From: Parasedimentitalea maritima
GTDB taxonomy: Bacteria; Pseudomonadota; Alphaproteobacteria; Rhodobacterales; Rhodobacteraceae
Assembly (NCBI RefSeq): GCF_005771405.1
Contig: NZ_VAUA01000002.1
Location: 372,001 to 436,000, forward strand
Direction of reading: 5' to 3'
DNA length: 64,000 nucleotides
The position numbers and the translations under genes are program-made. Below the pieces are notes generated by a model, which was not told the origin of the DNA, made no database searches, and saw only the letters and a program-made list of their open reading frames with translations. This document shows positions 1 through 64,000 of this stretch, in pieces (the stretch's first letter is position 1; each line of letters begins with the position of its first letter).

Positions 1-172
1 CCAGCGGTTGCAGTAACCCGTGCCACCCCACGCGCATCGGACCTGGTCGCTGCTGGATATGTGCAGCTATTTTACGCTCCAGCCAAGTCAAAGGGAGTGG
101 CAGCAATAAAAGAACGCCTACGACAATAGCCATTTTAATTAACACAGGCACTAGGCTAAGGACGTTTTCCAT
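1..172 (-). CDS. nuoH: NADH-quinone oxidoreductase subunit H, N-terminal fragment (runs off the window)
   Basis: The first 57 codons read on the minus strand give a hydrophobic start followed by [20 protein letters not shown] and GWHGLLQPL. This is the first membrane helix and quinone-site loop of NuoH, the membrane subunit of complex I that joins the peripheral arm to the proton-pumping arm. The ATG at 172 is preceded by GGAGG about 9 nt upstream. The frame is open to base 2, so the rest of the gene and its operon lie to the left. nuoH usually sits inside a nuoA-N operon after nuoG. Here the gene upstream on the same strand is a histidine kinase, so nuoH would be first in its transcript. This may mean a split or second complex I cluster (inference). 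Confidence 0.8.
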
Positions 173-379
173 GTTGGCGAGCCTCCACAGTAGCCGTTGT
201 TTATGGCTGCCGGGTTGCTCGGTTTTTACATACGCCTGCAGCTTAACTTAATCAGATGGCGCAACCGGAAGAAATTGCCGCAAAAAAACACCGCCAACGG
301 AGATTTTCTGTAAACGCAGGCTCAGTTTTTCAACCTTTTTTAACAGGATACCGGATCGACGCTTCGTCACATTGGACGG

Positions 380-3325
380 CTAAGCCCTTTGCTTTTCCTC
401 TAGGCGCTCGGCTTGCAGGGCTGCAAGCGTCCGAAGCAAGTGCGCTTTCTTGATGGGTTTGGACAAGAAACAATCCATCCCAGCCGCCAAACAGGCATCC
501 CGGTCGCTTTCAAACGCATTGGCGGTCAATGCAACGATTGTAGGCTGCACAATGTCCAGCGCCCGGATCTCCCGCGTTGCAGAGATGCCATCCAATTCGG
601 GCATCGACATATCCATAAGCACAATGTCTGGCACGCGTGTCTGACACAAAGTAACGGCTTCGCGGCCGTTTATTGCCTCGATCAACTCCAGCGGCTGATC
701 ACCCAGGTATTTGTTGATCAGCAACCTGTTAACTTTGTTATCCTCAGCCAGCAAAACCAGACTATCCGCCAGAATAGCAGCTGGCACGTCAACTCGGGGT
801 ACTTCTTTGACGAGTGGTCCCTGTGCCGGCGCCAGTTGTACGGAAAGACTGAAACAACACCCTTTGCCCAGTTCGGAACGTAAAGTGATTTCTCCACCCA
901 TTCGTTCGGCAAGAACGCTAGAGATTGTCAGGCCAAGACCGGTGCCCCCAAAAGCCCGCGTCGTCGCGGTGTCAGCTTGCGAGAAGCGGTCGAAAATATG
1001 CGTGGCCTGTTCGGTTGAGATGCCGATTCCGGTATCATCAATCTCGACCAGCAACCGGTAAGGATCATTCTTGGCGCAACCAACATTCACAGTTACGCCT
1101 CCCTGAGATGTAAATTTCACCGCATTGCCGACCAAATTGACCAAAATCTGACGCAACCGTCCATCATCGCCATGCATCAATTCAGGTAACCCGGCAGCAT
1201 AGTTGACCGAAAGCGAAATCTCTTTGTCGCGAGCCTTGGGACGTAACAAGTCAATTGCGCCTTCCACACAGTGACGCAATTTGAAATCTGTTGGAGAGAT
1301 TTCCAGCTTGCCTGCTTCCAACCGCGACAGATCTAGAATGTCGTTAATTATTTTCAGCAGTGCGACCGAGGAGTCTTGGATTGTATCAACAAATTGGCGT
1401 TCATTGTCCGGTAGGTCGGCTTCGGACAGCAGCCCTGCCATGCCAATAATTCCATTCATCGGAGTGCGAATTTCATGACTCATATTCGCTAAAAATTCGG
1501 ATTTTGCACGGTCCGCGTGCTCTGCCGCCAGCTTGGCTTCAGCCAGTTCCCGTTCTCGATTTTTGGCCCCAGTGATGTCGCGTTCGATCCCGATGATCAG
1601 TTCAACATCACCTTCCTCATTCAAGATTGGCACTAAGTTTGTATCAATCCAGATCTCAGCACCCGATTTTGTGTAGTTTAGAACTTCTGTATGGAACCGC
1701 TGCCCCATGGATAAATGGTCGTTGATATCATCAATCACCGCCGCGTCAGTTTTTGGTCCATTTAGCAAACTACCCGTAGATGCTCCAATTGCCTCTTCAG
1801 CTGAATAGCCCGTCACCCGTGTAAAAGCCTCATTGACCCAGACAATCCGGGCTTCTGCATCTGTCAGAATAATGCTATCCGACGCGTGCTTTGCCACCAA
1901 CGATAATCGATGCAACTCTGCTTGTTTTGTCTGTAGTTCTGTATGAGCCTGCTCAAGCGCGATTTGCCCGTCGTACAACTCAACATTACGCTCCTGGAGA
2001 GTTTGATTGGTACGCATCACTTCTTCACGCAGATGCACATCCTTCGACACATCCCAGTTCACACCGATAATCCGTTTGCGACCGTTTGCATCCGCGAACA
2101 CGCTGCCTAGAGCGCGAATGTGCTTTTCCTGGCCGTCCGGTAAAACAATTCGGAAATCTGAGGCATAGGCACCTAGTTTTTTTTGCGCAGTTTCAAACGC
2201 TTCAATGGCAATATCACGATCCAATGGGTGTAAGCGTTGCTGCCATGTTTCTATGAGGTTTTCCTCGGGGGATTGCGTTTTACCATAAAGGCTGCGCATC
2301 TGCTGATCCCAAATCAGTCGCTCGCTGGCTGGCTCATATTCCCAGATCCCGATTTTTGAGGTCTCGACTGCAACTTCCAAACGGCGAGACAAAGTCTCAA
2401 GTTCGCGCTCACGTCGTTTCAGAGTATAGATGACCGCGCGTCGGCCTGCCGACAAGCTACCAGCCATTATGGTCGGGAAAAGGATCAGCGCACCTGCGGC
2501 CAACAGCGACATCCGTAGCGGCCATAGATTGTCAGGTTGGGCAGTCCACCCACCCCGAGGTCGGGCCACCAACTGCCAGCTTCCTTGCGCTAGGGGAATA
2601 TCGATCCGAATCGGGTTATCGTCAACAATATCAGCATCGCCAAAGAACAAGGCCCCTTCAGACCCCATACCGTCATGACCAATCAGCGCCAGCTCGATAC
2701 CTGCATTGGGATCGGTCACCCCCGATTCGGCATAGAGTGTGTCAACGTCGATAACGGCCGACAGGATTCCAAAAAAACTCCGCTGCGGGCCAGTACCTGT
2801 ATAGATTGGAAACCGGCCAATAAAACCACGCCCGCCCTGCACCAGGTTGACCGGCCCAGCAAGCACCACTCCACCGCTATCGCGAACACGATAGGCTGCA
2901 TCTCTTTGCGCTTCATTCTTGTTATAGTCCAAGCCAATTGCGGCCTCGTTTCCGGCTACTGGATAAATCAGCGAGACCACCAAATCGGGAGCAACGGCCA
3001 CAAGCCGGACCTCATTATGGCCGCTAATTACCTGCTCTGCTAGCTTTCCGAAACGGGCCTGGTCCATAGTTGGTTCGGTTGACAATACGGCAACCAACCC
3101 TCGTATCAACTGTAGGTCCGCCCCCAATTGGCCCTTCAGCCGCGATACAACCATCCCGGCTTCGTTCTGGACATCCGCACGGAGATTTTGATTGTGGATG
3201 GTCGCGTTTTGCTTTTCAGCAAAAACAAATGCAATCACAACCACAACGAAGGCAACAAACGCAGGTAGGTAAGTTCGTTTCTTTAATGCCCTCAGCACTG
3301 AGCTGAGTTGAAAACTTACAGCCAT
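380..3325 (-). CDS. Hybrid sensor histidine kinase: CHASE - PAS - PAS - HisKA - HATPase - REC
   Basis: A 981-residue membrane sensor kinase. One transmembrane helix (about 21-36) leads into a periplasmic CHASE domain (about 75-255, with the typical GLDY and FIGRFPIY stretches), and a second helix lies near 270-290. Two PAS domains follow (about 315-430 and 475-590). The H-box SHEIRTPMNG puts the phosphorylated histidine at H617. The N-box NLVGNAVKF, DTGIGI and GGTGLGL form the ATPase domain (about 715-832). The C-terminal receiver (about 855-975) has acidic residues EDN, phospho-acceptor D905 and K956. CHASE domains sense small extracellular ligands; the ligand is unknown. No cognate regulator is next to it. 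The second PAS resembles LOV domains but lacks the flavin-binding cysteine. Confidence 0.93.
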   Translation of the reverse strand: MAVSFQLSSVLRALKKRTYLPAFVAFVVVVIAFVFAEKQNATIHNQNLRADVQNEAGMVVSRLKGQLGADLQLIRGLVAVLSTEPTMDQARFGKLAEQVISGHNEVRLVAVAPDLVVSLIYPVAGNEAAIGLDYNKNEAQRDAAYRVRDSGGVVLAGPVNLVQGGRGFIGRFPIYTGTGPQRSFFGILSAVIDVDTLYAESGVTDPNAGIELALIGHDGMGSEGALFFGDADIVDDNPIRIDIPLAQGSWQLVARPRGGWTAQPDNLWPLRMSLLAAGALILFPTIMAGSLSAGRRAVIYTLKRRERELETLSRRLEVAVETSKIGIWEYEPASERLIWDQQMRSLYGKTQSPEENLIETWQQRLHPLDRDIAIEAFETAQKKLGAYASDFRIVLPDGQEKHIRALGSVFADANGRKRIIGVNWDVSKDVHLREEVMRTNQTLQERNVELYDGQIALEQAHTELQTKQAELHRLSLVAKHASDSIILTDAEARIVWVNEAFTRVTGYSAEEAIGASTGSLLNGPKTDAAVIDDINDHLSMGQRFHTEVLNYTKSGAEIWIDTNLVPILNEEGDVELIIGIERDITGAKNRERELAEAKLAAEHADRAKSEFLANMSHEIRTPMNGIIGMAGLLSEADLPDNERQFVDTIQDSSVALLKIINDILDLSRLEAGKLEISPTDFKLRHCVEGAIDLLRPKARDKEISLSVNYAAGLPELMHGDDGRLRQILVNLVGNAVKFTSQGGVTVNVGCAKNDPYRLLVEIDDTGIGISTEQATHIFDRFSQADTATTRAFGGTGLGLTISSVLAERMGGEITLRSELGKGCCFSLSVQLAPAQGPLVKEVPRVDVPAAILADSLVLLAEDNKVNRLLINKYLGDQPLELIEAINGREAVTLCQTRVPDIVLMDMSMPELDGISATREIRALDIVQPTIVALTANAFESDRDACLAAGMDCFLSKPIKKAHLLRTLAALQAERLEEKQRA

Positions 3326-3752
3326 TAACCACCTATTTGATACTACGAATCACTACCGCCTTCTGGTCAACATACCTGAGAGATGTTCAGTGGCTCTTAA
3401 TAAGTGGAATCAACATCTCCGTCGGGTTGGCCCTATCACAACTTCGGAACGCCCACTGCCCGTTGTCTCAACAATATCAGCAGGCGCATATCAGAGATCT
3501 CTTCGGGCAGAGCTAGCAATATTGTGGGTCAAACCTGTCCACTCGACAACCGAAGCTTTTGACATGTTCTGAAGTCCCCTCGACGAGAAGTTTTGCTGGC
3601 TTTGGGAGCTGAATAGGAACCAAACACAATACAGCTTTGCGTGGAGATACATACATGCGCAATTTTCCCCCACGAAACTGAATTGAAGTGGCGAAAGCCA
3701 AATTCGCCACCTCGCCGTTAAACAATATCGTCGTTGCAGTCCTCTCCCAACA
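3326..3752. other. Intergenic stretch without a convincing gene
   Basis: Between the start of the sensor kinase and the stop of the MttB-like gene. Short frames here have no ribosome binding site or family resemblance. The only clear structure is the hairpin at 3688-3710. The right end of the gap should hold the 3' end of the MttB-like transcript, and the left end the kinase promoter. Confidence 0.5.
3688..3710 (-). terminator. Hairpin downstream of the MttB-like gene
   Basis: Perfect 8-bp stem GTGGCGAA / TTCGCCAC with a 7-nt loop, about 43 nt past the stop of the minus-strand methyltransferase. Read on the minus strand it is followed by a moderately T-rich stretch but no long T-run, so a terminator role is plausible rather than certain. 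Confidence 0.4.
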
Positions 3753-5306
3753 TTAAGCTGGGAGATGGATAGTAAACCTAGCACGAAGAGCAGCATCGGT
3801 TTCAGGATCAAATCGGGCCTGGGATCGTTCACGCAGAATTTGTTCTTTACGTGCTGAGGCCTTTTTCAACAGATCTGGCTTTTGCAACTCTTCCCATTCT
3901 TTGGGGGAAGTACGATCGCCAAGGCCTGGGTAGACGTAATCAGATTGCATTCTGCTAAGCGTTTGATCCGTCCCCAAATAATGACCGGGGCCGCCAATAC
4001 AGGTGGCCCTAATTTGATCCAAGGCGAGCGTTTCGTCGTTGACCTCGATGCCGCGAACACAGCGCAGCGCCTGACCGATAAGATCATCCCCCAAGATCAG
4101 GGATTCATGACAGAACCCCAGCAGTGAAGCATGCATTCCGGCCGCCTCATATACCATGTTGAGACCGGATAAGCCCGCCATCACGGCGGTGCACATCTGT
4201 TCCCAGCCAGCCTGCATATCAGGAAGCTTCGAATCTGAGGCACCCGCAGCTGCACCACCAGGCACGCCATAAAACTTATGCATCTGAGCGCATCCAGCCG
4301 TCAGCAAAGCCTGTTCGCCAGATCCAACACTCATTGCGCCGGTCCGCAGGTCCAAACCAAAAGGCCAAGTGCCGAAAATCGCGGGGGCCCCTGGTTTGAC
4401 GGCGTTAACATAAACCAGACCGGCCAAACACTCGGCACAGGCCTGCACAATTGCACCAGCAATAGTCGACGGCGCTGTCGCACCTGCCATACCGGCAGAC
4501 AGGAGCAACACCGGCATGCCCCCGGCAATGCATTTTTCCATCACTTCGCAGCTTTCAGTAGCGAATTTCATTGGGGGAACAACAAAGCAGTTGGAATTCG
4601 ACACAAAGGGACGCTCTCGCCATTTATCTTCACCACCTGCAATCATGTGCAGCATTTCAAGCGCGTCATCGACAAAGTCCGGTTCGGTGAAGGAAACACC
4701 CACATGTTTGGTTGTGCCTGCTGTGGTCGCGTAAATAGAGTTCAAATCCATCTCGCGATTGTCGGGGATGTCACGACAGACCATAGGTCGTTGCAGAAAG
4801 TGGATGTTGTCCAATCTATCCGAAATCCGGGCGGCATCGTGCAAATCCTGCACTGTTGACTCGCGGTAATTGCGCCCATGCACATCCACCATATGCACTG
4901 CCGCACCAGCGGTGCCGTAATGAACCCGACTGCCAGATAAATTCAGGTCGGTCTTTCCATCTCGACTAAACAATGTGACCGAACGATTGGCCTTGGCTAT
5001 AGTCTCTTCAACCAGTGCCCGCGGAAAACGGATACGGCCGTCGTCTCCCAAAATACAACCTGCACCGACTAGGTAGTCGATACCGCTTTGCGGCGCGTCA
5101 GCTAAGCCAATCTGTTCCAGCGCATCCAGCGCACTTTGATGTATACGCTCCATGTCTTGCTCGCTGAGCGGTTTGAGCGTGCCACCCTCCATGCCAGGAC
5201 GGATGGCGCGTAGGTTTTCTGCAAGTGGGGCTGCACGGGCAGCACGACGAGCGGCCCGGCCTCCACTACGAGTTGCGCGGGCGGGAGTTTTGGTCTGATC
5301 GTTCAT
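3753..5306 (-). CDS. Trimethylamine/glycine-betaine methyltransferase (MttB superfamily, non-pyrrolysine)
   Basis: A 517-residue member of the MttB family, which moves a methyl group from a quaternary or tertiary amine to a corrinoid protein. Recognisable stretches include GTAGAAVHMVD, SAGMAGATAP, GTWPFGLDL, GVPGGAAAGASDSK and GGPGHYLGTDQT. There is no in-frame amber codon, so it belongs to the group without pyrrolysine, whose characterised members use glycine betaine and similar compounds. The ATG at 5306 is preferred over an upstream in-frame codon near 5405, because MNDQ followed by a basic low-complexity leader is usual in roseobacter homologues. No corrinoid protein or MtbA-like partner is in the window. 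It is divergent from an XRE-cupin gene across an operator-rich gap and near a DMGDH-like gene, which fits methylated-amine catabolism. Confidence 0.88.
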   Translation of the reverse strand: MNDQTKTPARATRSGGRAARRAARAAPLAENLRAIRPGMEGGTLKPLSEQDMERIHQSALDALEQIGLADAPQSGIDYLVGAGCILGDDGRIRFPRALVEETIAKANRSVTLFSRDGKTDLNLSGSRVHYGTAGAAVHMVDVHGRNYRESTVQDLHDAARISDRLDNIHFLQRPMVCRDIPDNREMDLNSIYATTAGTTKHVGVSFTEPDFVDDALEMLHMIAGGEDKWRERPFVSNSNCFVVPPMKFATESCEVMEKCIAGGMPVLLLSAGMAGATAPSTIAGAIVQACAECLAGLVYVNAVKPGAPAIFGTWPFGLDLRTGAMSVGSGEQALLTAGCAQMHKFYGVPGGAAAGASDSKLPDMQAGWEQMCTAVMAGLSGLNMVYEAAGMHASLLGFCHESLILGDDLIGQALRCVRGIEVNDETLALDQIRATCIGGPGHYLGTDQTLSRMQSDYVYPGLGDRTSPKEWEELQKPDLLKKASARKEQILRERSQARFDPETDAALRARFTIHLPA

Positions 5307-5501
5307 ATGAAGGCCTATTGGTACAAGTGGATCTAAGGGTGGGTCAGATCCGTGCAGGCCTACCGCGGGCCGCGCGCCCTCTAGCTGCACCAATTGTGCG
5401 GCCAATCAGGCTAACAAAACACTGCTCTTTTTGCATATTCCCTCCAAGCCTAGTCCGTTCAGAATGCCAATGTTCAAAATGGATTCTGTTCTGTTTGCGA
5501 C

Positions 5502-5579
5502 TTTGGTGAAAAACCACTTGAAAATTTCACCAAACACCCGCACGGTGAAAACATGGGTCATTTTTTCACGCGCTATTGC
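5502..5579. promoter_or_regulatory. Array of GGTGAAA/TTTCACC half-sites in the divergent promoter region
   Basis: A perfect 10-bp inverted repeat TTTGGTGAAA (5502-5511) and TTTCACCAAA (5525-5534) is followed by another GGTGAAA (5544-5550) and a TTTTCAC (5573-5579). The first three half-sites are centred about 20 bp apart, near two helical turns. The array lies between the MttB-like gene and the XRE-cupin gene and ends just before the latter's ribosome binding site. It is the likely binding region of the XRE-cupin regulator, acting on both genes (inference). Confidence 0.6.
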
Positions 5580-5591
5580 TAGGAGTTTCCG

Positions 5592-6161
5592 TTGAACACA
5601 CAGGCCGCCTTAACTGCATCACTTGGTGCTGACATACGTGCATTGCGTAAGGCGCGAGGGTTAACGCTGACTGATATCGCAACGCGTTTGGACCGGTCGG
5701 TTGGTTGGCTTAGTCAGGTGGAGCGGGATATGTCCGAGCCGACAATTTCGGACCTTCGCCAAATTGCAGCCTGCCTGAACGTGCCTATGTCAATGCTGTT
5801 CGGCCACACCCACGCCCCGGCCCATGAACAAGGGTATGTGGTACGTGAAGGGGCCCGACGTGCGATGGGAGCAGGCGAAGAAGGCTTGATCGAAGAGCTT
5901 CTCTCGCCCGATCTCACGGATGATTTTGAAATGGTGCATTCGACTTTTCAGGCCCATTCCAAAATGCAAACCATAGCTGACCGACCAACGCAGGAAGTGG
6001 GATACATAATTTCCGGTCGCCTTGATCTGGTTATTGGCGGTCAGGCATTTACTGTAAGCGCAGGCGATAGTTTTCGGATCCGCCATGAACCCTATCACTG
6101 GGCCAACCCTTATGATCAACCGGCTGTTGCGATCTGGGTGATCGCTCCGCCGGTTTATTGA
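5592..6161 (+). CDS. XRE-family regulator with C-terminal cupin domain
   Basis: 189 residues. An N-terminal helix-turn-helix (about 11-68, with LTLTDIATRLDRSVGWLSQV and the ERDMSEPTISDLRQIA stretch) is joined to a cupin (about 110-187, GYIISGRLDLVIGGQAFTV, AGDSFRI, PYHWANP). The start is a TTG at 5592 with AGGAG six nt upstream; no ATG fits better. This class binds small metabolites in the cupin and usually controls neighbouring catabolic genes. The LysE-type gene begins four nt after the stop, so the two are co-transcribed with the GFA and DMGDH-like genes. Likely role: local regulator of methylated-amine use (inference from context). Confidence 0.88.
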   Translation: MNTQAALTASLGADIRALRKARGLTLTDIATRLDRSVGWLSQVERDMSEPTISDLRQIAACLNVPMSMLFGHTHAPAHEQGYVVREGARRAMGAGEEGLIEELLSPDLTDDFEMVHSTFQAHSKMQTIADRPTQEVGYIISGRLDLVIGGQAFTVSAGDSFRIRHEPYHWANPYDQPAVAIWVIAPPVY

Positions 6162-6165
6162 CGTC

Positions 6166-6789
6166 ATGAGCTTTGAATCCTGGACCATATTCGCCTTGTT
6201 CTGGGTGGTTTTTGTCACCACGCCCGGTCCAAATGCTGTGAACTGCATTAGCAACGGGATGGCTTTGCCGTTTCCAAAAGCAATGATCGGGGTTTTCGCA
6301 ATCCTCACCCAATCCACCCTGTTTCTTGTTCTCTCGGCTTTTGGCGTTACCGCACTCATCGCGGCTTCGCCGACCGGGTTTTTCATTGCTAAACTGATTG
6401 GCGCAGGTTTCTTGATCTATCTGGGCGTTCGAGGCTGGATGAACGCAGGCAACCCTGCCCCAACGGCGGAGCGCCCTGCCCGACACGTCTACCTCCACGC
6501 ACTCGCAGTCGCCACGATCAACCCCAAAAGCGTTGCCGGGTATCTCGCTGCCTTTTCCCAATTTGTACAACCAGATGTTCCGGTTTGGCAGCAAATGGGA
6601 GTGATCATGCCCACGGCTCTGACGATCACCGCACTTAGCTACACCGGCTATACTGCGCTTGGGGCCGGATTGGGACGGGCGGCGATGGCAGCCGTGTTTA
6701 ATGTTTGGATCCGCCGCGTGATGGCGGTCTGCTTTATTTGCTACGGGGTTCTGTTGGGAGCCAGCAGCACCCCCTCTCTAAAAGGATAA
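6166..6789 (+). CDS. LysE/RhtB-family exporter
   Basis: A 207-residue inner-membrane protein with about five to six hydrophobic segments and the family motif TTPGPNAV near residue 18, followed by GFLIYLGVRGW and a NPKS segment. LysE/RhtB proteins export amino acids and related small molecules. It starts four nt after the XRE-cupin stop and ends three nt before the GFA gene, so it is tightly operonic. In this setting it could relieve build-up of a demethylation product such as glycine, sarcosine or a related amino acid; the substrate is not shown by the sequence. Confidence 0.85.
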   Translation: MSFESWTIFALFWVVFVTTPGPNAVNCISNGMALPFPKAMIGVFAILTQSTLFLVLSAFGVTALIAASPTGFFIAKLIGAGFLIYLGVRGWMNAGNPAPTAERPARHVYLHALAVATINPKSVAGYLAAFSQFVQPDVPVWQQMGVIMPTALTITALSYTGYTALGAGLGRAAMAAVFNVWIRRVMAVCFICYGVLLGASSTPSLKG

Positions 6790-6792
6790 GAG

Positions 6793-7167
6793 ATGATCAA
6801 AGGATCCTGCCTGTGTGGCGACATCCAGTTTGAAACCGCTGCTGAGCCACAGGGACCATCCATGTGCCACTGTAGCCAATGCCGCAAGCAGGCGGGCGGC
6901 ATCTGGGCCTCAGCTCATGTTGCTGACAGTGACCTGACCATCACAGGCCCCGTCACTTGGTTTGCGGCCAGCGACATCGCCAAACGAGGCATCTGTTCGC
7001 GTTGCGGGTCTTACCTGTTCTGGAAAGGCAAAGGTGAGGACACCATCAGTTTTGCCCTAGGTGCGGTTAATGGCGACACCGGCATCAAAATTGCCAAACA
7101 CATCTTTGTCGCCTCGAAAGGTGATTATTACGACATCGCGGATGGAGTGCCGCAAGAGGAGGAGTAA
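6793..7167 (+). CDS. GFA-family (glutathione-dependent formaldehyde-activating type) zinc protein
   Basis: 124 residues with the GFA cysteine pattern: GSCLCGDIQFE near the N-terminus, CHCSQCRKQAGG near residue 26, and CSRCGSYLFW near residue 68. These cysteines bind zinc in the family. Gfa of Paracoccus was reported to speed glutathione-formaldehyde adduct formation, though the generality of that activity is disputed. Location just before an oxidative N-demethylase-like gene makes a formaldehyde-handling role attractive. Its last codons contain the GAGGAGGAG that serves as ribosome binding site for the next gene. Confidence 0.85.
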   Translation: MIKGSCLCGDIQFETAAEPQGPSMCHCSQCRKQAGGIWASAHVADSDLTITGPVTWFAASDIAKRGICSRCGSYLFWKGKGEDTISFALGAVNGDTGIKIAKHIFVASKGDYYDIADGVPQEEE

Positions 7168-7171
7168 GCTC

Positions 7172-9619
7172 ATGGTCGATTTCCCATCCAAGGCACGGGT
7201 TGTCATTATTGGCGGTGGCGTTGTTGGTGCCTCGTCACTGTATCATCTGGCCAAGAAAGGCTGGAGCGATTGCGTATTGCTGGAGAAGAACGAGCTGACG
7301 GCCGGGTCAACCTGGCATGCGGCGGGCAATGTTCCCACCTTTTCCACATCATGGTCGATCATGAATATGCAGCGATATTCAACCGAGCTGTATGCGCGCC
7401 TGGGTGACGAAGTCGACTATCCGATGAACTATCATGTAACCGGGTCGATCCGTCTGGCGCATACGGCAGAACGGATGCAGGAGTTTGAACGGGCGGCATC
7501 CATGGGTCGCTATCAGGGAATGGACATCAAGATCCTGACGCCTGAAGAGACCAAGGAACGCTATCCCTTCCTTGAAACCCATGACATGGCCGGGGCTTTG
7601 TATGATCCGCACGATGGGGACATCGACCCGGCTCAGCTAACGCAGGCTTTGGCAAAGGGTGCCCGCGACATGGGGGCCAAAATCATTCGGTTCTGCCCGG
7701 CAACTGGTGTCACGCAGCATGATGATGGCAGCTGGACCGTACATACCGACAAAGGTGATATTGATTGCGATTATGTGGTCAACGCAGCCGGGTACTATGC
7801 CCAGCGTGTGGGTGAGTGGTTCAAACCCTTTGGCGGCCGCACTGTGCCAATGATGGTGATGAGCCATCAGTACCTGCTGTCAGAAGAAATCCCCGAAATT
7901 GAAGCCTATACCAAAGAAACCGGGAAAAAACTGCCTCTGCTGCGGGATGTGGATGTGTCCTATTATCTGCGTCAGGAAAAACATGGCTTCAACCTTGGCC
8001 CTTATGAGCCCAACTGCCGGGCACATTGGGAGACTGAGGATGACCCGATGCCCGAGGATTTCAGTTTTCAGCTCTGGCAGAATGATCTCGACCGGATCGA
8101 AGACATCATGATGGACGCCATGGAGCGGGTCCCCTCGTTGGCGACCTCGGGCATATCGCGGGTCATCAACGGTCCAATCCCCTATGCCCCGGATGGCTTA
8201 CCGCTGCTTGGGCCAATGCCCGGCGTCAAGAACGCATTTGAAGCCTGTGTTTTCACCTTTGGTATTGCCCAAGGCGGCGGTGCCGGCAAAGTTCTGGCCG
8301 AGTGGATTGTCGATGGTCAGACCGAATGGGACATGTGGGCAGTCGATCCGCGTCGCTACACCGATTACACTGATCACGACTACTGCGTGCAAAAAGGCAA
8401 GGAGGTCTATGGCAATGAATATGCAATGCACTTCCCCCACCACGAATGGCCAGCAGGACGCGACAAAAAAACCGGTGCGGTCCACACCAAAGTCATGGAG
8501 TTGGGCGGCGTTATGGGCGCGTATAACGGCTGGGAACGTGCCAACTGGTTTGCGCAGGATGGGGATGATACATCCGAAGAAGCCACCCACACCTGGGGTC
8601 GTTCAGGCCCTTGGCAGCAACGTATCAAAGAAGAGTGCGAAGCAGTGCGTGACGGTGTTGGTGTTCTCGATCTGCCCGGATTTTCGCGTTTCAATCTGAC
8701 CGGCGAAGGTGCAGCCGAATTCCTGCGTGGCATGGTCACTGGTGGGCTACCCAAAGTGGGCCGTATGAACCTTGTGTATTTCTCGGATGACCGCGGCCGG
8801 ATCCTGACTGAAATGTCCTGCATCCGTCACGGTCAAGATCATTTCACCATGATTACCGCAGGTGCAGCACAGTGGCACGACTTTGAGATCCTGAAGAATG
8901 CCCTACCAACGGGTCTTAGCCTGACGGATCACACCACCGAATTTGGCACCATGATCGTCACTGGTCCAAAATCGCGCGATCTGCTTGCGTCTCTGACGGA
9001 CGCTGATCTGTCACTGGGCTGGCTGACACATCAGGAGGCTACAGTTGCAGGTAAATCTGCATTCCTTGCTCGGGTCTCCTTTGCTGGTGAGCTAGGCTGG
9101 GAAGTCCACTGTGCCAACGGTGACCAACCTGCGATCTATGCGGCCATACTGGAGGCCGGAGCCAAGCCGTTTGGCATGTATGCGCTGAATTCATTGCGTA
9201 TCGAAAAAGGCTATCGCGCGTGGAAAGGTGATCTTTCGACAGACTATTCACTGCTTGAAGGAGGGCTGGAACGCTTTGTCAAACTCGACAAGCCACAGGA
9301 TTTCCCCGGCAAAGCAGCTATTCTGTCCGAAAAGCAGCAAGGCGTGAAGAGGCGTTTTGTGACGCTGATTGTCGAAGCCGGTATTGCCGATGCACCCTAC
9401 ATGTCCTGCATCTGGAAAGACGGTGAAATCATAGGTGAAACCACCAGTGGAGACTGGGGCTACCGCGTGAATGCCTCAATAGCACTGGGTACAGTGCGCG
9501 CAGATTTTGCGGTGCCTGGTACAAAACTGGAGGTCGATATCTACGGACAAAAATGCGCTGCTGTCGTGCAGGAAGATCAACCGCTTTGGGACCCTGCAAA
9601 TGAAAGGTTGCGAGCCTAA
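7172..9619 (+). CDS. Dimethylglycine/sarcosine dehydrogenase-type flavoprotein (FAD domain plus GcvT domain)
   Basis: 815 residues from the ATG at 7172, chosen because it follows a strong GAGGAGGAG and begins the FAD-binding fold directly; an in-frame extension back to 7061 lies inside the GFA gene. The N-terminal Rossmann motif VVIIGGGVVGASS (about 10-22) and STWHAAGN (H49) match the covalent flavin site of dimethylglycine dehydrogenases. The C-terminal half (about 430-800) is a GcvT-like folate-binding region (NLVYFSDDRGRILTEMSCIR, AGELGWEVH, NSLRIEKGYRAW). Known family enzymes oxidise an N-methyl group and hand the C1 unit to tetrahydrofolate. It ends the operon that begins with the XRE-cupin gene. 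The exact substrate (dimethylglycine, sarcosine or another) is not decided. Confidence 0.9.
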   Translation: MVDFPSKARVVIIGGGVVGASSLYHLAKKGWSDCVLLEKNELTAGSTWHAAGNVPTFSTSWSIMNMQRYSTELYARLGDEVDYPMNYHVTGSIRLAHTAERMQEFERAASMGRYQGMDIKILTPEETKERYPFLETHDMAGALYDPHDGDIDPAQLTQALAKGARDMGAKIIRFCPATGVTQHDDGSWTVHTDKGDIDCDYVVNAAGYYAQRVGEWFKPFGGRTVPMMVMSHQYLLSEEIPEIEAYTKETGKKLPLLRDVDVSYYLRQEKHGFNLGPYEPNCRAHWETEDDPMPEDFSFQLWQNDLDRIEDIMMDAMERVPSLATSGISRVINGPIPYAPDGLPLLGPMPGVKNAFEACVFTFGIAQGGGAGKVLAEWIVDGQTEWDMWAVDPRRYTDYTDHDYCVQKGKEVYGNEYAMHFPHHEWPAGRDKKTGAVHTKVMELGGVMGAYNGWERANWFAQDGDDTSEEATHTWGRSGPWQQRIKEECEAVRDGVGVLDLPGFSRFNLTGEGAAEFLRGMVTGGLPKVGRMNLVYFSDDRGRILTEMSCIRHGQDHFTMITAGAAQWHDFEILKNALPTGLSLTDHTTEFGTMIVTGPKSRDLLASLTDADLSLGWLTHQEATVAGKSAFLARVSFAGELGWEVHCANGDQPAIYAAILEAGAKPFGMYALNSLRIEKGYRAWKGDLSTDYSLLEGGLERFVKLDKPQDFPGKAAILSEKQQGVKRRFVTLIVEAGIADAPYMSCIWKDGEIIGETTSGDWGYRVNASIALGTVRADFAVPGTKLEVDIYGQKCAAVVQEDQPLWDPANERLRA

Positions 9620-9691
9620 CTTGCCACGCAATTGGTGAACGCCCTGCCCCAGACCTTTAGCTTTTGGTGTTCTGTTCACCCATTTGATGTT

Positions 9692-9715
9692 GAGCGCGGT
9701 TGTTTTGCCGCGCTC
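9692..9715. terminator. Bidirectional terminator hairpin between convergent genes
   Basis: A perfect 8-bp GC-rich stem GAGCGCGG / CCGCGCTC with an 8-nt loop lies between the stop of the DMGDH-like gene (plus) and the stop of the crotonase remnant (minus). It is T-rich in the loop and followed by TTGGTTGGGTT on the plus strand. Confidence 0.6.
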
Positions 9716-9724
9716 TTGGTTGGG

Positions 9725-10426
9725 TTAGTCGTTGCGCCGCACGCGGGCTGCGATTTTGTCGGCGAAGGCGGCGAGGCGGGCGCGGGCTTCGGGTTGGGTG
9801 TTCACCACATCGGCCACCACGGCTTCGGCATAGGCGGCATCCATCGCTGACATGTTCTGCATATGGCTGACGGCGGAACAGATGGCAAAGTTTGACAGTG
9901 GCAGGTTCTCGGCCACCCGGCGGGCCAGTTCCATGGCTTTGTCCAGGCTGGATCCGTCAACGATATACTGGGCCAGACCAAGATCGACCGCCTCCTGACC
10001 CTGATACACCCGCCCGGTCAGCATCATGTCGATCATCCGCGATTTGCCAACCAGATCCGTCACCCGGATGGTTGCCCCACCGCCAGTGAACAGACCGCGT
10101 TGCCCTTCGGGCAGAGCAAAATAGGCGCTTTGGTCCATCACCCGGACGTGGGCTGAACTGGCCAGCTCCAATCCGCCCCCAACAACCGCCCCCTGCAGGG
10201 CCGCAATCACCGGCACCCCACCGTATTCCATTTTGTTATAGGCCTCGTGCCAGCGCAGGCAGACATGCATGAAGTCCGCCGGGCTGCGGTCGGCATCATG
10301 GTGTTCAATCAGGTCCAGACCGGCGCAAAAATGATCGCCAGCACCAGCAAGGACCACCGCCTTCACCCCGGCACGCGGGGCGACAGAAAAGAACTCTACC
10401 AGTTCTTCGATGGTGTCGATGTCCAT
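9725..10426 (-). pseudogene. Enoyl-CoA hydratase/isomerase (crotonase) gene lacking its 5' end
   Basis: 233 codons of a crotonase: oxyanion-hole segments HFCAGLDL (about 32-39) and [11 protein letters not shown] (about 78-88), then [15 protein letters not shown] and a normal C-terminus. The first in-frame codons, MDIDTIEEL, correspond to family positions after the conserved NRP..NAL strand, so about 20-25 N-terminal residues and the native start are missing. A stop codon lies two codons upstream of this ATG. The AAAGG that happens to precede the ATG could still allow translation, but loss of the first beta strand would probably destabilise the fold. The break coincides with the start of a truncated LysR gene on the other strand. 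Confidence 0.7.
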
Positions 10427-10432
10427 CTGCTA

Positions 10433-10879
10433 CCTTTAATGAGCGATTTTGTAGTCCCGGTATGCGCCCCCAGCCTGTTGGATGGCCAAGAGATTAAAGC
10501 AGCAAAAGACTTGCTCAAATTCCCTCTTATTCAACATACGACGTGGCCCCTGTTGTGGAAAAACTAGTTCACAGATCTGGGTATCGAAACCGCCAAGGAC
10601 ACGAGCGGTCCGAAATTTGAATTCCACTCTTATGCAATTGGAGCAGCCAGCTGTGGTATTGGCATTGCCTTGATATCCGATCTGGTTGTCCAAAGAGAAA
10701 TCGATTCTGGGGATTTGATCATACCATTTGGCGGGCGAACAAAATTTGAAGACGGCTACTTCTTTGTCTACCCACCCAAAATGAAGAACGACGTGAATGC
10801 CCAGACGTTTGGCCTTTGGTTACAACAGCAATGCGCCAGTTTTCTTGCGATAAACCCGTTGCACCTCGGGTCACGCTGA
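10433..10879 (+). pseudogene. LysR-family regulator remnant (C-terminal effector domain only, internal stop)
   Basis: The plus-strand reading from about 10433 gives SDFVVPVCAPSLLDG, LIQHTTWPLLWKN, a TAG at 10564-10566, and in the same frame GPKFEFHSYAIGAASCGIGI, then a C-terminal segment ending FGLWLQQQCASFL. This is the second half of a GcvA-like LysR effector domain, about 147 of the usual 300 residues. The helix-turn-helix and first effector subdomain are absent, and the amber codon interrupts the remainder. It cannot act as a regulator. Its upstream end abuts the truncated crotonase. Confidence 0.75.
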
Positions 10880-10938
10880 CGGGCAACTATTTCACCCAGA
10901 CAAAACCGTTCAAGGGAACGGCATGTACTAAAATTTAT

Positions 10939-10953
10939 TTTAGAATGCCTAAA
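10939..10953. promoter_or_regulatory. Inverted repeat TTTAG-N5-CTAAA upstream of the second XRE-cupin gene
   Basis: A 5-5-5 AT-rich inverted repeat in the gap between the LysR remnant and the regulator gene. A related half-site, TTTTAGAATAC, occurs again near 11067 just ahead of the start. It may be an autoregulatory site of the XRE-cupin protein; a sequence pattern alone, so held loosely. Confidence 0.25.
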
Positions 10954-11090
10954 TATGCTCAACTTTGTGGTATTAAGCCAGGAAAGTGGCCAACCAGCAC
11001 AGCTAAAACGCGACCTTATTTGACACATTGCCTGTATGGCCCTGTTCCATAGTAGGTTGTGATTGCTTTTAGAATACAAAGGACAGACGG

Positions 11091-11693
11091 ATGGACGGAC
11101 CAAACAAACGACGCAAGCGTACAGCTGGCCCAGAACCTACCCAGTTGGGAAACGCCATTCGTTACCGCAGGAAAGCGCTGAAGAAAACTTTGGAAGATGT
11201 TGCCAACGAAGCAGGTCTGACCACGGGCTTTATCTCTCAAGTTGAGCGCGGCATCAGCTCACCTTCGCTGTCGTCCTTCATGAGCATTGCATCGTGCCTT
11301 CAGACCAACATCGAACAACTTTTGAGCGTGCCGGAAGAGTTAAGCGAATATACTCCTAAAGATAAACGTCAGACTTATTCGCTAGGTACGGCTGGCCGCC
11401 TATATGAAAAACTGGGGCCGGGATTTGCTGGGTCATTGCTCTATTCATCAATCATTCACCGGCCACCGGGGCATATATCTGAGAAGATGCAACATGATGG
11501 TGAAGTGTTTTGTTACCTGCTGTCAGGCCAGCTGGAGTATCACTTAGGTGACGAAATATTCGTTGTTTCCCCGGGCGACACTATTCACCATGACACTTCC
11601 AAACCGCACTTTTCCAAAGTTCTGAGCGACACCGAAGCTGTAGAGCTTTGGGTTTGCACCTCGCCAATGAGCGATGCCAACAGCAAAATCTGA
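11091..11693 (+). CDS. XRE-family regulator with C-terminal cupin domain (peptide-operon regulator)
   Basis: 200 residues: a basic N-terminal tail, helix-turn-helix at about 20-75 (KTLEDVANEAGLTTGFISQV, ERGISSPSLSS), then a cupin at about 115-190 with GEVFCYLLSGQLEYHLGDE, SPGDTIHHD and KPHF. It shares domain order but little sequence with the regulator at 5592. It is followed, after a 303-nt gap, by a peptide ABC transporter and a proline peptidase, so it probably controls their expression in response to a peptide or amino acid (inference). The ATG at 11091 lacks a strong ribosome binding site. Confidence 0.85.
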   Translation: MDGPNKRRKRTAGPEPTQLGNAIRYRRKALKKTLEDVANEAGLTTGFISQVERGISSPSLSSFMSIASCLQTNIEQLLSVPEELSEYTPKDKRQTYSLGTAGRLYEKLGPGFAGSLLYSSIIHRPPGHISEKMQHDGEVFCYLLSGQLEYHLGDEIFVVSPGDTIHHDTSKPHFSKVLSDTEAVELWVCTSPMSDANSKI

Positions 11694-11996
11694 TCTGCGC
11701 CCCCCGCTGAATTTGATTCGAAAATGCAAATCGATGTCAGTGGGGGAAGTATTGAGATTGTGTCGATTGGCGCAGCCTCTTGTCCAGAATGACCGGAAGA
11801 CCGGAGCTCCTCAAACGTTTTAACAACATGTTCGCGCCGCCGTAAGGGTCTGAAAATACCTCTAAAACCCAACCAGTTTCGACACAGAAGCGCCTTAAAA
11901 CTGCAAGATTTCAGCGCTACTAAAAAAAATTATAGTCAGACTAATAAAACGACTTATACTCCGGCTCACAGTCAATCGTCTTGGGAGGACACGACT
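11694..11996 (+). promoter_or_regulatory. Promoter region of the peptide-transport operon
   Basis: No gene is visible in these 303 nt. The right third is AT-rich and holds TAGTC-A-GACTA (11933-11943), a 5-1-5 inverted repeat in a -35/-10 like setting, and then GGGAGG about 10 nt before the ATG at 11997. The repeat is a candidate operator for the XRE-cupin regulator just upstream. The left part shows nothing recognisable. Confidence 0.4.
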
Positions 11997-13583
11997 ATGA
12001 GAGGCAAGTTACTGGCGGCGGCCGTTGCTGCAGCAACGGCACTTACGACGCCCGCAATGGCGCAAGATCGCGGCGGGGTTTTGAATTTCGCCCGCTATGA
12101 CGGTTCAAAACTAATTGATCCAATTTATGCTGACCGCAATCCGGATATCTGGATGGTTGGCAGCCTATTTGACACATTATTGCGGTCCAGCCCCGACGGG
12201 AATTCAGTGGTTGCAGGTCTGGCCGAAAGCCACGAAATGTCGGACGACGGCCTATCCGTGACGCTAACCCTGCAAGAGGGGCTACAGTTTTCAGACGGCG
12301 CGCCGCTAACTGGCGATGATGTAATCTTTTCGCTGAACCGGGCTCGCAATCCAGACCTCAGCCCCTGGGCGGGCTTGCTAGGGTCAATCGACAATGTGTC
12401 AGCAAGCGACCTTACCGTCACCATCTCACTTAAGGCACCTGATCCCACAATCCTGTCGATGCTGGCTACTTTCAATACAGCGATTGTTTCAAAATCCGTA
12501 TTTGAGGCCGCAGATGGGGCCAACGATCAGGAAAAGTCTGCTTCGATCTTCGCCGCAGGTGGCGCTGGAGTTGGGTCCGGACCTTTCTACCTCTCAGGCT
12601 TTGAGCAAGGCTCTTCAATGAGCTTTTCTGCTAACCCAAATTATTGGAAAGTGGGCGCCGACGGCAAGGCCTTGCCTTACGTTGATGGTGTTGAGTTCCA
12701 GATCATCCCAGACGACGCGACACGGATCCTAAAGCTGCAAGCCGGTGAGGTAGATGCTGCCGAGTTTATCCCGTTTTCGCGGGTTGCAGAACTTGAAGCT
12801 GATCCGTCGATCAACATGAACCTCTATCCATCAACCCGGATCATCTATTCGCCGATCAACACACGTGAAGCCCGCGCGGACGGCACTCCGAACCCTCTGG
12901 CCGATGTACGGGTACGTCAGGCGATCAACTATGCGACCAACAAAGACGCGCTAATTGGGTTGGTTCTACAGGGCGCAGGTAAACCGATGACCTCACCGCT
13001 GATGGCCGCTGCCACACAACTGTCGTCGGATCTTGGCCCACTCTATGGCTATGACATGGAAAAGGCTAAAGCTCTGATTGCCGATGCAGGTGTCGCACCG
13101 GGGACCAAGATCACCTTTACCACTCTGGCTGGATCGGCCGATGACAGCACTATCTTTGCGGCGCTCCAGCAGATGTGGGCACCTTTAGGAATTGCGCTGG
13201 AAGTAGAACAGGTTGATGGAGCGACACGTGGCGCCAAAAACCGGTCAGGTGAGTTTGACATCCACACCTATGGCTGGGTGAACGATGTAAACGATCCTAG
13301 CCAAGTAGTTGGCTGGTTGGGTCATACACCCACCGCTAAAGCAGTAGGCACAGGGTGGGAGAACCCAGAGTTCAATAGTCTGTTCGAAGCTTCAGCGACC
13401 GAAATCAACGCTGAAACACGTGCAGATCAGTATGCTCAAATGCAGAAACTCTATGCAGACTCTGCGCCCTTGCTGTTCATGTATGAAACTCCCTTTGCCG
13501 TGGCAGTATCCAACGCCGTCGAAGGCTATGTCCAAACGCCTCTGGGCAACAATATCTTCGAAGAAGCAACTGTCAGCCGCTAG
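11997..13583 (+). CDS. Peptide/oligopeptide ABC transporter substrate-binding protein (SBP family 5)
   Basis: 528 residues. A signal peptide with AAAVAAATALTTPAMA and cleavage before QDRGG sends it to the periplasm. The body has the family-5 pattern: GLAESHEMSDDGLSVTLTLQ, LQFSDGAPLTGDDVIFSLNR, GSGPFYLSGF and VRQAINYATNKDALI. These proteins capture di-, tri- or oligopeptides and pass them to the DppBC-type permeases encoded next. A stem-loop separates it from the permease gene, which would favour higher expression of the binding protein. Family members can also bind non-peptide ligands, but the proline aminopeptidase at the end of the operon supports peptides. Confidence 0.92.
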   Translation: MRGKLLAAAVAAATALTTPAMAQDRGGVLNFARYDGSKLIDPIYADRNPDIWMVGSLFDTLLRSSPDGNSVVAGLAESHEMSDDGLSVTLTLQEGLQFSDGAPLTGDDVIFSLNRARNPDLSPWAGLLGSIDNVSASDLTVTISLKAPDPTILSMLATFNTAIVSKSVFEAADGANDQEKSASIFAAGGAGVGSGPFYLSGFEQGSSMSFSANPNYWKVGADGKALPYVDGVEFQIIPDDATRILKLQAGEVDAAEFIPFSRVAELEADPSINMNLYPSTRIIYSPINTREARADGTPNPLADVRVRQAINYATNKDALIGLVLQGAGKPMTSPLMAAATQLSSDLGPLYGYDMEKAKALIADAGVAPGTKITFTTLAGSADDSTIFAALQQMWAPLGIALEVEQVDGATRGAKNRSGEFDIHTYGWVNDVNDPSQVVGWLGHTPTAKAVGTGWENPEFNSLFEASATEINAETRADQYAQMQKLYADSAPLLFMYETPFAVAVSNAVEGYVQTPLGNNIFEEATVSR

Positions 13584-13596
13584 AAGTAGCGGATCT

Positions 13597-13627
13597 GGTG
13601 CCGTCGACCGATCGTGTCGGCGGCACC
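13597..13627 (+). terminator. Intra-operon stem-loop after the binding-protein gene
   Basis: GGTGCCG (13597-13603) pairs with CGGCACC (13621-13627), extended inward by CGAC/GTCG around a single mismatch, and is followed by TTCTT. It sits 14 nt after the stop of the binding protein and before the permease ribosome binding site. Such partial terminators are common in ABC operons and keep the binding protein in excess. Confidence 0.6.
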
Positions 13628-13646
13628 TTCTTAAAGAGAGACGACA

Positions 13647-14588
13647 ATGGCCATCATCCAATACACACTCAAGCGATTGCTGTTGATGATTCCGACCTTT
13701 TTTCTGGTCATGATCATCATTTTTCTTCTGGTACGGTTTCTACCCGGAGACCCGGCGATTGCGATTGCAGGTGATCGTGCCTCTGATGCCGATCTGGCCG
13801 CTATCCGCGAACGCCTGGGCTTAAACCAACCGCTCCTAGTGCAATTCTGGCTGTTTGTGACCAATACCCTACAAGGTGATCTGGGCCGTTCGATCCTTAT
13901 GCGTGCACCGGTTACGGACATAATCTTCGACCGTTTGCCCACTACAATTTTCCTGACGGTCTATGCCGTTTCTCTGTCTCTGCTCATCGCTGGCCCATTG
14001 GCTTTTGTCGCAGCTCTGAACCGCAATAAATGGCCTGATGCGGTGATCCGCACTGTATTCCAGGTCGGGCTATCAATGCCGGTTTTCTATATAGGTTTGA
14101 TCCTGCTGACTTTTCTGGCCGCACAACTGCGTTGGTTTCCGGTCGGCGGTTATGGCGATACCTTTATCGAACGGCTGCATCACTTGTTTTTACCTGCCGT
14201 GACCGTTGCGCTCTATACCTCTGCGATCATCATGCGCAACCTACGGTCTGCAATCATCGAAGTTCTGGATGCCGAGTACGTTCAGTTTGCCCGCGCCAAG
14301 GGATTGCCCGACCGACTTGTCCTGGGTCGGCATGTCCTGCGCAACGCGTTGATTTCAACCGTCACCCTGCTGGGCCTGTCGATTGGCAACTTGATGAGCG
14401 GCACACTGGTGACTGAAACTGTGTTTGCAGTACCAGGTGTCGGGCGACTGATGCTCGAGGCGATATTTGCCCGTGACTATCCATTGATCCAGGGTCTGAC
14501 ACTGACTTTCGCAGTTCTGGTTTCAGTGGTCTTCCTGCTGACAGACCTGTTCCAAAGTACTCTTGATCCCCGGATGCGCCTGACATGA
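13647..14588 (+). CDS. Peptide ABC transporter permease, DppB type
   Basis: 313 residues with six predicted membrane helices. It starts MAIIQYTLKRLLLMIPTFFL, contains the family GDPA segment (FLPGDPAIAIAG) and RLGLNQPLLVQFWLF, and carries the EAA-loop region around EYVQFARAKGLPDRLVLGRH that contacts the ATPase. Ends DPRMRLT, typical of DppB. It overlaps the next permease by four nt (ATGA), indicating translational coupling. Forms the inner-membrane channel with the DppC-type protein. Confidence 0.93.
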   Translation: MAIIQYTLKRLLLMIPTFFLVMIIIFLLVRFLPGDPAIAIAGDRASDADLAAIRERLGLNQPLLVQFWLFVTNTLQGDLGRSILMRAPVTDIIFDRLPTTIFLTVYAVSLSLLIAGPLAFVAALNRNKWPDAVIRTVFQVGLSMPVFYIGLILLTFLAAQLRWFPVGGYGDTFIERLHHLFLPAVTVALYTSAIIMRNLRSAIIEVLDAEYVQFARAKGLPDRLVLGRHVLRNALISTVTLLGLSIGNLMSGTLVTETVFAVPGVGRLMLEAIFARDYPLIQGLTLTFAVLVSVVFLLTDLFQSTLDPRMRLT

Positions 14589-15451
14589 CTGATATCACCG
14601 CACTCTCCGCTGAAGCCACCATCCCGCAGAAAACCCGCATTGAGTTGGCTCTGCGCAAACCTGGCTTTCTGGTCGGCGCCTTCATCATCGGGGTGTCAGC
14701 CATGCTGGCGTTGATGCCGGGCGTTTTTGCCCCCTATGACCCCAACCTAATCGACTATGTCGCCGTGAAGCAGGCACCAAGCTGGGCCCACCCTTTTGGC
14801 ACTGACATGTTGGGCCGGGACAGCCTGAGCCGGGTGATTTTTGCCTATACGGTCAATATGCAGATGGCGATTTTGGCCACGGTGTTCGCAATGACCATCG
14901 GTGTTATTGTTGGCGCTCTGGTCGGGTATTACCGCGGTGTCGCTGATATGGTGTTTGGCCGGGTGGTCGATGCCGTAATCACGTTTCCATTTCTGGTTCT
15001 GGTGATTTCGGTTGTCGCCGTGCTCGGGCCTGGACTGATCAATATGTATATCGCGATCACGCTGGTGGGCTGGGTATACTACGCACGCCTGATGCGGGCC
15101 GAAGTGATTGCCCAGATGGGAAATGACTATGCCGGCGCTGGTATCGTGATGGGATACTCCGACCGGCGTATTATCTTTCGTCATCTGCTGCCCAACGCGA
15201 TCACCCCGGTGATTGTGTATTGGATGACCGATATGGCTCTGGCGATCCTGCTTGGTTCGTCGCTGGGTTACTTGGGCCTTGGCGCCCAACCACCGCAGGC
15301 CGAATGGGGCGTGTTGATCGCAGAAGGTCGCAACTTCATTACCACTGCCTGGTGGCTCAGTCTGATGCCCGGCATCGCCATTGTCCTGACGGGTCTTGGC
15401 TTTTCCCTGCTTGGTGACGGTCTTGCAGACCTGCTGCGCCCCCGTGGATGA
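14585..15451 (+). CDS. Peptide ABC transporter permease, DppC type
   Basis: 288 residues: a short cytoplasmic N-terminus, then RKPGFLVGAFIIGVSAMLAL as first helix, the periplasmic HPFGTDMLGRDSLSRVIF signature of DppC/OppC, and the EAA-loop NDYAGAGIVMGYSDRRIIF. Ends GDGLADLLRPRG, as usual in this family. Second half of the peptide channel, coupled to the gene before it and nine nt before the ATPase gene. Confidence 0.93.
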   Translation: MTDITALSAEATIPQKTRIELALRKPGFLVGAFIIGVSAMLALMPGVFAPYDPNLIDYVAVKQAPSWAHPFGTDMLGRDSLSRVIFAYTVNMQMAILATVFAMTIGVIVGALVGYYRGVADMVFGRVVDAVITFPFLVLVISVVAVLGPGLINMYIAITLVGWVYYARLMRAEVIAQMGNDYAGAGIVMGYSDRRIIFRHLLPNAITPVIVYWMTDMALAILLGSSLGYLGLGAQPPQAEWGVLIAEGRNFITTAWWLSLMPGIAIVLTGLGFSLLGDGLADLLRPRG

Positions 15452-15460
15452 GGAACGAAA

Positions 15461-16453
15461 ATGAGTGATACCCAGCCAATACTTGAGGTCGAGAACCTCT
15501 GCACGACTTTCACTCGGGGGGGCGTCGCACTCCCCGCGGTGCGCGATGTTAGCTTTAATGTCGGCAAGGGAGAAGTGCTTGGTCTTGTTGGTGAAAGTGG
15601 ATCCGGCAAGAGCGTCACCCTGCGTTCTATCCTCGGTCTATCGCGTCGCTACGGCGATGTTACCGGCAGTGTTAAATGGATGGGGCAGGATATTGCTCAG
15701 ATGCCGGAACGCAAATTGCGCCACATCCGGGGCCGCGACATTGCGATGATTTTTCAGGAACCGATGACCTCGCTTAACCCGCTGTTGACGGTAGGCCTGC
15801 AACTGACCGAAACCCTGAAAGCCCATACTGACATGGGCCGTGCCGCCCGCCGTGATCGCGCGATCGAAATGCTGGATCACGTAGGCATTCCAGCCGCCGC
15901 CTCGCGGCTGAACGAATACCCGCACCAGTTTTCCGGAGGCATGCGTCAGCGGGTGATGATTGCTATCGCACTGGCGGCTAGCCCGAAGCTGTTGTTGGCC
16001 GATGAGCCAACCACGGCACTGGATGTCACCATTCAGGCGCAAATCCTTGATCTGATCCTGTCACTGGCGGATGAGTTGGAGATGGGGGTGATCCTAGTTA
16101 CCCACGATCTTGGTGTTGTCGCCCAGACCTGCAAAAGGGCTGCAGTCATGTATGCCGGGCGCGTTGTCGAACAGGGTGATGTGCGCCAGGTTTTGCGCGC
16201 GCCGCGCCATCCCTACACCGTGGGCCTGATGCGCTCAGTACCGCAGGATGTTCCGCCGCGCAGCCAATTGTATACGGTGCCTGGCACCCCTCCCAGTCTC
16301 GAAGCACTACCGCAAGGATGCGCTTTTGCGCCTCGCTGCCAAGGCCGGACCGAAGGCTGTCTTGTCGCGCGCCCGCCGCTTGAAGCCATCGCGCAGGGCC
16401 GGTCGGTTGCCTGTTTCAATCCTGTCATCGATGCACAGGGAGCCGCCGCATGA
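15461..16453 (+). CDS. Peptide ABC transporter ATPase, DppD type
   Basis: 330 residues. Walker A GESGSGKS (about 47-54), signature FSGGMRQRV, Walker [14 protein letters not shown]-loop VTHDLGVV. The C-terminal oligopeptide-transport extension has [15 protein letters not shown] with cysteines that bind an iron-sulphur cluster or zinc in some homologues. Works as a heterodimer with the DppF-type ATPase, whose gene overlaps it by four nt. Confidence 0.93.
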
Positions 16454-17448
16454 CCCAGCCCGTAATGGACATCAAAGACATCGAGCTGGAATTCCAAGGG
16501 TCCCGTACACTCATCGACTTTGTAAAACAGCGTCCGGGGCGGGTTGTTCGGGCGCTCAATGGCGTCAGCCTGCAGCTGAACAAGGGAGAGACCCTTGGCG
16601 TGGTAGGGGAATCCGGCTGCGGAAAGTCAACACTGGCCCGTTGCATCGTACGTCTTTACGAACCCAAACGCGGTTCCATTCACTTTGATGGCAAAGACAT
16701 TTTCGCTGCGGGTGCAAAAGCTGACCGCAGCTATAACCGCCGCGTTCAGATGATGTTTCAGGACCCGTACTCGTCTCTTAATCCACGCATGACCACTGGA
16801 CAGATCCTGTCCGAAGCTCTCAGCGTGCACAAGATGCGGCCGGAAGGCGAGATTGCGTCGCGCGTCGCTGAATTGTTGGATCTTGTTCGCCTGCCACAGG
16901 ATGCAGCGGGCAAGCTACCGCATGAATTCTCCGGCGGGCAACGCCAACGTATCGCTATCGCCCGGGCATTGGCGGTAGAGCCTGAGGTGCTGATCGCTGA
17001 TGAGCTGGTGTCAGCGCTAGACGTTTCCGTGCAAGCGCAGGTGGTCAACCTGCTGCTGGAACTGCAGGACCGTTTGAACCTGACAATCCTGTTTGTCGCC
17101 CATGACTTGCGTCTGGTCCGCCATGTCTCGAACCGCGTGGCAGTGATCTATCTGGGCCGAATTGTCGAAGTGGGAGATAGCGAAACGCTGTTCTCCAACC
17201 CCTCACACCCCTATTCGCAAGCCCTTCTTAGCGCCGCACCGTCCCTTGATCCCGACGACAAAGGGAGTGCGATCCGACTTCAAGGTGAGTTGCCTTCTCC
17301 TTTGAACGTGCCACCGGGTTGTCCCTTTCATGTGCGTTGTCGCCATGCGACCGATTTTTGCAAAATTGAAGTACCAGAGCTGCGTGCGTTACCGGGTCGC
17401 GGTGAAGTCGCTTGTCACCACGCTGAAGAGGTCAGTGAAAATGCCTGA
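16450..17448 (+). CDS. Peptide ABC transporter ATPase, DppF type
   Basis: 332 residues. Walker A GESGCGKS, signature [15 protein letters not shown], and Walker [13 protein letters not shown], where the usual proline after DE is leucine. The H-loop is VAHDLRLV. The C-terminal extension carries [15 protein letters not shown]. It pairs with the DppD-type ATPase to energise uptake. The end overlaps the start of the aminopeptidase gene by eight nt. Confidence 0.93.
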
Positions 17449-19258
17449 TACTTCTATTCCTACGGCAGCTCAGCATATTGCAGCCTTGCGTACCGAGATG
17501 TCTGCACGAGGTTTGGACGCCTTTATCATTCCGCGTTTTGATGCACATTTGGGGGAATATGTAGCACCTCATGATGAACGGTTGAAATTTATCACCGGCT
17601 TCTCTGGATCGGCCGGCATGGCCATCGTCACACACGGCACCGTCGCGGTTTTTGTTGACGGGCGCTACACAGTGCAGGTTGCAAATGAATGCCCAGGTGA
17701 TCTGTTTACACATTGGCATTTGCACGATGCACCGCCAGCGCAATGGTTGGCAACAAATGCTATGTCGGAATGGGCTGTAGGGTTCGACCCAATGCACTTG
17801 CCAACCACATGGCATGACCAGTTCCATCAGAGCTGCACCAATGTGGGGGCCAAGCTTGTATCGCAAAACAGCAATCCAGTGGATGTGATTTGGCACAATC
17901 AACCCACGCAGCCAAAGGGGCTCATCTCAACCTACCCGCTGCAATTTTCCGGTAAATCCAGTGCGGATAAATTGTCAGACCTGACGGCGCACATGGTGAA
18001 CGCTGGCGCAGATTTCTTTGTCGAAACCCAGCCAGACAATATTGCCTGGCTTATGAATGTACGCGGCGAGGACCTAACTTACACTCCGGTACCACATTCC
18101 TTTCTTCTGGTGGAACAATCGGGACAGGTATTCTGGTCCGTCGATCAGTCGAAATTTGATGATCTGGTGCACGATAGTATTCCCGAAAAAGTTGTGGTCT
18201 TACCGCAGGGTGATTTTCTAAAATCAATTTTAGAACGGGTTGGTGTTGGTAAAGCCGTTTTGCTGGATCCCGGGTTTTCACCCATTGCTGTACGCTTGGC
18301 ACTTGCTGATGTTCAGGCGGTTGAAGTCAATGAAACTAGCTCTCTGACTTTGGCAAAGGCCAAAAAGAACGCGACAGAACTAGAGGGGATACGCGCCTGT
18401 CATGTCCAAGATGGGGTTGCTTTGACGGAATTCTGCGCCTGGATTTCCAAAGCTGTCCCTATGCTATCTGCCACCGGAAGTCCGTTACGTGAACGCGACG
18501 CAGAAGAAAAGATCCTTGCCTTGCGCAAGGCCCGACCTGGTTTCATTTGCGAAAGCTTCGACACGATCTCGGCCGCTTCGGGTAATGCCGCCATGTGCCA
18601 TTACTCCACAACCCCTGAGCAGAATGCGCCAATCCTGCCTGAAAACCCTTATCTACTGGATAGTGGTGGCCAATACGACACTGGCACAACCGATGTGACC
18701 CGTAGTTTCTGCTTTGGGGCGGCCTCCGAAGAGTACCGGCGGGCCTACACTGCTGTCTTCAAAGCATTTCACGCACTGGCCACCCTGCGTTTTCCCAAAG
18801 GCACACAAGGCCACCATATCGACGCAATCTGCCGTCGTCCGCTTTGGGATCTAGGGCTGGACTATGACCATGGCACCGGTCATGGGATTGGTCATTGTCT
18901 TTCAGTTCATGAACATCCCCACAGGATTGGCAAAGACGTAAATCCTGTCGATCTTGTTCCGGGAATGGTCCTTTCGATCGAGCCCGGGTTTTATGCAGCT
19001 GACCAATTTGGCATCCGTATTGAAAATCTGTTTGAAATTGTCGAGGAAGCTGACGGGTTTCTGTCCTTCCAAAACCTGACGTTTGCTCCGATCCAGACCG
19101 ATATGCTCAACCTCAGCAGCCTGAGCCCTTCAGAGCTGGATTGGTTGAACACTTATCACGAAGAGGTGGTCAGCAGATTGTCGCCCTTTCTAACCGAAGC
19201 TACACGTGACTGGTTGGTTTCTGTGTGCAGTGCCTTGGCTCTGTCAGAGGCCCATTAG
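17441..19258 (+). CDS. Xaa-Pro aminopeptidase (peptidase M24B)
   Basis: 605 residues from the ATG at 17441; a longer in-frame reading lies inside the ATPase gene and is rejected. Two creatinase-N type domains (about 10-310) precede the pita-bread catalytic domain (about 315-545). All five metal ligands are visible: D in LLDSGG, D in TTDVTRSF, H in GTGHGIGH, E in SIEPGFY and E in GIRIENLFE. The enzyme removes an N-terminal residue next to proline, probably in the cytoplasm as no signal peptide is seen. As last gene of the peptide transport operon it would break proline-containing peptides after uptake, giving proline or hydroxyproline for carbon, nitrogen or osmoprotection (inference). Confidence 0.93.
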   Translation: MPDTSIPTAAQHIAALRTEMSARGLDAFIIPRFDAHLGEYVAPHDERLKFITGFSGSAGMAIVTHGTVAVFVDGRYTVQVANECPGDLFTHWHLHDAPPAQWLATNAMSEWAVGFDPMHLPTTWHDQFHQSCTNVGAKLVSQNSNPVDVIWHNQPTQPKGLISTYPLQFSGKSSADKLSDLTAHMVNAGADFFVETQPDNIAWLMNVRGEDLTYTPVPHSFLLVEQSGQVFWSVDQSKFDDLVHDSIPEKVVVLPQGDFLKSILERVGVGKAVLLDPGFSPIAVRLALADVQAVEVNETSSLTLAKAKKNATELEGIRACHVQDGVALTEFCAWISKAVPMLSATGSPLRERDAEEKILALRKARPGFICESFDTISAASGNAAMCHYSTTPEQNAPILPENPYLLDSGGQYDTGTTDVTRSFCFGAASEEYRRAYTAVFKAFHALATLRFPKGTQGHHIDAICRRPLWDLGLDYDHGTGHGIGHCLSVHEHPHRIGKDVNPVDLVPGMVLSIEPGFYAADQFGIRIENLFEIVEEADGFLSFQNLTFAPIQTDMLNLSSLSPSELDWLNTYHEEVVSRLSPFLTEATRDWLVSVCSALALSEAH

Positions 19259-19282
19259 CTTCGTAACACTTAAATGACTGAA

Positions 19283-19316
19283 TTGTTTGGGCTTTGCGAC
19301 CTCGAAGCCCAAACAA
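19283..19316 (+). terminator. Strong terminator of the peptide operon
   Basis: A perfect 12-bp stem TTGTTTGGGCTT / AAGCCCAAACAA with a 10-nt loop lies 24 nt after the aminopeptidase stop. The A/T ends of the stem provide U-rich sequence on both strands, so it may work in both directions. Confidence 0.75.
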
Positions 19317-19376
19317 CTACCCAAGACCTCGCAACCACGTAAATGCAAGAACGATCTTGCGCATCGTTGAGCTAAA

Positions 19377-19394
19377 CTATACCTGACAGTATAG
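19377..19394. promoter_or_regulatory. TetR-type operator CTATAC-N6-GTATAG
   Basis: A perfect 6-6-6 inverted repeat, CTATAC CTGACA GTATAG, ends 19 nt before the ATG of the TetR-family gene. Its length, symmetry and position fit an autoregulatory TetR operator overlapping the promoter. Confidence 0.65.
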
Positions 19395-19413
19395 AAGTCC
19401 AAACTGGTGTAAC

Positions 19414-19980
19414 ATGCCTCCTAAATCCAAACGCATATCTAGGGACACCTGGCTGCAAACCGGCCTTATGCTGCTAAAGACAGAAGGACCCACCGCCCTA
19501 ACGGTTGATCGGCTCTGTAAAGAAGTGGATCGCTCCAAGGGTTCATTCTACTTCCACTTTGGTTCGATTGATCCCTACAAAGAGACGCTGCTCCTCTATT
19601 GGGAGGTACAGCACACACAGATGGTCGAGGACTATGTTGCCTCGCAACCCGACCCGCAGGCACAGCGTATTGCCGTCCCAATCATTGCTGCGGAACTCGA
19701 CGACGGGGTGGAACGCTCCATTCGAGTTTGGGCTCATACCGAGCCCCCTGCCCGCCAGCTGATCGCAAGGGTCGATGCACGTCGCATCGGGTTTGTAGCG
19801 CAGTTGATTGCAAAAACTGACGGGCTGGAACTGACAAAGGCGCGTGAATTGGCCACCATAGAGTATGCGGCATTTCTTGGCTTTCAACATTTAATGAGCG
19901 GCTCTACCGCGGAACAACGTCAATCGATGTTCCAGCGCGTATTGCGCCTGATTTCCCCTAACAATTCGAAAGACACCTAA
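19414..19980 (+). CDS. TetR/AcrR-family transcriptional regulator
   Basis: 188 residues. The N-terminal helix-turn-helix is LTVDRLCKEVDRSKGSFYFH followed by FGS (about 29-51); the remaining helical domain would bind a ligand. The stop codon TAA is directly followed by the ATG of the small membrane protein, so the two are one unit. The operator-like palindrome just upstream suggests it represses itself and that partner. The ligand is unknown. Confidence 0.9.
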   Translation: MPPKSKRISRDTWLQTGLMLLKTEGPTALTVDRLCKEVDRSKGSFYFHFGSIDPYKETLLLYWEVQHTQMVEDYVASQPDPQAQRIAVPIIAAELDDGVERSIRVWAHTEPPARQLIARVDARRIGFVAQLIAKTDGLELTKARELATIEYAAFLGFQHLMSGSTAEQRQSMFQRVLRLISPNNSKDT

Positions 19981-20376
19981 ATGACCAAACTTTTCCTTAC
20001 CACGACGCTTCTCGCGGGAGTGTTGCAGTGCTACTTGAGCTATGCGCTCCTTACTGACCCTGAGGCTATGATTGCATCCTTTGGTCTGCCAACCGATGCA
20101 TCAGTCGCGTTTGTCGCCCGCCGCGCCGGTGCGATGTTCCTTGGCCTAGCGGCACTTTCTTTTGCTGCAGCGTTTCTATATCGCAATCAGAAGATTGCAG
20201 CTCTGGCTTTGGCGATGCCTTGGCTTTGCTTGGCGCTGCTTGGCAGTTATGAACACATGCGTGGAGCTGTGGGAGCGGAGATCTACCCAGCGCTTGTAAT
20301 CGAAACGACTTTTGCCGTGCTTTTCCTGTTGATTGGCCTGTTCCTACGAGACCACACAACTGCCAAAGCCACCTAA
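19981..20376 (+). CDS. Small four-helix membrane protein, unknown function
   Basis: 131 residues with four hydrophobic segments (about 4-22, 44-66, 72-90, 102-122) and short polar loops. It begins immediately after the TetR stop codon, so it is co-transcribed and probably the regulated target. The pattern (DPEAMIASFG in the first loop, ARRAGAMFLGLA at helix two) resembles small DUF4345-like membrane proteins, but the family is not certain. No function can be assigned. Confidence 0.75.
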   Translation: MTKLFLTTTLLAGVLQCYLSYALLTDPEAMIASFGLPTDASVAFVARRAGAMFLGLAALSFAAAFLYRNQKIAALALAMPWLCLALLGSYEHMRGAVGAEIYPALVIETTFAVLFLLIGLFLRDHTTAKAT

Positions 20377-20518
20377 ACGTCTCCTGCAGTCAATGTTTCT
20401 GATCGACCTTAACAGATGCGCCTGTCAGCTTTCCAATGTGGAGCACGTAGTGACCGGTCAACAGATCTGACTTGTGTTTCTAGCTGGAGCGCCGTTTCAC
20501 GCGTTAGATAGCCAACGA

Positions 20519-20548
20519 ATAAACCCCGACCATTGGGCCGGGGTTTAT
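20519..20548. terminator. Bidirectional terminator
   Basis: A perfect 10-bp stem ATAAACCCCG / CGGGGTTTAT with a 10-nt loop lies between two convergent units (membrane protein on plus, secreted protein on minus). The stem ends are A/T-rich on both sides, suiting termination in both directions. Confidence 0.7.
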
Positions 20549-20588
20549 CGGAATATCGAACCGCCTTTAAGCGTCAGTTGCAACAAGA

Positions 20589-20906
20589 TTACGCGTCGTT
20601 ACCCTGTGGAGGCAAAGCCTCAGCTAATTCTTCCCAAGACCGTCCTGACGCCACAAGGCAAGTCTGACCAGTTGGGGTCGTCACCGTGATAGTCCAAGTG
20701 CCGGTACTGGAAGAGGCAAAGGTTTCGATGACCATTCCCTGTTCACCCAAGCCAATGCTTTGACGACTTTCGCCATATGTATTGGCCAACCGTTCGATAA
20801 CGGCATCACGCGGGGCACATTTTCTATTTTGCTGAGCGGTTGCTTGCTGGGCAACCATTACGGTGAGACCAAGGCTCATTGTCAATTTAATCATAGTCTT
20901 CATCAT
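20589..20906 (-). CDS. Small secreted protein with signal peptide, unknown function
   Basis: 105 residues from the ATG at 20906, preceded by TAAGG. The signal peptide runs MIKLTMSLGLTVMVAQQATA with cleavage before QQNRKC. The mature part is about 80 residues with two cysteines (CAPRD and TCLVA) that could form a disulphide, and ends GRSWEELAEALPPQGNDA. Similar short periplasmic proteins are common in Rhodobacterales but have no known role. A longer in-frame reading up to 21044 is less likely because it would bury the signal peptide. Confidence 0.7.
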   Translation of the reverse strand: MMKTMIKLTMSLGLTVMVAQQATAQQNRKCAPRDAVIERLANTYGESRQSIGLGEQGMVIETFASSSTGTWTITVTTPTGQTCLVASGRSWEELAEALPPQGNDA

Positions 20907-20983
20907 GGCTTTTACCTTATTTTTGACTGCTGATGTTGCTCGGACGTTTGAACATTTGAAAGTTAGCTGAACTAAAGATTCTC

Positions 20984-21160
20984 CTAGGAGGCGGTGACGC
21001 AGCCCCTGACAGCTGCGCGCTTTGAAGACCTGTTCTCGCGGCACATCCGCAAGAAAACATTCGTTTTTGTACTCGAGCTCTTGCTGACCAAGGTGGCCTG
21101 CATAAGGGTTACATCGTGTTGCTCTTGCTCTTTGGCGTGTTTGGCGTGTTTGGCGAACAT
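20984..21160 (-). CDS. Possible 58-residue basic protein
   Basis: The ATG at 21160 has AAGGGAG five nt upstream, a good ribosome binding site. The product starts MFAKHAKHAKEQEQ and ends in a basic stretch RENRSSKRAAVRG. The AKHAKHAKE part comes from near-repeats of a TTTGGCGTG unit. No family is recognised. The binding site supports translation, but length and composition leave room for a chance frame. Confidence 0.35.
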   Translation of the reverse strand: MFAKHAKHAKEQEQHDVTLMQATLVSKSSSTKTNVFLRMCRENRSSKRAAVRGCVTAS

Positions 21161-21531
21161 GACGGGCTCCCTTTTGTTAGTGTGCCTCTCTGCAATTAAA
21201 ATACATAAAATTGTCACTATTTGTCTATTAGTGCATAAGTCGAACAATCCCGTCTTTCGAGTTTTCGGCCTGTCCAAAAGGATAGTTCGCCTCACCAAAA
21301 TGCAGGCGAGCTGCCTTGCTGTCCGCAAAAAGGCAACAATGACGGCGACAATTTTTTGAACTTTTCCACACAAACATCACCCCCACGAAACAAATGATCT
21401 CGTGTTGCTACATGAACGTTAGCGGGCATCACTATTGTTCCCCTGAAACATGGACATGACCGGCCTGCTTCGCCGCTTTCAACTAGAAACACCATAACGC
21501 TGCCACTTTTCAGGTTTTCTAGATAGCCCGT
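21161..21531. other. Intergenic stretch without a recognised gene
   Basis: 371 nt between the possible small gene and the stop of the GMC oxidoreductase. The part near 21180-21240 is AT-rich and would hold the promoter of the small minus-strand gene. No hairpin of terminator quality, repeat or homology is seen in the rest. Confidence 0.4.
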
Positions 21532-23154
21532 TCAGCGTGCGTCATTGGAAATCATATCAGCGGCTTTTTCGGCGATCATAACCACCGGGGACGCGGTATT
21601 GCCCGAAACGATTTTGGGCATCACCGAAGCATCAACAATGCGCAATCCGTCGAGCCCACGCAGGCGCAACTGCGGGTCAACCACAGACTGCTCATCACTG
21701 CCCATTCTGCAGGTGCCCACAGGGTGGAAAATGGTGGTGGCGATATTACCGGCTTGCTGCAAAATCTCTTCATCTGTCTGCGTCTCTGGGCCAGGCAGGA
21801 TCTCTTGTGGCATGTGAGGGCTTAGCGCCTTGGCCGTCATAATTTGACGCGCTTGCTTGATCGACTGCACCGCTATGCGCCGGTCTTTTTCTGCTGACAG
21901 GTAGTTCAGACGGATATTTGGCTGCTTGCTACTTTCGGCGCTGTTAATATGACAGTCGCCGACGCTTTCAGGGCGCAGATTACACACTGATACTGTAATT
22001 GCCGGAAACGGGTGCAACGGGTCACCTAATCTATCGGTGGACAGCGGTTGCACATGGTATTCCAGATCGGGCATCTCTAGCGACGGATCTGATTTGGTGA
22101 ACATACCAAACTGGCTGGGCGCCATCGACATTGGCCCACTTTGGGTTAGCGCATATTGCATCGCAATCCGCGCCTTGCCAAACAGACTGTTGGCCATAGT
22201 GTTCAGCGTCTTGGCGTTCTCTAACTTGAACACAGTGCGAATTTGCAGATGGTCTTGCAGGTTCTCTCCGACTGCGGGCAAATTATGCTCTACATCCACC
22301 CCCAGCCCCCTCAGCAAGTCTGGATTGCCGATGCCTGACAGTTCCAGCACCTTGGGTGAGTTGATTGCCCCGGCGGCCAGCAGAACTTCAGCATTGGCAT
22401 TGGCTTGCAGCAACTTGCCTTTGTGGCGGAACAGAACGCCAGTAACGCGGTAATTTTCGATCACCAGCCGCTCAGTCTCGGCCTTGGTGATCACACGCAG
22501 GTTGGGCCGTTTCATTGCCGGACGTAAAAAACCCTTGGCGGTATTCCAGCGCACGCCATTGTTTTGGTTGACCTCAAAAAAGCCGCTGCCTTCGTTGCTG
22601 CCATCATTGAAATCTTCGCGCGGCATAACTCCAAATTCCTTAGCCCCCACCTGCACCGCTCGCAGAATGTCCCATTCAAGCCGCTGCTTTGAGACCTTCC
22701 ATTCCCCACCAGACCTGTGCAGATCAGTGCTGCCGCCGTGGTGATCCTCGGACTTAAGGAAATAGGGCAGCACGTCGTCCCAGGCCCAGCCAACATTGCC
22801 CAGCTGACGCCAATGGTCATAATCCGTGGACTGACCGCGCATGTAGATCATGCCGTTGACGGACGAACAGCCGCCCAGCACTTTACCCCGTGGATACACC
22901 AGACTGCGTCCATTCAGTCCGGGCTCGGGCACGGTTTTCATCATCCAGTCAGTACGTGGGTTACCAATACAATAAAGATAGCCCACCGGGATATGCACCC
23001 AATGGTAATTGTCCTTCCCCCCGGCCTCTAGCAACAACACCCGGTTTTTGGGGTTCTCACTCAGCCGGTTGGCCAACACGCAGCCGGCAGTGCCAGCCCC
23101 TACGATAATATAGTCATATTGCCCATCAAGGGGCTGCGCCTGCGCCATAGTCAT
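21532..23154 (-). CDS. GMC-family oxidoreductase (choline/alcohol dehydrogenase type)
   Basis: 540 residues. FAD-binding motif DYIIVGAGTAGCVLANRLS (about 14-32), GMC signature 1 around GKVLGGCSSVNGMIYMRGQ, signature 2 around AGAINSPKVLELSGIG, and the C-terminal catalytic region with H in FHPVGTCRMG and N in VSGNTASP. Members oxidise primary or polyol alcohols. It is the last gene of the polyol run, 17 nt after the alcohol dehydrogenase, so it may oxidise the transported compound or an intermediate. Choline is a common annotation for this family, but no betaine-aldehyde dehydrogenase or BetI is next to it. Confidence 0.9.
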   Translation of the reverse strand: MTMAQAQPLDGQYDYIIVGAGTAGCVLANRLSENPKNRVLLLEAGGKDNYHWVHIPVGYLYCIGNPRTDWMMKTVPEPGLNGRSLVYPRGKVLGGCSSVNGMIYMRGQSTDYDHWRQLGNVGWAWDDVLPYFLKSEDHHGGSTDLHRSGGEWKVSKQRLEWDILRAVQVGAKEFGVMPREDFNDGSNEGSGFFEVNQNNGVRWNTAKGFLRPAMKRPNLRVITKAETERLVIENYRVTGVLFRHKGKLLQANANAEVLLAAGAINSPKVLELSGIGNPDLLRGLGVDVEHNLPAVGENLQDHLQIRTVFKLENAKTLNTMANSLFGKARIAMQYALTQSGPMSMAPSQFGMFTKSDPSLEMPDLEYHVQPLSTDRLGDPLHPFPAITVSVCNLRPESVGDCHINSAESSKQPNIRLNYLSAEKDRRIAVQSIKQARQIMTAKALSPHMPQEILPGPETQTDEEILQQAGNIATTIFHPVGTCRMGSDEQSVVDPQLRLRGLDGLRIVDASVMPKIVSGNTASPVVMIAEKAADMISNDAR

Positions 23155-23171
23155 TGATCCGAGTCTTGAGG

Positions 23172-24182
23172 TTAGTATTTGATCACCAGCTTGCCAATCA
23201 TGGCAGCGCCTTCGATAATCTGATGCGCCTCTTTCAAGGTGTCCGAAGACAATCCATGGAGGACCTTGGTTTCGGTTGTGGCAATGGTCCCATCATCAAC
23301 CATACGTGCCATGTGCGTCAGGATTTGCCCCTGCTTGTACATATCCGGCGTCCCAAACAGCGAGCGTGTGAACATCAGCTCCCACATCAGCGCGGCAGAT
23401 TTACCTTGCAGCGCCGAAACATCCAGCTTTTCCGAGGTCTCGACAATGGTACCGATCCGGCCCTGAGGCGCGATCAACTCGCACATGGCATCCCAGTGCT
23501 GGGCGGTGTCGGCATATTGCACGATGTAATCGGACTGCTCGAACCCGGCCTGCTTCATATCCTTGACCAGATCCCGGTGGTTCACCACATGATGAGCGCC
23601 CATTTGACGGCACCATTTGGCCGTTTCAGGCCGCGAAGCTGTGGCGATTACTGTTGCATTGGTCAATTTGCGGGCAATCTGCGCGGTGATTGATCCAACA
23701 CCGCCAGCGCCGCCAATGATCAGCAGTGAAAACGGAGTTTCGCCCTGCGGCACCTGCAACCGTTCAAACAGGATTTCCCACGCGGTTAGCGAAACCAGTG
23801 GCAGAGATGCCGCAGCTTCGGGAGAGACGCTTTTGGGTGCATGGGCGGCAATGCGGTGATCAACACATTGCAACGACGCGTAAGAGCCGGGGCGATTGGC
23901 ATCGCCTGCGTACCACACCCGGTCGCCCGGTTTGAAACCGGTCACGTCAGCTCCGCATTCGACCACGATGCCCACCGCATCATAGCCAAGGATAAACGGT
24001 GTCTCATGTGGTGTGTCTAGAGCGGTGCGAATGCGCCGTTTGGCATCCGCCGGATTGACCGAGACTGCCTCGATCTCGACCAGTAGATCATTCACTTCTG
24101 GTTTAGGGTCCGGCAGGTCCACATCGAACAGGCTTTCAGCTTCTTCGATTGGTAGCGAATTCAAAAATCCAACAGCGCGCAT
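23172..24182 (-). CDS. Zinc-type alcohol dehydrogenase/quinone-oxidoreductase-family protein
   Basis: 336 residues of the medium-chain dehydrogenase superfamily. GroES-like N-terminal part (VNPADAKRR, GYDAVGIVVECG, FKPGDRVWY) and Rossmann part (IIGGAGGVGSITAQIARKL). The structural and catalytic zinc cysteines of classical alcohol dehydrogenases are absent, so it belongs with the zinc-free quinone-reductase-like branch (TIGR02817-like), NADPH-dependent in known members. It sits 40 nt after the FGGY kinase and 17 nt before the GMC gene. Its role in the pathway is not evident. Confidence 0.85.
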   Translation of the reverse strand: MRAVGFLNSLPIEEAESLFDVDLPDPKPEVNDLLVEIEAVSVNPADAKRRIRTALDTPHETPFILGYDAVGIVVECGADVTGFKPGDRVWYAGDANRPGSYASLQCVDHRIAAHAPKSVSPEAAASLPLVSLTAWEILFERLQVPQGETPFSLLIIGGAGGVGSITAQIARKLTNATVIATASRPETAKWCRQMGAHHVVNHRDLVKDMKQAGFEQSDYIVQYADTAQHWDAMCELIAPQGRIGTIVETSEKLDVSALQGKSAALMWELMFTRSLFGTPDMYKQGQILTHMARMVDDGTIATTETKVLHGLSSDTLKEAHQIIEGAAMIGKLVIKY

Positions 24183-24222
24183 GGCTGTACTCCTTACTTG
24201 TCAAACTTGATGTCGGTTAGTG

Positions 24223-25719
24223 TCAGGACTGGGTCCACAGCGGTTTCATGGCTTCGCTTAACTGCAGATATCGGCTGTAGCGTGTGTCATAATGGGACTG
24301 CATCGCTGCATCCGGCGTGAACGACGCGCGACTGCGGGTCATTGCCGCGATGCCAGCCTCGTAATCGGCAAACAACCCAGCTCCCAGACCTGCGCCGATG
24401 GCAGCCCCTAAGGCACCGGTTTCCTGTGCTTCGGCTACCGTCACCGGCACACCCAGCCCGTCGGCAAACATCTGTGGCCAGACCGGACTGCGGGACCCAC
24501 CGCCGGACAGCACCGCCGAGTTGAATGCTACCCCAGCACCACGCAGCACCTTGATATGGCGGCGGTGTTCGAACATCACGCCCTCAAACAGTGCGCGCAG
24601 CATGTGACCTTCGCCATGCCAGCCGGCAATGCCATAGAACCCAGCGCGATATTCTGCCCCCTGCCCTGATCCATATAGGAAGGGGTGGAAATACGGATCG
24701 TCTGCCGCCGGCGTGACCTCTCCCACCTTTGCGTTGCAGTATCCAAACGGGTCGTCATGGTGTTCGCCACGTTCGATGAATTCACGAACATACCATTCCA
24801 GATTGGCAGCCGAGGTCGCGCTGGCCTCGATATTCACAAATCGGGCGCGGCCAAAACCAGCAACCATGAACACACCCGGATCCACCACAGGCTCGGATGA
24901 AAACACCTGATTGATGCTCCAGGTGCCACAGATGATCGAGGCTTGTCCTGCCTCAACCACCCCGGATCCCATCGCGCTAGAGACCACGTCAAAATACCCA
25001 CCCACCACGGGTGTGCCATCGACCAATCCTGTGGCCTCGGCACTCTGGGTGCTGACTGTGCCCGCAACATCAGCGGGATCAAACAACCTGGGCAACATGC
25101 CGCAAGCGTCCTCAAGCCCATAAAGCGCCAGCAGATCGTCATCATAAACGCAATCTGGCATCCGCAGCAGCCCACAGCCTGACATGTCCGAAATGTCGCT
25201 TGTGCGTAGACCTGTCAATTTGAAGTTGATGAAGTCCTTGCACAGCATCACAGACCCAACCTGCGCATAGATTTCAGGGCGGTGGCGTTTGATCCAGGCC
25301 AACAACACAGGCGTTTGCGAGGGCCAGGGTTTTTGCAAGCAAAGCTCATGCATTGCATCACCTTGTACCTCGGCCAGTTCCGCCGCCAGATCCGCCGCAC
25401 GGGTATCCAGTGACTGAATGCCGATCAGTGGTTCACCATCACGATCCACCAGATACAGACCATTGCCATGACCGGCACAGCCAACCGATGCAATCTGGCT
25501 TGGCTCGATACCGGCCGCATCAATACAGTTGCGGATCGCGGTTTTAGCATTGGCCCACAACTCGTTCAGGTCACGCTCAACATATCCCGGCTGCGGCGTG
25601 GAGGATTGCCCATCCAACGCATGCATTGCCACCTGACGTCCATGGAGATCAAACAACACTGCCTTGATCACAGTGTTGCCCGCATCCAGCCCCAGCAGAT
25701 ATCTCTGTTGATCACTCAC
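24223..25719 (-). CDS. FGGY-family carbohydrate/polyol kinase
   Basis: 498 residues from a GTG at 25719 that overlaps the aldolase stop (GTGAGTGA); an ATG at 25758 is possible but would add a tail not seen in the family. The ATP-binding start is YLLGLDAGNTVIKAVLFD, followed by SVGCAGHGNGLYLVD and QSLDTRA, and the second half has the typical LSGGGSRSPVWPQMFADGLG and ETGALGAAIGAG. FGGY kinases phosphorylate polyols and ketoses such as erythritol, xylulose and glycerol. With an adjacent FAD glycerol-3-phosphate-dehydrogenase-like enzyme and a SorC regulator it recalls the EryA position of rhizobial erythritol operons. Confidence 0.88.
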   Translation of the reverse strand: MSDQQRYLLGLDAGNTVIKAVLFDLHGRQVAMHALDGQSSTPQPGYVERDLNELWANAKTAIRNCIDAAGIEPSQIASVGCAGHGNGLYLVDRDGEPLIGIQSLDTRAADLAAELAEVQGDAMHELCLQKPWPSQTPVLLAWIKRHRPEIYAQVGSVMLCKDFINFKLTGLRTSDISDMSGCGLLRMPDCVYDDDLLALYGLEDACGMLPRLFDPADVAGTVSTQSAEATGLVDGTPVVGGYFDVVSSAMGSGVVEAGQASIICGTWSINQVFSSEPVVDPGVFMVAGFGRARFVNIEASATSAANLEWYVREFIERGEHHDDPFGYCNAKVGEVTPAADDPYFHPFLYGSGQGAEYRAGFYGIAGWHGEGHMLRALFEGVMFEHRRHIKVLRGAGVAFNSAVLSGGGSRSPVWPQMFADGLGVPVTVAEAQETGALGAAIGAGLGAGLFADYEAGIAAMTRSRASFTPDAAMQSHYDTRYSRYLQLSEAMKPLWTQS

Positions 25720-26554
25720 GATTGTAAATGTCCCATGCTTCTTCGCCACTGGCGCCATTGTGGATCATCGCCATCAATGCAGCGACCACGGCTTTTGGAT
25801 TGTCATGCTGATAGATATTGCGGCCATAGACCATGCCCTTGGCACCTTGATTGATTAACGCAGCAGACTTAGTCAGAACGGTTTTCAGGTCTTCCTTACC
25901 ACCACCACGGACCAGAACCGGCACACGGGCTGCTTCGACAACTCGATGAAAATCCTCGGCATGTTCGGTTGGATCGGCCTTAATGATGTCCGCGCCCATT
26001 TCACTGGCCAGCCGGGTCAGCGTGACGATCTTGTCGGCATTGCCATCCACCTGATAGCCACCACGAATGTCATTGGGCAGCATCACCAGAGGCTCGATCA
26101 TCAATGGCATGCCGTATTTTTCACAAGCCGCCCGCACCTTTGAGATGTTTTCGACGCATTGGCGGAACAGCTCGGGCTCATCCGGCAGCATGAACAGGTT
26201 GACCACCACCGCAGCCGCATCCATTTCCAGCGCTCCAATAATCGGCTCTTCCGCGTTTTGCAGCAGCGACCACATCACCCGGTGACGTTGATCGTTATAG
26301 GGGTTACCCATGTCGATCCGCATCACCAGCGCCGGTTTGTCCTTCTCAGGCCGAGCTTGCAGCAGATCAGCCTGACCATAGGCCATCTGAATCGCATCAG
26401 GGCGGGCATCGATCAGAGTGTTCACCACACCGCCCATGTCTTCTAGCCCAACCATAAAACTGGGTTCGTTACAGACCCCGTGATCAATCGCGACATCCAG
26501 ACAGCCACCATTGGTGAACATCCGATTCATGCGGGCTTTGGTGCTTACACGCAT
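25712..26554 (-). CDS. Class I aldolase of the DhnA/LsrF type
   Basis: 280 residues of the DeoC/FbaB/LsrF TIM-barrel family. CLDVAIDHGV at the first strand and the Schiff-base lysine in ADIIKADPTE are visible, followed by VLVRGGGKED, a phosphate-binding loop, and GAKGMVYGRNIYQ, a second phosphate-binding element. The barrel would cleave or condense a phosphorylated sugar. Overlaps both neighbours (10 nt with the FAD enzyme, 8 nt with the kinase), so it is translationally coupled and most likely acts on the product of those two enzymes. Classical erythritol operons have no aldolase, so the pathway here differs. Confidence 0.85.
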   Translation of the reverse strand: MRVSTKARMNRMFTNGGCLDVAIDHGVCNEPSFMVGLEDMGGVVNTLIDARPDAIQMAYGQADLLQARPEKDKPALVMRIDMGNPYNDQRHRVMWSLLQNAEEPIIGALEMDAAAVVVNLFMLPDEPELFRQCVENISKVRAACEKYGMPLMIEPLVMLPNDIRGGYQVDGNADKIVTLTRLASEMGADIIKADPTEHAEDFHRVVEAARVPVLVRGGGKEDLKTVLTKSAALINQGAKGMVYGRNIYQHDNPKAVVAALMAMIHNGASGEEAWDIYNRE

Positions 26555-28275
26555 TCCATTCTCCTTGATTTTGCATTCGGCTCTTGCTCTGACAGCAAGA
26601 CACCGTGGAATTTTACCAACTCATCCAACAACGTTGCCCGCTCAGCGGCCATTTGATCTTGGTTCCAATCCAGATCCTTAGCCATCAGGTCTGCGATGGT
26701 ATCAATCAGTGAAAGGCTTAACCGGCCCGTAATGGCCAGATCGGTGCGTCGAAGCACGATGTCGGACAGGTGCACAACATGTTCCCGTTGCACCAGAAAC
26801 CTGATTTCTGAGGCTGTATAGGGACAATCCGACGCCAGCGTCTGATCATCCCCACCGGCAATGCTATATCTCATAAGCTCACGTGATCGGGTTCCATAAG
26901 CCTGCACCAGATGCTCGGCCCGGTCTGCCGATGGTGAAAACTCATGCATCAGCGCCCGCGCCATCGCGCCATCGCCCGCCGGGTAATCAGCCCCGCCACC
27001 AATGGGCAGATCAATTGTATCCCGCTTTCGAGGCTCATCCAGTTCGGCCAGCACCTCGTCCGCTGTCTGTTGCGCAAAGGCGCGAAAGGTCGTCCATTTG
27101 CCCCCCACCATACAGAACTGCGGCACAGTGCCGTCAATTTTATGGGTGAAATGCCCACGTGAAATGCGACCAGTAAAATCATGATCGCTGGACGGAAGCG
27201 GTCGAATGCCACTGTAGCTAAACACAACTTCATCCTCGCTCACCGGCACATCAGGAAAAATCAATCGAAGTGACGTAAGGATATAGTCCATTTCCTCCGG
27301 CTCGCAGCGGGTCCGCGAGGCAGCGGTCACCCGGATATCAGTCGAGCCAGCCAGCACCTTGCCCAAATAGGGAAACACAATGCAAACCCGGCCATCAGTG
27401 TTTTCAAAATACATCATGTGACCATCCAACGCCTTCAGCAGTGCCGGGTTCTCCAGAATCAGATGTGACCCCTTGGTGCCGGACACCAGGGGTGTTGGTT
27501 TGGCTTCCTGTGGTGACAGCTGCGCAATTACTTCGTCCAGCCAAGCCCCAGAAGCATTCACCACCGCCCGCGCCGTCACCGGTAATTGATCTCCAGTTTC
27601 CCGGTCGGTTACTGAAAACGCCCCATCCATTGGGTTCAATTCAGCATAGTTCACTGCAACTGAGTCTGGAGCCAGCTTTTCAGTATCAGTGATCAACTCC
27701 ACCCCTAACCGTTCGGGATGTGAAATCCAGGCATCGTAATAGGTGGCCGAGAACAACAGCTTGCGGGTCAGATTTGGCCACTGCCTCCAGGTTGATTTGG
27801 CGCTGCGAAACTTATGTTTGGGCAAGATCCGACGCTTGCGGGTCACCAAATCATATAGGGTCAAACCGGCCTTGATCGGCAATGCGCCACGGTTCGACGG
27901 CTTGCCCGAGCCGCCAAAAAAACTGGCCGCCGCATTAAACAACCCGGAAAACAACGAGGTGATCGGTATCGTGGTTGGCAGTGGTCGCACCATATGCGGT
28001 GCGTTGCGCAACAGCGCATCCCGTTCTGCCAGTGACTCGCGTACCAGATCAAACTCGCCATTCTCCAAATACCGCAACCCGCCGTGGATCATCCGCGACG
28101 GTGCCGCGCTACAGCCTGAACAGAAATCCTTGCGCTCGACCAGCAGCACCCGCAGCCCTTGCACGGCCAACTCGCGGTAGACGCCCAGCCCATTGATACC
28201 GCCGCCGATGACGATGACGTCAAAGGCACCGTTATCGCGGATGCGCTGAAAGCTGTTGTGTCGTTGCGCAGACAT
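26545..28275 (-). CDS. FAD-dependent glycerol-3-phosphate dehydrogenase-like (EryB/GlpD family)
   Basis: 576 residues. FAD motif DVIVIGGGINGLGVYRELA (about 19-37), then LVERKDFCSGCSAAPSRMIH and GGLRYLENGEFDLV, the GlpD signature, and a C-terminal DAO-like domain (about 400-540). Such enzymes oxidise polyol phosphates and pass electrons to quinone; EryB of Brucella and rhizobia acts on erythritol 4-phosphate. It has the extra C-terminal tail of longer members. Coupled to the aldolase, and placed between the aldo/keto reductase and the kinase, it is the probable second step after phosphorylation. Confidence 0.88.
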   Translation of the reverse strand: MSAQRHNSFQRIRDNGAFDVIVIGGGINGLGVYRELAVQGLRVLLVERKDFCSGCSAAPSRMIHGGLRYLENGEFDLVRESLAERDALLRNAPHMVRPLPTTIPITSLFSGLFNAAASFFGGSGKPSNRGALPIKAGLTLYDLVTRKRRILPKHKFRSAKSTWRQWPNLTRKLLFSATYYDAWISHPERLGVELITDTEKLAPDSVAVNYAELNPMDGAFSVTDRETGDQLPVTARAVVNASGAWLDEVIAQLSPQEAKPTPLVSGTKGSHLILENPALLKALDGHMMYFENTDGRVCIVFPYLGKVLAGSTDIRVTAASRTRCEPEEMDYILTSLRLIFPDVPVSEDEVVFSYSGIRPLPSSDHDFTGRISRGHFTHKIDGTVPQFCMVGGKWTTFRAFAQQTADEVLAELDEPRKRDTIDLPIGGGADYPAGDGAMARALMHEFSPSADRAEHLVQAYGTRSRELMRYSIAGGDDQTLASDCPYTASEIRFLVQREHVVHLSDIVLRRTDLAITGRLSLSLIDTIADLMAKDLDWNQDQMAAERATLLDELVKFHGVLLSEQEPNAKSRRMECV

Positions 28276-28335
28276 AACTTCTCCGTTCGCCAGAGTAGCC
28301 CTCTGACGTTTCTTGGTTTTGGTTTTCAGTTCTGG

Positions 28336-29331
28336 TTAGCCGTCGAGGTTGGTCAAATGTGTCCCGGCGGCTGCGGTAATGGTTGCGATGTCCTGTTGTG
28401 AAAGTCTGATGCGTCCTGCGGCGGCATTCTCGCGGGCTTGGTCCGCGTTGCGGGCACCACAGAGTGAAAAGGTGATGCCGGGTTGCTGGACAGTCCAGGC
28501 AATCACCGTCTGCGCCAAGGTCGCGTTATGGGCATCGGCAACAGGCGCGATCTCTACCATCAAGGTTGCAATCTTTTGCCGGTTTGCCATTGAAAAGCGC
28601 GGGTTATCCTTGCGCTGATCGTCGCCCGTAAATTCCCGGTCCGGTCCAACCTTGCCACTTAGCAGCCCCAGTGCCAGCGACGAGTAGCTTAACGCCGACA
28701 CGCCATTCTCGGCACACAATGGCAACAGCGAGGTCTCGATGTCGCGTTTGACCATGCTGTATTCTTCTTGGATCGCATCCAGCTGCCCCGCCGCAACATA
28801 GGCAGCCACATCTTCTGCACTGGTGTTGCTTGCCCCAATCGAGCGGATTTTGCCCTGCTGCTTCAGCGTTTCCAGCGCCTCCATCGTTTCGGCGATGGGG
28901 GTGGTCGGGTCCTGCCAGTGGGTGATGTAGTGATCGATATAGTCGGTTTTCAGCCGTGTCAGGCTTTGCTCAACTTCATAGATGATCGCATCTTTCCCCA
29001 GATAGCGGTGCACAGGTTGACCGTCATAGTCGAAGAAATGGTTGCCTTTCTGACTATGCCAGACCAACCCGCATTTGGTCACCAACACAACCTTATTACG
29101 GCGCCCAACAAGGGCCTTGCCGACAATCTCCTCGGCCAATCCCTGACCATAAGCAGGCGCAGTGTCGACCAGAGTGACACCTTCGTCTACTGCGGTCTGG
29201 ATTGCTTCGATTGACTTCGCTTCGTCAGTGCCGCCCCACATCCAGCCGCCAATGGCCCACGTGCCCAGACCAATCACCGAGGCTTCGATCCCGGATGCCC
29301 CAATTGGGCGTGTTAGCATTTCATGCGACAT
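28336..29331 (-). CDS. Aldo/keto reductase
   Basis: 331 residues with the AKR catalytic tetrad: D and Y in LVDTAPAYGQG, K in VLVTKCGL, H in HYITHWQDP. NADPH-binding segments appear near the C-terminus (YSSLALGLLSGK, CGARNADQARENAA). It would interconvert an aldehyde or ketone and an alcohol of the imported compound. It overlaps the SorC-type regulator gene by 11 nt, showing tight coupling, and is 60 nt upstream of the FAD enzyme. Confidence 0.88.
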   Translation of the reverse strand: MSHEMLTRPIGASGIEASVIGLGTWAIGGWMWGGTDEAKSIEAIQTAVDEGVTLVDTAPAYGQGLAEEIVGKALVGRRNKVVLVTKCGLVWHSQKGNHFFDYDGQPVHRYLGKDAIIYEVEQSLTRLKTDYIDHYITHWQDPTTPIAETMEALETLKQQGKIRSIGASNTSAEDVAAYVAAGQLDAIQEEYSMVKRDIETSLLPLCAENGVSALSYSSLALGLLSGKVGPDREFTGDDQRKDNPRFSMANRQKIATLMVEIAPVADAHNATLAQTVIAWTVQQPGITFSLCGARNADQARENAAAGRIRLSQQDIATITAAAGTHLTNLDG

Positions 29332-30301
29332 GTTTTGACCTTTCCATAGTCTCGAGCACCGCGTTGACGGTCTCTTCGTCCAGGACCAGTGAATCCAGGA
29401 AATTTCCGTTCAGGACTGCCCGTATGGGCCGTGTTTTCTGTTCCCCGGCGGCAATGCCGATCACGGTGCGGCAGGCTTCCAGCTCGCTCGGATCCAATGC
29501 CACCAGACGCGAGTTCAGCTCATATTCAGCAAGACGTCCGTTTTCCCCGATCAGGTGTGCCATGAATTCTGCCGCCACCCCCATGCCGACCAGCATCTTG
29601 CGGTCCGCCTCAGGTACTGGGTTCAGGTCGTAATAACTGGACCCGCGTGGTTCGACCGAACCAACCCCAACCAGCGCCACATTGGCGCGGCGCGCCAGAT
29701 CGAACACCTCTTTGGTCGAGGCCATGCTTTTCAGCATGTCGCGCTGGTTGCGGCTTTCGGCAAACAGCGGCGCGTGGATCAGCATCGGTGTGCCACCCAG
29801 CCTTTCGGCCATTTGCGTCGCAAGATGGTTCACATCGGTATAGAACTTGCCCTGCACCCCGCCAGTCAGCGGCACGACAGTCACATCTATATTACGCTCA
29901 GGTGACAGGTTCTCGACCACCGCACTCACCGCCTTGCCGCCGGTGATCGCAATGACATCACCATCACGGATGGTTTCAAGCAGCAAATTTGCAGCCGCCC
30001 GGCCAACCTGCTGTAGCGTGGTGTTCGGATTGCCCGACACTGTTGGTGTCACCATCGCACCATTAAGCGCGGTTGCCCCAACCAAGCGGTTTTCCAGATC
30101 TGCCAGCCGCTGAAACGGGCTTGTGACGTCAATCTTGACCATGCCCTGCTTGCGCCCCTGCGCAATCAACCGGTTCACCTTGGACGTTGACAGGTTCAGC
30201 CGCTTAGCAATCTCTGACTGCTTTAGGCCTTCGACGAAATGCAACACCAATACCGTATGGATCTGCCGAGAGAGTTCGAAATCTGGGATACGTTCTGACA
30301 T
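29321..30301 (-). CDS. SorC/DeoR-type sugar-binding transcriptional regulator
   Basis: 326 residues: N-terminal helix-turn-helix (about 8-60, LKQSEIAKRLNLSTSKVNRLI) and a SorC sugar-binding domain (about 65-315, with GGVQGKFYTDVN, VGVGSVEPRGSSYYD, GMGVAAEFMAHLI). The family senses phosphorylated sugars and represses its own operon; EryD of erythritol operons is a member of equal size. It lies inside the operon, between permease and aldo/keto reductase. The two inverted repeats upstream of the first gene (33995-34037) are candidate operators. Confidence 0.88.
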   Translation of the reverse strand: MSERIPDFELSRQIHTVLVLHFVEGLKQSEIAKRLNLSTSKVNRLIAQGRKQGMVKIDVTSPFQRLADLENRLVGATALNGAMVTPTVSGNPNTTLQQVGRAAANLLLETIRDGDVIAITGGKAVSAVVENLSPERNIDVTVVPLTGGVQGKFYTDVNHLATQMAERLGGTPMLIHAPLFAESRNQRDMLKSMASTKEVFDLARRANVALVGVGSVEPRGSSYYDLNPVPEADRKMLVGMGVAAEFMAHLIGENGRLAEYELNSRLVALDPSELEACRTVIGIAAGEQKTRPIRAVLNGNFLDSLVLDEETVNAVLETMERSKHVA

Positions 30302-30315
30302 GTCTCTGCCCTCCC

Positions 30316-31314
30316 CTATCCGCGTTTCTTGTGCAGGTAGTGGTCAACCGACACCGCCGCCAACAAAATCGAGCCGCGAATGATGTCCTGCCAGTAGACC
30401 GAAACATCCAACAGAGCGAGCGAGCTGGACACCACCGAGAGCAGCACCACACCGAGGATGGCGCCAAATATGGTGCCGGAGCCGCCGGTCAGGCTGGCGC
30501 CACCAATCACAGCGGCCGCGATCACGTTCAGTTCCATCCCCAGCCCAAAGGTGGGTTGTGCCGAGCCAAACCGCGCCATGTAGATAATGCCCGCAAACCC
30601 AGCCAATGCTGAACACAGGGTAGTGGTCAGAAAGATCACCTTTTTAGTGCGGATACCGGAATAGGCAGCGGCCTTTTCATTGCTGCCGGTATAGAAAACT
30701 TTGCGAAATACAGTGGTGCGGCGCAGCATGAAGTCGAACACGAGAACCACCACCAGGAAAATGATAATCACCAGCGGGATTGGCCCGATTGTGCCCTGAC
30801 CAATGAATTTGAACTCTGGCGGTAGGGTGTACAGCCCCAGTGGTCGCCCGCCTGTGCCCAGCAAGCAGGCCCCCCGTGCAATCACCATGATGGCCAGCGA
30901 TACAATGAAATGATGCAGACCAACCCGGGTGACAAAGAACCCCATAAAGGCCCCAATGGCAGTACAGGCCGCAATCGCAATGGCCGAGGCCACCCAAGGG
31001 TCAATCCCTTGCAAGAACAGCCACCCGGCAATCACCATCGACAGCGCTGTGACAGATCCAACCGACAGGTCGATCCCGCCCGAAATCAGCAAGATGGTCA
31101 TTCCAACCACCACGATGCCTTCGACCGCAAATGCCATCACCATGGCCCGCATATTCACCCAGGTCAGAAAATACGGCGAGGCAAAGGACATAATCACAAA
31201 CATCACCAGAATGATTGCAATCAACCCTGTTTCGCGCATCCGCAGCAATTTGTGCAACGTGCTGGTCGTTGGCTCTGCAGGTGCCGAAGCTGTTATTTCC
31301 ATCGAGTTATCCAC
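30316..31314 (-). CDS. Sugar/polyol ABC transporter permease (RbsC type)
   Basis: 332 residues, start GTG at 31314 supported by GGGAGAG upstream; an ATG four codons in is the alternative. Eight to ten hydrophobic segments, with the family landmarks GGIDLSVGSVTALS and ALAGFAGIIYMARFGSAQPT, and IAAAVIGGASLTGGSGTIFG near the C-terminus. It is the inner-membrane channel of a ribose-type importer and, as only one permease gene is present, would act as a homodimer. Eleven nt separate it from the ATPase gene. Confidence 0.92.
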   Translation of the reverse strand: MDNSMEITASAPAEPTTSTLHKLLRMRETGLIAIILVMFVIMSFASPYFLTWVNMRAMVMAFAVEGIVVVGMTILLISGGIDLSVGSVTALSMVIAGWLFLQGIDPWVASAIAIAACTAIGAFMGFFVTRVGLHHFIVSLAIMVIARGACLLGTGGRPLGLYTLPPEFKFIGQGTIGPIPLVIIIFLVVVLVFDFMLRRTTVFRKVFYTGSNEKAAAYSGIRTKKVIFLTTTLCSALAGFAGIIYMARFGSAQPTFGLGMELNVIAAAVIGGASLTGGSGTIFGAILGVVLLSVVSSSLALLDVSVYWQDIIRGSILLAAVSVDHYLHKKRG

Positions 31315-31325
31315 CGTGCTCTCCC

Positions 31326-32846
31326 TCAGCCCGTCAATTCTTGGGCATCCAGGCCCGAGGCCAGATGCATAATGTTTTCTTCAGTAATCATGTCGCCCTC
31401 GACCACCCCGCCGATGCGCCCCTCGCGGACCACCAGCACCCGGTCGCTGACCCCGATTAGCTCGGGCAGTTCAGACGAGATCACCACAATGCCCACTCCA
31501 CTGCGGGCGAGATCGCGCAGGATGCGGTGGATTTCAGCCTTAGCGCCGACGTCAACACCGCGCGTGGGTTCATCCAGAAAGATAAGATTAGGGTTCACCG
31601 ACAGCATCTTGGCAATTGCGACCTTTTGCTGATTGCCACCCGACAGTGACGACACTGGGTCTGATAACTGACCGCATTTCAGGTTCAGCTTGTTGCCCAG
31701 TCGTTCGGCCTGTCCGTCCTCTAATTCGCGATTGATCAGTCCCAACGGGCTAGCCACTTGGTCCAGTTTCAGGGCGGACACATTGTTAGAGATCGGCATA
31801 TCCAAAAAGATACCGTCGCCTTTGCGGTCTTCGGACAGGTAGACCATGCCAGCGGCAATGCTGTCTTGATAGTGTTTCAGATCAAGCGGCTCGCCATTCA
31901 AGTAAACATCACCGGAAACATCACCATCCAACCGGCAAATGCCTTTGACGATCTCGCTGCGCCCCGAGCCGATCAACCCGGCAATGCCGAGGATCTCACC
32001 CTTTTTCAACTGAAACGAGACATCGCTGAATCGTTTGTTATCCGTCAGCCCCTGCACATCTAGGATGATCTCCTGAGACCTCTCCGCAAGCGCCTGTTTC
32101 TCCGGATACAGGTTCTCGATCACCCGCCCCACCATGGCGTTGACCACATCCGCAGGTTCAATCTCGGCCACATCACGCGTGGTGATATACTGACCATCGC
32201 GAAATACCGTTACCCGATCACAATTGTCAAAAATCTCGACCATGCGGTGTGAAATGTAAATGATTGCGATACCGCTGTCGGCCAGCCGCCGCATGATACC
32301 AAACAGCACCTGCGCCTCTTTCTCAGTCAGCGCCGCCGTGGGCTCATCAAGGATCAAGACCTTACAATCCAGCGTTAACGCCTTGGCGATCTCAACTAGT
32401 TGCTGGTTCGAAATCGACAGGTCCCGCACCAAAACAGAGGGATCAATATCGCTGAGCTGTCGAAACACATCGCGTGCCTTGGCCTCAATCCCTTTGTAAT
32501 CCATCAAGAACGATCGGCTAATATTGGTGGTCGACATGAATATATTTTCAGCTACAGAAACATCCGGGCACAGGGCAATCTCTTGATGCACGAAGCCGAT
32601 ACCCAGCTTCTGCGCCTTGGTCGGAGAGCTGATCCGTACAGGTTTTCCATCCCAGATGATCTCACCGCTGTTAGGCTTCAAAATGCCGTCGATGACATTC
32701 ATCAGGGTGGACTTCCCTGCCCCATTTTCACCTGCCAATGCATGGATTTCACCGCGCCGCAGTTCGAAATCAACACCCCGAAGGGCGCGAATGGCACCAA
32801 AGGACTTGCTGACATTCGAAATTCTGAGGATCACGTTGTCTGGCAT
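31326..32846 (-). CDS. Sugar/polyol ABC transporter ATPase, double domain (RbsA/XylG type)
   Basis: 506 residues with two fused nucleotide-binding domains. The first has Walker [10 protein letters not shown], a modified signature region around [16 protein letters not shown], and Walker [12 protein letters not shown]. The second has GLIGSGRSE in place of Walker A, signature [15 protein letters not shown] and [12 protein letters not shown]. This asymmetry is normal for ribose-type ATPases. Powers uptake with the permease and binding protein on either side. Confidence 0.93.
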
Positions 32847-32929
32847 GGGCGGAATTCAGTCCATTTAAATTTCAGAATGTGATGGGCCGCAATTGGCAGA
32901 CGGCCCATCAAGAATATTTTGGTCAACAA

Positions 32930-33949
32930 TCAGCTGGGATCGCGACCATCCATGTAGACATTCAAATCAAAGCTATCTGCATTCTCTTTGGTGATGACGG
33001 AGAAACCGTTGTCAACAAAAGGAATTTGCATCGGGTTATATCCTGATACCTTGTAGTCGTTGAACGGATCAAAGACTTCGGAATGTGCCGCCAGGAATGT
33101 GGACATAAAGCCCATGAACCCCTGCATGGCCTGGTTCGGATTCAGCGCCATGTGGATGTTGCCTGCCTTGATATGCTCCAGCGTGGTTGGAGTAATATCT
33201 GCATGCATCACCAAAACCTCGGCTTTGGCTTCCAGAATGGCGGCAACTGCACCTTCGGCCGAACCTGCCTCGGGGATCCACAACGCGCCCAGATTTGGGT
33301 TGGCCTGCAAGATAGATGCAGTCGCGCGGTAGGCAGCGGTGCTGTCCTGATTGGTAGCCTGACGTCCCACCAACTTCATGTTGGGATAGTGCTCTTCCAT
33401 ATAGGACAGCAATGCGGTGACGCGCAGATCGTGGTTGGACTGACCTGGGTTCTCCAACACCGCAAATTCAGCACTGTCACCAATCTGGCTTACGATCTCT
33501 TCAGCAGCAAACTTGGCCTCAGCCAGGTTATCCGACGTGATGTAGGCGGTGCGCTTTGACTTGGGCGAATCCGCCGCAAAGGTTGCCACTTCGGTGCCAC
33601 TGTCGATTGCACGATCGATTGGCTCAATAAACGGGTCCGACTGCATCGGATGCACCAGAATGCCAGCCGGCTGTTTGACCATATCCTGTTCAAACGACGC
33701 GATCTGTTTGGTGATGTCATAGTCCGGAGTACCCGAGAACACGGTCTCACAGCCAAAGGCCTCAGCGGCCTGTTTGAACCCCTGGTAGACCGGAACCCAA
33801 TAAGGGTGCCCCGAGACCATGACGTTCATGATATATGTCTCTCCCGGTTCACAGCGCAGTCCGCCTTCGGCCTGTGCCGAGGAAACGGAAATAACCGAGG
33901 CCGTCATGGCGAGAGACGCCAGAATTCCAGTAACTTTATGCTTCATCAT
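32930..33949 (-). CDS. Sugar/polyol ABC transporter substrate-binding protein
   Basis: 339 residues from the ATG at 33949, chosen because GGAGGAG ends four nt before it; an upstream reading to 33991 lacks a site. The signal peptide contains MTASVISVSSAQA with cleavage before EGG. The mature protein is a periplasmic-binding-protein type I (ribose/LsrB-like): MVSGHPYWVPVYQGFKQAAE at the N-terminus, TFAADSP, ENPGQSNHDLR, and LWIPEAGSAEGAVAAI. It delivers the ligand to the RbsC/RbsA-type pair. The LsrB residues for autoinducer-2 are not all matched (see rejected ideas), so a polyol or sugar is more likely. First gene of the ten-gene run. Confidence 0.9.
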   Translation of the reverse strand: MMKHKVTGILASLAMTASVISVSSAQAEGGLRCEPGETYIMNVMVSGHPYWVPVYQGFKQAAEAFGCETVFSGTPDYDITKQIASFEQDMVKQPAGILVHPMQSDPFIEPIDRAIDSGTEVATFAADSPKSKRTAYITSDNLAEAKFAAEEIVSQIGDSAEFAVLENPGQSNHDLRVTALLSYMEEHYPNMKLVGRQATNQDSTAAYRATASILQANPNLGALWIPEAGSAEGAVAAILEAKAEVLVMHADITPTTLEHIKAGNIHMALNPNQAMQGFMGFMSTFLAAHSEVFDPFNDYKVSGYNPMQIPFVDNGFSVITKENADSFDLNVYMDGRDPS

Positions 33950-33994
33950 CTTACTCCTCCCTAGAGCATCTGAATTGAAGATCCTTTTCACGAT

Positions 33995-34008
33995 GGCACG
34001 AATGTGCC
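33995..34008. promoter_or_regulatory. Inverted repeat GGCAC-N4-GTGCC upstream of the polyol operon
   Basis: A 5-4-5 palindrome about 46 nt upstream of the binding-protein start, in the promoter zone of the operon. Candidate site for the SorC-type regulator encoded in the operon or for another repressor. Confidence 0.4.
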
Positions 34009-34012
34009 GAGC

Positions 34013-34037
34013 TGCGGTATTTATTTCAGGTACCGCA
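34013..34037. promoter_or_regulatory. Inverted repeat TGCGGTA-N11-TACCGCA
   Basis: Perfect 7-bp arms around an 11-nt AT-rich spacer, directly next to the previous palindrome and 33 nt before the small plus-strand gene at 34070. It may be an operator for the divergent region. A terminator role is unlikely, as no gene ends here. Confidence 0.4.
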
Positions 34038-34069
34038 AGAAACTTCGCCCTTGATTGGTAGGAGGCAAA

Positions 34070-34318
34070 ATGAAACCGGTCAACGAGCTGTTAGAAAAAT
34101 ATCATAAGGTGAAATTTATTTCACATCTGGACGGCGGGCAATACCTCGTCCGCTGTCCATCATTTGCACTTGGGCATCAGCGCAGTTTGAGTTTGATTGC
34201 GACCAAAGGATACGAAGGATGGAACCGAAACGGATGCTATAGTTCCGCGAAAATCCAAACGCACGGCACTGCCCACCGGTTGAACCAATGTCCTAGAGTT
34301 GAAACACAATCTCGATGA
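34070..34318 (+). CDS. 82-residue protein resembling a primase zinc-finger fragment
   Basis: The ATG at 34070 follows a strong AGGAGG by four nt. The product, with ISHLDGGQYLVRCPSFALG then HQRSLSL and a later GC pair, recalls the N-terminal zinc-finger module of phage or plasmid primase-helicases (pattern RCPxH...PSLSL...GC). Here the second ligand histidine seems to be phenylalanine, and the polymerase part is missing, so it is at most a remnant. It could equally be an unrelated small protein. It is divergent from the polyol operon and nothing mobile-element-like survives nearby. Confidence 0.35.
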   Translation: MKPVNELLEKYHKVKFISHLDGGQYLVRCPSFALGHQRSLSLIATKGYEGWNRNGCYSSAKIQTHGTAHRLNQCPRVETQSR

Positions 34319-34739
34319 GACCTACGTAAGCGCTTGGCTGTTTATCTTGGCGTTCCATGGCAAGATAAGGAAAGCATCCTGACTCTGCAGAGCTTTCCGA
34401 AGCCGCCCAGCCAGTCGCAGATAGCGATCTGTTTTGGTTACCTTGCCAGAGAACACAGGCTTCGTCGCTTTTTGCTTTGGCAGGTATGGACTGCCACGAA
34501 TAACAAAAAGGCTGACAGATAGCCTGTGGGCAGTCCTCACCTTTTGCCCCCAGTCAAAGGCGGCATCCATCACTCCGAATCGCGGTTGGTACAAACAACT
34601 TCGAGCAAGGTTTTGAACTGCCGACAGGGATCAAGGGTCAGCAGGCTTTGATGCTAGTAGATTACCCTACCCGCATCATGCTGATATCCTCTGACAATGC
34701 TCAAATACCGGTTGATATAGAAAGCAACCCGAACTCGCG
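34319..34739. other. Gap with decayed or non-coding sequence
   Basis: 421 nt between the small plus-strand gene and the last gene of the alginate-type operon. A minus-strand frame at 34322-34594 would encode a 90-residue basic protein (DAAFDWGQKVRTAHRLSVSL), but it has no ribosome binding site and no recognised family. The stretch may be debris of a former insertion. No operon terminator hairpin of quality was found. Confidence 0.35.
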
Positions 34740-35789
34740 TTATCTGTCCCAGATCAGTGTTTGGTTGCCGCCCAGTTTAGAAAAGGACAAAGGCCGACGT
34801 GGGGCGGCGAAATCTTCGGCCATGGGGTCCGATGTTAACGTCAGATAGGCCTCCAGCCACGCCAAATGATGTTTGCCGAGCTCCGCGCTACCATCGAAGA
34901 ATGACTGCACCTGCCCTGTCATTGCCTCAGTCTGTGCGCCATCTTCTAGATCGGACAGAGCAAAATGTACTGCCCGTTTTAGGGCTTGATCACATTGATC
35001 GGCTATTGGTGTACCTTGTTGTTCCAGCAACAAAACTGAGGTCACTAAGGGGGCCAGCGCGTAAAGTTGATAATGCAACGCGAATTTTCCGCGAGTCATT
35101 TCTTGGGGCAGGCTTCCATCCGGATTGGCAGAACAGAGCACGTATGTCGTCGACCAAATCGCCCAGGAACGCATGACTATGTCATTTCTCAACTCTGCAG
35201 TTGCTGTTGCGGCAAGCCCAGCCCAAGCCCGTAAATTCCCCGAAGCAGCCCCCTTAGGAGCCTGTTCCCAAAACTTCATTTGCTCGCCGACACGACGGGA
35301 AAGCCAGACGCCAACTGTCTCCAATCCCTGTGCGTCGGTGGCAAATTGCTCCGCTTGACCTGCGACGATCGCAAGACCGGCCAACCGGGCACCGATAGTC
35401 AACTGAGCAGTTTGGGTGCTCAGATCAGACAACGCATCTGCTTCGGCCCAGACGGCGAGCTGCCGGATAAGGCAATCGGCTTGATCGGGGCGTTGGCTCA
35501 TCTCAGATTTCAACAGTGTCTCAAGCCCTTCGGCAAGATCGCGCAGAAAATCATCCAGTGGTTTTAGCGAGATCTCAGCTTTCGCCTGCGCGTCTTTGTT
35601 CAGCGTCGCGCGGCTGGCGTCACTGCCTTCATAACGGCTTTGGACTGACAGGCTTTGTATGGCTGGTGGCGCCGGGGCACAAATCGATGTGTCTTGAGCC
35701 GCAGCTGCGCCTGCCCCAGATAATACGGCAAAGGATAGACCTATGAAAAGCGCCCCTGTCTCAAACCCTTTGAGTGCGTTACTTCCCAT
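34740..35789 (-). CDS. algL: AlgL-like periplasmic protein with degenerate alginate-lyase active site
   Basis: 349 residues, signal peptide ending GAGAAAAQ. The body follows alginate lyase AlgL colinearly: SRYEGSDASRATLN (Pseudomonas: SKYEGSDSARATLN), then WAGLAATATAELRNDIV, LPQEMTRGKFALHYQLYAL (LPNELKRRQRALAYHNYAL), and HLAWLEAYLTL near the end. The central NNHxYW motif carrying catalytic residues reads GNLRAW here, so the histidine is lost. The NHTGK stretch holding another histidine is also not matched. AlgL in alginate producers clears stray polymer and supports the periplasmic complex; here a structural rather than lytic role is likely (inference). It overlaps the TPR gene by 11 nt and ends the operon. 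Confidence 0.72.
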   Translation of the reverse strand: MGSNALKGFETGALFIGLSFAVLSGAGAAAAQDTSICAPAPPAIQSLSVQSRYEGSDASRATLNKDAQAKAEISLKPLDDFLRDLAEGLETLLKSEMSQRPDQADCLIRQLAVWAEADALSDLSTQTAQLTIGARLAGLAIVAGQAEQFATDAQGLETVGVWLSRRVGEQMKFWEQAPKGAASGNLRAWAGLAATATAELRNDIVMRSWAIWSTTYVLCSANPDGSLPQEMTRGKFALHYQLYALAPLVTSVLLLEQQGTPIADQCDQALKRAVHFALSDLEDGAQTEAMTGQVQSFFDGSAELGKHHLAWLEAYLTLTSDPMAEDFAAPRRPLSFSKLGGNQTLIWDR

Positions 35790-38550
35790 GAGCAGCCCCT
35801 AACAACTGGGCAAGTTCAGCGGCACGCGGATGACTTAGATTTTCGGCGCGTGCCAGCCAATCCAGTGCAACACCGATGTTACTTTGGGTACCAAGGCCAA
35901 AGCCCAGGGCAAAGCCCAGCTCGACCATGGCTTCATCATACCCGCCTTCGGCAGCCTTTTGTAACCACTGTGTAGACTGGCGCAGATCTTCGGGCGTATG
36001 TGCACGGTCTCGCAAATGCATCGCGTACTCGAATCGCGCTCTGTTGTCGCCAGCATTGGCCGCGTTACGCAATACAGCTGCCATATCGCGGCGCTGATCA
36101 ATCTGTGCACGCACATCTTCATGCGCAGTGCGATAACTGGACATCACCCAGACCAGTTCATCACCCTGAGCCTCTTCCAAAACGGCCAACAGATGGCTCG
36201 CCGCCGTCTGCGCATCAAAGCCCGGCAAATCAGGGTTTCCGGTCAAACGGTAAAGGCGCAAATTGACATTGGGCTCGCGCTCGGTCAGGTTGCGGGCCGC
36301 GACACCCTGCATATCAGGCGCAGAACCCGCATCAAACAGTCTGACCTGACTGTCGACCAGCTTCAATTTCGACAACAAGTGCCCGCCGTCAAAATCCAGT
36401 ATCACGTTGCGCCAATGATAGACCATTTCCGGGTCCTGGCGAATGGCATAGGCATCGCCCATTTCATCGGCGTCTTTGTTTTCACAGCCCATCAAAGATG
36501 CCGCGCGGTCAAAATAGTCATCCACCCGGTTTGCCGGCAGAAACGGAATAGCAAAGATCAGCCCTAGAAAATCGCCACGCTCTTCGATCACATCCTTGAA
36601 TTCATTATATATAACAAATGCACTGGCGGCGTAGTCTTCTGGGCTGGTGCTTTTCGCCAACAGCCGTGACTTCAACCGAATTGAGGCCCCTTCACCGCGG
36701 TTCCCGGCGATGGTCAACATCTTGATGATGTCTTTTGCCACATCAGGTTCGCGCGCTTGATCCTCAAGTAAAGCAACCGACAAATCCAAGGCCGACGTCA
36801 CACCATTGTTCAAATATACTCTGCGGAAAAACTCGATCGCCAAAGCCCGCTCTGCTGGCGTTCTGGACAGCTCCATTTCCATGCGAACAAAGGTTTCCAA
36901 CGCTTTATCAGATGGCGAAATGCGCTTGGCCCAAAGTCGCAGCGCCGCCTCTGACGTCAGTGGGCTTGACTGCAACAGTTGCGCCAGCTCTGCCCGTGCC
37001 TGTGTGCGCCCTTGCAAGGCTTGCGTTTGAATCCGTGCCAGCAATTCAGGGGATCGAAACGGGCTCAGTGTCAAAATGTCGGTGGCCGACGCTTGCACCG
37101 CCGCTTGCCCGGTTGCGGCATAGTTGCGGGCCCACAGATCGGCGGCGTCTTTATGTGGCGCATCATTCAACTGGCAACGATACAAACCTTCCAGAACCTG
37201 CATGGAACTGGCCATGCCGAAGCGCGACACCGTATCAAGCAAAAGGTTTTCCGCCCGATTGATACGCACAGGATCATCACGATAGCGGATCAGAAAACGT
37301 GCCAGCATTTGCATGCCCGTCTCGTCGCCACGGGTGACCGCAACCTCAAGCAGGTCCATAGCCTCAGCCTCACCAGCCCAGCGACCTTTGCGGGCAATCA
37401 CCTCTTCGGCGAGATCCGTGAAAACAAACCCCGGAGCCTCTGGCATCGCGGACAGTTCGCGAAGATACTGCAGGCGAACGCTGTCTTCATTGACAACGAC
37501 ATCATTCTTACGCACCCCAAGGTCAAAATAGGGGATCATAGAGTTTTGGACCCGCCGGCGGTCTTGACTTTGGTTGAAGCCCAAAATGTCTTCGATTTCT
37601 TGCGCTGTGATCACGCCGCTGGCCAGAAGCTGACTGGTTTGGCGTTCATCAGGCGACAGGCCCAGTTGAGCAGCACGTTGCAGATAGGTACGCATTTCGT
37701 CCAGATCTTTGCGATCCGCGTCGGCGTTCAAATGGTATTCCACAACGCGCCACGCAGCCTTTACCCCGCCCATATCTGCGGCAAACTTGCGCCACGCATG
37801 TGCCATATCGGGATTGGCTACCACAAGATCACCCTTCAGATACTCCTGCGCAATGCGTTCAGCACGCTTGCAAACACTCGGGGTCAGTTCACCCAGCAAT
37901 CCACCAAAGGCCAGCGTGACCGTCAAATCCAACGGTGCGTCCCAACCTTCGAGCATTTCACCGCGTATTTGCATGCGGGCGATCTCAGTCAAAGCGCGGG
38001 CATTGCCACCAAAGGCTGCCTCACGCAGCATTTCCTGGGCAAAAGGAAGGTCAGTGGGCACCAGAATCCCTTCGCGATAGTAGCGCGCCAGTACAAGTTG
38101 CTGATTGTTTGATAGCTCGTCAGACCGGACACGCAGCTGCCCGATCAGATTAATGCTGCGCAATTCTTCAAGGCGTCTGGCCTTAACATGCAAAGCCACA
38201 CGAGCAAACTCTTCACTCACCCCAGCGAATGAATCGTCCAACTGAGCGCGGCGAGTGATTAATGCGTTGATAAATTCGAACCAACGATCCGCGTCCTGTC
38301 GTTGCAGACGATGAATGTCACGGACCAGAAATTTCAGACGCAACTCATCGGTCAAAACCAGATCGCCCAGTCCATGCTCAGTGTGAAACTCTGCCTCACC
38401 AGCCGCGGGGGCATTGCACAAATCGCGTGACGAAATGCTGGGCGGCAAAAAATCGATCGGAAGGGGATTGGCCAAGGCGCCTAATGGCAACAGGATGCCA
38501 AGTATCCCTAAACTCAGTCCTATCTCCAGACCTGCAAGTTTACGCAGCAT
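35779..38550 (-). CDS. Large Sel1/TPR-repeat periplasmic protein in the AlgK position
   Basis: 923 residues with a signal-like start (SLGILGILLPLGALA) and many 30-40 residue helical repeats of Sel1/TPR type, clearest at GNARALTEIARMQIRGEM near residue 190 and AAEGGYDEAMVELGFALGFG near the C-terminus. In alginate clusters the Sel1/TPR lipoprotein AlgK (about 475 residues) tethers the outer-membrane porin and periplasmic enzymes. This protein is almost twice as long and shows no lipobox, so assignment as AlgK rests on architecture and place only. Its ATG overlaps the AlgX-like stop, after GAGGAGG. It is the likely scaffold of the periplasmic complex. Confidence 0.7.
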   Translation of the reverse strand: MLRKLAGLEIGLSLGILGILLPLGALANPLPIDFLPPSISSRDLCNAPAAGEAEFHTEHGLGDLVLTDELRLKFLVRDIHRLQRQDADRWFEFINALITRRAQLDDSFAGVSEEFARVALHVKARRLEELRSINLIGQLRVRSDELSNNQQLVLARYYREGILVPTDLPFAQEMLREAAFGGNARALTEIARMQIRGEMLEGWDAPLDLTVTLAFGGLLGELTPSVCKRAERIAQEYLKGDLVVANPDMAHAWRKFAADMGGVKAAWRVVEYHLNADADRKDLDEMRTYLQRAAQLGLSPDERQTSQLLASGVITAQEIEDILGFNQSQDRRRVQNSMIPYFDLGVRKNDVVVNEDSVRLQYLRELSAMPEAPGFVFTDLAEEVIARKGRWAGEAEAMDLLEVAVTRGDETGMQMLARFLIRYRDDPVRINRAENLLLDTVSRFGMASSMQVLEGLYRCQLNDAPHKDAADLWARNYAATGQAAVQASATDILTLSPFRSPELLARIQTQALQGRTQARAELAQLLQSSPLTSEAALRLWAKRISPSDKALETFVRMEMELSRTPAERALAIEFFRRVYLNNGVTSALDLSVALLEDQAREPDVAKDIIKMLTIAGNRGEGASIRLKSRLLAKSTSPEDYAASAFVIYNEFKDVIEERGDFLGLIFAIPFLPANRVDDYFDRAASLMGCENKDADEMGDAYAIRQDPEMVYHWRNVILDFDGGHLLSKLKLVDSQVRLFDAGSAPDMQGVAARNLTEREPNVNLRLYRLTGNPDLPGFDAQTAASHLLAVLEEAQGDELVWVMSSYRTAHEDVRAQIDQRRDMAAVLRNAANAGDNRARFEYAMHLRDRAHTPEDLRQSTQWLQKAAEGGYDEAMVELGFALGFGLGTQSNIGVALDWLARAENLSHPRAAELAQLLGAAHGK

Positions 38551-39884
38551 CAGTATGCCTCCTCTTGCTGACAGGCGGTTAGACTGGCGGCAGGGCCAAA
38601 GGAACCACCTCCCAATTGGACGTCCACATGAGATGCCCCCTCAGGCCACAGCCCTGACACCGGCATGTAGAACCGCCCGGTCAGAACCTGATCAGGAGTG
38701 CGGTAGACTGTTCGGGCACGAACACTCTTGTTCCGGGCGGCAAAAATAAAGCGAGCCGCTTGTACCTGAACACCATCATTATCGAAGAACAAAGTGTGGT
38801 GTTTGGCTGGATCAAGGCCGCTCAGATCCGCCTGAAAAACCTTGCGGCCTTTATCAAACCGCAAAGGTAAGACAATCTCGCAGCTCGGTCCGGCTGCTGT
38901 AATCAACTCCCGCAGGGGTTGCTCTCCAAATTCACCAGAGTTTTTCCAAATCGGCTGTTCCCAAATTAGAAATGACGGCCTGTTGGCCTGAAACTGTTGT
39001 GAAGTCAGATAGGCGGTCATCGCCGCCAGGGAGCCACCTTTGGCAAGGCTGTAGTGACCAGCGGACAGGCCGGTGGCCTCTTGCAAATGATGCGCAAAGC
39101 CCAATGTCGATCCACCAGTCATCTCTGAACTGACCACTGCAACTTCAATGGGCGCAACCGAGTTGAACAGATCCTGCGGGGCCGCCCCTTGGCGCATCAG
39201 AACTTGATCAAATATCAAACCAGGCAGGTCTTTTTCGCAATGCTCTTGCAAATCAAGGCGCCTGTCTGAGTGCATAGCTGCTTTACCACTAAGCCCGCTG
39301 CGAAACGCCGTTTGCGGCAATGCAGCATACCCGGGCGATCCTGCAACCATTTCCGCCGCAGCCCGCACCATGGTACGCACACCATGCGAGTTCAGCCGTG
39401 GGTCAGGTCCAAAAAATACCGGGGCATCCATAGCAGCGCGCGCCAGGATATGACGGACATTTGGAGCAGCCACCCCATAGTGGTTCAGGCGCTGAATGTT
39501 CTCATCATAGACCGTAGCAGCAATATCAATGTCATAGCCCAAATCAACTGCGGCCCAGGGCAGGTTTTGGGGTTGTCCCAGGGCCTTAGTTGGCGTTGCC
39601 AGATAGATTAGCGTTGTTCCCTGTGCTGCGAGAATGTCAGACAGTTCTGCAAGGTCTTGGGCAATTTCTTCGGTGATCTCATGTGACATCATCAGGTCAG
39701 GAGACACGCTGTAGAACATGCCCTGCGATCCTTCCACACTCGGGCTGGTTCCCGAATTCATCAGCCCAGAACACGCATATTCAGAGCTTTGCGCGGCCAG
39801 AGGTGCACCAAATAGTGAAAGTAACAACGCAGCGCACTGAACCCGTGCGTTACATTTGAAAAAATTGACCATGTTGCCCGTCAT
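38550..39884 (-). CDS. algX: AlgX-like SGNH-fold protein lacking the acetyltransferase catalytic residues
   Basis: 444 residues with signal peptide (QCAALLLSLFGAPLAAQ). It follows AlgX: LATPTKAL (VYQPTRGL in Pseudomonas), FFGPDPRLNSHGVRTM (YYFKGDHHWTPHGARR), VAVVSSEMTGG (IALVGTSNSGP), LTSQQFQANRPSFLIWEQPIW (MTSEEFHKNPPKILIWEFATH). AlgX O-acetylates mannuronate with a Ser-His-Asp triad. By this alignment the Asp of DxH is kept, but the His is Arg, and the Ser of GTS is Glu. No algI, algJ or algF is present to supply acetyl groups. The C-terminal polymer-binding part is present. The ATG at 39884 has AGAGG seven nt upstream. Confidence 0.78.
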   Translation of the reverse strand: MTGNMVNFFKCNARVQCAALLLSLFGAPLAAQSSEYACSGLMNSGTSPSVEGSQGMFYSVSPDLMMSHEITEEIAQDLAELSDILAAQGTTLIYLATPTKALGQPQNLPWAAVDLGYDIDIAATVYDENIQRLNHYGVAAPNVRHILARAAMDAPVFFGPDPRLNSHGVRTMVRAAAEMVAGSPGYAALPQTAFRSGLSGKAAMHSDRRLDLQEHCEKDLPGLIFDQVLMRQGAAPQDLFNSVAPIEVAVVSSEMTGGSTLGFAHHLQEATGLSAGHYSLAKGGSLAAMTAYLTSQQFQANRPSFLIWEQPIWKNSGEFGEQPLRELITAAGPSCEIVLPLRFDKGRKVFQADLSGLDPAKHHTLFFDNDGVQVQAARFIFAARNKSVRARTVYRTPDQVLTGRFYMPVSGLWPEGASHVDVQLGGGSFGPAASLTACQQEEAY

Positions 39885-39917
39885 AAGCTAGCCTCTGCTG
39901 CCCTGTTATTCTTTAAG

Positions 39918-40676
39918 CTATTCATTAGCTGCGTATGTCTTGTCCATCAGTGCCACCAGATTTTGAGCTGACGTCATGATACCCAGATGCGATGACGTCT
40001 GCGCACGTTGCAAATAGGATCTCGCCCAATCTTGCTGTTCTTTAGTGAGGTTAACTTGCTCCAAAAGAGCCACCGCCAAGCGCAACTCAACCCTGCCGTC
40101 ACCATTGCGTTGGCTTTGTTCAAGGATTTTTTCTCTTGTACTATCACTGAGCTCACCGAACAGCCTGCCCTTACCATTGAATTCAATGACCGCATCCAAG
40201 GCCAGTGTATTTCCGGCCCAAGCATACGGATAGAGCACCTGAATATACTTTCGAAGGCGGTCGCGTGGCTCTAATGCTGGATCAAGACGCTTCATCGCCT
40301 TTATCATGTCCGGCAACGTCCAGACCCGCCCAGTGCCAACCGCAATTGCGCTGTAATAGGCCACGTCTGACGGCGTGTTCACCGTCGCGCCGGCGGAGAT
40401 CAGGCGACGCGCATAGGTCTGAGCCGCTAGTCCGTAGCCGGCCTCGCTCAGTTTTATCAGATTGGCGTCACTTACAGGTTGATGTGCATGCATCTGTTGA
40501 CGCGCGGCGACCAGCGATGGCGACAGCCCCTTCATGCTGAGAGGATCAGGTGTAATCGTGACGGTGATCCGCGAGGCCTTGGTATCATCTGCAAACGGCA
40601 GCGGTATGTTTTGCGCGACTGCTGCCGTGGCGCAAAACACCCAAAGGCATAGAAAAAGGCGTAAAATCATGGTCAT
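39918..40676 (-). CDS. Periplasmic helical-repeat protein of the alginate-type operon, unknown
   Basis: 252 residues from the ATG at 40676, which overlaps the AlgG-like stop as ATGA; an ATG at 40685 is also possible. Signal peptide MTMILRLFLCLWVFCATAAVAQ is followed by a short beta-like part (SRITVTITPDPL) and then alpha-helical repeats resembling Sel1/TPR (YGLAAQTYARRLISAG, YPYAWAGNTLALDAVIEF, RVELRLAVALLEQ, WARSYLQRAQ). No Pseudomonas alg gene matches. Given its place between algG-like and algX-like genes, it is probably another scaffold part of the periplasmic complex. Confidence 0.7.
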   Translation of the reverse strand: MTMILRLFLCLWVFCATAAVAQNIPLPFADDTKASRITVTITPDPLSMKGLSPSLVAARQQMHAHQPVSDANLIKLSEAGYGLAAQTYARRLISAGATVNTPSDVAYYSAIAVGTGRVWTLPDMIKAMKRLDPALEPRDRLRKYIQVLYPYAWAGNTLALDAVIEFNGKGRLFGELSDSTREKILEQSQRNGDGRVELRLAVALLEQVNLTKEQQDWARSYLQRAQTSSHLGIMTSAQNLVALMDKTYAANE

Positions 40677-42220
40677 GACTCGCAATCGGCCAAGCCAGCC
40701 TGCACTGGGTATTGAGTACCACCGGCTGACATCAACATCGGAGTCTCGCCGCTCAAATTGGTGGCGACGGCTCTGTTTTGCAGCGCAATATCACCGTCAA
40801 TCAAACGTGGGAGTTGATCTGACAAGTCGTTTCCTACCAGCATAAGCTGCCCGCCTGTGGCCGTAGAGAGCCCTGCTTTGTTCTGGCGCAGAATATTGTC
40901 TGAAACATAAGTTACCGCATCTCTGGGTTGATCTGAAACCCAAATCCCAGCGCTACGGCTTCCACTGATTGTATTTTTCTGAACCGTAGTTTGGCTACTG
41001 GAACGAATATCAACGCCCTTTTGGCGGCTGTTCAGAATCACATTGTGGCGTACAACAGCGCAATTTGAGCTGGAAATTTTGATTGCACCGCCGCTGCGCC
41101 GCCAAATCACATTCCCTGACACCAGGACGTGATTGCTTTGGCCCTGCACCAAAATGCCAGAGCGGTCACCTTGTAGCAGAACATTCCCCTGGAGAGTGCT
41201 GTGGTCGGACCCGCGCAAAACCCGTATCGCATTTGTCGGACCCGAACCAAAAAACAGGTTACCCTGTACATTGGTGCCCAACGAGGTCGACAGCAGCAAA
41301 GCATTGTTACGCATATTATAAAACTGGCTACCAGAGACCTCACCACCAGATATCCCAGTCAATGACACCGTCTGCACATCATCAAAATAAGTATCTGTGA
41401 TCCACGTTTCCCCGACCGTTGGCAAAAGCGGATGAGCCACAACCGACAGGCCGGAAAACTTTGGTGACTTGCCAAAGCCAAGCCCCAGAAAGACAGCCTT
41501 GTCAACTTGCAGTGCACCACCACCACCGATGGTGATAAAGGGTACAAAATCCCCGCTGCTTGGAGAGGCTTCCCCAACAACGCTAACGCGACTGCCGGCT
41601 ATCTCCACGCGGCCAAAGCTGATAATAAACGCCCCATCCCCACGGCTAAGTTGCAGATGGTCCTCTGGGCCCAATTGCAACACCGTGTCATCCCAGAGAA
41701 TGATCGGAACACGCAAAGTGTTATTCCTTGGCTGCATTTGGGCTTGTGGAAAAGTTTGTGCCAGGCTGGCGCGGAGGTGGTCCAGCGTCACTAACCCGGA
41801 CCGAAATGTCAGCGCCTGGGTTCTTTCACCTGGATGTGCGTTCAAGACATCAAGATTATCTTGCCCGCCGTGCACCTGCGTCAGCAGCGCCAGAGCTGTG
41901 CGAAAATCTTCAACGCTTGTGCTGGCCAACTGGGTCGGAACATCAGTGGTTTTTGCAGCAGTCACAGGGAGTTGGTACGATGACGGCAAGTCTGGCGTCA
42001 GGCCCGACAATCCAGTGCGATGCATCAACTGACCTAAAGGCAAGCGCAAAGTAGCACTGTCCTGAACCAAAAAATCGGACAGCTCGGTCAGTTGCTGATC
42101 TAATTTCATCAAATCAGAGTTGGGCCCAGCCCAAGAGGGGCTGGGCACCAGAAAGGAGACACAGAACATCAACGCAACCCAAAGAGCCCGGATCTGTTTT
42201 TGTACCTGCCTGTCAGCCAT
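40673..42220 (-). CDS. algG: AlgG-like parallel beta-helix protein lacking the epimerase DPHD motif
   Basis: 515 residues with signal peptide (LMFCVSFLVPSPSWA). From about 160 on it aligns by eye with mannuronan C5-epimerase AlgG: FGRVEIAGSRV (FGRLLIRNSQV), VPFITIGGGGALQV (RPFIVATNGGELLI), TWITDTYFDDV (AWIINSHFEDL), followed by repeating beta-helix rungs with GN and SG turns. The catalytic segment YGIDPHDRSRRLTIAGN of AlgG corresponds to NALLLSTSLGTNVQGN, with no aspartate or histidine. Epimerisation of mannuronate to guluronate is therefore not expected. It may still line the secretion path, as AlgG does structurally. Overlaps algA-like by eight nt. Confidence 0.75.
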   Translation of the reverse strand: MADRQVQKQIRALWVALMFCVSFLVPSPSWAGPNSDLMKLDQQLTELSDFLVQDSATLRLPLGQLMHRTGLSGLTPDLPSSYQLPVTAAKTTDVPTQLASTSVEDFRTALALLTQVHGGQDNLDVLNAHPGERTQALTFRSGLVTLDHLRASLAQTFPQAQMQPRNNTLRVPIILWDDTVLQLGPEDHLQLSRGDGAFIISFGRVEIAGSRVSVVGEASPSSGDFVPFITIGGGGALQVDKAVFLGLGFGKSPKFSGLSVVAHPLLPTVGETWITDTYFDDVQTVSLTGISGGEVSGSQFYNMRNNALLLSTSLGTNVQGNLFFGSGPTNAIRVLRGSDHSTLQGNVLLQGDRSGILVQGQSNHVLVSGNVIWRRSGGAIKISSSNCAVVRHNVILNSRQKGVDIRSSSQTTVQKNTISGSRSAGIWVSDQPRDAVTYVSDNILRQNKAGLSTATGGQLMLVGNDLSDQLPRLIDGDIALQNRAVATNLSGETPMLMSAGGTQYPVQAGLADCES

Positions 42221-43634
42221 TGATCACAATAGGCTCGTTTTGCTTGCCTAAGTCCGCATTTTCCAGCGTCACAAACAGGAGTTCCGCCGTGGTATCGCCA
42301 CTGTTAAGGATGCGAACACTACCGGTCTCATCTGCATAGATACGCCCGCCCTCAACCGCTGCTTTGCTCCAGTCTGGGCCCGTGGCATGAACGGTTCCCT
42401 GAACCACGATTACCTGTTGACTGCGCGAACCACGGTCGAGCAAAATCGTTCGCCCCACTTCGATTTCGGCGGTTCCCAAGTGAAAGCGGTCTGTTTCGAC
42501 TATCTTTTCCAGCTGATCTTGTTTGTGGAACGGCACCATGGCCGGAATGGAATTGGCGTGAACTTCTGCCTCAGAGCGCTTGCTGGCTTTGAGCAGATCA
42601 ACAACCGCTTTGACGTTCTGGGTTTCATCCATTTTTGCCACAAGCAATGCGTCTGGCGTGTCGATGACAATGATATCGCTCAGACCGACCACACTGACCA
42701 AACGAGTATCCGTAGAGACCATCGTATTTATCGAATTCAGCGCGACAACATCGCCTTGCAGGACATTGCCATCTTTGTCGGGCTGCGAAATATTGTACAT
42801 AGCCAACCAGCTGCCAACGTCATTCCACGACACATCCAATGGCGCCAGCGCGATGCGGTCTGTTTGTTCAAACACTACACTTTCGGTGGGCTGGGCTGCG
42901 GATTCGGCGAATTCTGCCTCGTCGAGATACAAGGCTTCGGGCGTATCAGAACCAAATTCCACAGACGCACTCACATGGCCCGCTGTCGTTGGATCAAACT
43001 TCTGGTATTCTTCGATGATAGTTTTGGCCGAGAACATCGACAGTCCTGACGCCCAGTAGGCCGACTTACTGTCAATCAACGCCTGAGCTTCCTCCTGCGG
43101 AGGTTTTTCGACAAAGCCGCCAACCTGCCGAACTGTGTCAAACCCTGCCAGCGGTCCGGCATCGGTGATGTAACCAAACCCGGTTTCCGCATAACGCGGC
43201 GGGATACCGAAGGTGATGATATGACCAGCCTGCGCCGCTGGAATGCAGGCCTCGATTGTTTCCGTCAAACGACCTTCAATCACGTGATCCGCAGGGATCA
43301 CGACAAATAAGGCGTCTGGATCTTTGCGCGCAATAGCATGGGCAGCAGCGAGGACAGCTGGACCGGTGTTGCGTCCAACTGGTTCGCAAATTATCTGCGC
43401 CTTGGACTGAATTTCACGCAGTTGTTTCACCACGGTACCACGATGAATGCCACCGGTGACAATCACAGGATCCTGATAAACTGGCCCACGATGGCGCTGC
43501 ACAGCGACCTGAAAAAAGGTCATTGACTCAGGGCCGCTGATTTTTTGGAACTGCTTGGGGCTTTGAGTTCGTGACAAAGGCCAAAGGCGGGTGCCTTTTC
43601 CGCCGCAGATGATCAGTGGATAAATCGTGGTCAT
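42213..43634 (-). CDS. algA: Mannose-1-phosphate guanylyltransferase (AlgA-like, isomerase half degenerate)
   Basis: 473 residues from the ATG at 43634 (GAGAGG eight nt upstream). The pyrophosphorylase motif GGKGTRLWPLSRTQSPKQF (about 9-27), PADHVIEG, ETGFGYI and FVEKPP are intact, so it should make GDP-mannose from mannose 1-phosphate and GTP. The C-terminal cupin domain of AlgA is a mannose-6-phosphate isomerase with the metal motif QMHHHRAEHW; the aligned stretch here is LLDRGSRSQQVIVVQGT, without histidines. The isomerase step must come from another gene. Start overlaps nothing; it is 23 nt after the alg44-like stop. Confidence 0.85.
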   Translation of the reverse strand: MTTIYPLIICGGKGTRLWPLSRTQSPKQFQKISGPESMTFFQVAVQRHRGPVYQDPVIVTGGIHRGTVVKQLREIQSKAQIICEPVGRNTGPAVLAAAHAIARKDPDALFVVIPADHVIEGRLTETIEACIPAAQAGHIITFGIPPRYAETGFGYITDAGPLAGFDTVRQVGGFVEKPPQEEAQALIDSKSAYWASGLSMFSAKTIIEEYQKFDPTTAGHVSASVEFGSDTPEALYLDEAEFAESAAQPTESVVFEQTDRIALAPLDVSWNDVGSWLAMYNISQPDKDGNVLQGDVVALNSINTMVSTDTRLVSVVGLSDIIVIDTPDALLVAKMDETQNVKAVVDLLKASKRSEAEVHANSIPAMVPFHKQDQLEKIVETDRFHLGTAEIEVGRTILLDRGSRSQQVIVVQGTVHATGPDWSKAAVEGGRIYADETGSVRILNSGDTTAELLFVTLENADLGKQNEPIVING

Positions 43635-43657
43635 TGTAATTGCCTCTCGCTTCAATC

Positions 43658-44869
43658 TCAAAGGCCCAACAGGCCCTTCGACAGCCGCAATCTTGCGGAT
43701 TTGCCGATATCCTTTGTTGTCAAAGCACCCTCTTCAGAAACAAGTTCGACAGGGACAAATACGTCACCACGCAGGCTCGCTGCTGTGGTTGCCTCACTGG
43801 CGATAACCTCGACAGGAATACTTCTCCCGTCATTGAGATCCATATGAACCTGGTCTCCGTTCATCGCCCGATTCAGCCCTTCTATGCTCATCAGAGTCTG
43901 TGCTCTGATTAATGAAGTATTAACATAAATTGTCAGAATTAAGTCCGTTTGAAGGACAGTTGTGCCATCTGAAATTCCTTTTGTAACAACCACTTCACAG
44001 TCACATGGCATCGTGAAGTTCAATACATTGCCAGTATTGGCGTTAACCGAATACAGCACCTCGCCCTTGGCGGCGTTAGGATTTAGGTAAGAAATTTGCC
44101 CGGCGGCTGTAGCGCGCATTTTTTGACCGGCTCGCTCCACAAACACCGGGTGCATTTCGTAACTCGTTGAGTAGCGTTGAAGCAGCACGCTGGCTGCTAC
44201 AACGATAAGCAAAACCGACAGCGCAGCCACACCAAGTGAGCGCACCCGGTTCATGAGTGAATGCCCCCTCGCCTCACCTTTTGGCTTTTTTGGTGCGGTC
44301 GGGCCAGTATAGCTGATCATACCGTCGACGGATACAAAATCCCCGCCAATATGGCTGTTCACTATATAGCGTAGCTGTGGCAGGTGCCCGCCGGTGGGAT
44401 CTGTAAACTGAAAGACTGATTTGCCCTGAACGTCTTCACTAATCACCATAACTTCGGGATGCAGCGAGAGTACAAAGCTCTCAAATGCAAAGTTGATAAT
44501 TGCGATATGCCGCGTGCCATTCCCGAGCATCCCCCCTTCCGTCGCCTGTGCATGGATCTGCATAAGCGAGATACTGTCACCGGTATATCGTTGCCCGGCG
44601 ACCGTCACCGAATACGGAATTTTCAACAGTGGATGCTCATCATCGTAGCCAAAATCTACCGGTAAGGGCTGGCTCTGTGTTGTGCCTGACAGAGACTGAG
44701 GTTGGCGATGAACTGGCTGGGGCGCAGGTTCCGGGGGACTGGCTTCGCCCGGGTTATAGTTCTTACTCATACTGGCAGTCCGCTGGACAAGAGGACGTCG
44801 GGCTTCGGCCCGTGGTTCAGGTGTTTCAAGCTTGTCAGAGGGTGTTAGTCGAAAAAGGTTGTTGTCCAT
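43658..44869 (-). CDS. alg44: Alg44-like polymerase partner with degenerate PilZ domain
   Basis: 403 residues. A proline-rich N-terminal tail (about 1-70) precedes a PilZ-like domain (about 75-175), one membrane helix (SLGVAALSVLLIVVAASVLL, near 212-232) and a periplasmic HlyD-like part with the PCDC cysteine motif that Alg44 also has. In Pseudomonas Alg44 binds c-di-GMP through RxxxR and DxSxxG to switch on Alg8. The corresponding places read EHPLLKIPY and GDSISLMQI, so the nucleotide-binding residues are mostly gone. It probably still pairs with the Alg8-like polymerase but may not need c-di-GMP. Confidence 0.78.
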   Translation of the reverse strand: MDNNLFRLTPSDKLETPEPRAEARRPLVQRTASMSKNYNPGEASPPEPAPQPVHRQPQSLSGTTQSQPLPVDFGYDDEHPLLKIPYSVTVAGQRYTGDSISLMQIHAQATEGGMLGNGTRHIAIINFAFESFVLSLHPEVMVISEDVQGKSVFQFTDPTGGHLPQLRYIVNSHIGGDFVSVDGMISYTGPTAPKKPKGEARGHSLMNRVRSLGVAALSVLLIVVAASVLLQRYSTSYEMHPVFVERAGQKMRATAAGQISYLNPNAAKGEVLYSVNANTGNVLNFTMPCDCEVVVTKGISDGTTVLQTDLILTIYVNTSLIRAQTLMSIEGLNRAMNGDQVHMDLNDGRSIPVEVIASEATTAASLRGDVFVPVELVSEEGALTTKDIGKSARLRLSKGLLGL

Positions 44870-44890
44870 GAGGGTACCTCGTCGTGCCTA

Positions 44891-46369
44891 TTAGAAAGTG
44901 TTCAGAAACATTACGGCGATGGTCAGCCATGACAGGGCAAGCGCGTGGTGAGCAAAGGATTCCCAAGCTTTGACACGGTCCTGCAGGGCCATAGCCTTGC
45001 CCGAACCGCCGCTGCCTTGCCGCGTCCATTTCTGTTTATCCAGTCGAAAGAGAACAAAAGTTTTGATGATGGCCCCAGCAACCTGCCCAAAATACAAGAT
45101 CGGCGGATGAGTGACGGGGAACCATTCTTTGTTAAACAGGGCGATAAAGATACAAAACATATAGCGGGTCGCCATAACCCAAGCGATGTAGAGTGGGATC
45201 ACCGAAAGTGAAACTGTTGCCGCTGCGACAATAACTGAAATCGGGCCAACAAGTGTGGTCCACATCGAAACCCGCTGATCAAGGATCGACCACCAGGTAA
45301 AAAATCCGATTTTGCGCGGATCTTCGCGTAGTGCCCGACCATTGGTGCGCATCATATTGCCAAACCATCGGATCATCAGCGTTTTGGCACTGTCATAAAA
45401 CGTGTCACGCGGTTGGTCTTCCGCAGATTGTGACTGAATATCGGGCATATAGGCCATCTGATAGCCATTACGAAGCAGCCAATACCAAGTGGATTTGTCA
45501 TCACCGGTTAGGAAATTCACCCGACCAAGGCGCCAATGGTCAAGAAAGTCAAAACCAACACCTTTGATAAAGCCTGGATCTGTCGCGAGGGAAGCGCGAA
45601 ACACTGACATACGCCCCGTCAGCGTCAGCACTCGGTTGCCTAATCCCATTGAACACATCATCACCTGACGCTGGTTGAAGCGCAGTGTGAACCAGTCTTT
45701 GAACAGGTTCTGTTTGTCGATGATTGCAGCCTCATCGGTGGTCAGCGCCCCCATGCGCGGATCCGAAAAGAAGGGAGCCGCTTGGGCCCAGATATCAACC
45801 GGAACCACGGTATCCCCATCGACAAACACCATGATGTCATCTTTGGTCGGGGCCTTATCGGCCAAAATGCGCAAAGCCTTTTCCATGGCGTCACGTTTGC
45901 CGCTGGATTTGATTCTATCGATAACCAGTTCGACGTTGCTCATATCAAACTTCGAAGACGCATAAAGCTGCTGGATCAGACGCTCATCTTTACCATCCAC
46001 AACTGAGGCGACAATCGTCGCGCCATCGCGAGCTTTTGACGCTGCCTCAAACAAACGACGATAGACCATGATCGTCACTTCGTTATCGACCATATAGCTG
46101 GTCAGCATAAAGTAGCAGTGCGATTTAACGTTACTGGCCCAAAAGCGCCTGTGGTGACGCCGCTTCCAGATTGGATAGGCGATGCGGCGAAAAAAAACGG
46201 CCCGACCAAAATTGGTCACCGCCCAAGTATAGCGCCAAGTCCCCAAAAATCCGACGATGAACACCGCATTAGATGCGTGATGCAACTCCCCCAGGAAACC
46301 CTGGGGGACCACGGTCACCAACAGATAGATGACCGCAAAATACGCCGTATGAGTAAGGACCATTGTCAT
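44891..46369 (-). CDS. alg8: Alg8-like processive glycosyltransferase (GT2, polymannuronate synthase type)
   Basis: 492 residues: N-terminal helices, a cytoplasmic GT2 domain (about 80-330) and C-terminal helices. Motifs: FVDGDTVVP (metal-binding DxD), LTGDDKSTWYWLLRNGYQM (acceptor GDD; Pseudomonas LTGDDKSSWFWLLKNGYEM), RWFGNMMRTNGRALREDPRK, WWSILDQRVSMWT and FFRLDKQKWTRQ-like FRLDKQKWTRQ. The match to Alg8 extends over the whole length, which separates it from cellulose and hyaluronan synthases. It should polymerise GDP-mannuronate and extrude the chain to the periplasm. The active-site motifs are intact, unlike in the downstream tailoring proteins. Seven nt after algD. Confidence 0.9.
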   Translation of the reverse strand: MTMVLTHTAYFAVIYLLVTVVPQGFLGELHHASNAVFIVGFLGTWRYTWAVTNFGRAVFFRRIAYPIWKRRHHRRFWASNVKSHCYFMLTSYMVDNEVTIMVYRRLFEAASKARDGATIVASVVDGKDERLIQQLYASSKFDMSNVELVIDRIKSSGKRDAMEKALRILADKAPTKDDIMVFVDGDTVVPVDIWAQAAPFFSDPRMGALTTDEAAIIDKQNLFKDWFTLRFNQRQVMMCSMGLGNRVLTLTGRMSVFRASLATDPGFIKGVGFDFLDHWRLGRVNFLTGDDKSTWYWLLRNGYQMAYMPDIQSQSAEDQPRDTFYDSAKTLMIRWFGNMMRTNGRALREDPRKIGFFTWWSILDQRVSMWTTLVGPISVIVAAATVSLSVIPLYIAWVMATRYMFCIFIALFNKEWFPVTHPPILYFGQVAGAIIKTFVLFRLDKQKWTRQGSGGSGKAMALQDRVKAWESFAHHALALSWLTIAVMFLNTF

Positions 46370-46376
46370 TGCAGTT

Positions 46377-47696
46377 TTACCAGCAAATGCCTTCGTAGTT
46401 CTCGTCTGACACCATATCGCGATGCAATCGGGTCAGGTCGACAACCGTCTGGGTTTTGGCCGCTTCTTTTAGCTTTTCAACGGTCTCGTTGTAGTAGTTC
46501 CCCACCAAAACCGCACCGGCATCATTGATTAGCTCATCAAGATCGCCGACCAGTCGGTTTTCAAGATTTGGGACGCTTTCATTGCCGCGCCCCGCACCAG
46601 GGGTACCGCTGTCATAGGCTTCTTTGACAAAGGGGTCGTATATATTGACCTCAATACCTTTGTTGATCAGGCGTGCCGCAAGGCTAACCAGAGGGCTTTC
46701 GCGCAGATCATCAGTACCTGGTTTAAAGCTGATACCGACAAAGCCAACTTTCTGGGCACCGCTCTTTTCAACCATGGCTTCTGCCTTGGCAATCTGAGCT
46801 TCGTTGGCCTCTAAGACTGCATTCAACAGATGCGCTGGCGTATCGTTCTGGCTGGCGAGGTGGCGCAACGCACGCACATCTTTCGGCAAGCAAGAACCAC
46901 CAAAGGCAAAGCCCGGGCGCATGAAATAGGGCGACATCGCCGCCTTTTTGTCACTGCACAGAATTTCCATGACGCTTTGACCGTCAATCCCGCAGGACTT
47001 GGCAATGTTACCGATTTCGTTGGCAAAGGTCACCTTCACCGCGCGCCACGTATTGGAAGTGTATTTCACCATTTCAGCGGTGCGAATATCAACTTTGTTG
47101 ACCGCACAGGGCATGTCTTTGTTCAGATCCGCCAGGATCTGGCCAGTCGGTTCATCCATAAAGCCAAAGACCACCAGGCCGGGGTCATAGCTGTCGGCAA
47201 TGGCAGTGCTTTCACGCAGGAATTCCGGGTAATAGCCGACTCCGAATCCCACTCCAGCCTTTTTGCCAGATGTCTGTTCCAAAACCGGAATACAGGCGCT
47301 TTCAGTGCTGCCCGGGACAATGGTCGAGCGGATAACGACCGAATGGTAGACATCTTTTTCACGTAGTGCTTTGCCAATGTCTTCGCAGACACTGGTTACG
47401 TACGATAGTCCTACAGATCCGTCAGCTGCTGAAGGTGTTCCTACACAGACAAAGGACATCTCCGTCTCGTGAACTGCTCTGCCAAAATCACTGGTTGCGC
47501 GCAACTTGCCTTTGGACACCATATCTCGGACAAGATCATCGATCCCTTCCTCAACAATGGGGGACATGCCCGCGTTGATTGCATCAATTTTACCCTGGTC
47601 TACATCAACTGCAATGACTTCATGACCATCCTGCGCAAGACACGCAGCGGACACGACGCCAACATAGCCAATGCCAAAGACACTGATCTTTGCCAT
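46377..47696 (-). CDS. algD: GDP-mannose 6-dehydrogenase (AlgD-like)
   Basis: 439 residues of the UDP-glucose/GDP-mannose dehydrogenase family: N-terminal NAD site SVFGIGYVGVVSAACLAQDG (about 5-24), a helical middle with FANEIGNIAKSCGIDG, the catalytic cysteine in FGGSCLPKDVRALRHLA, and a C-terminal nucleotide-binding part (VGFVGISFKPGTDDLRESP). The sequence around the cysteine and the adjacent GDP-mannose pyrophosphorylase point to GDP-mannose rather than UDP-glucose. It oxidises GDP-mannose to GDP-mannuronate, the committed step. First gene of the nine-gene operon, as algD is in Pseudomonas. A CtrA box lies about 100 nt upstream. Confidence 0.88.
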   Translation of the reverse strand: MAKISVFGIGYVGVVSAACLAQDGHEVIAVDVDQGKIDAINAGMSPIVEEGIDDLVRDMVSKGKLRATSDFGRAVHETEMSFVCVGTPSAADGSVGLSYVTSVCEDIGKALREKDVYHSVVIRSTIVPGSTESACIPVLEQTSGKKAGVGFGVGYYPEFLRESTAIADSYDPGLVVFGFMDEPTGQILADLNKDMPCAVNKVDIRTAEMVKYTSNTWRAVKVTFANEIGNIAKSCGIDGQSVMEILCSDKKAAMSPYFMRPGFAFGGSCLPKDVRALRHLASQNDTPAHLLNAVLEANEAQIAKAEAMVEKSGAQKVGFVGISFKPGTDDLRESPLVSLAARLINKGIEVNIYDPFVKEAYDSGTPGAGRGNESVPNLENRLVGDLDELINDAGAVLVGNYYNETVEKLKEAAKTQTVVDLTRLHRDMVSDENYEGICW

Positions 47697-47795
47697 ATCG
47701 TTCTGCCTCTCAATATCGGCGCCATCTGATGCAGCGCTCGACTCGCAATGTATGGAGGAGAATCGAATTCAGACAAGCAAGCGGGTTTTCTGGCA

Positions 47796-47811
47796 TTAAC
47801 TTTTTGTTAAC
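47796..47811. promoter_or_regulatory. CtrA box TTAA-N7-TTAA in the algD upstream region
   Basis: TTAAC TTTTT GTTAAC is an exact TTAA-N7-TTAA match to the CtrA binding consensus of alphaproteobacteria. A further GTTAAC lies at 47830-47835. The box sits about 100 nt before algD and about 180 nt before the divergent polysaccharide lyase gene. The surrounding 296-nt gap is AT-rich and would hold both promoters. Confidence 0.6.
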
Positions 47812-47992
47812 TGTGCCCCGTTCGCTACAGTTAACGCCTTATTTCAAGCACGTTTCATAACTGATCATTACCCGACGAAAACTAATTTTTAACGTTATAT
47901 TACAATATGTTAGATCATTTTGTTGCACCTCCCATTTTTGACCACTATAGAATGTCATCTAGACTTAGGATCAACGAAGAATGAGATGACCA

Positions 47993-48922
47993 ATGCAGGG
48001 AATGGCCCGGAATGCACTTTTTCTCAGCGTTTTCTTAACCGGCTGCACCGGTGCGATTCCCAATTCGACCAGCGGAAGCAACGAAGTGTTTACGCCTGGA
48101 AACGGCTATGAAAGGTTTTACAGTTCAGCCGACCACAACTTCCGATACGCCTTTGCTGAGCACCAGGCACCCACCCGCCGAGGCATCCGCAGCGAGCGGT
48201 TCGAACTGCGTGACGGTGATTGTGGTGGCAGTGACTGCGGCAATCCCCGCTACCGCACCGAAATTCAGATGCCGACCAAGTCTAACCCTGCCAACGTCGG
48301 TAAAGATATCTGGTATGGCTGGAGCTTTTTAAACTCCGGCGTACCCAGTTTTACACGCGAAGACTCATTGCGACTTGTCTTTGGTCAATGGGGCATGCCT
48401 AGTGGGGCAACACCTGCGATCCGGCTAATCCAATTGGGCATGGACGAAGGCAATTGGGCGGCCTGCCAAAACACCACCTGTGCCGGGTCAGCAATAAAAC
48501 ACGGCGACATTGTCGTGCAGCTCGCGGACATGAACCGTGCCTTTAGCTGGGGCAAAGACAAGAATGAAGGCTATGTATGCCGGTTGTTTGAGATGCAGGA
48601 TCAGCAGAACCGTTGGGTCGATCTGGTCATGAATACAAATTTTTCAGACAATGAAGACGGCTACCTGCGGATTTGGGTAAACGGCGAGCTACGGTGTAAT
48701 TATAGCGGCGCAATTGTCTCTCCCGACAGCTTGCTCAAGGGGCACAAACCAGGCCATCGCCGTGGCATTTTTTCCAGCTACACAGAACGGTGGACAAAAA
48801 CACATGGCGCAAAACCCAAGCCAACTCTGGTCGTGTATTATGACGAATTCGCAGTTGGGTCATCGCGCAGCCAGGTCGACCCAGCGTTGCGCGAGCAATC
48901 TAATAGGCCGGCAATCGACTAG
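47993..48922 (+). CDS. Lipoprotein polysaccharide lyase (PL14099-type, glucuronan/alginate lyase-like)
   Basis: 309 residues. The N-terminus SVFLTGC forms a lipobox (LTGC, Cys18), so the protein is a lipoprotein. The body has the jelly-roll pattern of the Polysacc_lyase family that includes glucuronan and alginate lyases (PL13/14/20 type): SERFELRDGDCG, YRTEIQM, KDIWYGWSFLNSG, LRLVFGQWG, RWVDLVMNTNFS and GYLRIWVNGEL near the C-terminus. It would cleave uronate polymers at the membrane surface. Divergent from algD with a shared regulatory gap, it may replace the inactive-looking AlgL in clearing or trimming the polymer (inference). Exact substrate is unknown. Confidence 0.75.
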   Translation: MQGMARNALFLSVFLTGCTGAIPNSTSGSNEVFTPGNGYERFYSSADHNFRYAFAEHQAPTRRGIRSERFELRDGDCGGSDCGNPRYRTEIQMPTKSNPANVGKDIWYGWSFLNSGVPSFTREDSLRLVFGQWGMPSGATPAIRLIQLGMDEGNWAACQNTTCAGSAIKHGDIVVQLADMNRAFSWGKDKNEGYVCRLFEMQDQQNRWVDLVMNTNFSDNEDGYLRIWVNGELRCNYSGAIVSPDSLLKGHKPGHRRGIFSSYTERWTKTHGAKPKPTLVVYYDEFAVGSSRSQVDPALREQSNRPAID

Positions 48923-48946
48923 CATCTTCCTTAAGGAATGCGCAGC

Positions 48947-48976
48947 AAAAAGGCCCGTATCACTACGAGCCCTTTT
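48947..48976. terminator. Imperfect bidirectional terminator
   Basis: AAAAGGCCCGTA and TACGAGCCCTTTT form a hairpin with a one-base bulge and one mismatch around a TCAC loop. It lies 24 nt after the lyase stop and 27 nt beyond the stop of the small minus-strand gene, with A- and T-runs on both sides, so it can end both transcripts. Confidence 0.65.
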
Positions 48977-49003
48977 GAATTTCAATCCAAAACTAAGCTT
49001 CCG

Positions 49004-49192
49004 TCAAAGATTGGCAATCGTGACGGCAGTACCATCCGCGTAGCATAGCACAAGATCATTGCCTTCTCTGTATGCATGCACATTGCTGGTAAAGCGCTTG
49101 CCATCCTTTGGGATGATTTTCATCACAGTATTATCGACCATATCAATGGTTTTATGACCAGATTTGGCAATCGTATGGGTCTTCGTACACAT
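49004..49192 (-). CDS. 62-residue orphan resembling the N-terminal prefix of BapA-like adhesins
   Basis: From the ATG at 49192, with AGGAG nine nt upstream, the product is MCTKTHTIAKSGHKTIDMVD followed by NTVMKIIPKDGKRF and ends REGNDLVLCYADGTAVTIANL. The end matches the pattern of the short beta domain at the start of many Bap/RTX adhesins (xxGxDLVLxxxDGxxxxIxxF). Here the protein stops right after it and no larger frame follows, so it is either a truncated adhesin start or a small stand-alone protein of that fold. Similarity is by eye only. Confidence 0.5.
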   Translation of the reverse strand: MCTKTHTIAKSGHKTIDMVDNTVMKIIPKDGKRFTSNVHAYREGNDLVLCYADGTAVTIANL

Positions 49193-49687
49193 AGGGGCAG
49201 CTCCTAAGTCAGTGCGATTAGAGGCGGCACGATACACATAGTCAGCGGGATCGTTTCCAGTAACTGTGCAGCCAGCTTTCGGGAAAAATCTTCATCAGGA
49301 CCGGGAGGTCCAGCGCTGCAAGGCCCATCGTGGCAGGAAAACACCTTCATTCGCTTCGGTTCATTTGTGCCCGTAAAATCGTGTTCGGGCAATCCAATTT
49401 AAGGTAAAATTGCGGCGAAATGGGGCAAAGAGGCCTTATTTCGCCAATTGAGGGCGCGGTTTCGACAATAGAAGCCCTGAAACGAATGGGCTGATTTCAT
49501 CGATTGGAAACAGAATACCTAGCATGTCAGAACTGTTTCGTGGTGATCGTTGCAATTAGTGCGCATGTAATCTTTCAGGCGCGAATCAACTTCGACAAGA
49601 CAGCATAGTACTCCCTCACCCCGCCCCTGCCTGCGAGAATGGCGATGCGGCTAAGCTGAAATTCTCATGTGGAAATGTGTGCTCTGC
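49193..49687. other. Intergenic stretch without a recognised gene
   Basis: 495 nt between the small orphan and the end of the Wzy-like gene. A 62-codon minus-strand frame at 49204-49392 starts with TTG, has no ribosome binding site and overlaps the upstream region of the orphan, so it is not called. Nothing else of note was seen. Confidence 0.4.
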
Positions 49688-50950
49688 TCATTTCGTCAGT
49701 TCTTTGGCGTGTATTCCCAAGAGCAAGAGACTTGGCCAAAGCAGATAGACCTCGATCTCTATGTTCTCACCAAAGGACAGCAACACAAAGACCAGAATGA
49801 TCCCAAAGGGCAGTGTGCCACGGTTCGATTTTATGGTGTCTGTCACCGCCAACGCCAATTGCCACAGCAGTGGGATTAATAGGGCAAGAAACCCGGTGAT
49901 GCCTTTTACAAAGAGCAACCCATACCAGGTGTGGTGGCTGCCGATGGGCATGTATTCAACGATGTGAGACCCCGGCGCGACCCTGCCATGGCCAAACCAC
50001 ACCGCTTCGTTCTCCCAGCGTTCAGTTGCAATACGTTGCAGGGTGGCGCGCACGCGGGAGCTGTCGGCACGGGCAGATTTGAAGGCGCGGACACTAGACT
50101 GGGCCGAGGTGATCAGCCCGTCAGCGACCATCGAGGCCAGCACCAAACAACCGGCCAACCCCTGCCAGGCCCAGGATTGAGCAGACAGACGTAACAGACG
50201 TGGGATCGCCGGGCAGACGATCAACCCAACCAGTCCCATGCGCGATTTAGAGGCAAGGATCAGGAAAATACCAGCCGTCACACCGATGGCTTTCCAGCGC
50301 GTACATTTTTCTTCAAGCGCAAACAGCACCATCAACACCCCCAATAGGGCCGCAAAAGGCGACCATGGCGCGTAGAATTGCCAACGTGGTGTGCCGCTAG
50401 CGGGGTCCAGAGTATATAGGAACACGGTGAAATACTCGGGCCCCGGCCCTCCAACCACCTTGAGCGGCGACGTGAAAATCTTTTCAGGCAGGCCAATATA
50501 GGGCGCAACCAGCATCAGGGGCGCAAGAACAAGAACCCAGAGGCCAACAACACATTGACCCCGAACCAGAATTGCGCGCCGGATGGGCAAGACAGCTCCG
50601 GCCAGTGGGAACAGTGCCATCAACGCCCAGCCCTTGGCCCAGCCGATGGTCGAACGGATAATCGTTTTCGTGCCGAAATCAAAATTGATCAACCCAACCC
50701 AAAGGATGATCAGCATGGCGGCCATACCGATAATCCAGGCCCAGACAACGGCTGGTATGGGCGTGTGACACCGCAGATCCTCGCGCACCGCTGCCCCGAA
50801 ATAGACCACCAGCGCGGCCAATCCACCCAGCATCCAGCCCAGCACCGGACCAACAATATACAGAGCACCTACGGCATAGAACGGCCAGGTCCAGATCAAA
50901 GCTTTGTAGACGATGTTTTCAGCCGGGTTTTGGGGGGCAGTATCGCTCAT
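49688..50950 (-). CDS. O-antigen ligase/polymerase-type membrane protein (Wzy-like)
   Basis: 420 residues from the ATG at 50950, which overlaps the stop of the chain-length gene as ATGA; a longer reading to 51034 is rejected. About ten to eleven hydrophobic segments with a larger periplasmic loop late in the chain containing FGHGRVAPGSH and GSHHTWYGLLFVKG, the pattern of the Wzy_C/O-antigen ligase family. Such proteins join lipid-linked repeat units in the periplasm. With the flippase, export protein and chain-length regulator nearby it completes a Wzx/Wzy-type pathway. Sequence is weakly conserved in this family, so polymerase versus ligase is not settled. Confidence 0.78.
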   Translation of the reverse strand: MSDTAPQNPAENIVYKALIWTWPFYAVGALYIVGPVLGWMLGGLAALVVYFGAAVREDLRCHTPIPAVVWAWIIGMAAMLIILWVGLINFDFGTKTIIRSTIGWAKGWALMALFPLAGAVLPIRRAILVRGQCVVGLWVLVLAPLMLVAPYIGLPEKIFTSPLKVVGGPGPEYFTVFLYTLDPASGTPRWQFYAPWSPFAALLGVLMVLFALEEKCTRWKAIGVTAGIFLILASKSRMGLVGLIVCPAIPRLLRLSAQSWAWQGLAGCLVLASMVADGLITSAQSSVRAFKSARADSSRVRATLQRIATERWENEAVWFGHGRVAPGSHIVEYMPIGSHHTWYGLLFVKGITGFLALLIPLLWQLALAVTDTIKSNRGTLPFGIILVFVLLSFGENIEIEVYLLWPSLLLLGIHAKELTK

Positions 50951-52428
50951 GCGCTGCGCTCTTCGCGGCGGGCAATCAACCAGTTGATCATTCCAAAGCG
51001 GGCCCAACCCAGTGCCAACGCAACCATGACGCAAAGCGTGGCGGCAACACCGGCTGCAATGGTGAGCATGCGCCGGGGGGATGACGGTTTCAGCGGCAGC
51101 GAGGGGGCTTCGAGCACCTGTACCAGTGGATAAGACGCATAGACATCAATCTTGGACGACTGACCCCGTGCAATGGCTGAGGTGAAGACCGCCTCGGATA
51201 CGCGGAAATCGCGTTGTAGATCTTCCAGACGCGCCGCCATGGGGGCAATGATTTCCAGTTTCTGGCGTTCTTCCAGACAGCGTTTGTGCAAGGTTTGATA
51301 TTCAGCGTTCGCCCCTTGCCTTTCAGCCTCGGCGCGCACCAGATCTGCCAGCAGGGCCGTGCGGTCGCCCCTTTGTGACATCTCAAGCCCAATGACTTCA
51401 GGCTCGGTCAATCCGGTACGGGCCACGGCAATTGTCACCAGTGTCCCCAGCGCGAGGTCATGCTGCGCTTTGGCTTCGAGTACGCGCGGATGCTGGGAGC
51501 CATAGTGCGAACGCATTTCGGTCAGCAGGGCCGCCTTGTCTGACGCATCTTTTACATAAGTGAGATAGTTGTTGTCGGAATAGAGGTTCAGAACCCTTGC
51601 GGCCTTGGCTGCTGGCAGCCCTAAGGTTGCCTCAAGCGCGCTGACATAGGCGGTCTTCTCCAACAACCGGGCCTGAGCATTTTCCGTCAAAACCCGCAGG
51701 GCATCATTGTCGCGCACCTGGGCGGAGAACTGATCCTTGGACAAAAAACCGGTTTCCTGTTGCAGCCGGTCAATATCAATACGCGTGGCCGCAACTGAGC
51801 TCCGGTATTCCTCAATCGCGGACACCGCGCTTTGCTCGCGCATGCTGAGCTCATCATTCCTAAGCAAGGTTAGTTCGCTTTGAAAGGCTTGCAGAATAGC
51901 CTCGGCCCGCAGCTGTGCTTCTTGTGCGCTGGGGCCTTTCATTTGAACCCGGATCAGGCCGGTTTGATCCACCAGATCAATCACTGGCGCCGGTAATTCA
52001 GTCACCGGCAGATCCAGACTAAGGGCTGCGGCCAATCTGATCCGGTTGGCTGTAATCAACCGTTTGTAGGTCTGGGTGGGGCTGACGGAATCTGTTGCAA
52101 AGGCTGACGAAGCATAAGACGAGGCCTGACCGATGCTTTCCAGATTGACCGAGGCTGAAGCCCCTGATCCCGGCAGGATCAACGCCATTTGGGAGGTATA
52201 CTTGGGTGGAGTGGTTGTCAGATAGGTAAAAATCGGCATCCAGATGCCAGCACACCACATCAGGAAAAACGTCGTGTAGCGACTGCAGCGCCAGAAGAAA
52301 TTCCGTGGTTTGCGTGGCAAAAACTGGGCGTTTGGATAGCCGTTGTTGACCGCCTTGTTTTGCTTCAGTGGTACTTTGGTCGCTTCGTTTTTTCCGAAAA
52401 TTTTGCTGGATGCAGCCAAATACGCCAT
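50947..52428 (-). CDS. Polysaccharide chain-length determinant (Wzz/PCP family)
   Basis: 493 residues with two membrane helices: FFLMWCAGIWMPIFTYL (about 53-69) and LTIAAGVAATLCVMVALALG near 460-479, and between them a long coiled-coil periplasmic part with LEDLQRDFRVSEAVFTSAIARG before the second helix and a proline-rich APSLPLKPSSPRR. No C-terminal tyrosine kinase domain is fused and none is in the window. PCP proteins set polymer length and link Wzy to the Wza exporter. A TATCC-N4-GGATA palindrome lies about 100 nt upstream of its start. Confidence 0.85.
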   Translation of the reverse strand: MAYLAASSKIFGKNEATKVPLKQNKAVNNGYPNAQFLPRKPRNFFWRCSRYTTFFLMWCAGIWMPIFTYLTTTPPKYTSQMALILPGSGASASVNLESIGQASSYASSAFATDSVSPTQTYKRLITANRIRLAAALSLDLPVTELPAPVIDLVDQTGLIRVQMKGPSAQEAQLRAEAILQAFQSELTLLRNDELSMREQSAVSAIEEYRSSVAATRIDIDRLQQETGFLSKDQFSAQVRDNDALRVLTENAQARLLEKTAYVSALEATLGLPAAKAARVLNLYSDNNYLTYVKDASDKAALLTEMRSHYGSQHPRVLEAKAQHDLALGTLVTIAVARTGLTEPEVIGLEMSQRGDRTALLADLVRAEAERQGANAEYQTLHKRCLEERQKLEIIAPMAARLEDLQRDFRVSEAVFTSAIARGQSSKIDVYASYPLVQVLEAPSLPLKPSSPRRMLTIAAGVAATLCVMVALALGWARFGMINWLIARREERSA

Positions 52429-52529
52429 TATGTCATCTCACTGAAAAACTGTTTCAATGGATGATACGGCGCGTCAGGTGTGGATCGGCGATCCCATTCG
52501 CATTGCGCCTGTCACAGTTGGATGCTGGC

Positions 52530-52545
52530 CTATCCGTTGGGATAG
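52530..52545. promoter_or_regulatory. CTATCC-N4-GGATAG palindrome, copy 1
   Basis: CTATCC GTTG GGATAG, perfect 6-bp arms, about 100 nt upstream of the chain-length gene and just past the stop of the LuxR-type response regulator. It belongs to a set of four similarly built sites in this locus. Confidence 0.6.
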
Positions 52546-52552
52546 CTTAAAC

Positions 52553-53167
52553 TCAAAAAATTCCCGCATCCCTTGCAACAAGAGCCGCCTGTGTGCGGTT
52601 GCCAACCTCAAGTTTTCGATAGAGCGTTTTGACATGCAGTTTGATCGTCGGCTCGGACAAGTCCAGATCGCGAGCGATTTCCTTATTGGATTTTCCCTCG
52701 GTCAATCCATGCAACACTTGTCGTTCGCGTTCGGTCAATTTATCCAAAATGGGATGACTGACCTTATCCTCTTCTGCGGTCATGAAATCCAGCGGCGCAT
52801 ATTTTTCACCCATAGCCATGAACTTGATCGCATTGACCAGAGATTTCGCCGGCAGTGTTTTGGGGATGAATCCAATGGCGCCCATCTCAAGTGCCTGTTC
52901 AGCAATTTCGCGACTGGCCTCGCCTGACATTAGCGCGACCCGGTGGACCCCGTTGATTTCATTAGCGACAGAAATGCCATCTAAACCATTCATACCTGGC
53001 ATATTGTAGTCCAAGAGAACTAGGTCGTAGGTCCACTCCCCCTTTAGCAGGGCACAGGCTTCGTCAAAATCGGCTGCTGTGTGCAACTCAATTCCATCTT
53101 CGCTTTGCATGAACGCACCCAGCGCATCCCGCAGGAGTTCATGGTCATCTGCAATAAGAATTCGCAC
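52553..53167 (-). CDS. LuxR/NarL-type response regulator
   Basis: 204 residues. A receiver domain (about 1-118) with acidic pocket DDH at the start and phospho-acceptor D53 in LVLLDYNMPGMNG, followed by a LuxR helix-turn-helix (about 140-200, LTERERQVLHGLTEGKSNKE and LDLSEPTIKLHVKTLYRKL). NarL-type proteins bind short inverted repeats as dimers. The four CCTATCC-N4-GGATAGG-like sites around it make it the obvious candidate for control of this exopolysaccharide locus. The likely partner is the hybrid kinase at 55501-58071. Confidence 0.92.
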   Translation of the reverse strand: MRILIADDHELLRDALGAFMQSEDGIELHTAADFDEACALLKGEWTYDLVLLDYNMPGMNGLDGISVANEINGVHRVALMSGEASREIAEQALEMGAIGFIPKTLPAKSLVNAIKFMAMGEKYAPLDFMTAEEDKVSHPILDKLTERERQVLHGLTEGKSNKEIARDLDLSEPTIKLHVKTLYRKLEVGNRTQAALVARDAGIF

Positions 53168-53252
53168 TACAAAACCTCATCAAAATATAGCTTCTATAGC
53201 CATCACTCTAAGAGCAAATGGTAGGGGGTAGGTATAAATTTAGGCCAGATTT

Positions 53253-53268
53253 CTATCCAAATGGATAA
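53253..53268. promoter_or_regulatory. TATCC-N4-GGATA palindrome, copy 2
   Basis: CTATCC AAAT GGATAA; the arms TATCC/GGATA are perfect. It lies in the 242-nt gap between the divergent response regulator and the fused glycosyltransferase, about 86 nt upstream of the response regulator start and 142 nt upstream of the other gene, so it could serve either promoter. Confidence 0.6.
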
Positions 53269-53409
53269 TCCTCCCCCGCAAGCGGGTAATTTCACAACCG
53301 GTCGCGCCGTTTGGGCACATTCGTCTCACCTTTAATCCTGATGCCCTGAACTGCCAACCCCATTGATCGTGCACAGTTGTTCGTGAAGCAAGCCACGAGG
53401 AGCCACGCC

Positions 53410-54801
53410 ATGCAGCATCGATCCAGCAGCCTTGAAAAGTTTTTCGCCCAGGGGGCCAAACCCGTATTTCCTAAGTTGGATCAATGCTCTGTCATGAATG
53501 TTGATCTGGTCGATGCGACAGCTGGAGCGGTGATCGACACTTTACTCCAGCCAGGACGGAACCGGGTCTTTTTCTACAACGCCCATTGCGCGAACCTGAG
53601 AGCCACGGATGCAGACTATGCGCAGGCACTGACGCGCGCTGATTTGATACTGCCCGACGGCATCGGCATAGAGCTGGCCGCTCGGATGCGCGGTAATGCG
53701 CTGACGTCCAACCTAAATGGCACTGACTTGCTACCGTCACTTCTGGCGTCAGCTGCAAAGCAAAACAAAAGTGTTTTCCTGCTCGGCGGGCGACCAGGTA
53801 CGGCGCAAAAGGCTGCTACTCACCTTCAGTCCCTCATTCCTGGGCTTCACATTGCCGGTACTCGCGATGGGTATGGCGGCGCTGAAGATGCAGAAGCTGC
53901 GATCTCTGTCATCAATGCCTCGAGGGCCGACATCTTGCTGGTCGCCATGGGGGTCCCAATGCAAGAGTTGTGGCTGGACCGCCATGGGCACAAGCTTGAC
54001 GCGGATCTCATGATGGCGGTTGGCGGGCTGTTTGACTTTTGGGCCGGGAATGTAAAACGCGCGCCACTGTGGTTGCGGCAACTCAAAAGCGAGTGGGTTT
54101 GGCGGCTTGCAATGGAGCCACGCCGACTGGCACAGCGTTACCTGCTTGGAAACTTTGCCTTCATGTGGCGTGCAGCCCGACATGCAGTACGCTCCAGTTC
54201 CCAATACGCTATCCACAAACGGGTGTTAGACATCGTGCTCAGCCTTGGGGCACTGACCGCACTGTCACCGCTCCTGTTGTTGATTTGTGCCGCCATCAGA
54301 TTAGAAAGCCCCGGTCCTGCGATTTTCAGCCAAAAACGCGTCGGTCGAAATGGCAAACCGTTCACCCTGTACAAATTCCGCTCCATGCATGTTGACGCCG
54401 GTGCGCGCCGCCAAGAGTTGCTAGCGACTTCGGATCGCGGAGGCATCTGTTTCAAAGCGCGTAATGATCCGCGGGTGACACGGGTTGGCCGGTTCCTGCG
54501 CCGGTTCTCGTTGGACGAGTTGCCGCAAATTGTGAATATCCTGTCCGGTAAGATGTCAATCGTCGGCCCCCGCCCTGCGCTGCCCGAAGAAGTTGCCGCG
54601 TATTCCCGACGCGCGCATCGCCGCCTTAGCGTCAAACCCGGACTGACCGGCATTTGGCAAGTCTCTGGTCGCGCGGACATCGATTTCGACCGCATGGTGG
54701 ATATGGACATCGCCTATGCCCGCTCCCGCTCAATCCTGTTGGATCTGATCCTGATCGCGGTGACGTTTCAGGCGGTTTTCAAAGGTCGCGGAGCTTACTG
54801 A
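53410..54801 (+). CDS. Fusion of WecG/TagA glycosyltransferase (GT26) with a polyprenyl-phosphate sugar transferase
   Basis: 463 residues from the ATG at 53410, seven nt after GAGGAG. The N-terminal half (about 20-235) is GT26: FYNAHCANLRATDADYAQAL, LILPDGIGIELAARMRG, VFLLGGRPGTAQKAA, LLVAMGVPMQELWLDRH. The C-terminal half (about 250-463) is a bacterial sugar transferase: KRVLDIVLSLGALTALSP with its membrane hairpin, FSQKRVGRNGKPFTLYKFRSM, LRRFSLDELPQIVNIL and KPGLTGIWQVSGR. The second part would load the first sugar phosphate on undecaprenyl phosphate; the first part would add the second sugar. Fusing the two steps in one chain is notable. It starts the lipid-linked repeat of the polymer. 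Confidence 0.9.
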   Translation: MQHRSSSLEKFFAQGAKPVFPKLDQCSVMNVDLVDATAGAVIDTLLQPGRNRVFFYNAHCANLRATDADYAQALTRADLILPDGIGIELAARMRGNALTSNLNGTDLLPSLLASAAKQNKSVFLLGGRPGTAQKAATHLQSLIPGLHIAGTRDGYGGAEDAEAAISVINASRADILLVAMGVPMQELWLDRHGHKLDADLMMAVGGLFDFWAGNVKRAPLWLRQLKSEWVWRLAMEPRRLAQRYLLGNFAFMWRAARHAVRSSSQYAIHKRVLDIVLSLGALTALSPLLLLICAAIRLESPGPAIFSQKRVGRNGKPFTLYKFRSMHVDAGARRQELLATSDRGGICFKARNDPRVTRVGRFLRRFSLDELPQIVNILSGKMSIVGPRPALPEEVAAYSRRAHRRLSVKPGLTGIWQVSGRADIDFDRMVDMDIAYARSRSILLDLILIAVTFQAVFKGRGAY

Positions 54802-54859
54802 CCCCCCCGGTCGCGGGGTTCGCCCTGCGGCCAACTTTTCCCGAACAGCCATCATTGCC

Positions 54860-54877
54860 CCTATCCGATCGGATAGG
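54860..54877. promoter_or_regulatory. Perfect 18-bp palindrome CCTATCC-GATC-GGATAGG, copy 3
   Basis: CCTATCCGATCGGATAGG reads the same on both strands. It lies 75-92 nt upstream of the SUOX-fold gene that precedes the hybrid kinase, and is the best copy of the four-member set, so it defines the consensus. Confidence 0.7.
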
Positions 54878-54951
54878 TCCTGATACTTGAGGGAGGCAGA
54901 AAGATCTGCAGGCAATGTGCAAAACTCAAGATGAAAACACAAAGGTGCATC

Positions 54952-55458
54952 ATGAAAACCAACGGAATATTCTCTTTCGCCCGTGCGATGTTTTTTGCTG
55001 CAATTGTCGCAACACAGGGTTCGGCAGGAACGACGGATGCTGCCGAACCCCCAGTGCTTGAAGTAACCGGAGGCCAACTTCTTGATCAACCTGTCTCGCT
55101 GGGTGTTCAGGATCTTCGCGACATTGCCGTCCGGAACATCATCACATCAACCATCTGGACCGATGGGATAAATGAATTTTCTGGTGTGCCACTTTACGCG
55201 CTCCTTCAACATCTAGACGTAACAGGAAGCACAATCGAAGCTATCGCACTTAACGATTACTCTGTATTCATCCCAATAAGTGATGCGCGGGAAGGCGGGC
55301 CGATAGTGGCCTTTGCTATCGACGGGCAACCGATCCCAAGACGCGAAAAAGGCCCACTGTGGATCATATACCCCTTCGATCAGTCGCCTGAGTTCCGAAC
55401 AGAAACAGTCTATTCCCGCAGCATTTGGCAGCTCAATCGATTAAACATTATTGAATGA
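54952..55458 (+). CDS. Periplasmic SUOX-fold (molybdopterin-oxidoreductase-like) small protein
   Basis: 168 residues from the ATG at 54952 (AAAGG upstream); an ATG at 54931 would add seven residues. Signal peptide through FFAAIVATQGSAG. The mature part has the truncated sulfite-oxidase-fold pattern: LEVTGGQLLDQPVSLGVQDL, FSGVPLYALLQHLDV, IALNDYSVFIPISDA, GPLWIIYPFD. The cysteine that holds molybdopterin in true sulfite oxidases is absent, so it is probably a binding or sensing domain rather than an enzyme. It is 42 nt ahead of a hybrid kinase and likely works as its periplasmic partner (inference). Confidence 0.75.
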   Translation: MKTNGIFSFARAMFFAAIVATQGSAGTTDAAEPPVLEVTGGQLLDQPVSLGVQDLRDIAVRNIITSTIWTDGINEFSGVPLYALLQHLDVTGSTIEAIALNDYSVFIPISDAREGGPIVAFAIDGQPIPRREKGPLWIIYPFDQSPEFRTETVYSRSIWQLNRLNIIE

Positions 55459-55500
55459 TGCTATAGTAGGATCACGACATCGGTTAGAAAGTATCGCAAT

Positions 55501-58071
55501 TTGCCACGTTATCCTAGGTTATTTCTCTTCCTCAAGAATTGGTTTTTCCTACCCCTGGTTGTCCTGTGCCTGCCGCTTTTGGTCTTGCTGGGCCAAGAGG
55601 TTTACCGGGATCTGAAATTGCTGCGGTCAGCCGATACCGACTCAGTTCAATGGACATTGTCGCAGGTCGAGATCGAGTATCTCGACTTTTTGCTGACGCT
55701 AGAAAGAAACAGTGATCCACAAAGAGCTGACCTCTCTGTTGTTCGAAAGGATTTTGACATTCTTTACAGCCGCTTGGGGATACTTTCCAACGGAAAACTA
55801 TTCGCCTCTGTACGTGAAATTGACAGTTTTTTGAACTCAGTTGATAAATTACAACTCTTTCTGGATCAGACCATTGCTTTTATAGATGGGCCAGACGACA
55901 CACTGCGCTCAGCTATCCCAAGTCTGTTACAACAAACTGCTACGTTGCGCCCAGAAGTGCGAAGCCTGTTTATTTTGGGGCTTGCGCGATTTGCCCGTGA
56001 TTCCGACATGCAGCGGTCACAGGTATTTTCAACCCTGACACAGCTAGCGATTGTTTCACTCACAATATTGGTCGGACTGGGGGTGCTATTTATTTATTCT
56101 TTAATGGCCAACGCTCAAATCCAGGCCCGAGGGCGTGCATTGACCCGCGCCAACGCACGGATGCGGACGATCCTTTCTACCACACAAGAGGCCGTAATTG
56201 TTGCCGACACCATGGGAAATGTAGTGGATTTGAACACTGCAGCAGAATCTACATTCGGCTACTCATTAGCTGAGGCCAAGGGCCAGAGTATCGGTGATTT
56301 GATAGTCCCTGCTGAGCAACAACAAGCGCACCGAATGGGATTTGAACGCATGGTACGCACCGGGAAAAGCCAGCTAATAGGAACAGGCCGTGTTCGACTT
56401 GACGCCCGCAATGCCGATGGAAAGCGCTTTCCTGTCGACCTTGCCATGCAGTCAGCCCAAACTGAAGATGGCGATGTGATTATTGGTTTTCTCAGGGATA
56501 TCTCTCAACAGTTAAATACCGAGGCAGAACTGCGCAAGGCACGAGATCAAGCGTTGGCCGGTGAAAAAGCCAAGGCGAATTTCCTAGCAGTAATGAGCCA
56601 TGAAATTCGTACCCCCCTAAATGGCCTGCTGGGCAACCTGACTTTAATCAGCAAAACTCAGTTAGATGCGGATCAAACGACGTTCACACGTAACATGGAG
56701 GTATCTGGGCGGCAATTGATGCATCACGTTAATTCAATTTTGGATATTGCCAAGTTCGAGTCCGGTAAAACATCGGTGACTCAATCGGTCTTTCATCTTG
56801 GACGTTTTCTGCAGGAAATTATCGACAGCCAAAGCGGTCACGCGGGGCACAACCAAACCACCATCGAATGGGAATGGCTCGGGTCTAGTATGGCTTGGGT
56901 CAAGGCTGACCAAACCATACTCGAACAGATCCTGTTGAATCTTGTGGGCAATGCGATCAAGTTCACCCATGCCGGTCGCATCAGTATTGAAGTAGAGCAG
57001 CTGACCCCACATGACGGCGACTGCAATGTGGAATTGCGGATCATCGACAGCGGCATTGGCATCTCCGAAGCGGATCAAGCCAGAATTTTCGAAGACTTCG
57101 AGACCTGCGATTCAACCTATACCCGCGACAGCAGTGGAACCGGGCTGGGTCTGGGCATTGCCAGACGCATGGTTCAACTGCTTGGTGGCAAGATAGGTGT
57201 CGAAAGCACACCGGGCGAAGGCAGCGTTTTCTGGCTGCGCCTGCCTTTCCTGTCGGTTGCAGAACCCGCCAGCGTCGGAGGCGAGGAAAAGGTCAAAGCC
57301 TCTGACCGCTCGCTTTCGATCTTGATTGCCGAGGACATCGAAACCAACGCCTTTGTTGCGCGCCGACTGTTGGAGCGGGACGGCCACACAGTGACGATTG
57401 TCACCGATGGATTATCTGCTGTCGCAAGGGCCAAAGTCGAACTGTTTGACGTGATATTGATGGATATCAGCATGCCCGGCATGGATGGCCTTCAGGCCAC
57501 GCAGGAAATACGAAATGCGCCATCGCCCTTCTGTGACATCCCAATACTGGCATTCTCGGCAAATGTGCTGCCCGAACAGACCGACCATTTCCGCGTCAGT
57601 GGTATGGACGGGTTTATTGGCAAGCCGTTGCAATTGCCGGAGCTGCGTCGGGCGCTGCAGGCGGTGCTTGAGAAATCCCTTTCAATCAACTCGGCCCCAC
57701 CGGAAAACCCACAGCCCAATTCAGTGGACGAGAACGCAACGATGGCTCAGGATCTGCTGGACCAGAGCGAATATGACACCTTTCTGGGCCGCTTTCTGGC
57801 CGAAGGCGATGCGTTGTTGGCCGAACTGGCGCAGGAGCCGTTGGAAACGCTGGGGTTGGAGACCATTGCTTCAAAGTGCCACCAGATACGCAGCACCGCC
57901 AGCCTGTTTGGCGCCACAGATTTTGCCACCAGCCTTGGACATATTGAGACCGCCGCCAAGCAGGAAGACACGGTGGTTAGCTTGATCGAGATTGCCAAGC
58001 TATCTGATGTGTGGGCGGCAACACGCAAAACGCTGGATCCAAACCGCACGTCAGCGCCTGTTGCCGAGTAA
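55501..58071 (+). CDS. Hybrid sensor histidine kinase: TM - PAS - HisKA - HATPase - REC - Hpt
   Basis: 856 residues, TTG start at 55501. Two membrane helices (about 14-31 and 180-202) flank a helical periplasmic sensor. A PAS domain (about 222-335) leads to the H-box SHEIRTPLNG with H367, N-box NLVGNAIKF, DSGIGI and SGTGLGLGIA. The receiver has D655 in VILMDISMPGMDG. A C-terminal Hpt domain carries H794 in KCHQIRSTASLFG. The four-step layout lets it relay phosphate to a separate output regulator; the LuxR-type protein at 52553 is the only one near. Its upstream SUOX-fold partner may supply the signal. Confidence 0.9.
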   Translation: MPRYPRLFLFLKNWFFLPLVVLCLPLLVLLGQEVYRDLKLLRSADTDSVQWTLSQVEIEYLDFLLTLERNSDPQRADLSVVRKDFDILYSRLGILSNGKLFASVREIDSFLNSVDKLQLFLDQTIAFIDGPDDTLRSAIPSLLQQTATLRPEVRSLFILGLARFARDSDMQRSQVFSTLTQLAIVSLTILVGLGVLFIYSLMANAQIQARGRALTRANARMRTILSTTQEAVIVADTMGNVVDLNTAAESTFGYSLAEAKGQSIGDLIVPAEQQQAHRMGFERMVRTGKSQLIGTGRVRLDARNADGKRFPVDLAMQSAQTEDGDVIIGFLRDISQQLNTEAELRKARDQALAGEKAKANFLAVMSHEIRTPLNGLLGNLTLISKTQLDADQTTFTRNMEVSGRQLMHHVNSILDIAKFESGKTSVTQSVFHLGRFLQEIIDSQSGHAGHNQTTIEWEWLGSSMAWVKADQTILEQILLNLVGNAIKFTHAGRISIEVEQLTPHDGDCNVELRIIDSGIGISEADQARIFEDFETCDSTYTRDSSGTGLGLGIARRMVQLLGGKIGVESTPGEGSVFWLRLPFLSVAEPASVGGEEKVKASDRSLSILIAEDIETNAFVARRLLERDGHTVTIVTDGLSAVARAKVELFDVILMDISMPGMDGLQATQEIRNAPSPFCDIPILAFSANVLPEQTDHFRVSGMDGFIGKPLQLPELRRALQAVLEKSLSINSAPPENPQPNSVDENATMAQDLLDQSEYDTFLGRFLAEGDALLAELAQEPLETLGLETIASKCHQIRSTASLFGATDFATSLGHIETAAKQEDTVVSLIEIAKLSDVWAATRKTLDPNRTSAPVAE

Positions 58072-58081
58072 GCGCTACTCG
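58065..58081. terminator. Hairpin covering the stop codons of two convergent genes
   Basis: CGAGTA AGCGC TACTCG lies over the stop of the kinase (58069-58071) and the stop of the export protein (58075-58077), with outer GTTGC/GCAAC arms extending it. The genes are only three nt apart, so a shared bidirectional hairpin would be economical. Confidence 0.4.
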
Positions 58082-59289
58082 TTCAGCAACAGGCCCACGC
58101 CGATCACCCCCAGCACGCGGGCAACCTCGGCAACATTGGTCAAGGTGCTGTCATAACAGGCCACCGCATCACCCGGCAGGATATAGGGATCATAGTCGTC
58201 CCGATCCGCCCGGCGCAGCATGTCCTCGATATCGCGTTCGATAGCGACCGACACTTCTGTCATCGGGTTGCGCGACAATAACAACCCCGACCGATGGGCG
58301 CTGCTGGCGCGCGCACCGCCAACGCAGTTCAAATCCAAAATGGCCTGCAGGTACCGAGTGCCATAAGGCATTTCCCGCACGTTACGGCCAATGGCCGAAA
58401 TGGCGTTCCCGGTTGCCGGTTGGGTCAGGTTCGACATAAACACAGTCACCCCCGGAGGGCTGACTGGGCTGGGTCGCATCAGATCATCCTGGAAACACTG
58501 GCGGGATGGCACAAAAACCTGATCACCCGTCAGCAACATGACATCCACCATGTTGTGGCCCTGAAAAACACCACGCAGATCCAGCGTGTACAGCCTGCCA
58601 TTGCGCCGCAACTCCACCGCAGACAGATCAGCATCCGGGCGAACCCCACCAGTTGCGCGCAGAGCTGCCGACAGGTTTCGGGCCTCGGTTGACGCGCCCA
58701 GCGCCTCTTGTCGGCCGACATCGCGCTGATCGCCAGCAATGCCACCCAGTTCAACCTGATGCGGTTCAAACACAGCGCCAGATACCCCAACCAGGGCCGA
58801 AGCAACATCCATGACCCGGACCGAAACCAAAGGGGCTGTATCATAGAGCTGTTTTTCTACGAGTATGGTGTTGAGATCCCGTTCAACATCAGCGGTACTG
58901 CGGCCCTGCGCCCGGATCGGCGGTAAGTAAGGTATTTTCAGCGTGCCATCGCGCGAGACCACGTAGTTGCCGCCAAGATCTTCATCATTACCAATTCGGA
59001 CCTCGACCAGATCATTACGCGACAGTCTTTCACCCAACAGAGTATTGGCGACTCCACTGACCTTTGTGCCATAGGCTCCGCCACGATAAGGCAGGCAGAT
59101 CTCTGAATTAAGTCGAGCTGATTTAAGGAACCCAGCATCAGCGCGGCTGACCTCGATGTCACGGTATTGCGCTTGATAGCCGTAATCACCTGACTTGGTT
59201 TCAATGTTGTCAGGGTCGCCAGTTGCTGCACAGCTGGCAAGCAGCACAACAGAAAGCGTGCTGAGACGTTTCATCCACTGATCAACCAA
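58075..59289 (-). CDS. Polysaccharide export lipoprotein (Wza/OPX family)
   Basis: 404 residues. The TTG at 59289 follows GAGGTAGGG by six nt; an ATG at 59274 is the alternative and starts MKRLSTLSVVLLASC. LASC is a lipobox, giving an outer-membrane lipoprotein. The Poly_export domain (LSRNDLVEVRIGNDEDLGGN, YVVSRDGTLKIPYL, RSTADVERDLNTIL) is followed by SLBB-like repeats (VSVRVMDVASALVGVSGAV, LLTGDQVFVPSR). OPX proteins form the outer-membrane exit for capsule or exopolysaccharide. It is divergent from the flippase gene across a 199-nt gap holding site copy 4. Confidence 0.88.
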   Translation of the reverse strand: MVDQWMKRLSTLSVVLLASCAATGDPDNIETKSGDYGYQAQYRDIEVSRADAGFLKSARLNSEICLPYRGGAYGTKVSGVANTLLGERLSRNDLVEVRIGNDEDLGGNYVVSRDGTLKIPYLPPIRAQGRSTADVERDLNTILVEKQLYDTAPLVSVRVMDVASALVGVSGAVFEPHQVELGGIAGDQRDVGRQEALGASTEARNLSAALRATGGVRPDADLSAVELRRNGRLYTLDLRGVFQGHNMVDVMLLTGDQVFVPSRQCFQDDLMRPSPVSPPGVTVFMSNLTQPATGNAISAIGRNVREMPYGTRYLQAILDLNCVGGARASSAHRSGLLLSRNPMTEVSVAIERDIEDMLRRADRDDYDPYILPGDAVACYDSTLTNVAEVARVLGVIGVGLLLNE

Positions 59290-59376
59290 AACGTGCCCTA
59301 CCTCGTTATTTTTTTCACTTAATCAAACAATAGACCAAGCCTGAGTCTAGTTCGCCTTATGCAGGTGGATCGTTTT

Positions 59377-59394
59377 CCTATCCCAATGGGTCAA
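59377..59394. promoter_or_regulatory. CCTATCC-N4-GGGTCA, degenerate copy 4 of the palindrome
   Basis: The left arm CCTATCC is exact; the right arm GGGTCA matches GGATAG only partly. It lies between the divergent export-protein and flippase genes. Kept because place and left arm agree with the other three copies. Confidence 0.4.
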
Positions 59395-59488
59395 TTGCGC
59401 ACCAGAATTGCCCGGGTCTCTCCGTTTGTGGGTCCATCTTCGACGGGCGTGCGTCGCTAGGTTGGAGGAAACAACAGATGAGTTTCCG

Positions 59489-60724
59489 ATGTCCCACGTC
59501 TCTTCAGGCCCCTCCTCCCTCCTAGCAAACTTGCTGGCCTTTGGGGCATCGGAAATCTCGGCCAAGGCCACTCGGCTGTTGGTTGTTGTCGCTATTTCAC
59601 GAAATTTGAGCGCAGAAAACGTTGGCTATGCCGCCGCCGCGTTGGCCATAGGTGAAGTGTTGAAGTCGCTGACCGAAAACGGCATTGGCCAACGGATCAT
59701 CGCTGCGCACAAAGACAATCTTGAGGCGGTATGCCATTCGGCACACCGTTTGTTTTGGGGCTATTGCGTTGGACTGGCGCTGCTCCAGATGGCCATCGGT
59801 CTTGGGCTTTATTTATCAAGCCAAACCACTGTTGGGGCACTGGTTGGGCTGATGGCCATCGAATATCTGTTTATGCCGGCGGGTCTGGTGCAGGTCGCAC
59901 TGGCCATGCGCGAGAACCGACTAAAGCGGGTTGCAATGATTTCTGCCACGCAGGTGTCGGGGGCAAACCTGATCACCGTTGCATTGGCCTTCACCTGGGC
60001 CTCGCCACTAGTGCTGATCCTGCCACGTATTTTGACCGCGCCGGTCTGGTTGGTCGCCGTACGCCATCTGCGCCCATGGCAGCGCAAAAACACCGCGCTG
60101 CTGGCTCCGCTGCACCCTTTCCTGACTTACGGTCTGCCCGTGACAGGTATCGAATTGGTCAAGGCACTGCGGCTACATGCCGACAAGATTGTGGTTGGTG
60201 CTCTGCTGGGCCCCAAAGCTCTGGGGATCTATTTCCTGGCCTTCAATGCGGGCCTGAGCCTGGCCACGTCTTTCTGCGCCGCGCTGAGCATCGTGTTGTT
60301 CCCGCATCTCTGCCAAGAGGCTGATCAACAGGCCGCCCTACGCCGCACCGTGAAACTATCCTTGGCCTGTATTCTGCCCTTTGTGCTACTGCAGTCCCTG
60401 TTTGCTCCGATCTATGTACCCCTGCTATTGGGGGCAAAGTGGGCCCATATTGCCCCCACCGTTGCAGTGCTGTGTTTTGCCGCCCTGCCCCTGACCATCT
60501 GGACCGCCGTTGCGGCCAGCCTGCGGGTCAATGGTCGCCCCAAGGTCGAGTTCATCGTGACCCTGATCCTGACCATTGCGCTGGTTATCTCGGCCATCAT
60601 CGCCGCCCCCTACGGATTGGGCACCATGGCGACCGCCTATGTGTTCACCACCACCATCATACTGATCGCTGCGGCCCTGCCGCACCTGATGAAACCCTCC
60701 CCCCAGGAACTGAGAAAGGTCTAA
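59489..60724 (+). CDS. Polysaccharide flippase (Wzx-like, MATE/PST superfamily)
   Basis: 411 residues from the ATG at 59489. About twelve hydrophobic segments; the N-terminal ASEISAKATRLLVVVAISRN then LSAENVGYAAAA and the middle LRLHADKIVVGALLGPKALG match the oligosaccharide flippase family. It would turn the lipid-linked repeat unit to the periplasmic side. The strong GGAGGAA at 59464 is 18 nt from this ATG but seven nt from an out-of-frame ATG at 59478 that opens a 15-codon frame. Start assignment is therefore uncertain; a TTG at 59462 is another option. Confidence 0.85.
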   Translation: MSHVSSGPSSLLANLLAFGASEISAKATRLLVVVAISRNLSAENVGYAAAALAIGEVLKSLTENGIGQRIIAAHKDNLEAVCHSAHRLFWGYCVGLALLQMAIGLGLYLSSQTTVGALVGLMAIEYLFMPAGLVQVALAMRENRLKRVAMISATQVSGANLITVALAFTWASPLVLILPRILTAPVWLVAVRHLRPWQRKNTALLAPLHPFLTYGLPVTGIELVKALRLHADKIVVGALLGPKALGIYFLAFNAGLSLATSFCAALSIVLFPHLCQEADQQAALRRTVKLSLACILPFVLLQSLFAPIYVPLLLGAKWAHIAPTVAVLCFAALPLTIWTAVAASLRVNGRPKVEFIVTLILTIALVISAIIAAPYGLGTMATAYVFTTTIILIAAALPHLMKPSPQELRKV

Positions 60725-60727
60725 GCC

Positions 60728-61645
60728 ATGCCAGAATTTACAATCATCATGCCGTGTTTCAACGCCGCAAAAACATTGAATGAATCCATCGGAGCGCTTT
60801 TGTCTCAGACGATTAGAGATTGGGAGTTGATCTGCATCGATGACGGGTCAACAGATGATACCCCCAAACTGCTAAAGGGTTGGGAGGACGCTGACCCGCG
60901 TATCAAGATGTTGCGCAACATCGGCAAGGGGCCCAGCACCGCACGGAATATGGGGGCACATCACGCCACCGGGGAAATACTCTGCTTTTGTGATGCTGAT
61001 GATTTGTGGGTGCCATCCAAATTGGAAACCCTGCACCGGGCCTTTTTGGATGACAGTACAGATGGTCTGTTCGGCCGCGTTGCCTTTTTTCGCCGACGCG
61101 GCAAAGCCGACGCACATTCAACCGTTCCCAAGGCGCCGCTGTCTGTACCTTTGCTGTTGGGTGAAAATCCGGTCTGTACTACCTCCAATATCTCGCTGCG
61201 GCGCAAAGTCTTTCTGCAAAGTGGCGGTTTCGACAGCAATATGGTCCATAACGAAGACTTGGAATGGCTGATCCGACTTGTTGGCAGCGGCGCATCCATC
61301 AATGGACTTGATCAATTACATGTTTGGTATCGCACCAATCCACAGGGGTTGTCGTCTGATCTGGTCGCCATGTCCCGATCACGACAGCGGGTTTTAGCAA
61401 CCGCACGCAGCTTTGGCTTCCAACCAGACCGGCGCGCCGAAGCAATCTATATGCGCTACCTGGCACGCCGCGCCCTTCGGTTGGGTCACTATGGGTCTTC
61501 GGCCATCTACCTAACGTTCTCAGGCCTTATGCAAAGTCCGCGCGCATTTCTGTTTCCGCTGCGCCGGGGATTGCTGACAGCGATCGGTTCGCTGTGTGCA
61601 CCGCTGTTGCCCAAATCCCTGCGCCGTTCTCTGTTCAATCGCTAA
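60728..61645 (+). CDS. Family 2 glycosyltransferase
   Basis: 305 residues. GT2 fold with ITIIMPCFNAAKTL-like start (FTIIMPCFNAAKTLNESIGA), ELICIDDGSTDDTPKLL, GPSTARNMGAHHATGEI and FCDADDLWVPSKLE (the DxD metal site). The C-terminal third is helical with a basic tail. It adds one sugar to the repeat unit at the inner face of the membrane; the donor cannot be read from sequence. Three nt after the flippase stop. Confidence 0.92.
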   Translation: MPEFTIIMPCFNAAKTLNESIGALLSQTIRDWELICIDDGSTDDTPKLLKGWEDADPRIKMLRNIGKGPSTARNMGAHHATGEILCFCDADDLWVPSKLETLHRAFLDDSTDGLFGRVAFFRRRGKADAHSTVPKAPLSVPLLLGENPVCTTSNISLRRKVFLQSGGFDSNMVHNEDLEWLIRLVGSGASINGLDQLHVWYRTNPQGLSSDLVAMSRSRQRVLATARSFGFQPDRRAEAIYMRYLARRALRLGHYGSSAIYLTFSGLMQSPRAFLFPLRRGLLTAIGSLCAPLLPKSLRRSLFNR

Positions 61646-61663
61646 TTCCCAAAGGAGTATCTG

Positions 61664-62668
61664 ATGCCCAGAGCAAGTATTGTCGTCCCCGCTTTTAATG
61701 CCTCTGCAACTATCGCGGAGACACTGAGTTCTCTCCAGAGCCAAACTTTTCGCGATTTTGAAGTAATCGTGGTGAACGATGGGTCCACGGATCACACAGT
61801 GGACATCATCCAACCATTCTTGAAAGATAGCCGGTTTCATGTCGTCAACCAACCAAACCGGGGCTTGGCAGGGGCACGAAACACCGGAATTGCCGAAGCA
61901 GCAGGCTACTACATCGGTTTTTGTGACTCGGATGATCTCTGGGTAGCAGACAAGTTGGCGCGTCACATCCTGCATCTGGATTTATCACCGGACGTCGGAT
62001 TGAGCTATGCAGGCTCGATACTGATTGATGGTGAAGGCCAACCTCTGGGCCTGAAACAGTCCCCACGACTGCACGCGATAACCGCTGCTGAGGTGTTCAA
62101 AAGAAACCCAGTGGGCAACGGCTCGGTGGCTATCTTTCGCCGCGCCGCGCTAATGGACATAGCTTATACCCCGCAGAAAGATCGGCCACGGCAGTGGTTC
62201 TTTGACGAAACATTTCGCCAGTCCGAAGATATCGAATGCTGGTTGCGTCTGGCACTGACCACTGATTGGGAAATCGAAGGCATTCGTGGTCATCTGACCA
62301 TGTACCGGATTGCAGGCGGCGGTTTGTCGGCCAACACCAACAAGCAGTTGGCATCTTGGAACCGCATGGTCGAAAAACTGCGCCCGTTGTCCCCAATTTT
62401 CTTTGCCAAACACGAACCCGCGGCCCGTGCATATCAGTTGCGCTATCTCGCCCGCCGCGCTGTTAGCGCAGGCGATGAACTCAAAGCTAAAAAATATGCG
62501 CGTGAATTCCTCAAGGCCTCTTTTTCTCCGCTGCTTGAGGAACCACTGAAAACACTAACCACACTCGTCGCTACCGCGTGTCTCTCCAGGACCGGATATG
62601 ACCCGATGCGATTTGCCGCGATGCTACGGCGCGGAGCCACAGAACCGCGTCAACAGAAACAAACATAG
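61664..62668 (+). CDS. Family 2 glycosyltransferase
   Basis: 334 residues, a second GT2 enzyme: SIVVPAFNASATIAETLSSL, EVIVVNDGSTDHTVDII, GLAGARNTGIAEAAGYYIGF and CDSDDLWVADKLA. A WFFDETFRQSEDIECWLR segment carries the ED acceptor-site motif. It follows the previous transferase by 18 nt after AAAGGAG and shares its layout, suggesting an old duplication. It adds a further sugar to the repeat unit. Confidence 0.92.
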   Translation: MPRASIVVPAFNASATIAETLSSLQSQTFRDFEVIVVNDGSTDHTVDIIQPFLKDSRFHVVNQPNRGLAGARNTGIAEAAGYYIGFCDSDDLWVADKLARHILHLDLSPDVGLSYAGSILIDGEGQPLGLKQSPRLHAITAAEVFKRNPVGNGSVAIFRRAALMDIAYTPQKDRPRQWFFDETFRQSEDIECWLRLALTTDWEIEGIRGHLTMYRIAGGGLSANTNKQLASWNRMVEKLRPLSPIFFAKHEPAARAYQLRYLARRAVSAGDELKAKKYAREFLKASFSPLLEEPLKTLTTLVATACLSRTGYDPMRFAAMLRRGATEPRQQKQT

Positions 62669-62677
62669 GAGACCACA

Positions 62678-63661
62678 ATGAGCCATGCTTCCATTCTGCA
62701 CTTAACCGACGATACAACGCCAGGTGGCGTCATGAGAGTTATCGACACAATTCTTTCGTCAAAATATCTTGCCAAGACCGGCAAGCACCGCATGGCAGTT
62801 GTTGAGAACAGCAAGCTGACACTGCCCAAAGGTGGCGTTGATGTTATTGTTTCACATTTAGCGTTGAACTGGCGCAATTTTGCAGCCCGTGCTCGGCTCA
62901 GGGCAATGTACCCAGATACACCAATGATCCATGTCGAACACAGTTACACTCAGGGCTTCGTGGCGCAGAAAGTCCTGAACAAAAATCGGTTTTTTTCCAT
63001 GCTGCGCAGCGCATTTTGTCTGTTCGACCGCGTGGTCGCAGTCAGCAATGCACAAAAAGACTGGCTGATCCGACGCGACCTGATCGACGAAGACAGGTTG
63101 TCAGTCATCCATTCTTCGGTCGACCTGACCGGATTTGAAACCTTACCCAAACCTGCCACCAGCCCTCGGATCTTTGGACTGGTAGGGCGTCTACACGAAC
63201 AGAAAGGATTTGATATTGCGATCCGCGCCTTTCGCGAATGCAGCGGGCTAGATCTGCGACTTATGGTGTTTGGCGATGGTCCATTGCGGTCAGAACTGGA
63301 AGCGCTTGCCTTTTGTGATCCCAGGATCACCTTCCATGGCCATTGCGACGATCCGCTGGAACCCATGCGCTCCATTGATGCCTTGTTGATGCCGTCCCGC
63401 TGGGAAGCATATGGGCTGGTTGCACACGAAGCCCGTTCAGCCGGTCGCAAGGTCATTGTTGCGACGACAGACGGCCTGAAAGACCACATTCAGGCGGGCG
63501 CAACCAATGTTCATGATCATAGTATTGCTGCGTGGAAACAGGCGATAATTCAAGCAACCCAGACCCTGGACAAAAACAGTCGCAACAACCGATCAAACAG
63601 CAATATGGAAGCAACCCGGTTCGAAAGTGACTGGAAAAAATGCTTGAGCAGCCTCCAGTAA
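62678..63661 (+). CDS. Family 4 glycosyltransferase
   Basis: 327 residues with GT-B fold. LTDDTTPGGVMRVIDTIL at the N-terminus, HSSVDLTGFE, GLVGRLHEQKGFDIAIRAF as donor-domain start, VFGDGPLRSELEAL, and the E-rich motif SRWEAYGLVAHEARSAGRKV. Uses an NDP-sugar with retention. Nine nt after the second GT2 and last gene of the run; with the fusion protein, up to five sugar-transfer steps are encoded, so a repeat of about four or five sugars is possible (inference). Confidence 0.92.
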   Translation: MSHASILHLTDDTTPGGVMRVIDTILSSKYLAKTGKHRMAVVENSKLTLPKGGVDVIVSHLALNWRNFAARARLRAMYPDTPMIHVEHSYTQGFVAQKVLNKNRFFSMLRSAFCLFDRVVAVSNAQKDWLIRRDLIDEDRLSVIHSSVDLTGFETLPKPATSPRIFGLVGRLHEQKGFDIAIRAFRECSGLDLRLMVFGDGPLRSELEALAFCDPRITFHGHCDDPLEPMRSIDALLMPSRWEAYGLVAHEARSAGRKVIVATTDGLKDHIQAGATNVHDHSIAAWKQAIIQATQTLDKNSRNNRSNSNMEATRFESDWKKCLSSLQ

Positions 63662-64000
63662 AACTTACTGAGTTCTTTGCTTAAAGCCTCGGTACAAAAA
63701 AACCTCGGCCTTGCTGGTGGTGTTGTCAGACCTATTTGAACTCGCCTTAACTAAATCAACACCACTGCCCTTTGTCCCACATCGACATGACACAACTCCA
63801 TTCGAACAGCGGTTCTAGATAGCTCAAAATACTCACGTTTCAAAAGACTGCATTTTGACTTAAGCGGTTGAAATCGGACATTTATATGGACGAAAATTTC
63901 AACCGGATCCGCATTCAATGCAAGCGATGCTTTACCCCTTATCGCTGTCGAAACGGCCGATGTGAATTATTACATCACTTGTTTAACCAGTCACTGGTTT
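63662..64000. other. Right-end intergenic region
   Basis: 339 nt after the last glycosyltransferase. It contains a long-loop inverted repeat GTGGTGTTG (63717-63725) / CAACACCAC (63757-63765) and the start of a possible frame at 63886. No clear terminator with a T-run was found. Confidence 0.4.
63886..64000 (+). CDS. Possible start of a cysteine-rich small protein (open to the window end)
   Basis: An ATG at 63886 opens 38 codons, MDENFNRIRIQCKRCFTPYR then CRNGRCELLHHL, to the end of the window. The CKRC...C...C pattern could be a zinc ribbon. No clear ribosome binding site precedes it and the rest is not visible, so it is only a candidate. Confidence 0.25.
   Translation, partial: MDENFNRIRIQCKRCFTPYRCRNGRCELLHHLFNQSLV

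Follow-up and report, generated by a model that had tools for sequence, protein, structure and literature searches.

A nine-gene operon of Parasedimentitalea maritima is homologous to the alginate operon, and its product is, on balance, probably a polymer resembling poly-beta-1,4-D-mannuronate, without O-acetyl groups and not epimerised by the operon's own AlgG. Such an unmodified polyuronate has so far not been reported from any wild bacterium. AlgG and AlgX, like the isomerase half of AlgA and the PilZ site of Alg44, lack residues needed in Pseudomonas, and algI, algJ and algF are missing, which counts in favour of an unmodified polymer. All nine genes are under purifying selection.

The operon lies on the minus strand of the window (the whole analysed stretch of 64,000 nucleotides), where nine overlapping or short-gapped open reading frames were confirmed at 34740-47696, encoding in order AlgD, Alg8, Alg44, AlgA, AlgG, a helical protein, AlgX, a Sel1 protein and AlgL (Table 1). 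The first-pass annotation had described such a row of minus-strand Alg-type genes with overlaps or short gaps, and reading frames, family matches and homology agree with it. In the HMM comparison that it had proposed, the Pfam models for AlgX (PF16822), AlgL (PF05426) and Sel1 repeats (PF08238) matched, and AlgG and AlgA gave matches below the cut-offs of NF038177 (45.7 bits, cut-off 700) and TIGR01479 (355.8, cut-off 372.95). Alg8 and Alg44 matched no alginate-specific Pfam or NCBIfam model and no PDB sequence at the limits used; they were assigned by homology and by position relative to canonical operons.

Table 1. Genes of the alginate-type operon and its divergent neighbour, in window coordinates
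Feature	Position	Strand	Basis
algD-like GDP-mannose 6-dehydrogenase, operon gene 1	46377..47696	-	1MFZ match, GGSC motif
alg8-like GT2 polymerase	44891..46369	-	DGD, GDDKS and RW(F/Y)GN motifs; tree
alg44-like co-polymerase, PilZ RxxxR replaced by [E/D]HP motif	43658..44869	-	aligned columns, motif counts
algA-like; guanylyltransferase half mostly intact (WASG for WNSG), isomerase half without QxHxHR	42213..43661	-	TIGR01479, motifs
algG-like beta-helix protein without DPHD epimerase motif	40673..42220	-	alignment and motif counts
secreted-type all-helical protein, probably Sel1/TPR-like	39918..40685	-	predicted model; weak fold match
algX-like SGNH and carbohydrate-binding protein; Ser269 to Glu, His176 to Arg, Asp174 kept	38550..39884	-	PF16822, 4knc match
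Sel1 repeat protein, 923 aa, presumed periplasmic scaffold	35779..38550	-	PF08238
algL-like PL5 protein; His202 to Leu in fixed NLRAW, Arg249 and Tyr256 kept	34740..35789	-	PF05426, alignment
polysaccharide-lyase-like gene, divergent from operon	47993..48922	+	PF14099; N-terminus resembles lipoprotein signal

Alg8 at 53% identity or more was found in 31 of the 394 genomes searched from the window's family; any match at E <=0.001 was found in 63 of them, those outside the 31 being at 38% identity or less. Related loci numbered 22 in a scan of genome contigs, and 14 plasmid records were obtained. By gene content the close loci split into clade A (n=23), to which the window belongs, without algI, algJ and algF, and clade B (n=23), with them: reading frames for AlgI, AlgJ and AlgF occur in 0/23 clade-A loci and in 23/23, 23/23 and 21/23 clade-B loci, respectively, and for the two clade-B loci without AlgF (L016, L022) the contig breaks off early. 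All nine genes are present as open reading frames in the 23 clade-A loci, which come from many genera of Rhodobacterales and include two plasmid copies. Among named relatives, Zongyanglinia huanghaiensis stands closest to the window (Alg8 99%).

Clade B (Rhodobacterales and some Rhizobium; for example plasmid plas1 of Loktanella salsilacus, L081, and Rhizobium sp. T1473, L135) resembles the window in its core genes and their order and in its helical and Sel1 proteins, and it too has lost the DPHD, QxHxHR, RxxxR and NNH motifs. It differs in having its own algI, algJ and algF, an AlgX with the catalytic triad, and, in 17 of its 23 loci, a gene of response-regulator type close to algD on its upstream side (e.g. 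L081 11714-12463); a relative of this gene is found in one clade-A locus (L009), about 5 kb away. Two genomes, G837 (L096/L097) and G988 (L089/L098), carry one locus of each clade, and in both the clade-B locus (L097, L098) has no algD or algA within the stretch. One locus, L101 (15991-20000), has a shorter Sel1 reading frame, and no AlgL was found there although the stretch continues.

Motif counts cover 23 clade-A, 23 clade-B and 9 canonical or near-canonical loci. They omit L017 (short contig), L025 to L028, L112 and L113 (outside both clades), and L089, L092 and L114, which come from the same genomes as L013, L015 and L009, respectively; L134 and L135, of clade-B type, were fetched later and also stand outside the counts, with the NLRAW of AlgL and the GTSxS of AlgX seen directly in L135. 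Some clade-B rows are missing because a contig or the stretch fetched stops short (AlgL 11, AlgX 2, AlgF 2), and the counts include near-identical pairs (L081 and L094; the window and L009). Residue replacements were checked both in alignment columns and by alignment-free motif counts. Misalignment was rejected as an explanation for the absent motifs, since the two approaches agree, barring a loose RxxxR pattern in Alg44 and two chance GTSxS matches that sit elsewhere in clade-A AlgX.

The first-pass annotation had called the precursor and polymerase motifs intact and had listed the catalytic residues of the isomerase, epimerase, acetyltransferase and lyase domains, as well as the c-di-GMP site, as replaced. 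The counts bear this out for the polymerase, the isomerase, the epimerase, the acetyltransferase and the c-di-GMP site; for the precursor and lyase residues it holds in part. AlgD matches the GDP-mannose dehydrogenase 1MFZ with 440 bits, versus 235.5 for the best UDP-glucose enzyme, and keeps the GGSC motif in 23/23 clade-A and 21/21 clade-B rows. A UDP-glucuronate polymer was rejected, because AlgD is far closer to GDP-mannose dehydrogenase. The DGD, GDDKS and RW(F/Y)GN motifs of Alg8 are kept in all 23 clade-A rows, and throughout both clades except for one fragmentary clade-B row. The departure among the precursor genes is in AlgA, where WASG stands for the canonical WNSG in 23/23 clade-A and 21/21 clade-B rows, with the loop otherwise kept; this change might alter sugar handling. 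The isomerase motif QxHxH of AlgA is found in 0/23 and 0/21 rows of the two clades and in 6/6 canonical rows, and its columns vary freely. Since the window's genome has two full-length GMP-PMI genes elsewhere (both with WNAG, and with QSHFHR or QSHHHR), the loss of this function from the operon's AlgA would be covered.

In Alg44, both arginines of the RQHAR motif are present in 7/7 canonical rows; R17 is kept in 1/23 clade-A and 0/23 clade-B rows and R21 in none of either clade, and in their place stands a conserved [E/D]H(P/A) motif (22/23 and 23/23). The loose RxxxR pattern, searched without alignment, occurs in 6/23 clade-A and 2/23 clade-B sequences, and we attribute these matches to chance, since the aligned positions hold residues other than arginine. 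The DPHD motif of AlgG, whose histidine is the probable proton abstractor according to passages of a 2015 review (PMC4444821), is found in 0/23 rows of each clade as against 8/8 canonical rows. The residues at these columns vary freely, as drift would give.

According to passages of PMC10641220 and PMC4148444, acetylation in P. aeruginosa requires AlgI, AlgJ, AlgF and AlgX, and in AlgX the residues D174, H176 and S269. This set is incomplete in clade A, where the three genes are absent and the Asp-His-Ser triad has lost its His and Ser, Asp174 being kept in the window's AlgX. Both His176 and, in the aligned column, Ser269 are found in 0/23 clade-A, 21/21 clade-B and 7/7 canonical rows. Column 176 of clade A holds Arg in 22/23 rows and Gln in one; column 269 holds Glu in 17/23, with 2 Gly, 2 Asp, 1 Ala and 1 Lys. 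Structure prediction, which the first-pass annotation had suggested as a check, gave for AlgX a model (pLDDT 83.6) that matches Pseudomonas AlgX (4knc) over both domains with a TMq of 0.72 and E 3.3e-25, so the two-domain fold is predicted to be kept. In L080 (22572-23765, a Tateyamaria omphalii plasmid), the first part of the AlgX frame contains in-frame stops and no gene is annotated. A genome-wide search for AlgI found none in 13 of the 18 clade-A genomes searched, the window's among them; among the remaining five, it lies in a clade-B locus in two, a 53-56% relative is present on another contig in two, and one has a weak 29% match.

AlgL has lost His202: NNH is found in 0/23 clade-A and 0/12 clade-B rows and in 8/8 canonical ones, and it is replaced by (G/N)NLR(A/G)W, of which NLR(A/G)W is present in 23/23 and 12/12. 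Arg249 and Tyr256, on the other hand, are kept in all 21 clade-A rows that cover them and in 12/12 clade-B rows, and near-invariant residues cluster round the pocket positions. The P. aeruginosa AlgL H202A variant is inactive in vitro and grows like the wild type, as stated in passages of PMC8829089. Given this behaviour and the retained Arg249 and Tyr256, AlgL should not be called dead; with these residues and the fixed NLRAW it may still be functional. Next to algD, a lyase-like PF14099 gene is present in 17/23 clade-A and 0/23 clade-B loci, several clade-B loci also having short upstream stretches. The first-pass annotation mentions neither this gene nor the absence of algI, algJ, algF and algE. 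Of the clade-A loci without it, L121 has 1.2 kb and L010 2.8 kb upstream, and L012, L013, L015 and L082 at least 5 kb. The activity of the PF14099 protein is uncertain, since no histidine is found among its near-invariant residues; against PDB sequences it gave a single weak, unrelated match at 0.13.

The helical protein occurs in clades A and B, with no match in canonical operons; its predicted model (pLDDT 84.9) is all-helical, and its top PDB fold match is a Sel1 protein at E 0.1, a weak assignment, with nothing at E <=0.001. Relatives of the Sel1 protein are found in 23/23 clade-A and 21/23 clade-B loci. The AlgE porin (PF13372) had no match in the window's genome; the same model matched 2/2 canonical control genomes and gave weak partial matches in 2/24 Rhodobacterales genomes. 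Recurrent flanking genes, checked by eye for an outer-membrane porin, included no recurrent porin-like family.

Between the window and L010 (Pseudophaeobacter leonis), dN/dS ranges from 0.034 to 0.191 over the nine genes (dS 0.50 to 1.58; for AlgA, a frame break in L010 enters into the value), with 0.043 for Alg8, 0.107 for AlgG, 0.128 for AlgX and 0.137 for AlgL; against L083 and L084, dS is saturated. Three genes of L010 itself (5626-14708) are broken across two frames, namely alg44, algA and the Sel1 gene, through draft error or decay.

Clade A forms one clade with an SH-aLRT of 100, placed inside clade B, in both the Alg8 tree (without L022 and L030), a phylogeny across Rhodobacterales that the first-pass annotation had proposed, and a three-gene tree (also without L009, L010, L020, L021 and L023). 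As monophyly of clade B was not rejected (AU p 0.116) and the three-gene tree was flagged for long branches meeting, this nesting is likely, not proven. The changes fall into three classes, namely those that look like drift (AlgG DPHD, AlgA isomerase), those that set a conserved new motif in both clades (AlgL, Alg44) and the change confined to clade A (AlgX). The losses therefore look staged, because clade B shares the AlgG, AlgA, Alg44 and AlgL changes yet keeps the AlgX triad and algI, algJ and algF. The first-pass annotation had all tailoring functions lost together; clade B contradicts this, and simultaneous loss was rejected. As far as gene content and motifs go, the loss of acetylation is the only one specific to the window's clade. 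That it was lost in clade A is the simpler reading, since AlgX persists there and the triad is intact in clade B and in the canonical rows; the argument from gene content alone is weakened by the nearest outgroup loci (L110, L025, L026), which are without algI in the fetched stretch.

We propose that AlgD would convert GDP-mannose, supplied by AlgA and/or the two GMP-PMI genes elsewhere, to GDP-mannuronate, and that Alg8-Alg44 would polymerise the latter independently of the classical c-di-GMP switch. AlgG, AlgX and the helical and Sel1 proteins would then act as a binding scaffold that steers the chain across the periplasm, AlgL and perhaps the PF14099 lipoprotein would clear or trim stray chains, and an outer-membrane exporter other than AlgE would release the polymer. 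Historically, the common ancestor of clades A and B would already have been without the epimerase, isomerase and c-di-GMP residues and still able to acetylate; the window's clade would then have lost algI, algJ and algF and the Ser-His pair of AlgX, and most of its members carry the lyase-like gene. The low dN/dS, the kept AlgX fold and the unity of clade A count for bare polymannuronate. The idea of a scaffold making an unmodified polyuronate, already voiced in the first-pass annotation, gains from the purifying selection and the AlgX fold; for AlgL, which keeps Tyr256 and Arg249, a role as scaffold only is unproven. Counting against bare polymannuronate are the WASG of AlgA in both clades, which possibly alters the sugar, the lack of AlgE in the window's genome, the interrupted AlgX of L080 and the AlgI-like proteins encoded elsewhere in 5/18 clade-A genomes; the unrejected monophyly of clade B and the long-branch warning count against the history proposed here.

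The replacements in AlgL and AlgX also count against bare polymannuronate, since they are fixed rather than drifting and a new activity is thus possible. It is conceivable, if unlikely, that AlgX, AlgL and possibly AlgG were re-specialised, the fixed new residues (Glu/Arg in AlgX, Leu-Arg in AlgL) marking a changed active site and a changed polymer. The invariance of NLR(A/G)W in every row of both clades, the near-invariant residues grouped at the pocket, the Arg and Glu that prevail in clade-A AlgX and the WASG of AlgA all speak for this. However, the DPHD columns of AlgG vary freely, as under drift, AlgD is still far nearer to GDP-mannose than to UDP-glucose dehydrogenases, and the partner genes of AlgX are gone.

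Bare polymannuronate would also not be the end product if enzymes encoded elsewhere, such as a secreted epimerase or other acetyltransferases, still modified the polymer. The AlgI-like proteins of 5/18 clade-A genomes, which in two cases belong to an additional locus of clade B, point that way; the window's genome, however, has no AlgI match, and in it the AlgG-family model (E <=0.001), which is not one for secreted AlgE-type epimerases, matches the operon's own AlgG only, so that we hold such modification to be quite improbable. The interrupted AlgX of L080 argues against AlgX being needed in that plasmid locus and, with the split frames of L010 (possibly a draft-assembly error), could indicate a decaying locus with no product. 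We give this very little credence, as dN/dS is low across the nine genes, all nine recur across many genera, in 23 loci that include plasmid copies, and the polymerase motifs are intact in every clade-A row.

Returning to bare polymannuronate as the preferred product, a wider reading can be put forward tentatively: both clades may produce mannuronan free of guluronate in nature, with acetyl groups in B and without them in A, by means of a periplasmic scaffold of former enzymes and a non-AlgE outer-membrane exporter. According to passages of the 2015 review (PMC4444821), every bacterium that produces alginate encodes AlgG, and no natural producer of mannuronan had been identified; if our reading is true, wild bacteria do make pure mannuronan. 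The two related clades would then offer the acetylated and the bare form for direct comparison, with G837 and G988 carrying both loci, the structural and catalytic roles of AlgG and AlgX could be separated, and a novel exporter would be implied.

Among known systems, the Pseudomonas-type gammaproteobacterial operon (L103 to L107) shares homologous AlgD, Alg8, Alg44, AlgA, AlgG, AlgX and AlgL with the window but has intact tailoring residues, algI, algJ and algF, and an AlgE porin in 2/2 searched. Bundalovic-Torma et al. 2020 (PMC7112194) described atypical alginate operons without transport or acetylation loci; lost catalytic residues, Rhodobacterales loci and a lyase-like neighbour are not mentioned in the passages of that paper compared here. 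A literature search, with subscription papers mostly outside it, found no paper describing a Rhodobacterales alginate operon by title or abstract. Rhizobium/Microvirga-type loci (L136, L110, L108) carry algD and an Alg8 relative of about 43 to 46% identity and differ from the window in keeping the AlgG DPHD and the PilZ RxxxR, with no algI detected in the fetched stretch. One of them, L136 (11832-27195, on a megaplasmid of Rhizobium sp. BG6), is a locus of a third kind, having DPHD and RQxxR and no algI match in the stretch.

Elsewhere in the window, a separate exopolysaccharide-like cluster (49688-63661) encodes a sugar transferase, an export protein, a flippase-like protein, several glycosyltransferases and a chain-length-like protein, and positions 21532-33991 hold genes for sugar/polyol uptake and oxidation, including an ABC transporter, an FGGY kinase, an aldolase, and GMC and DAO oxidoreductases.
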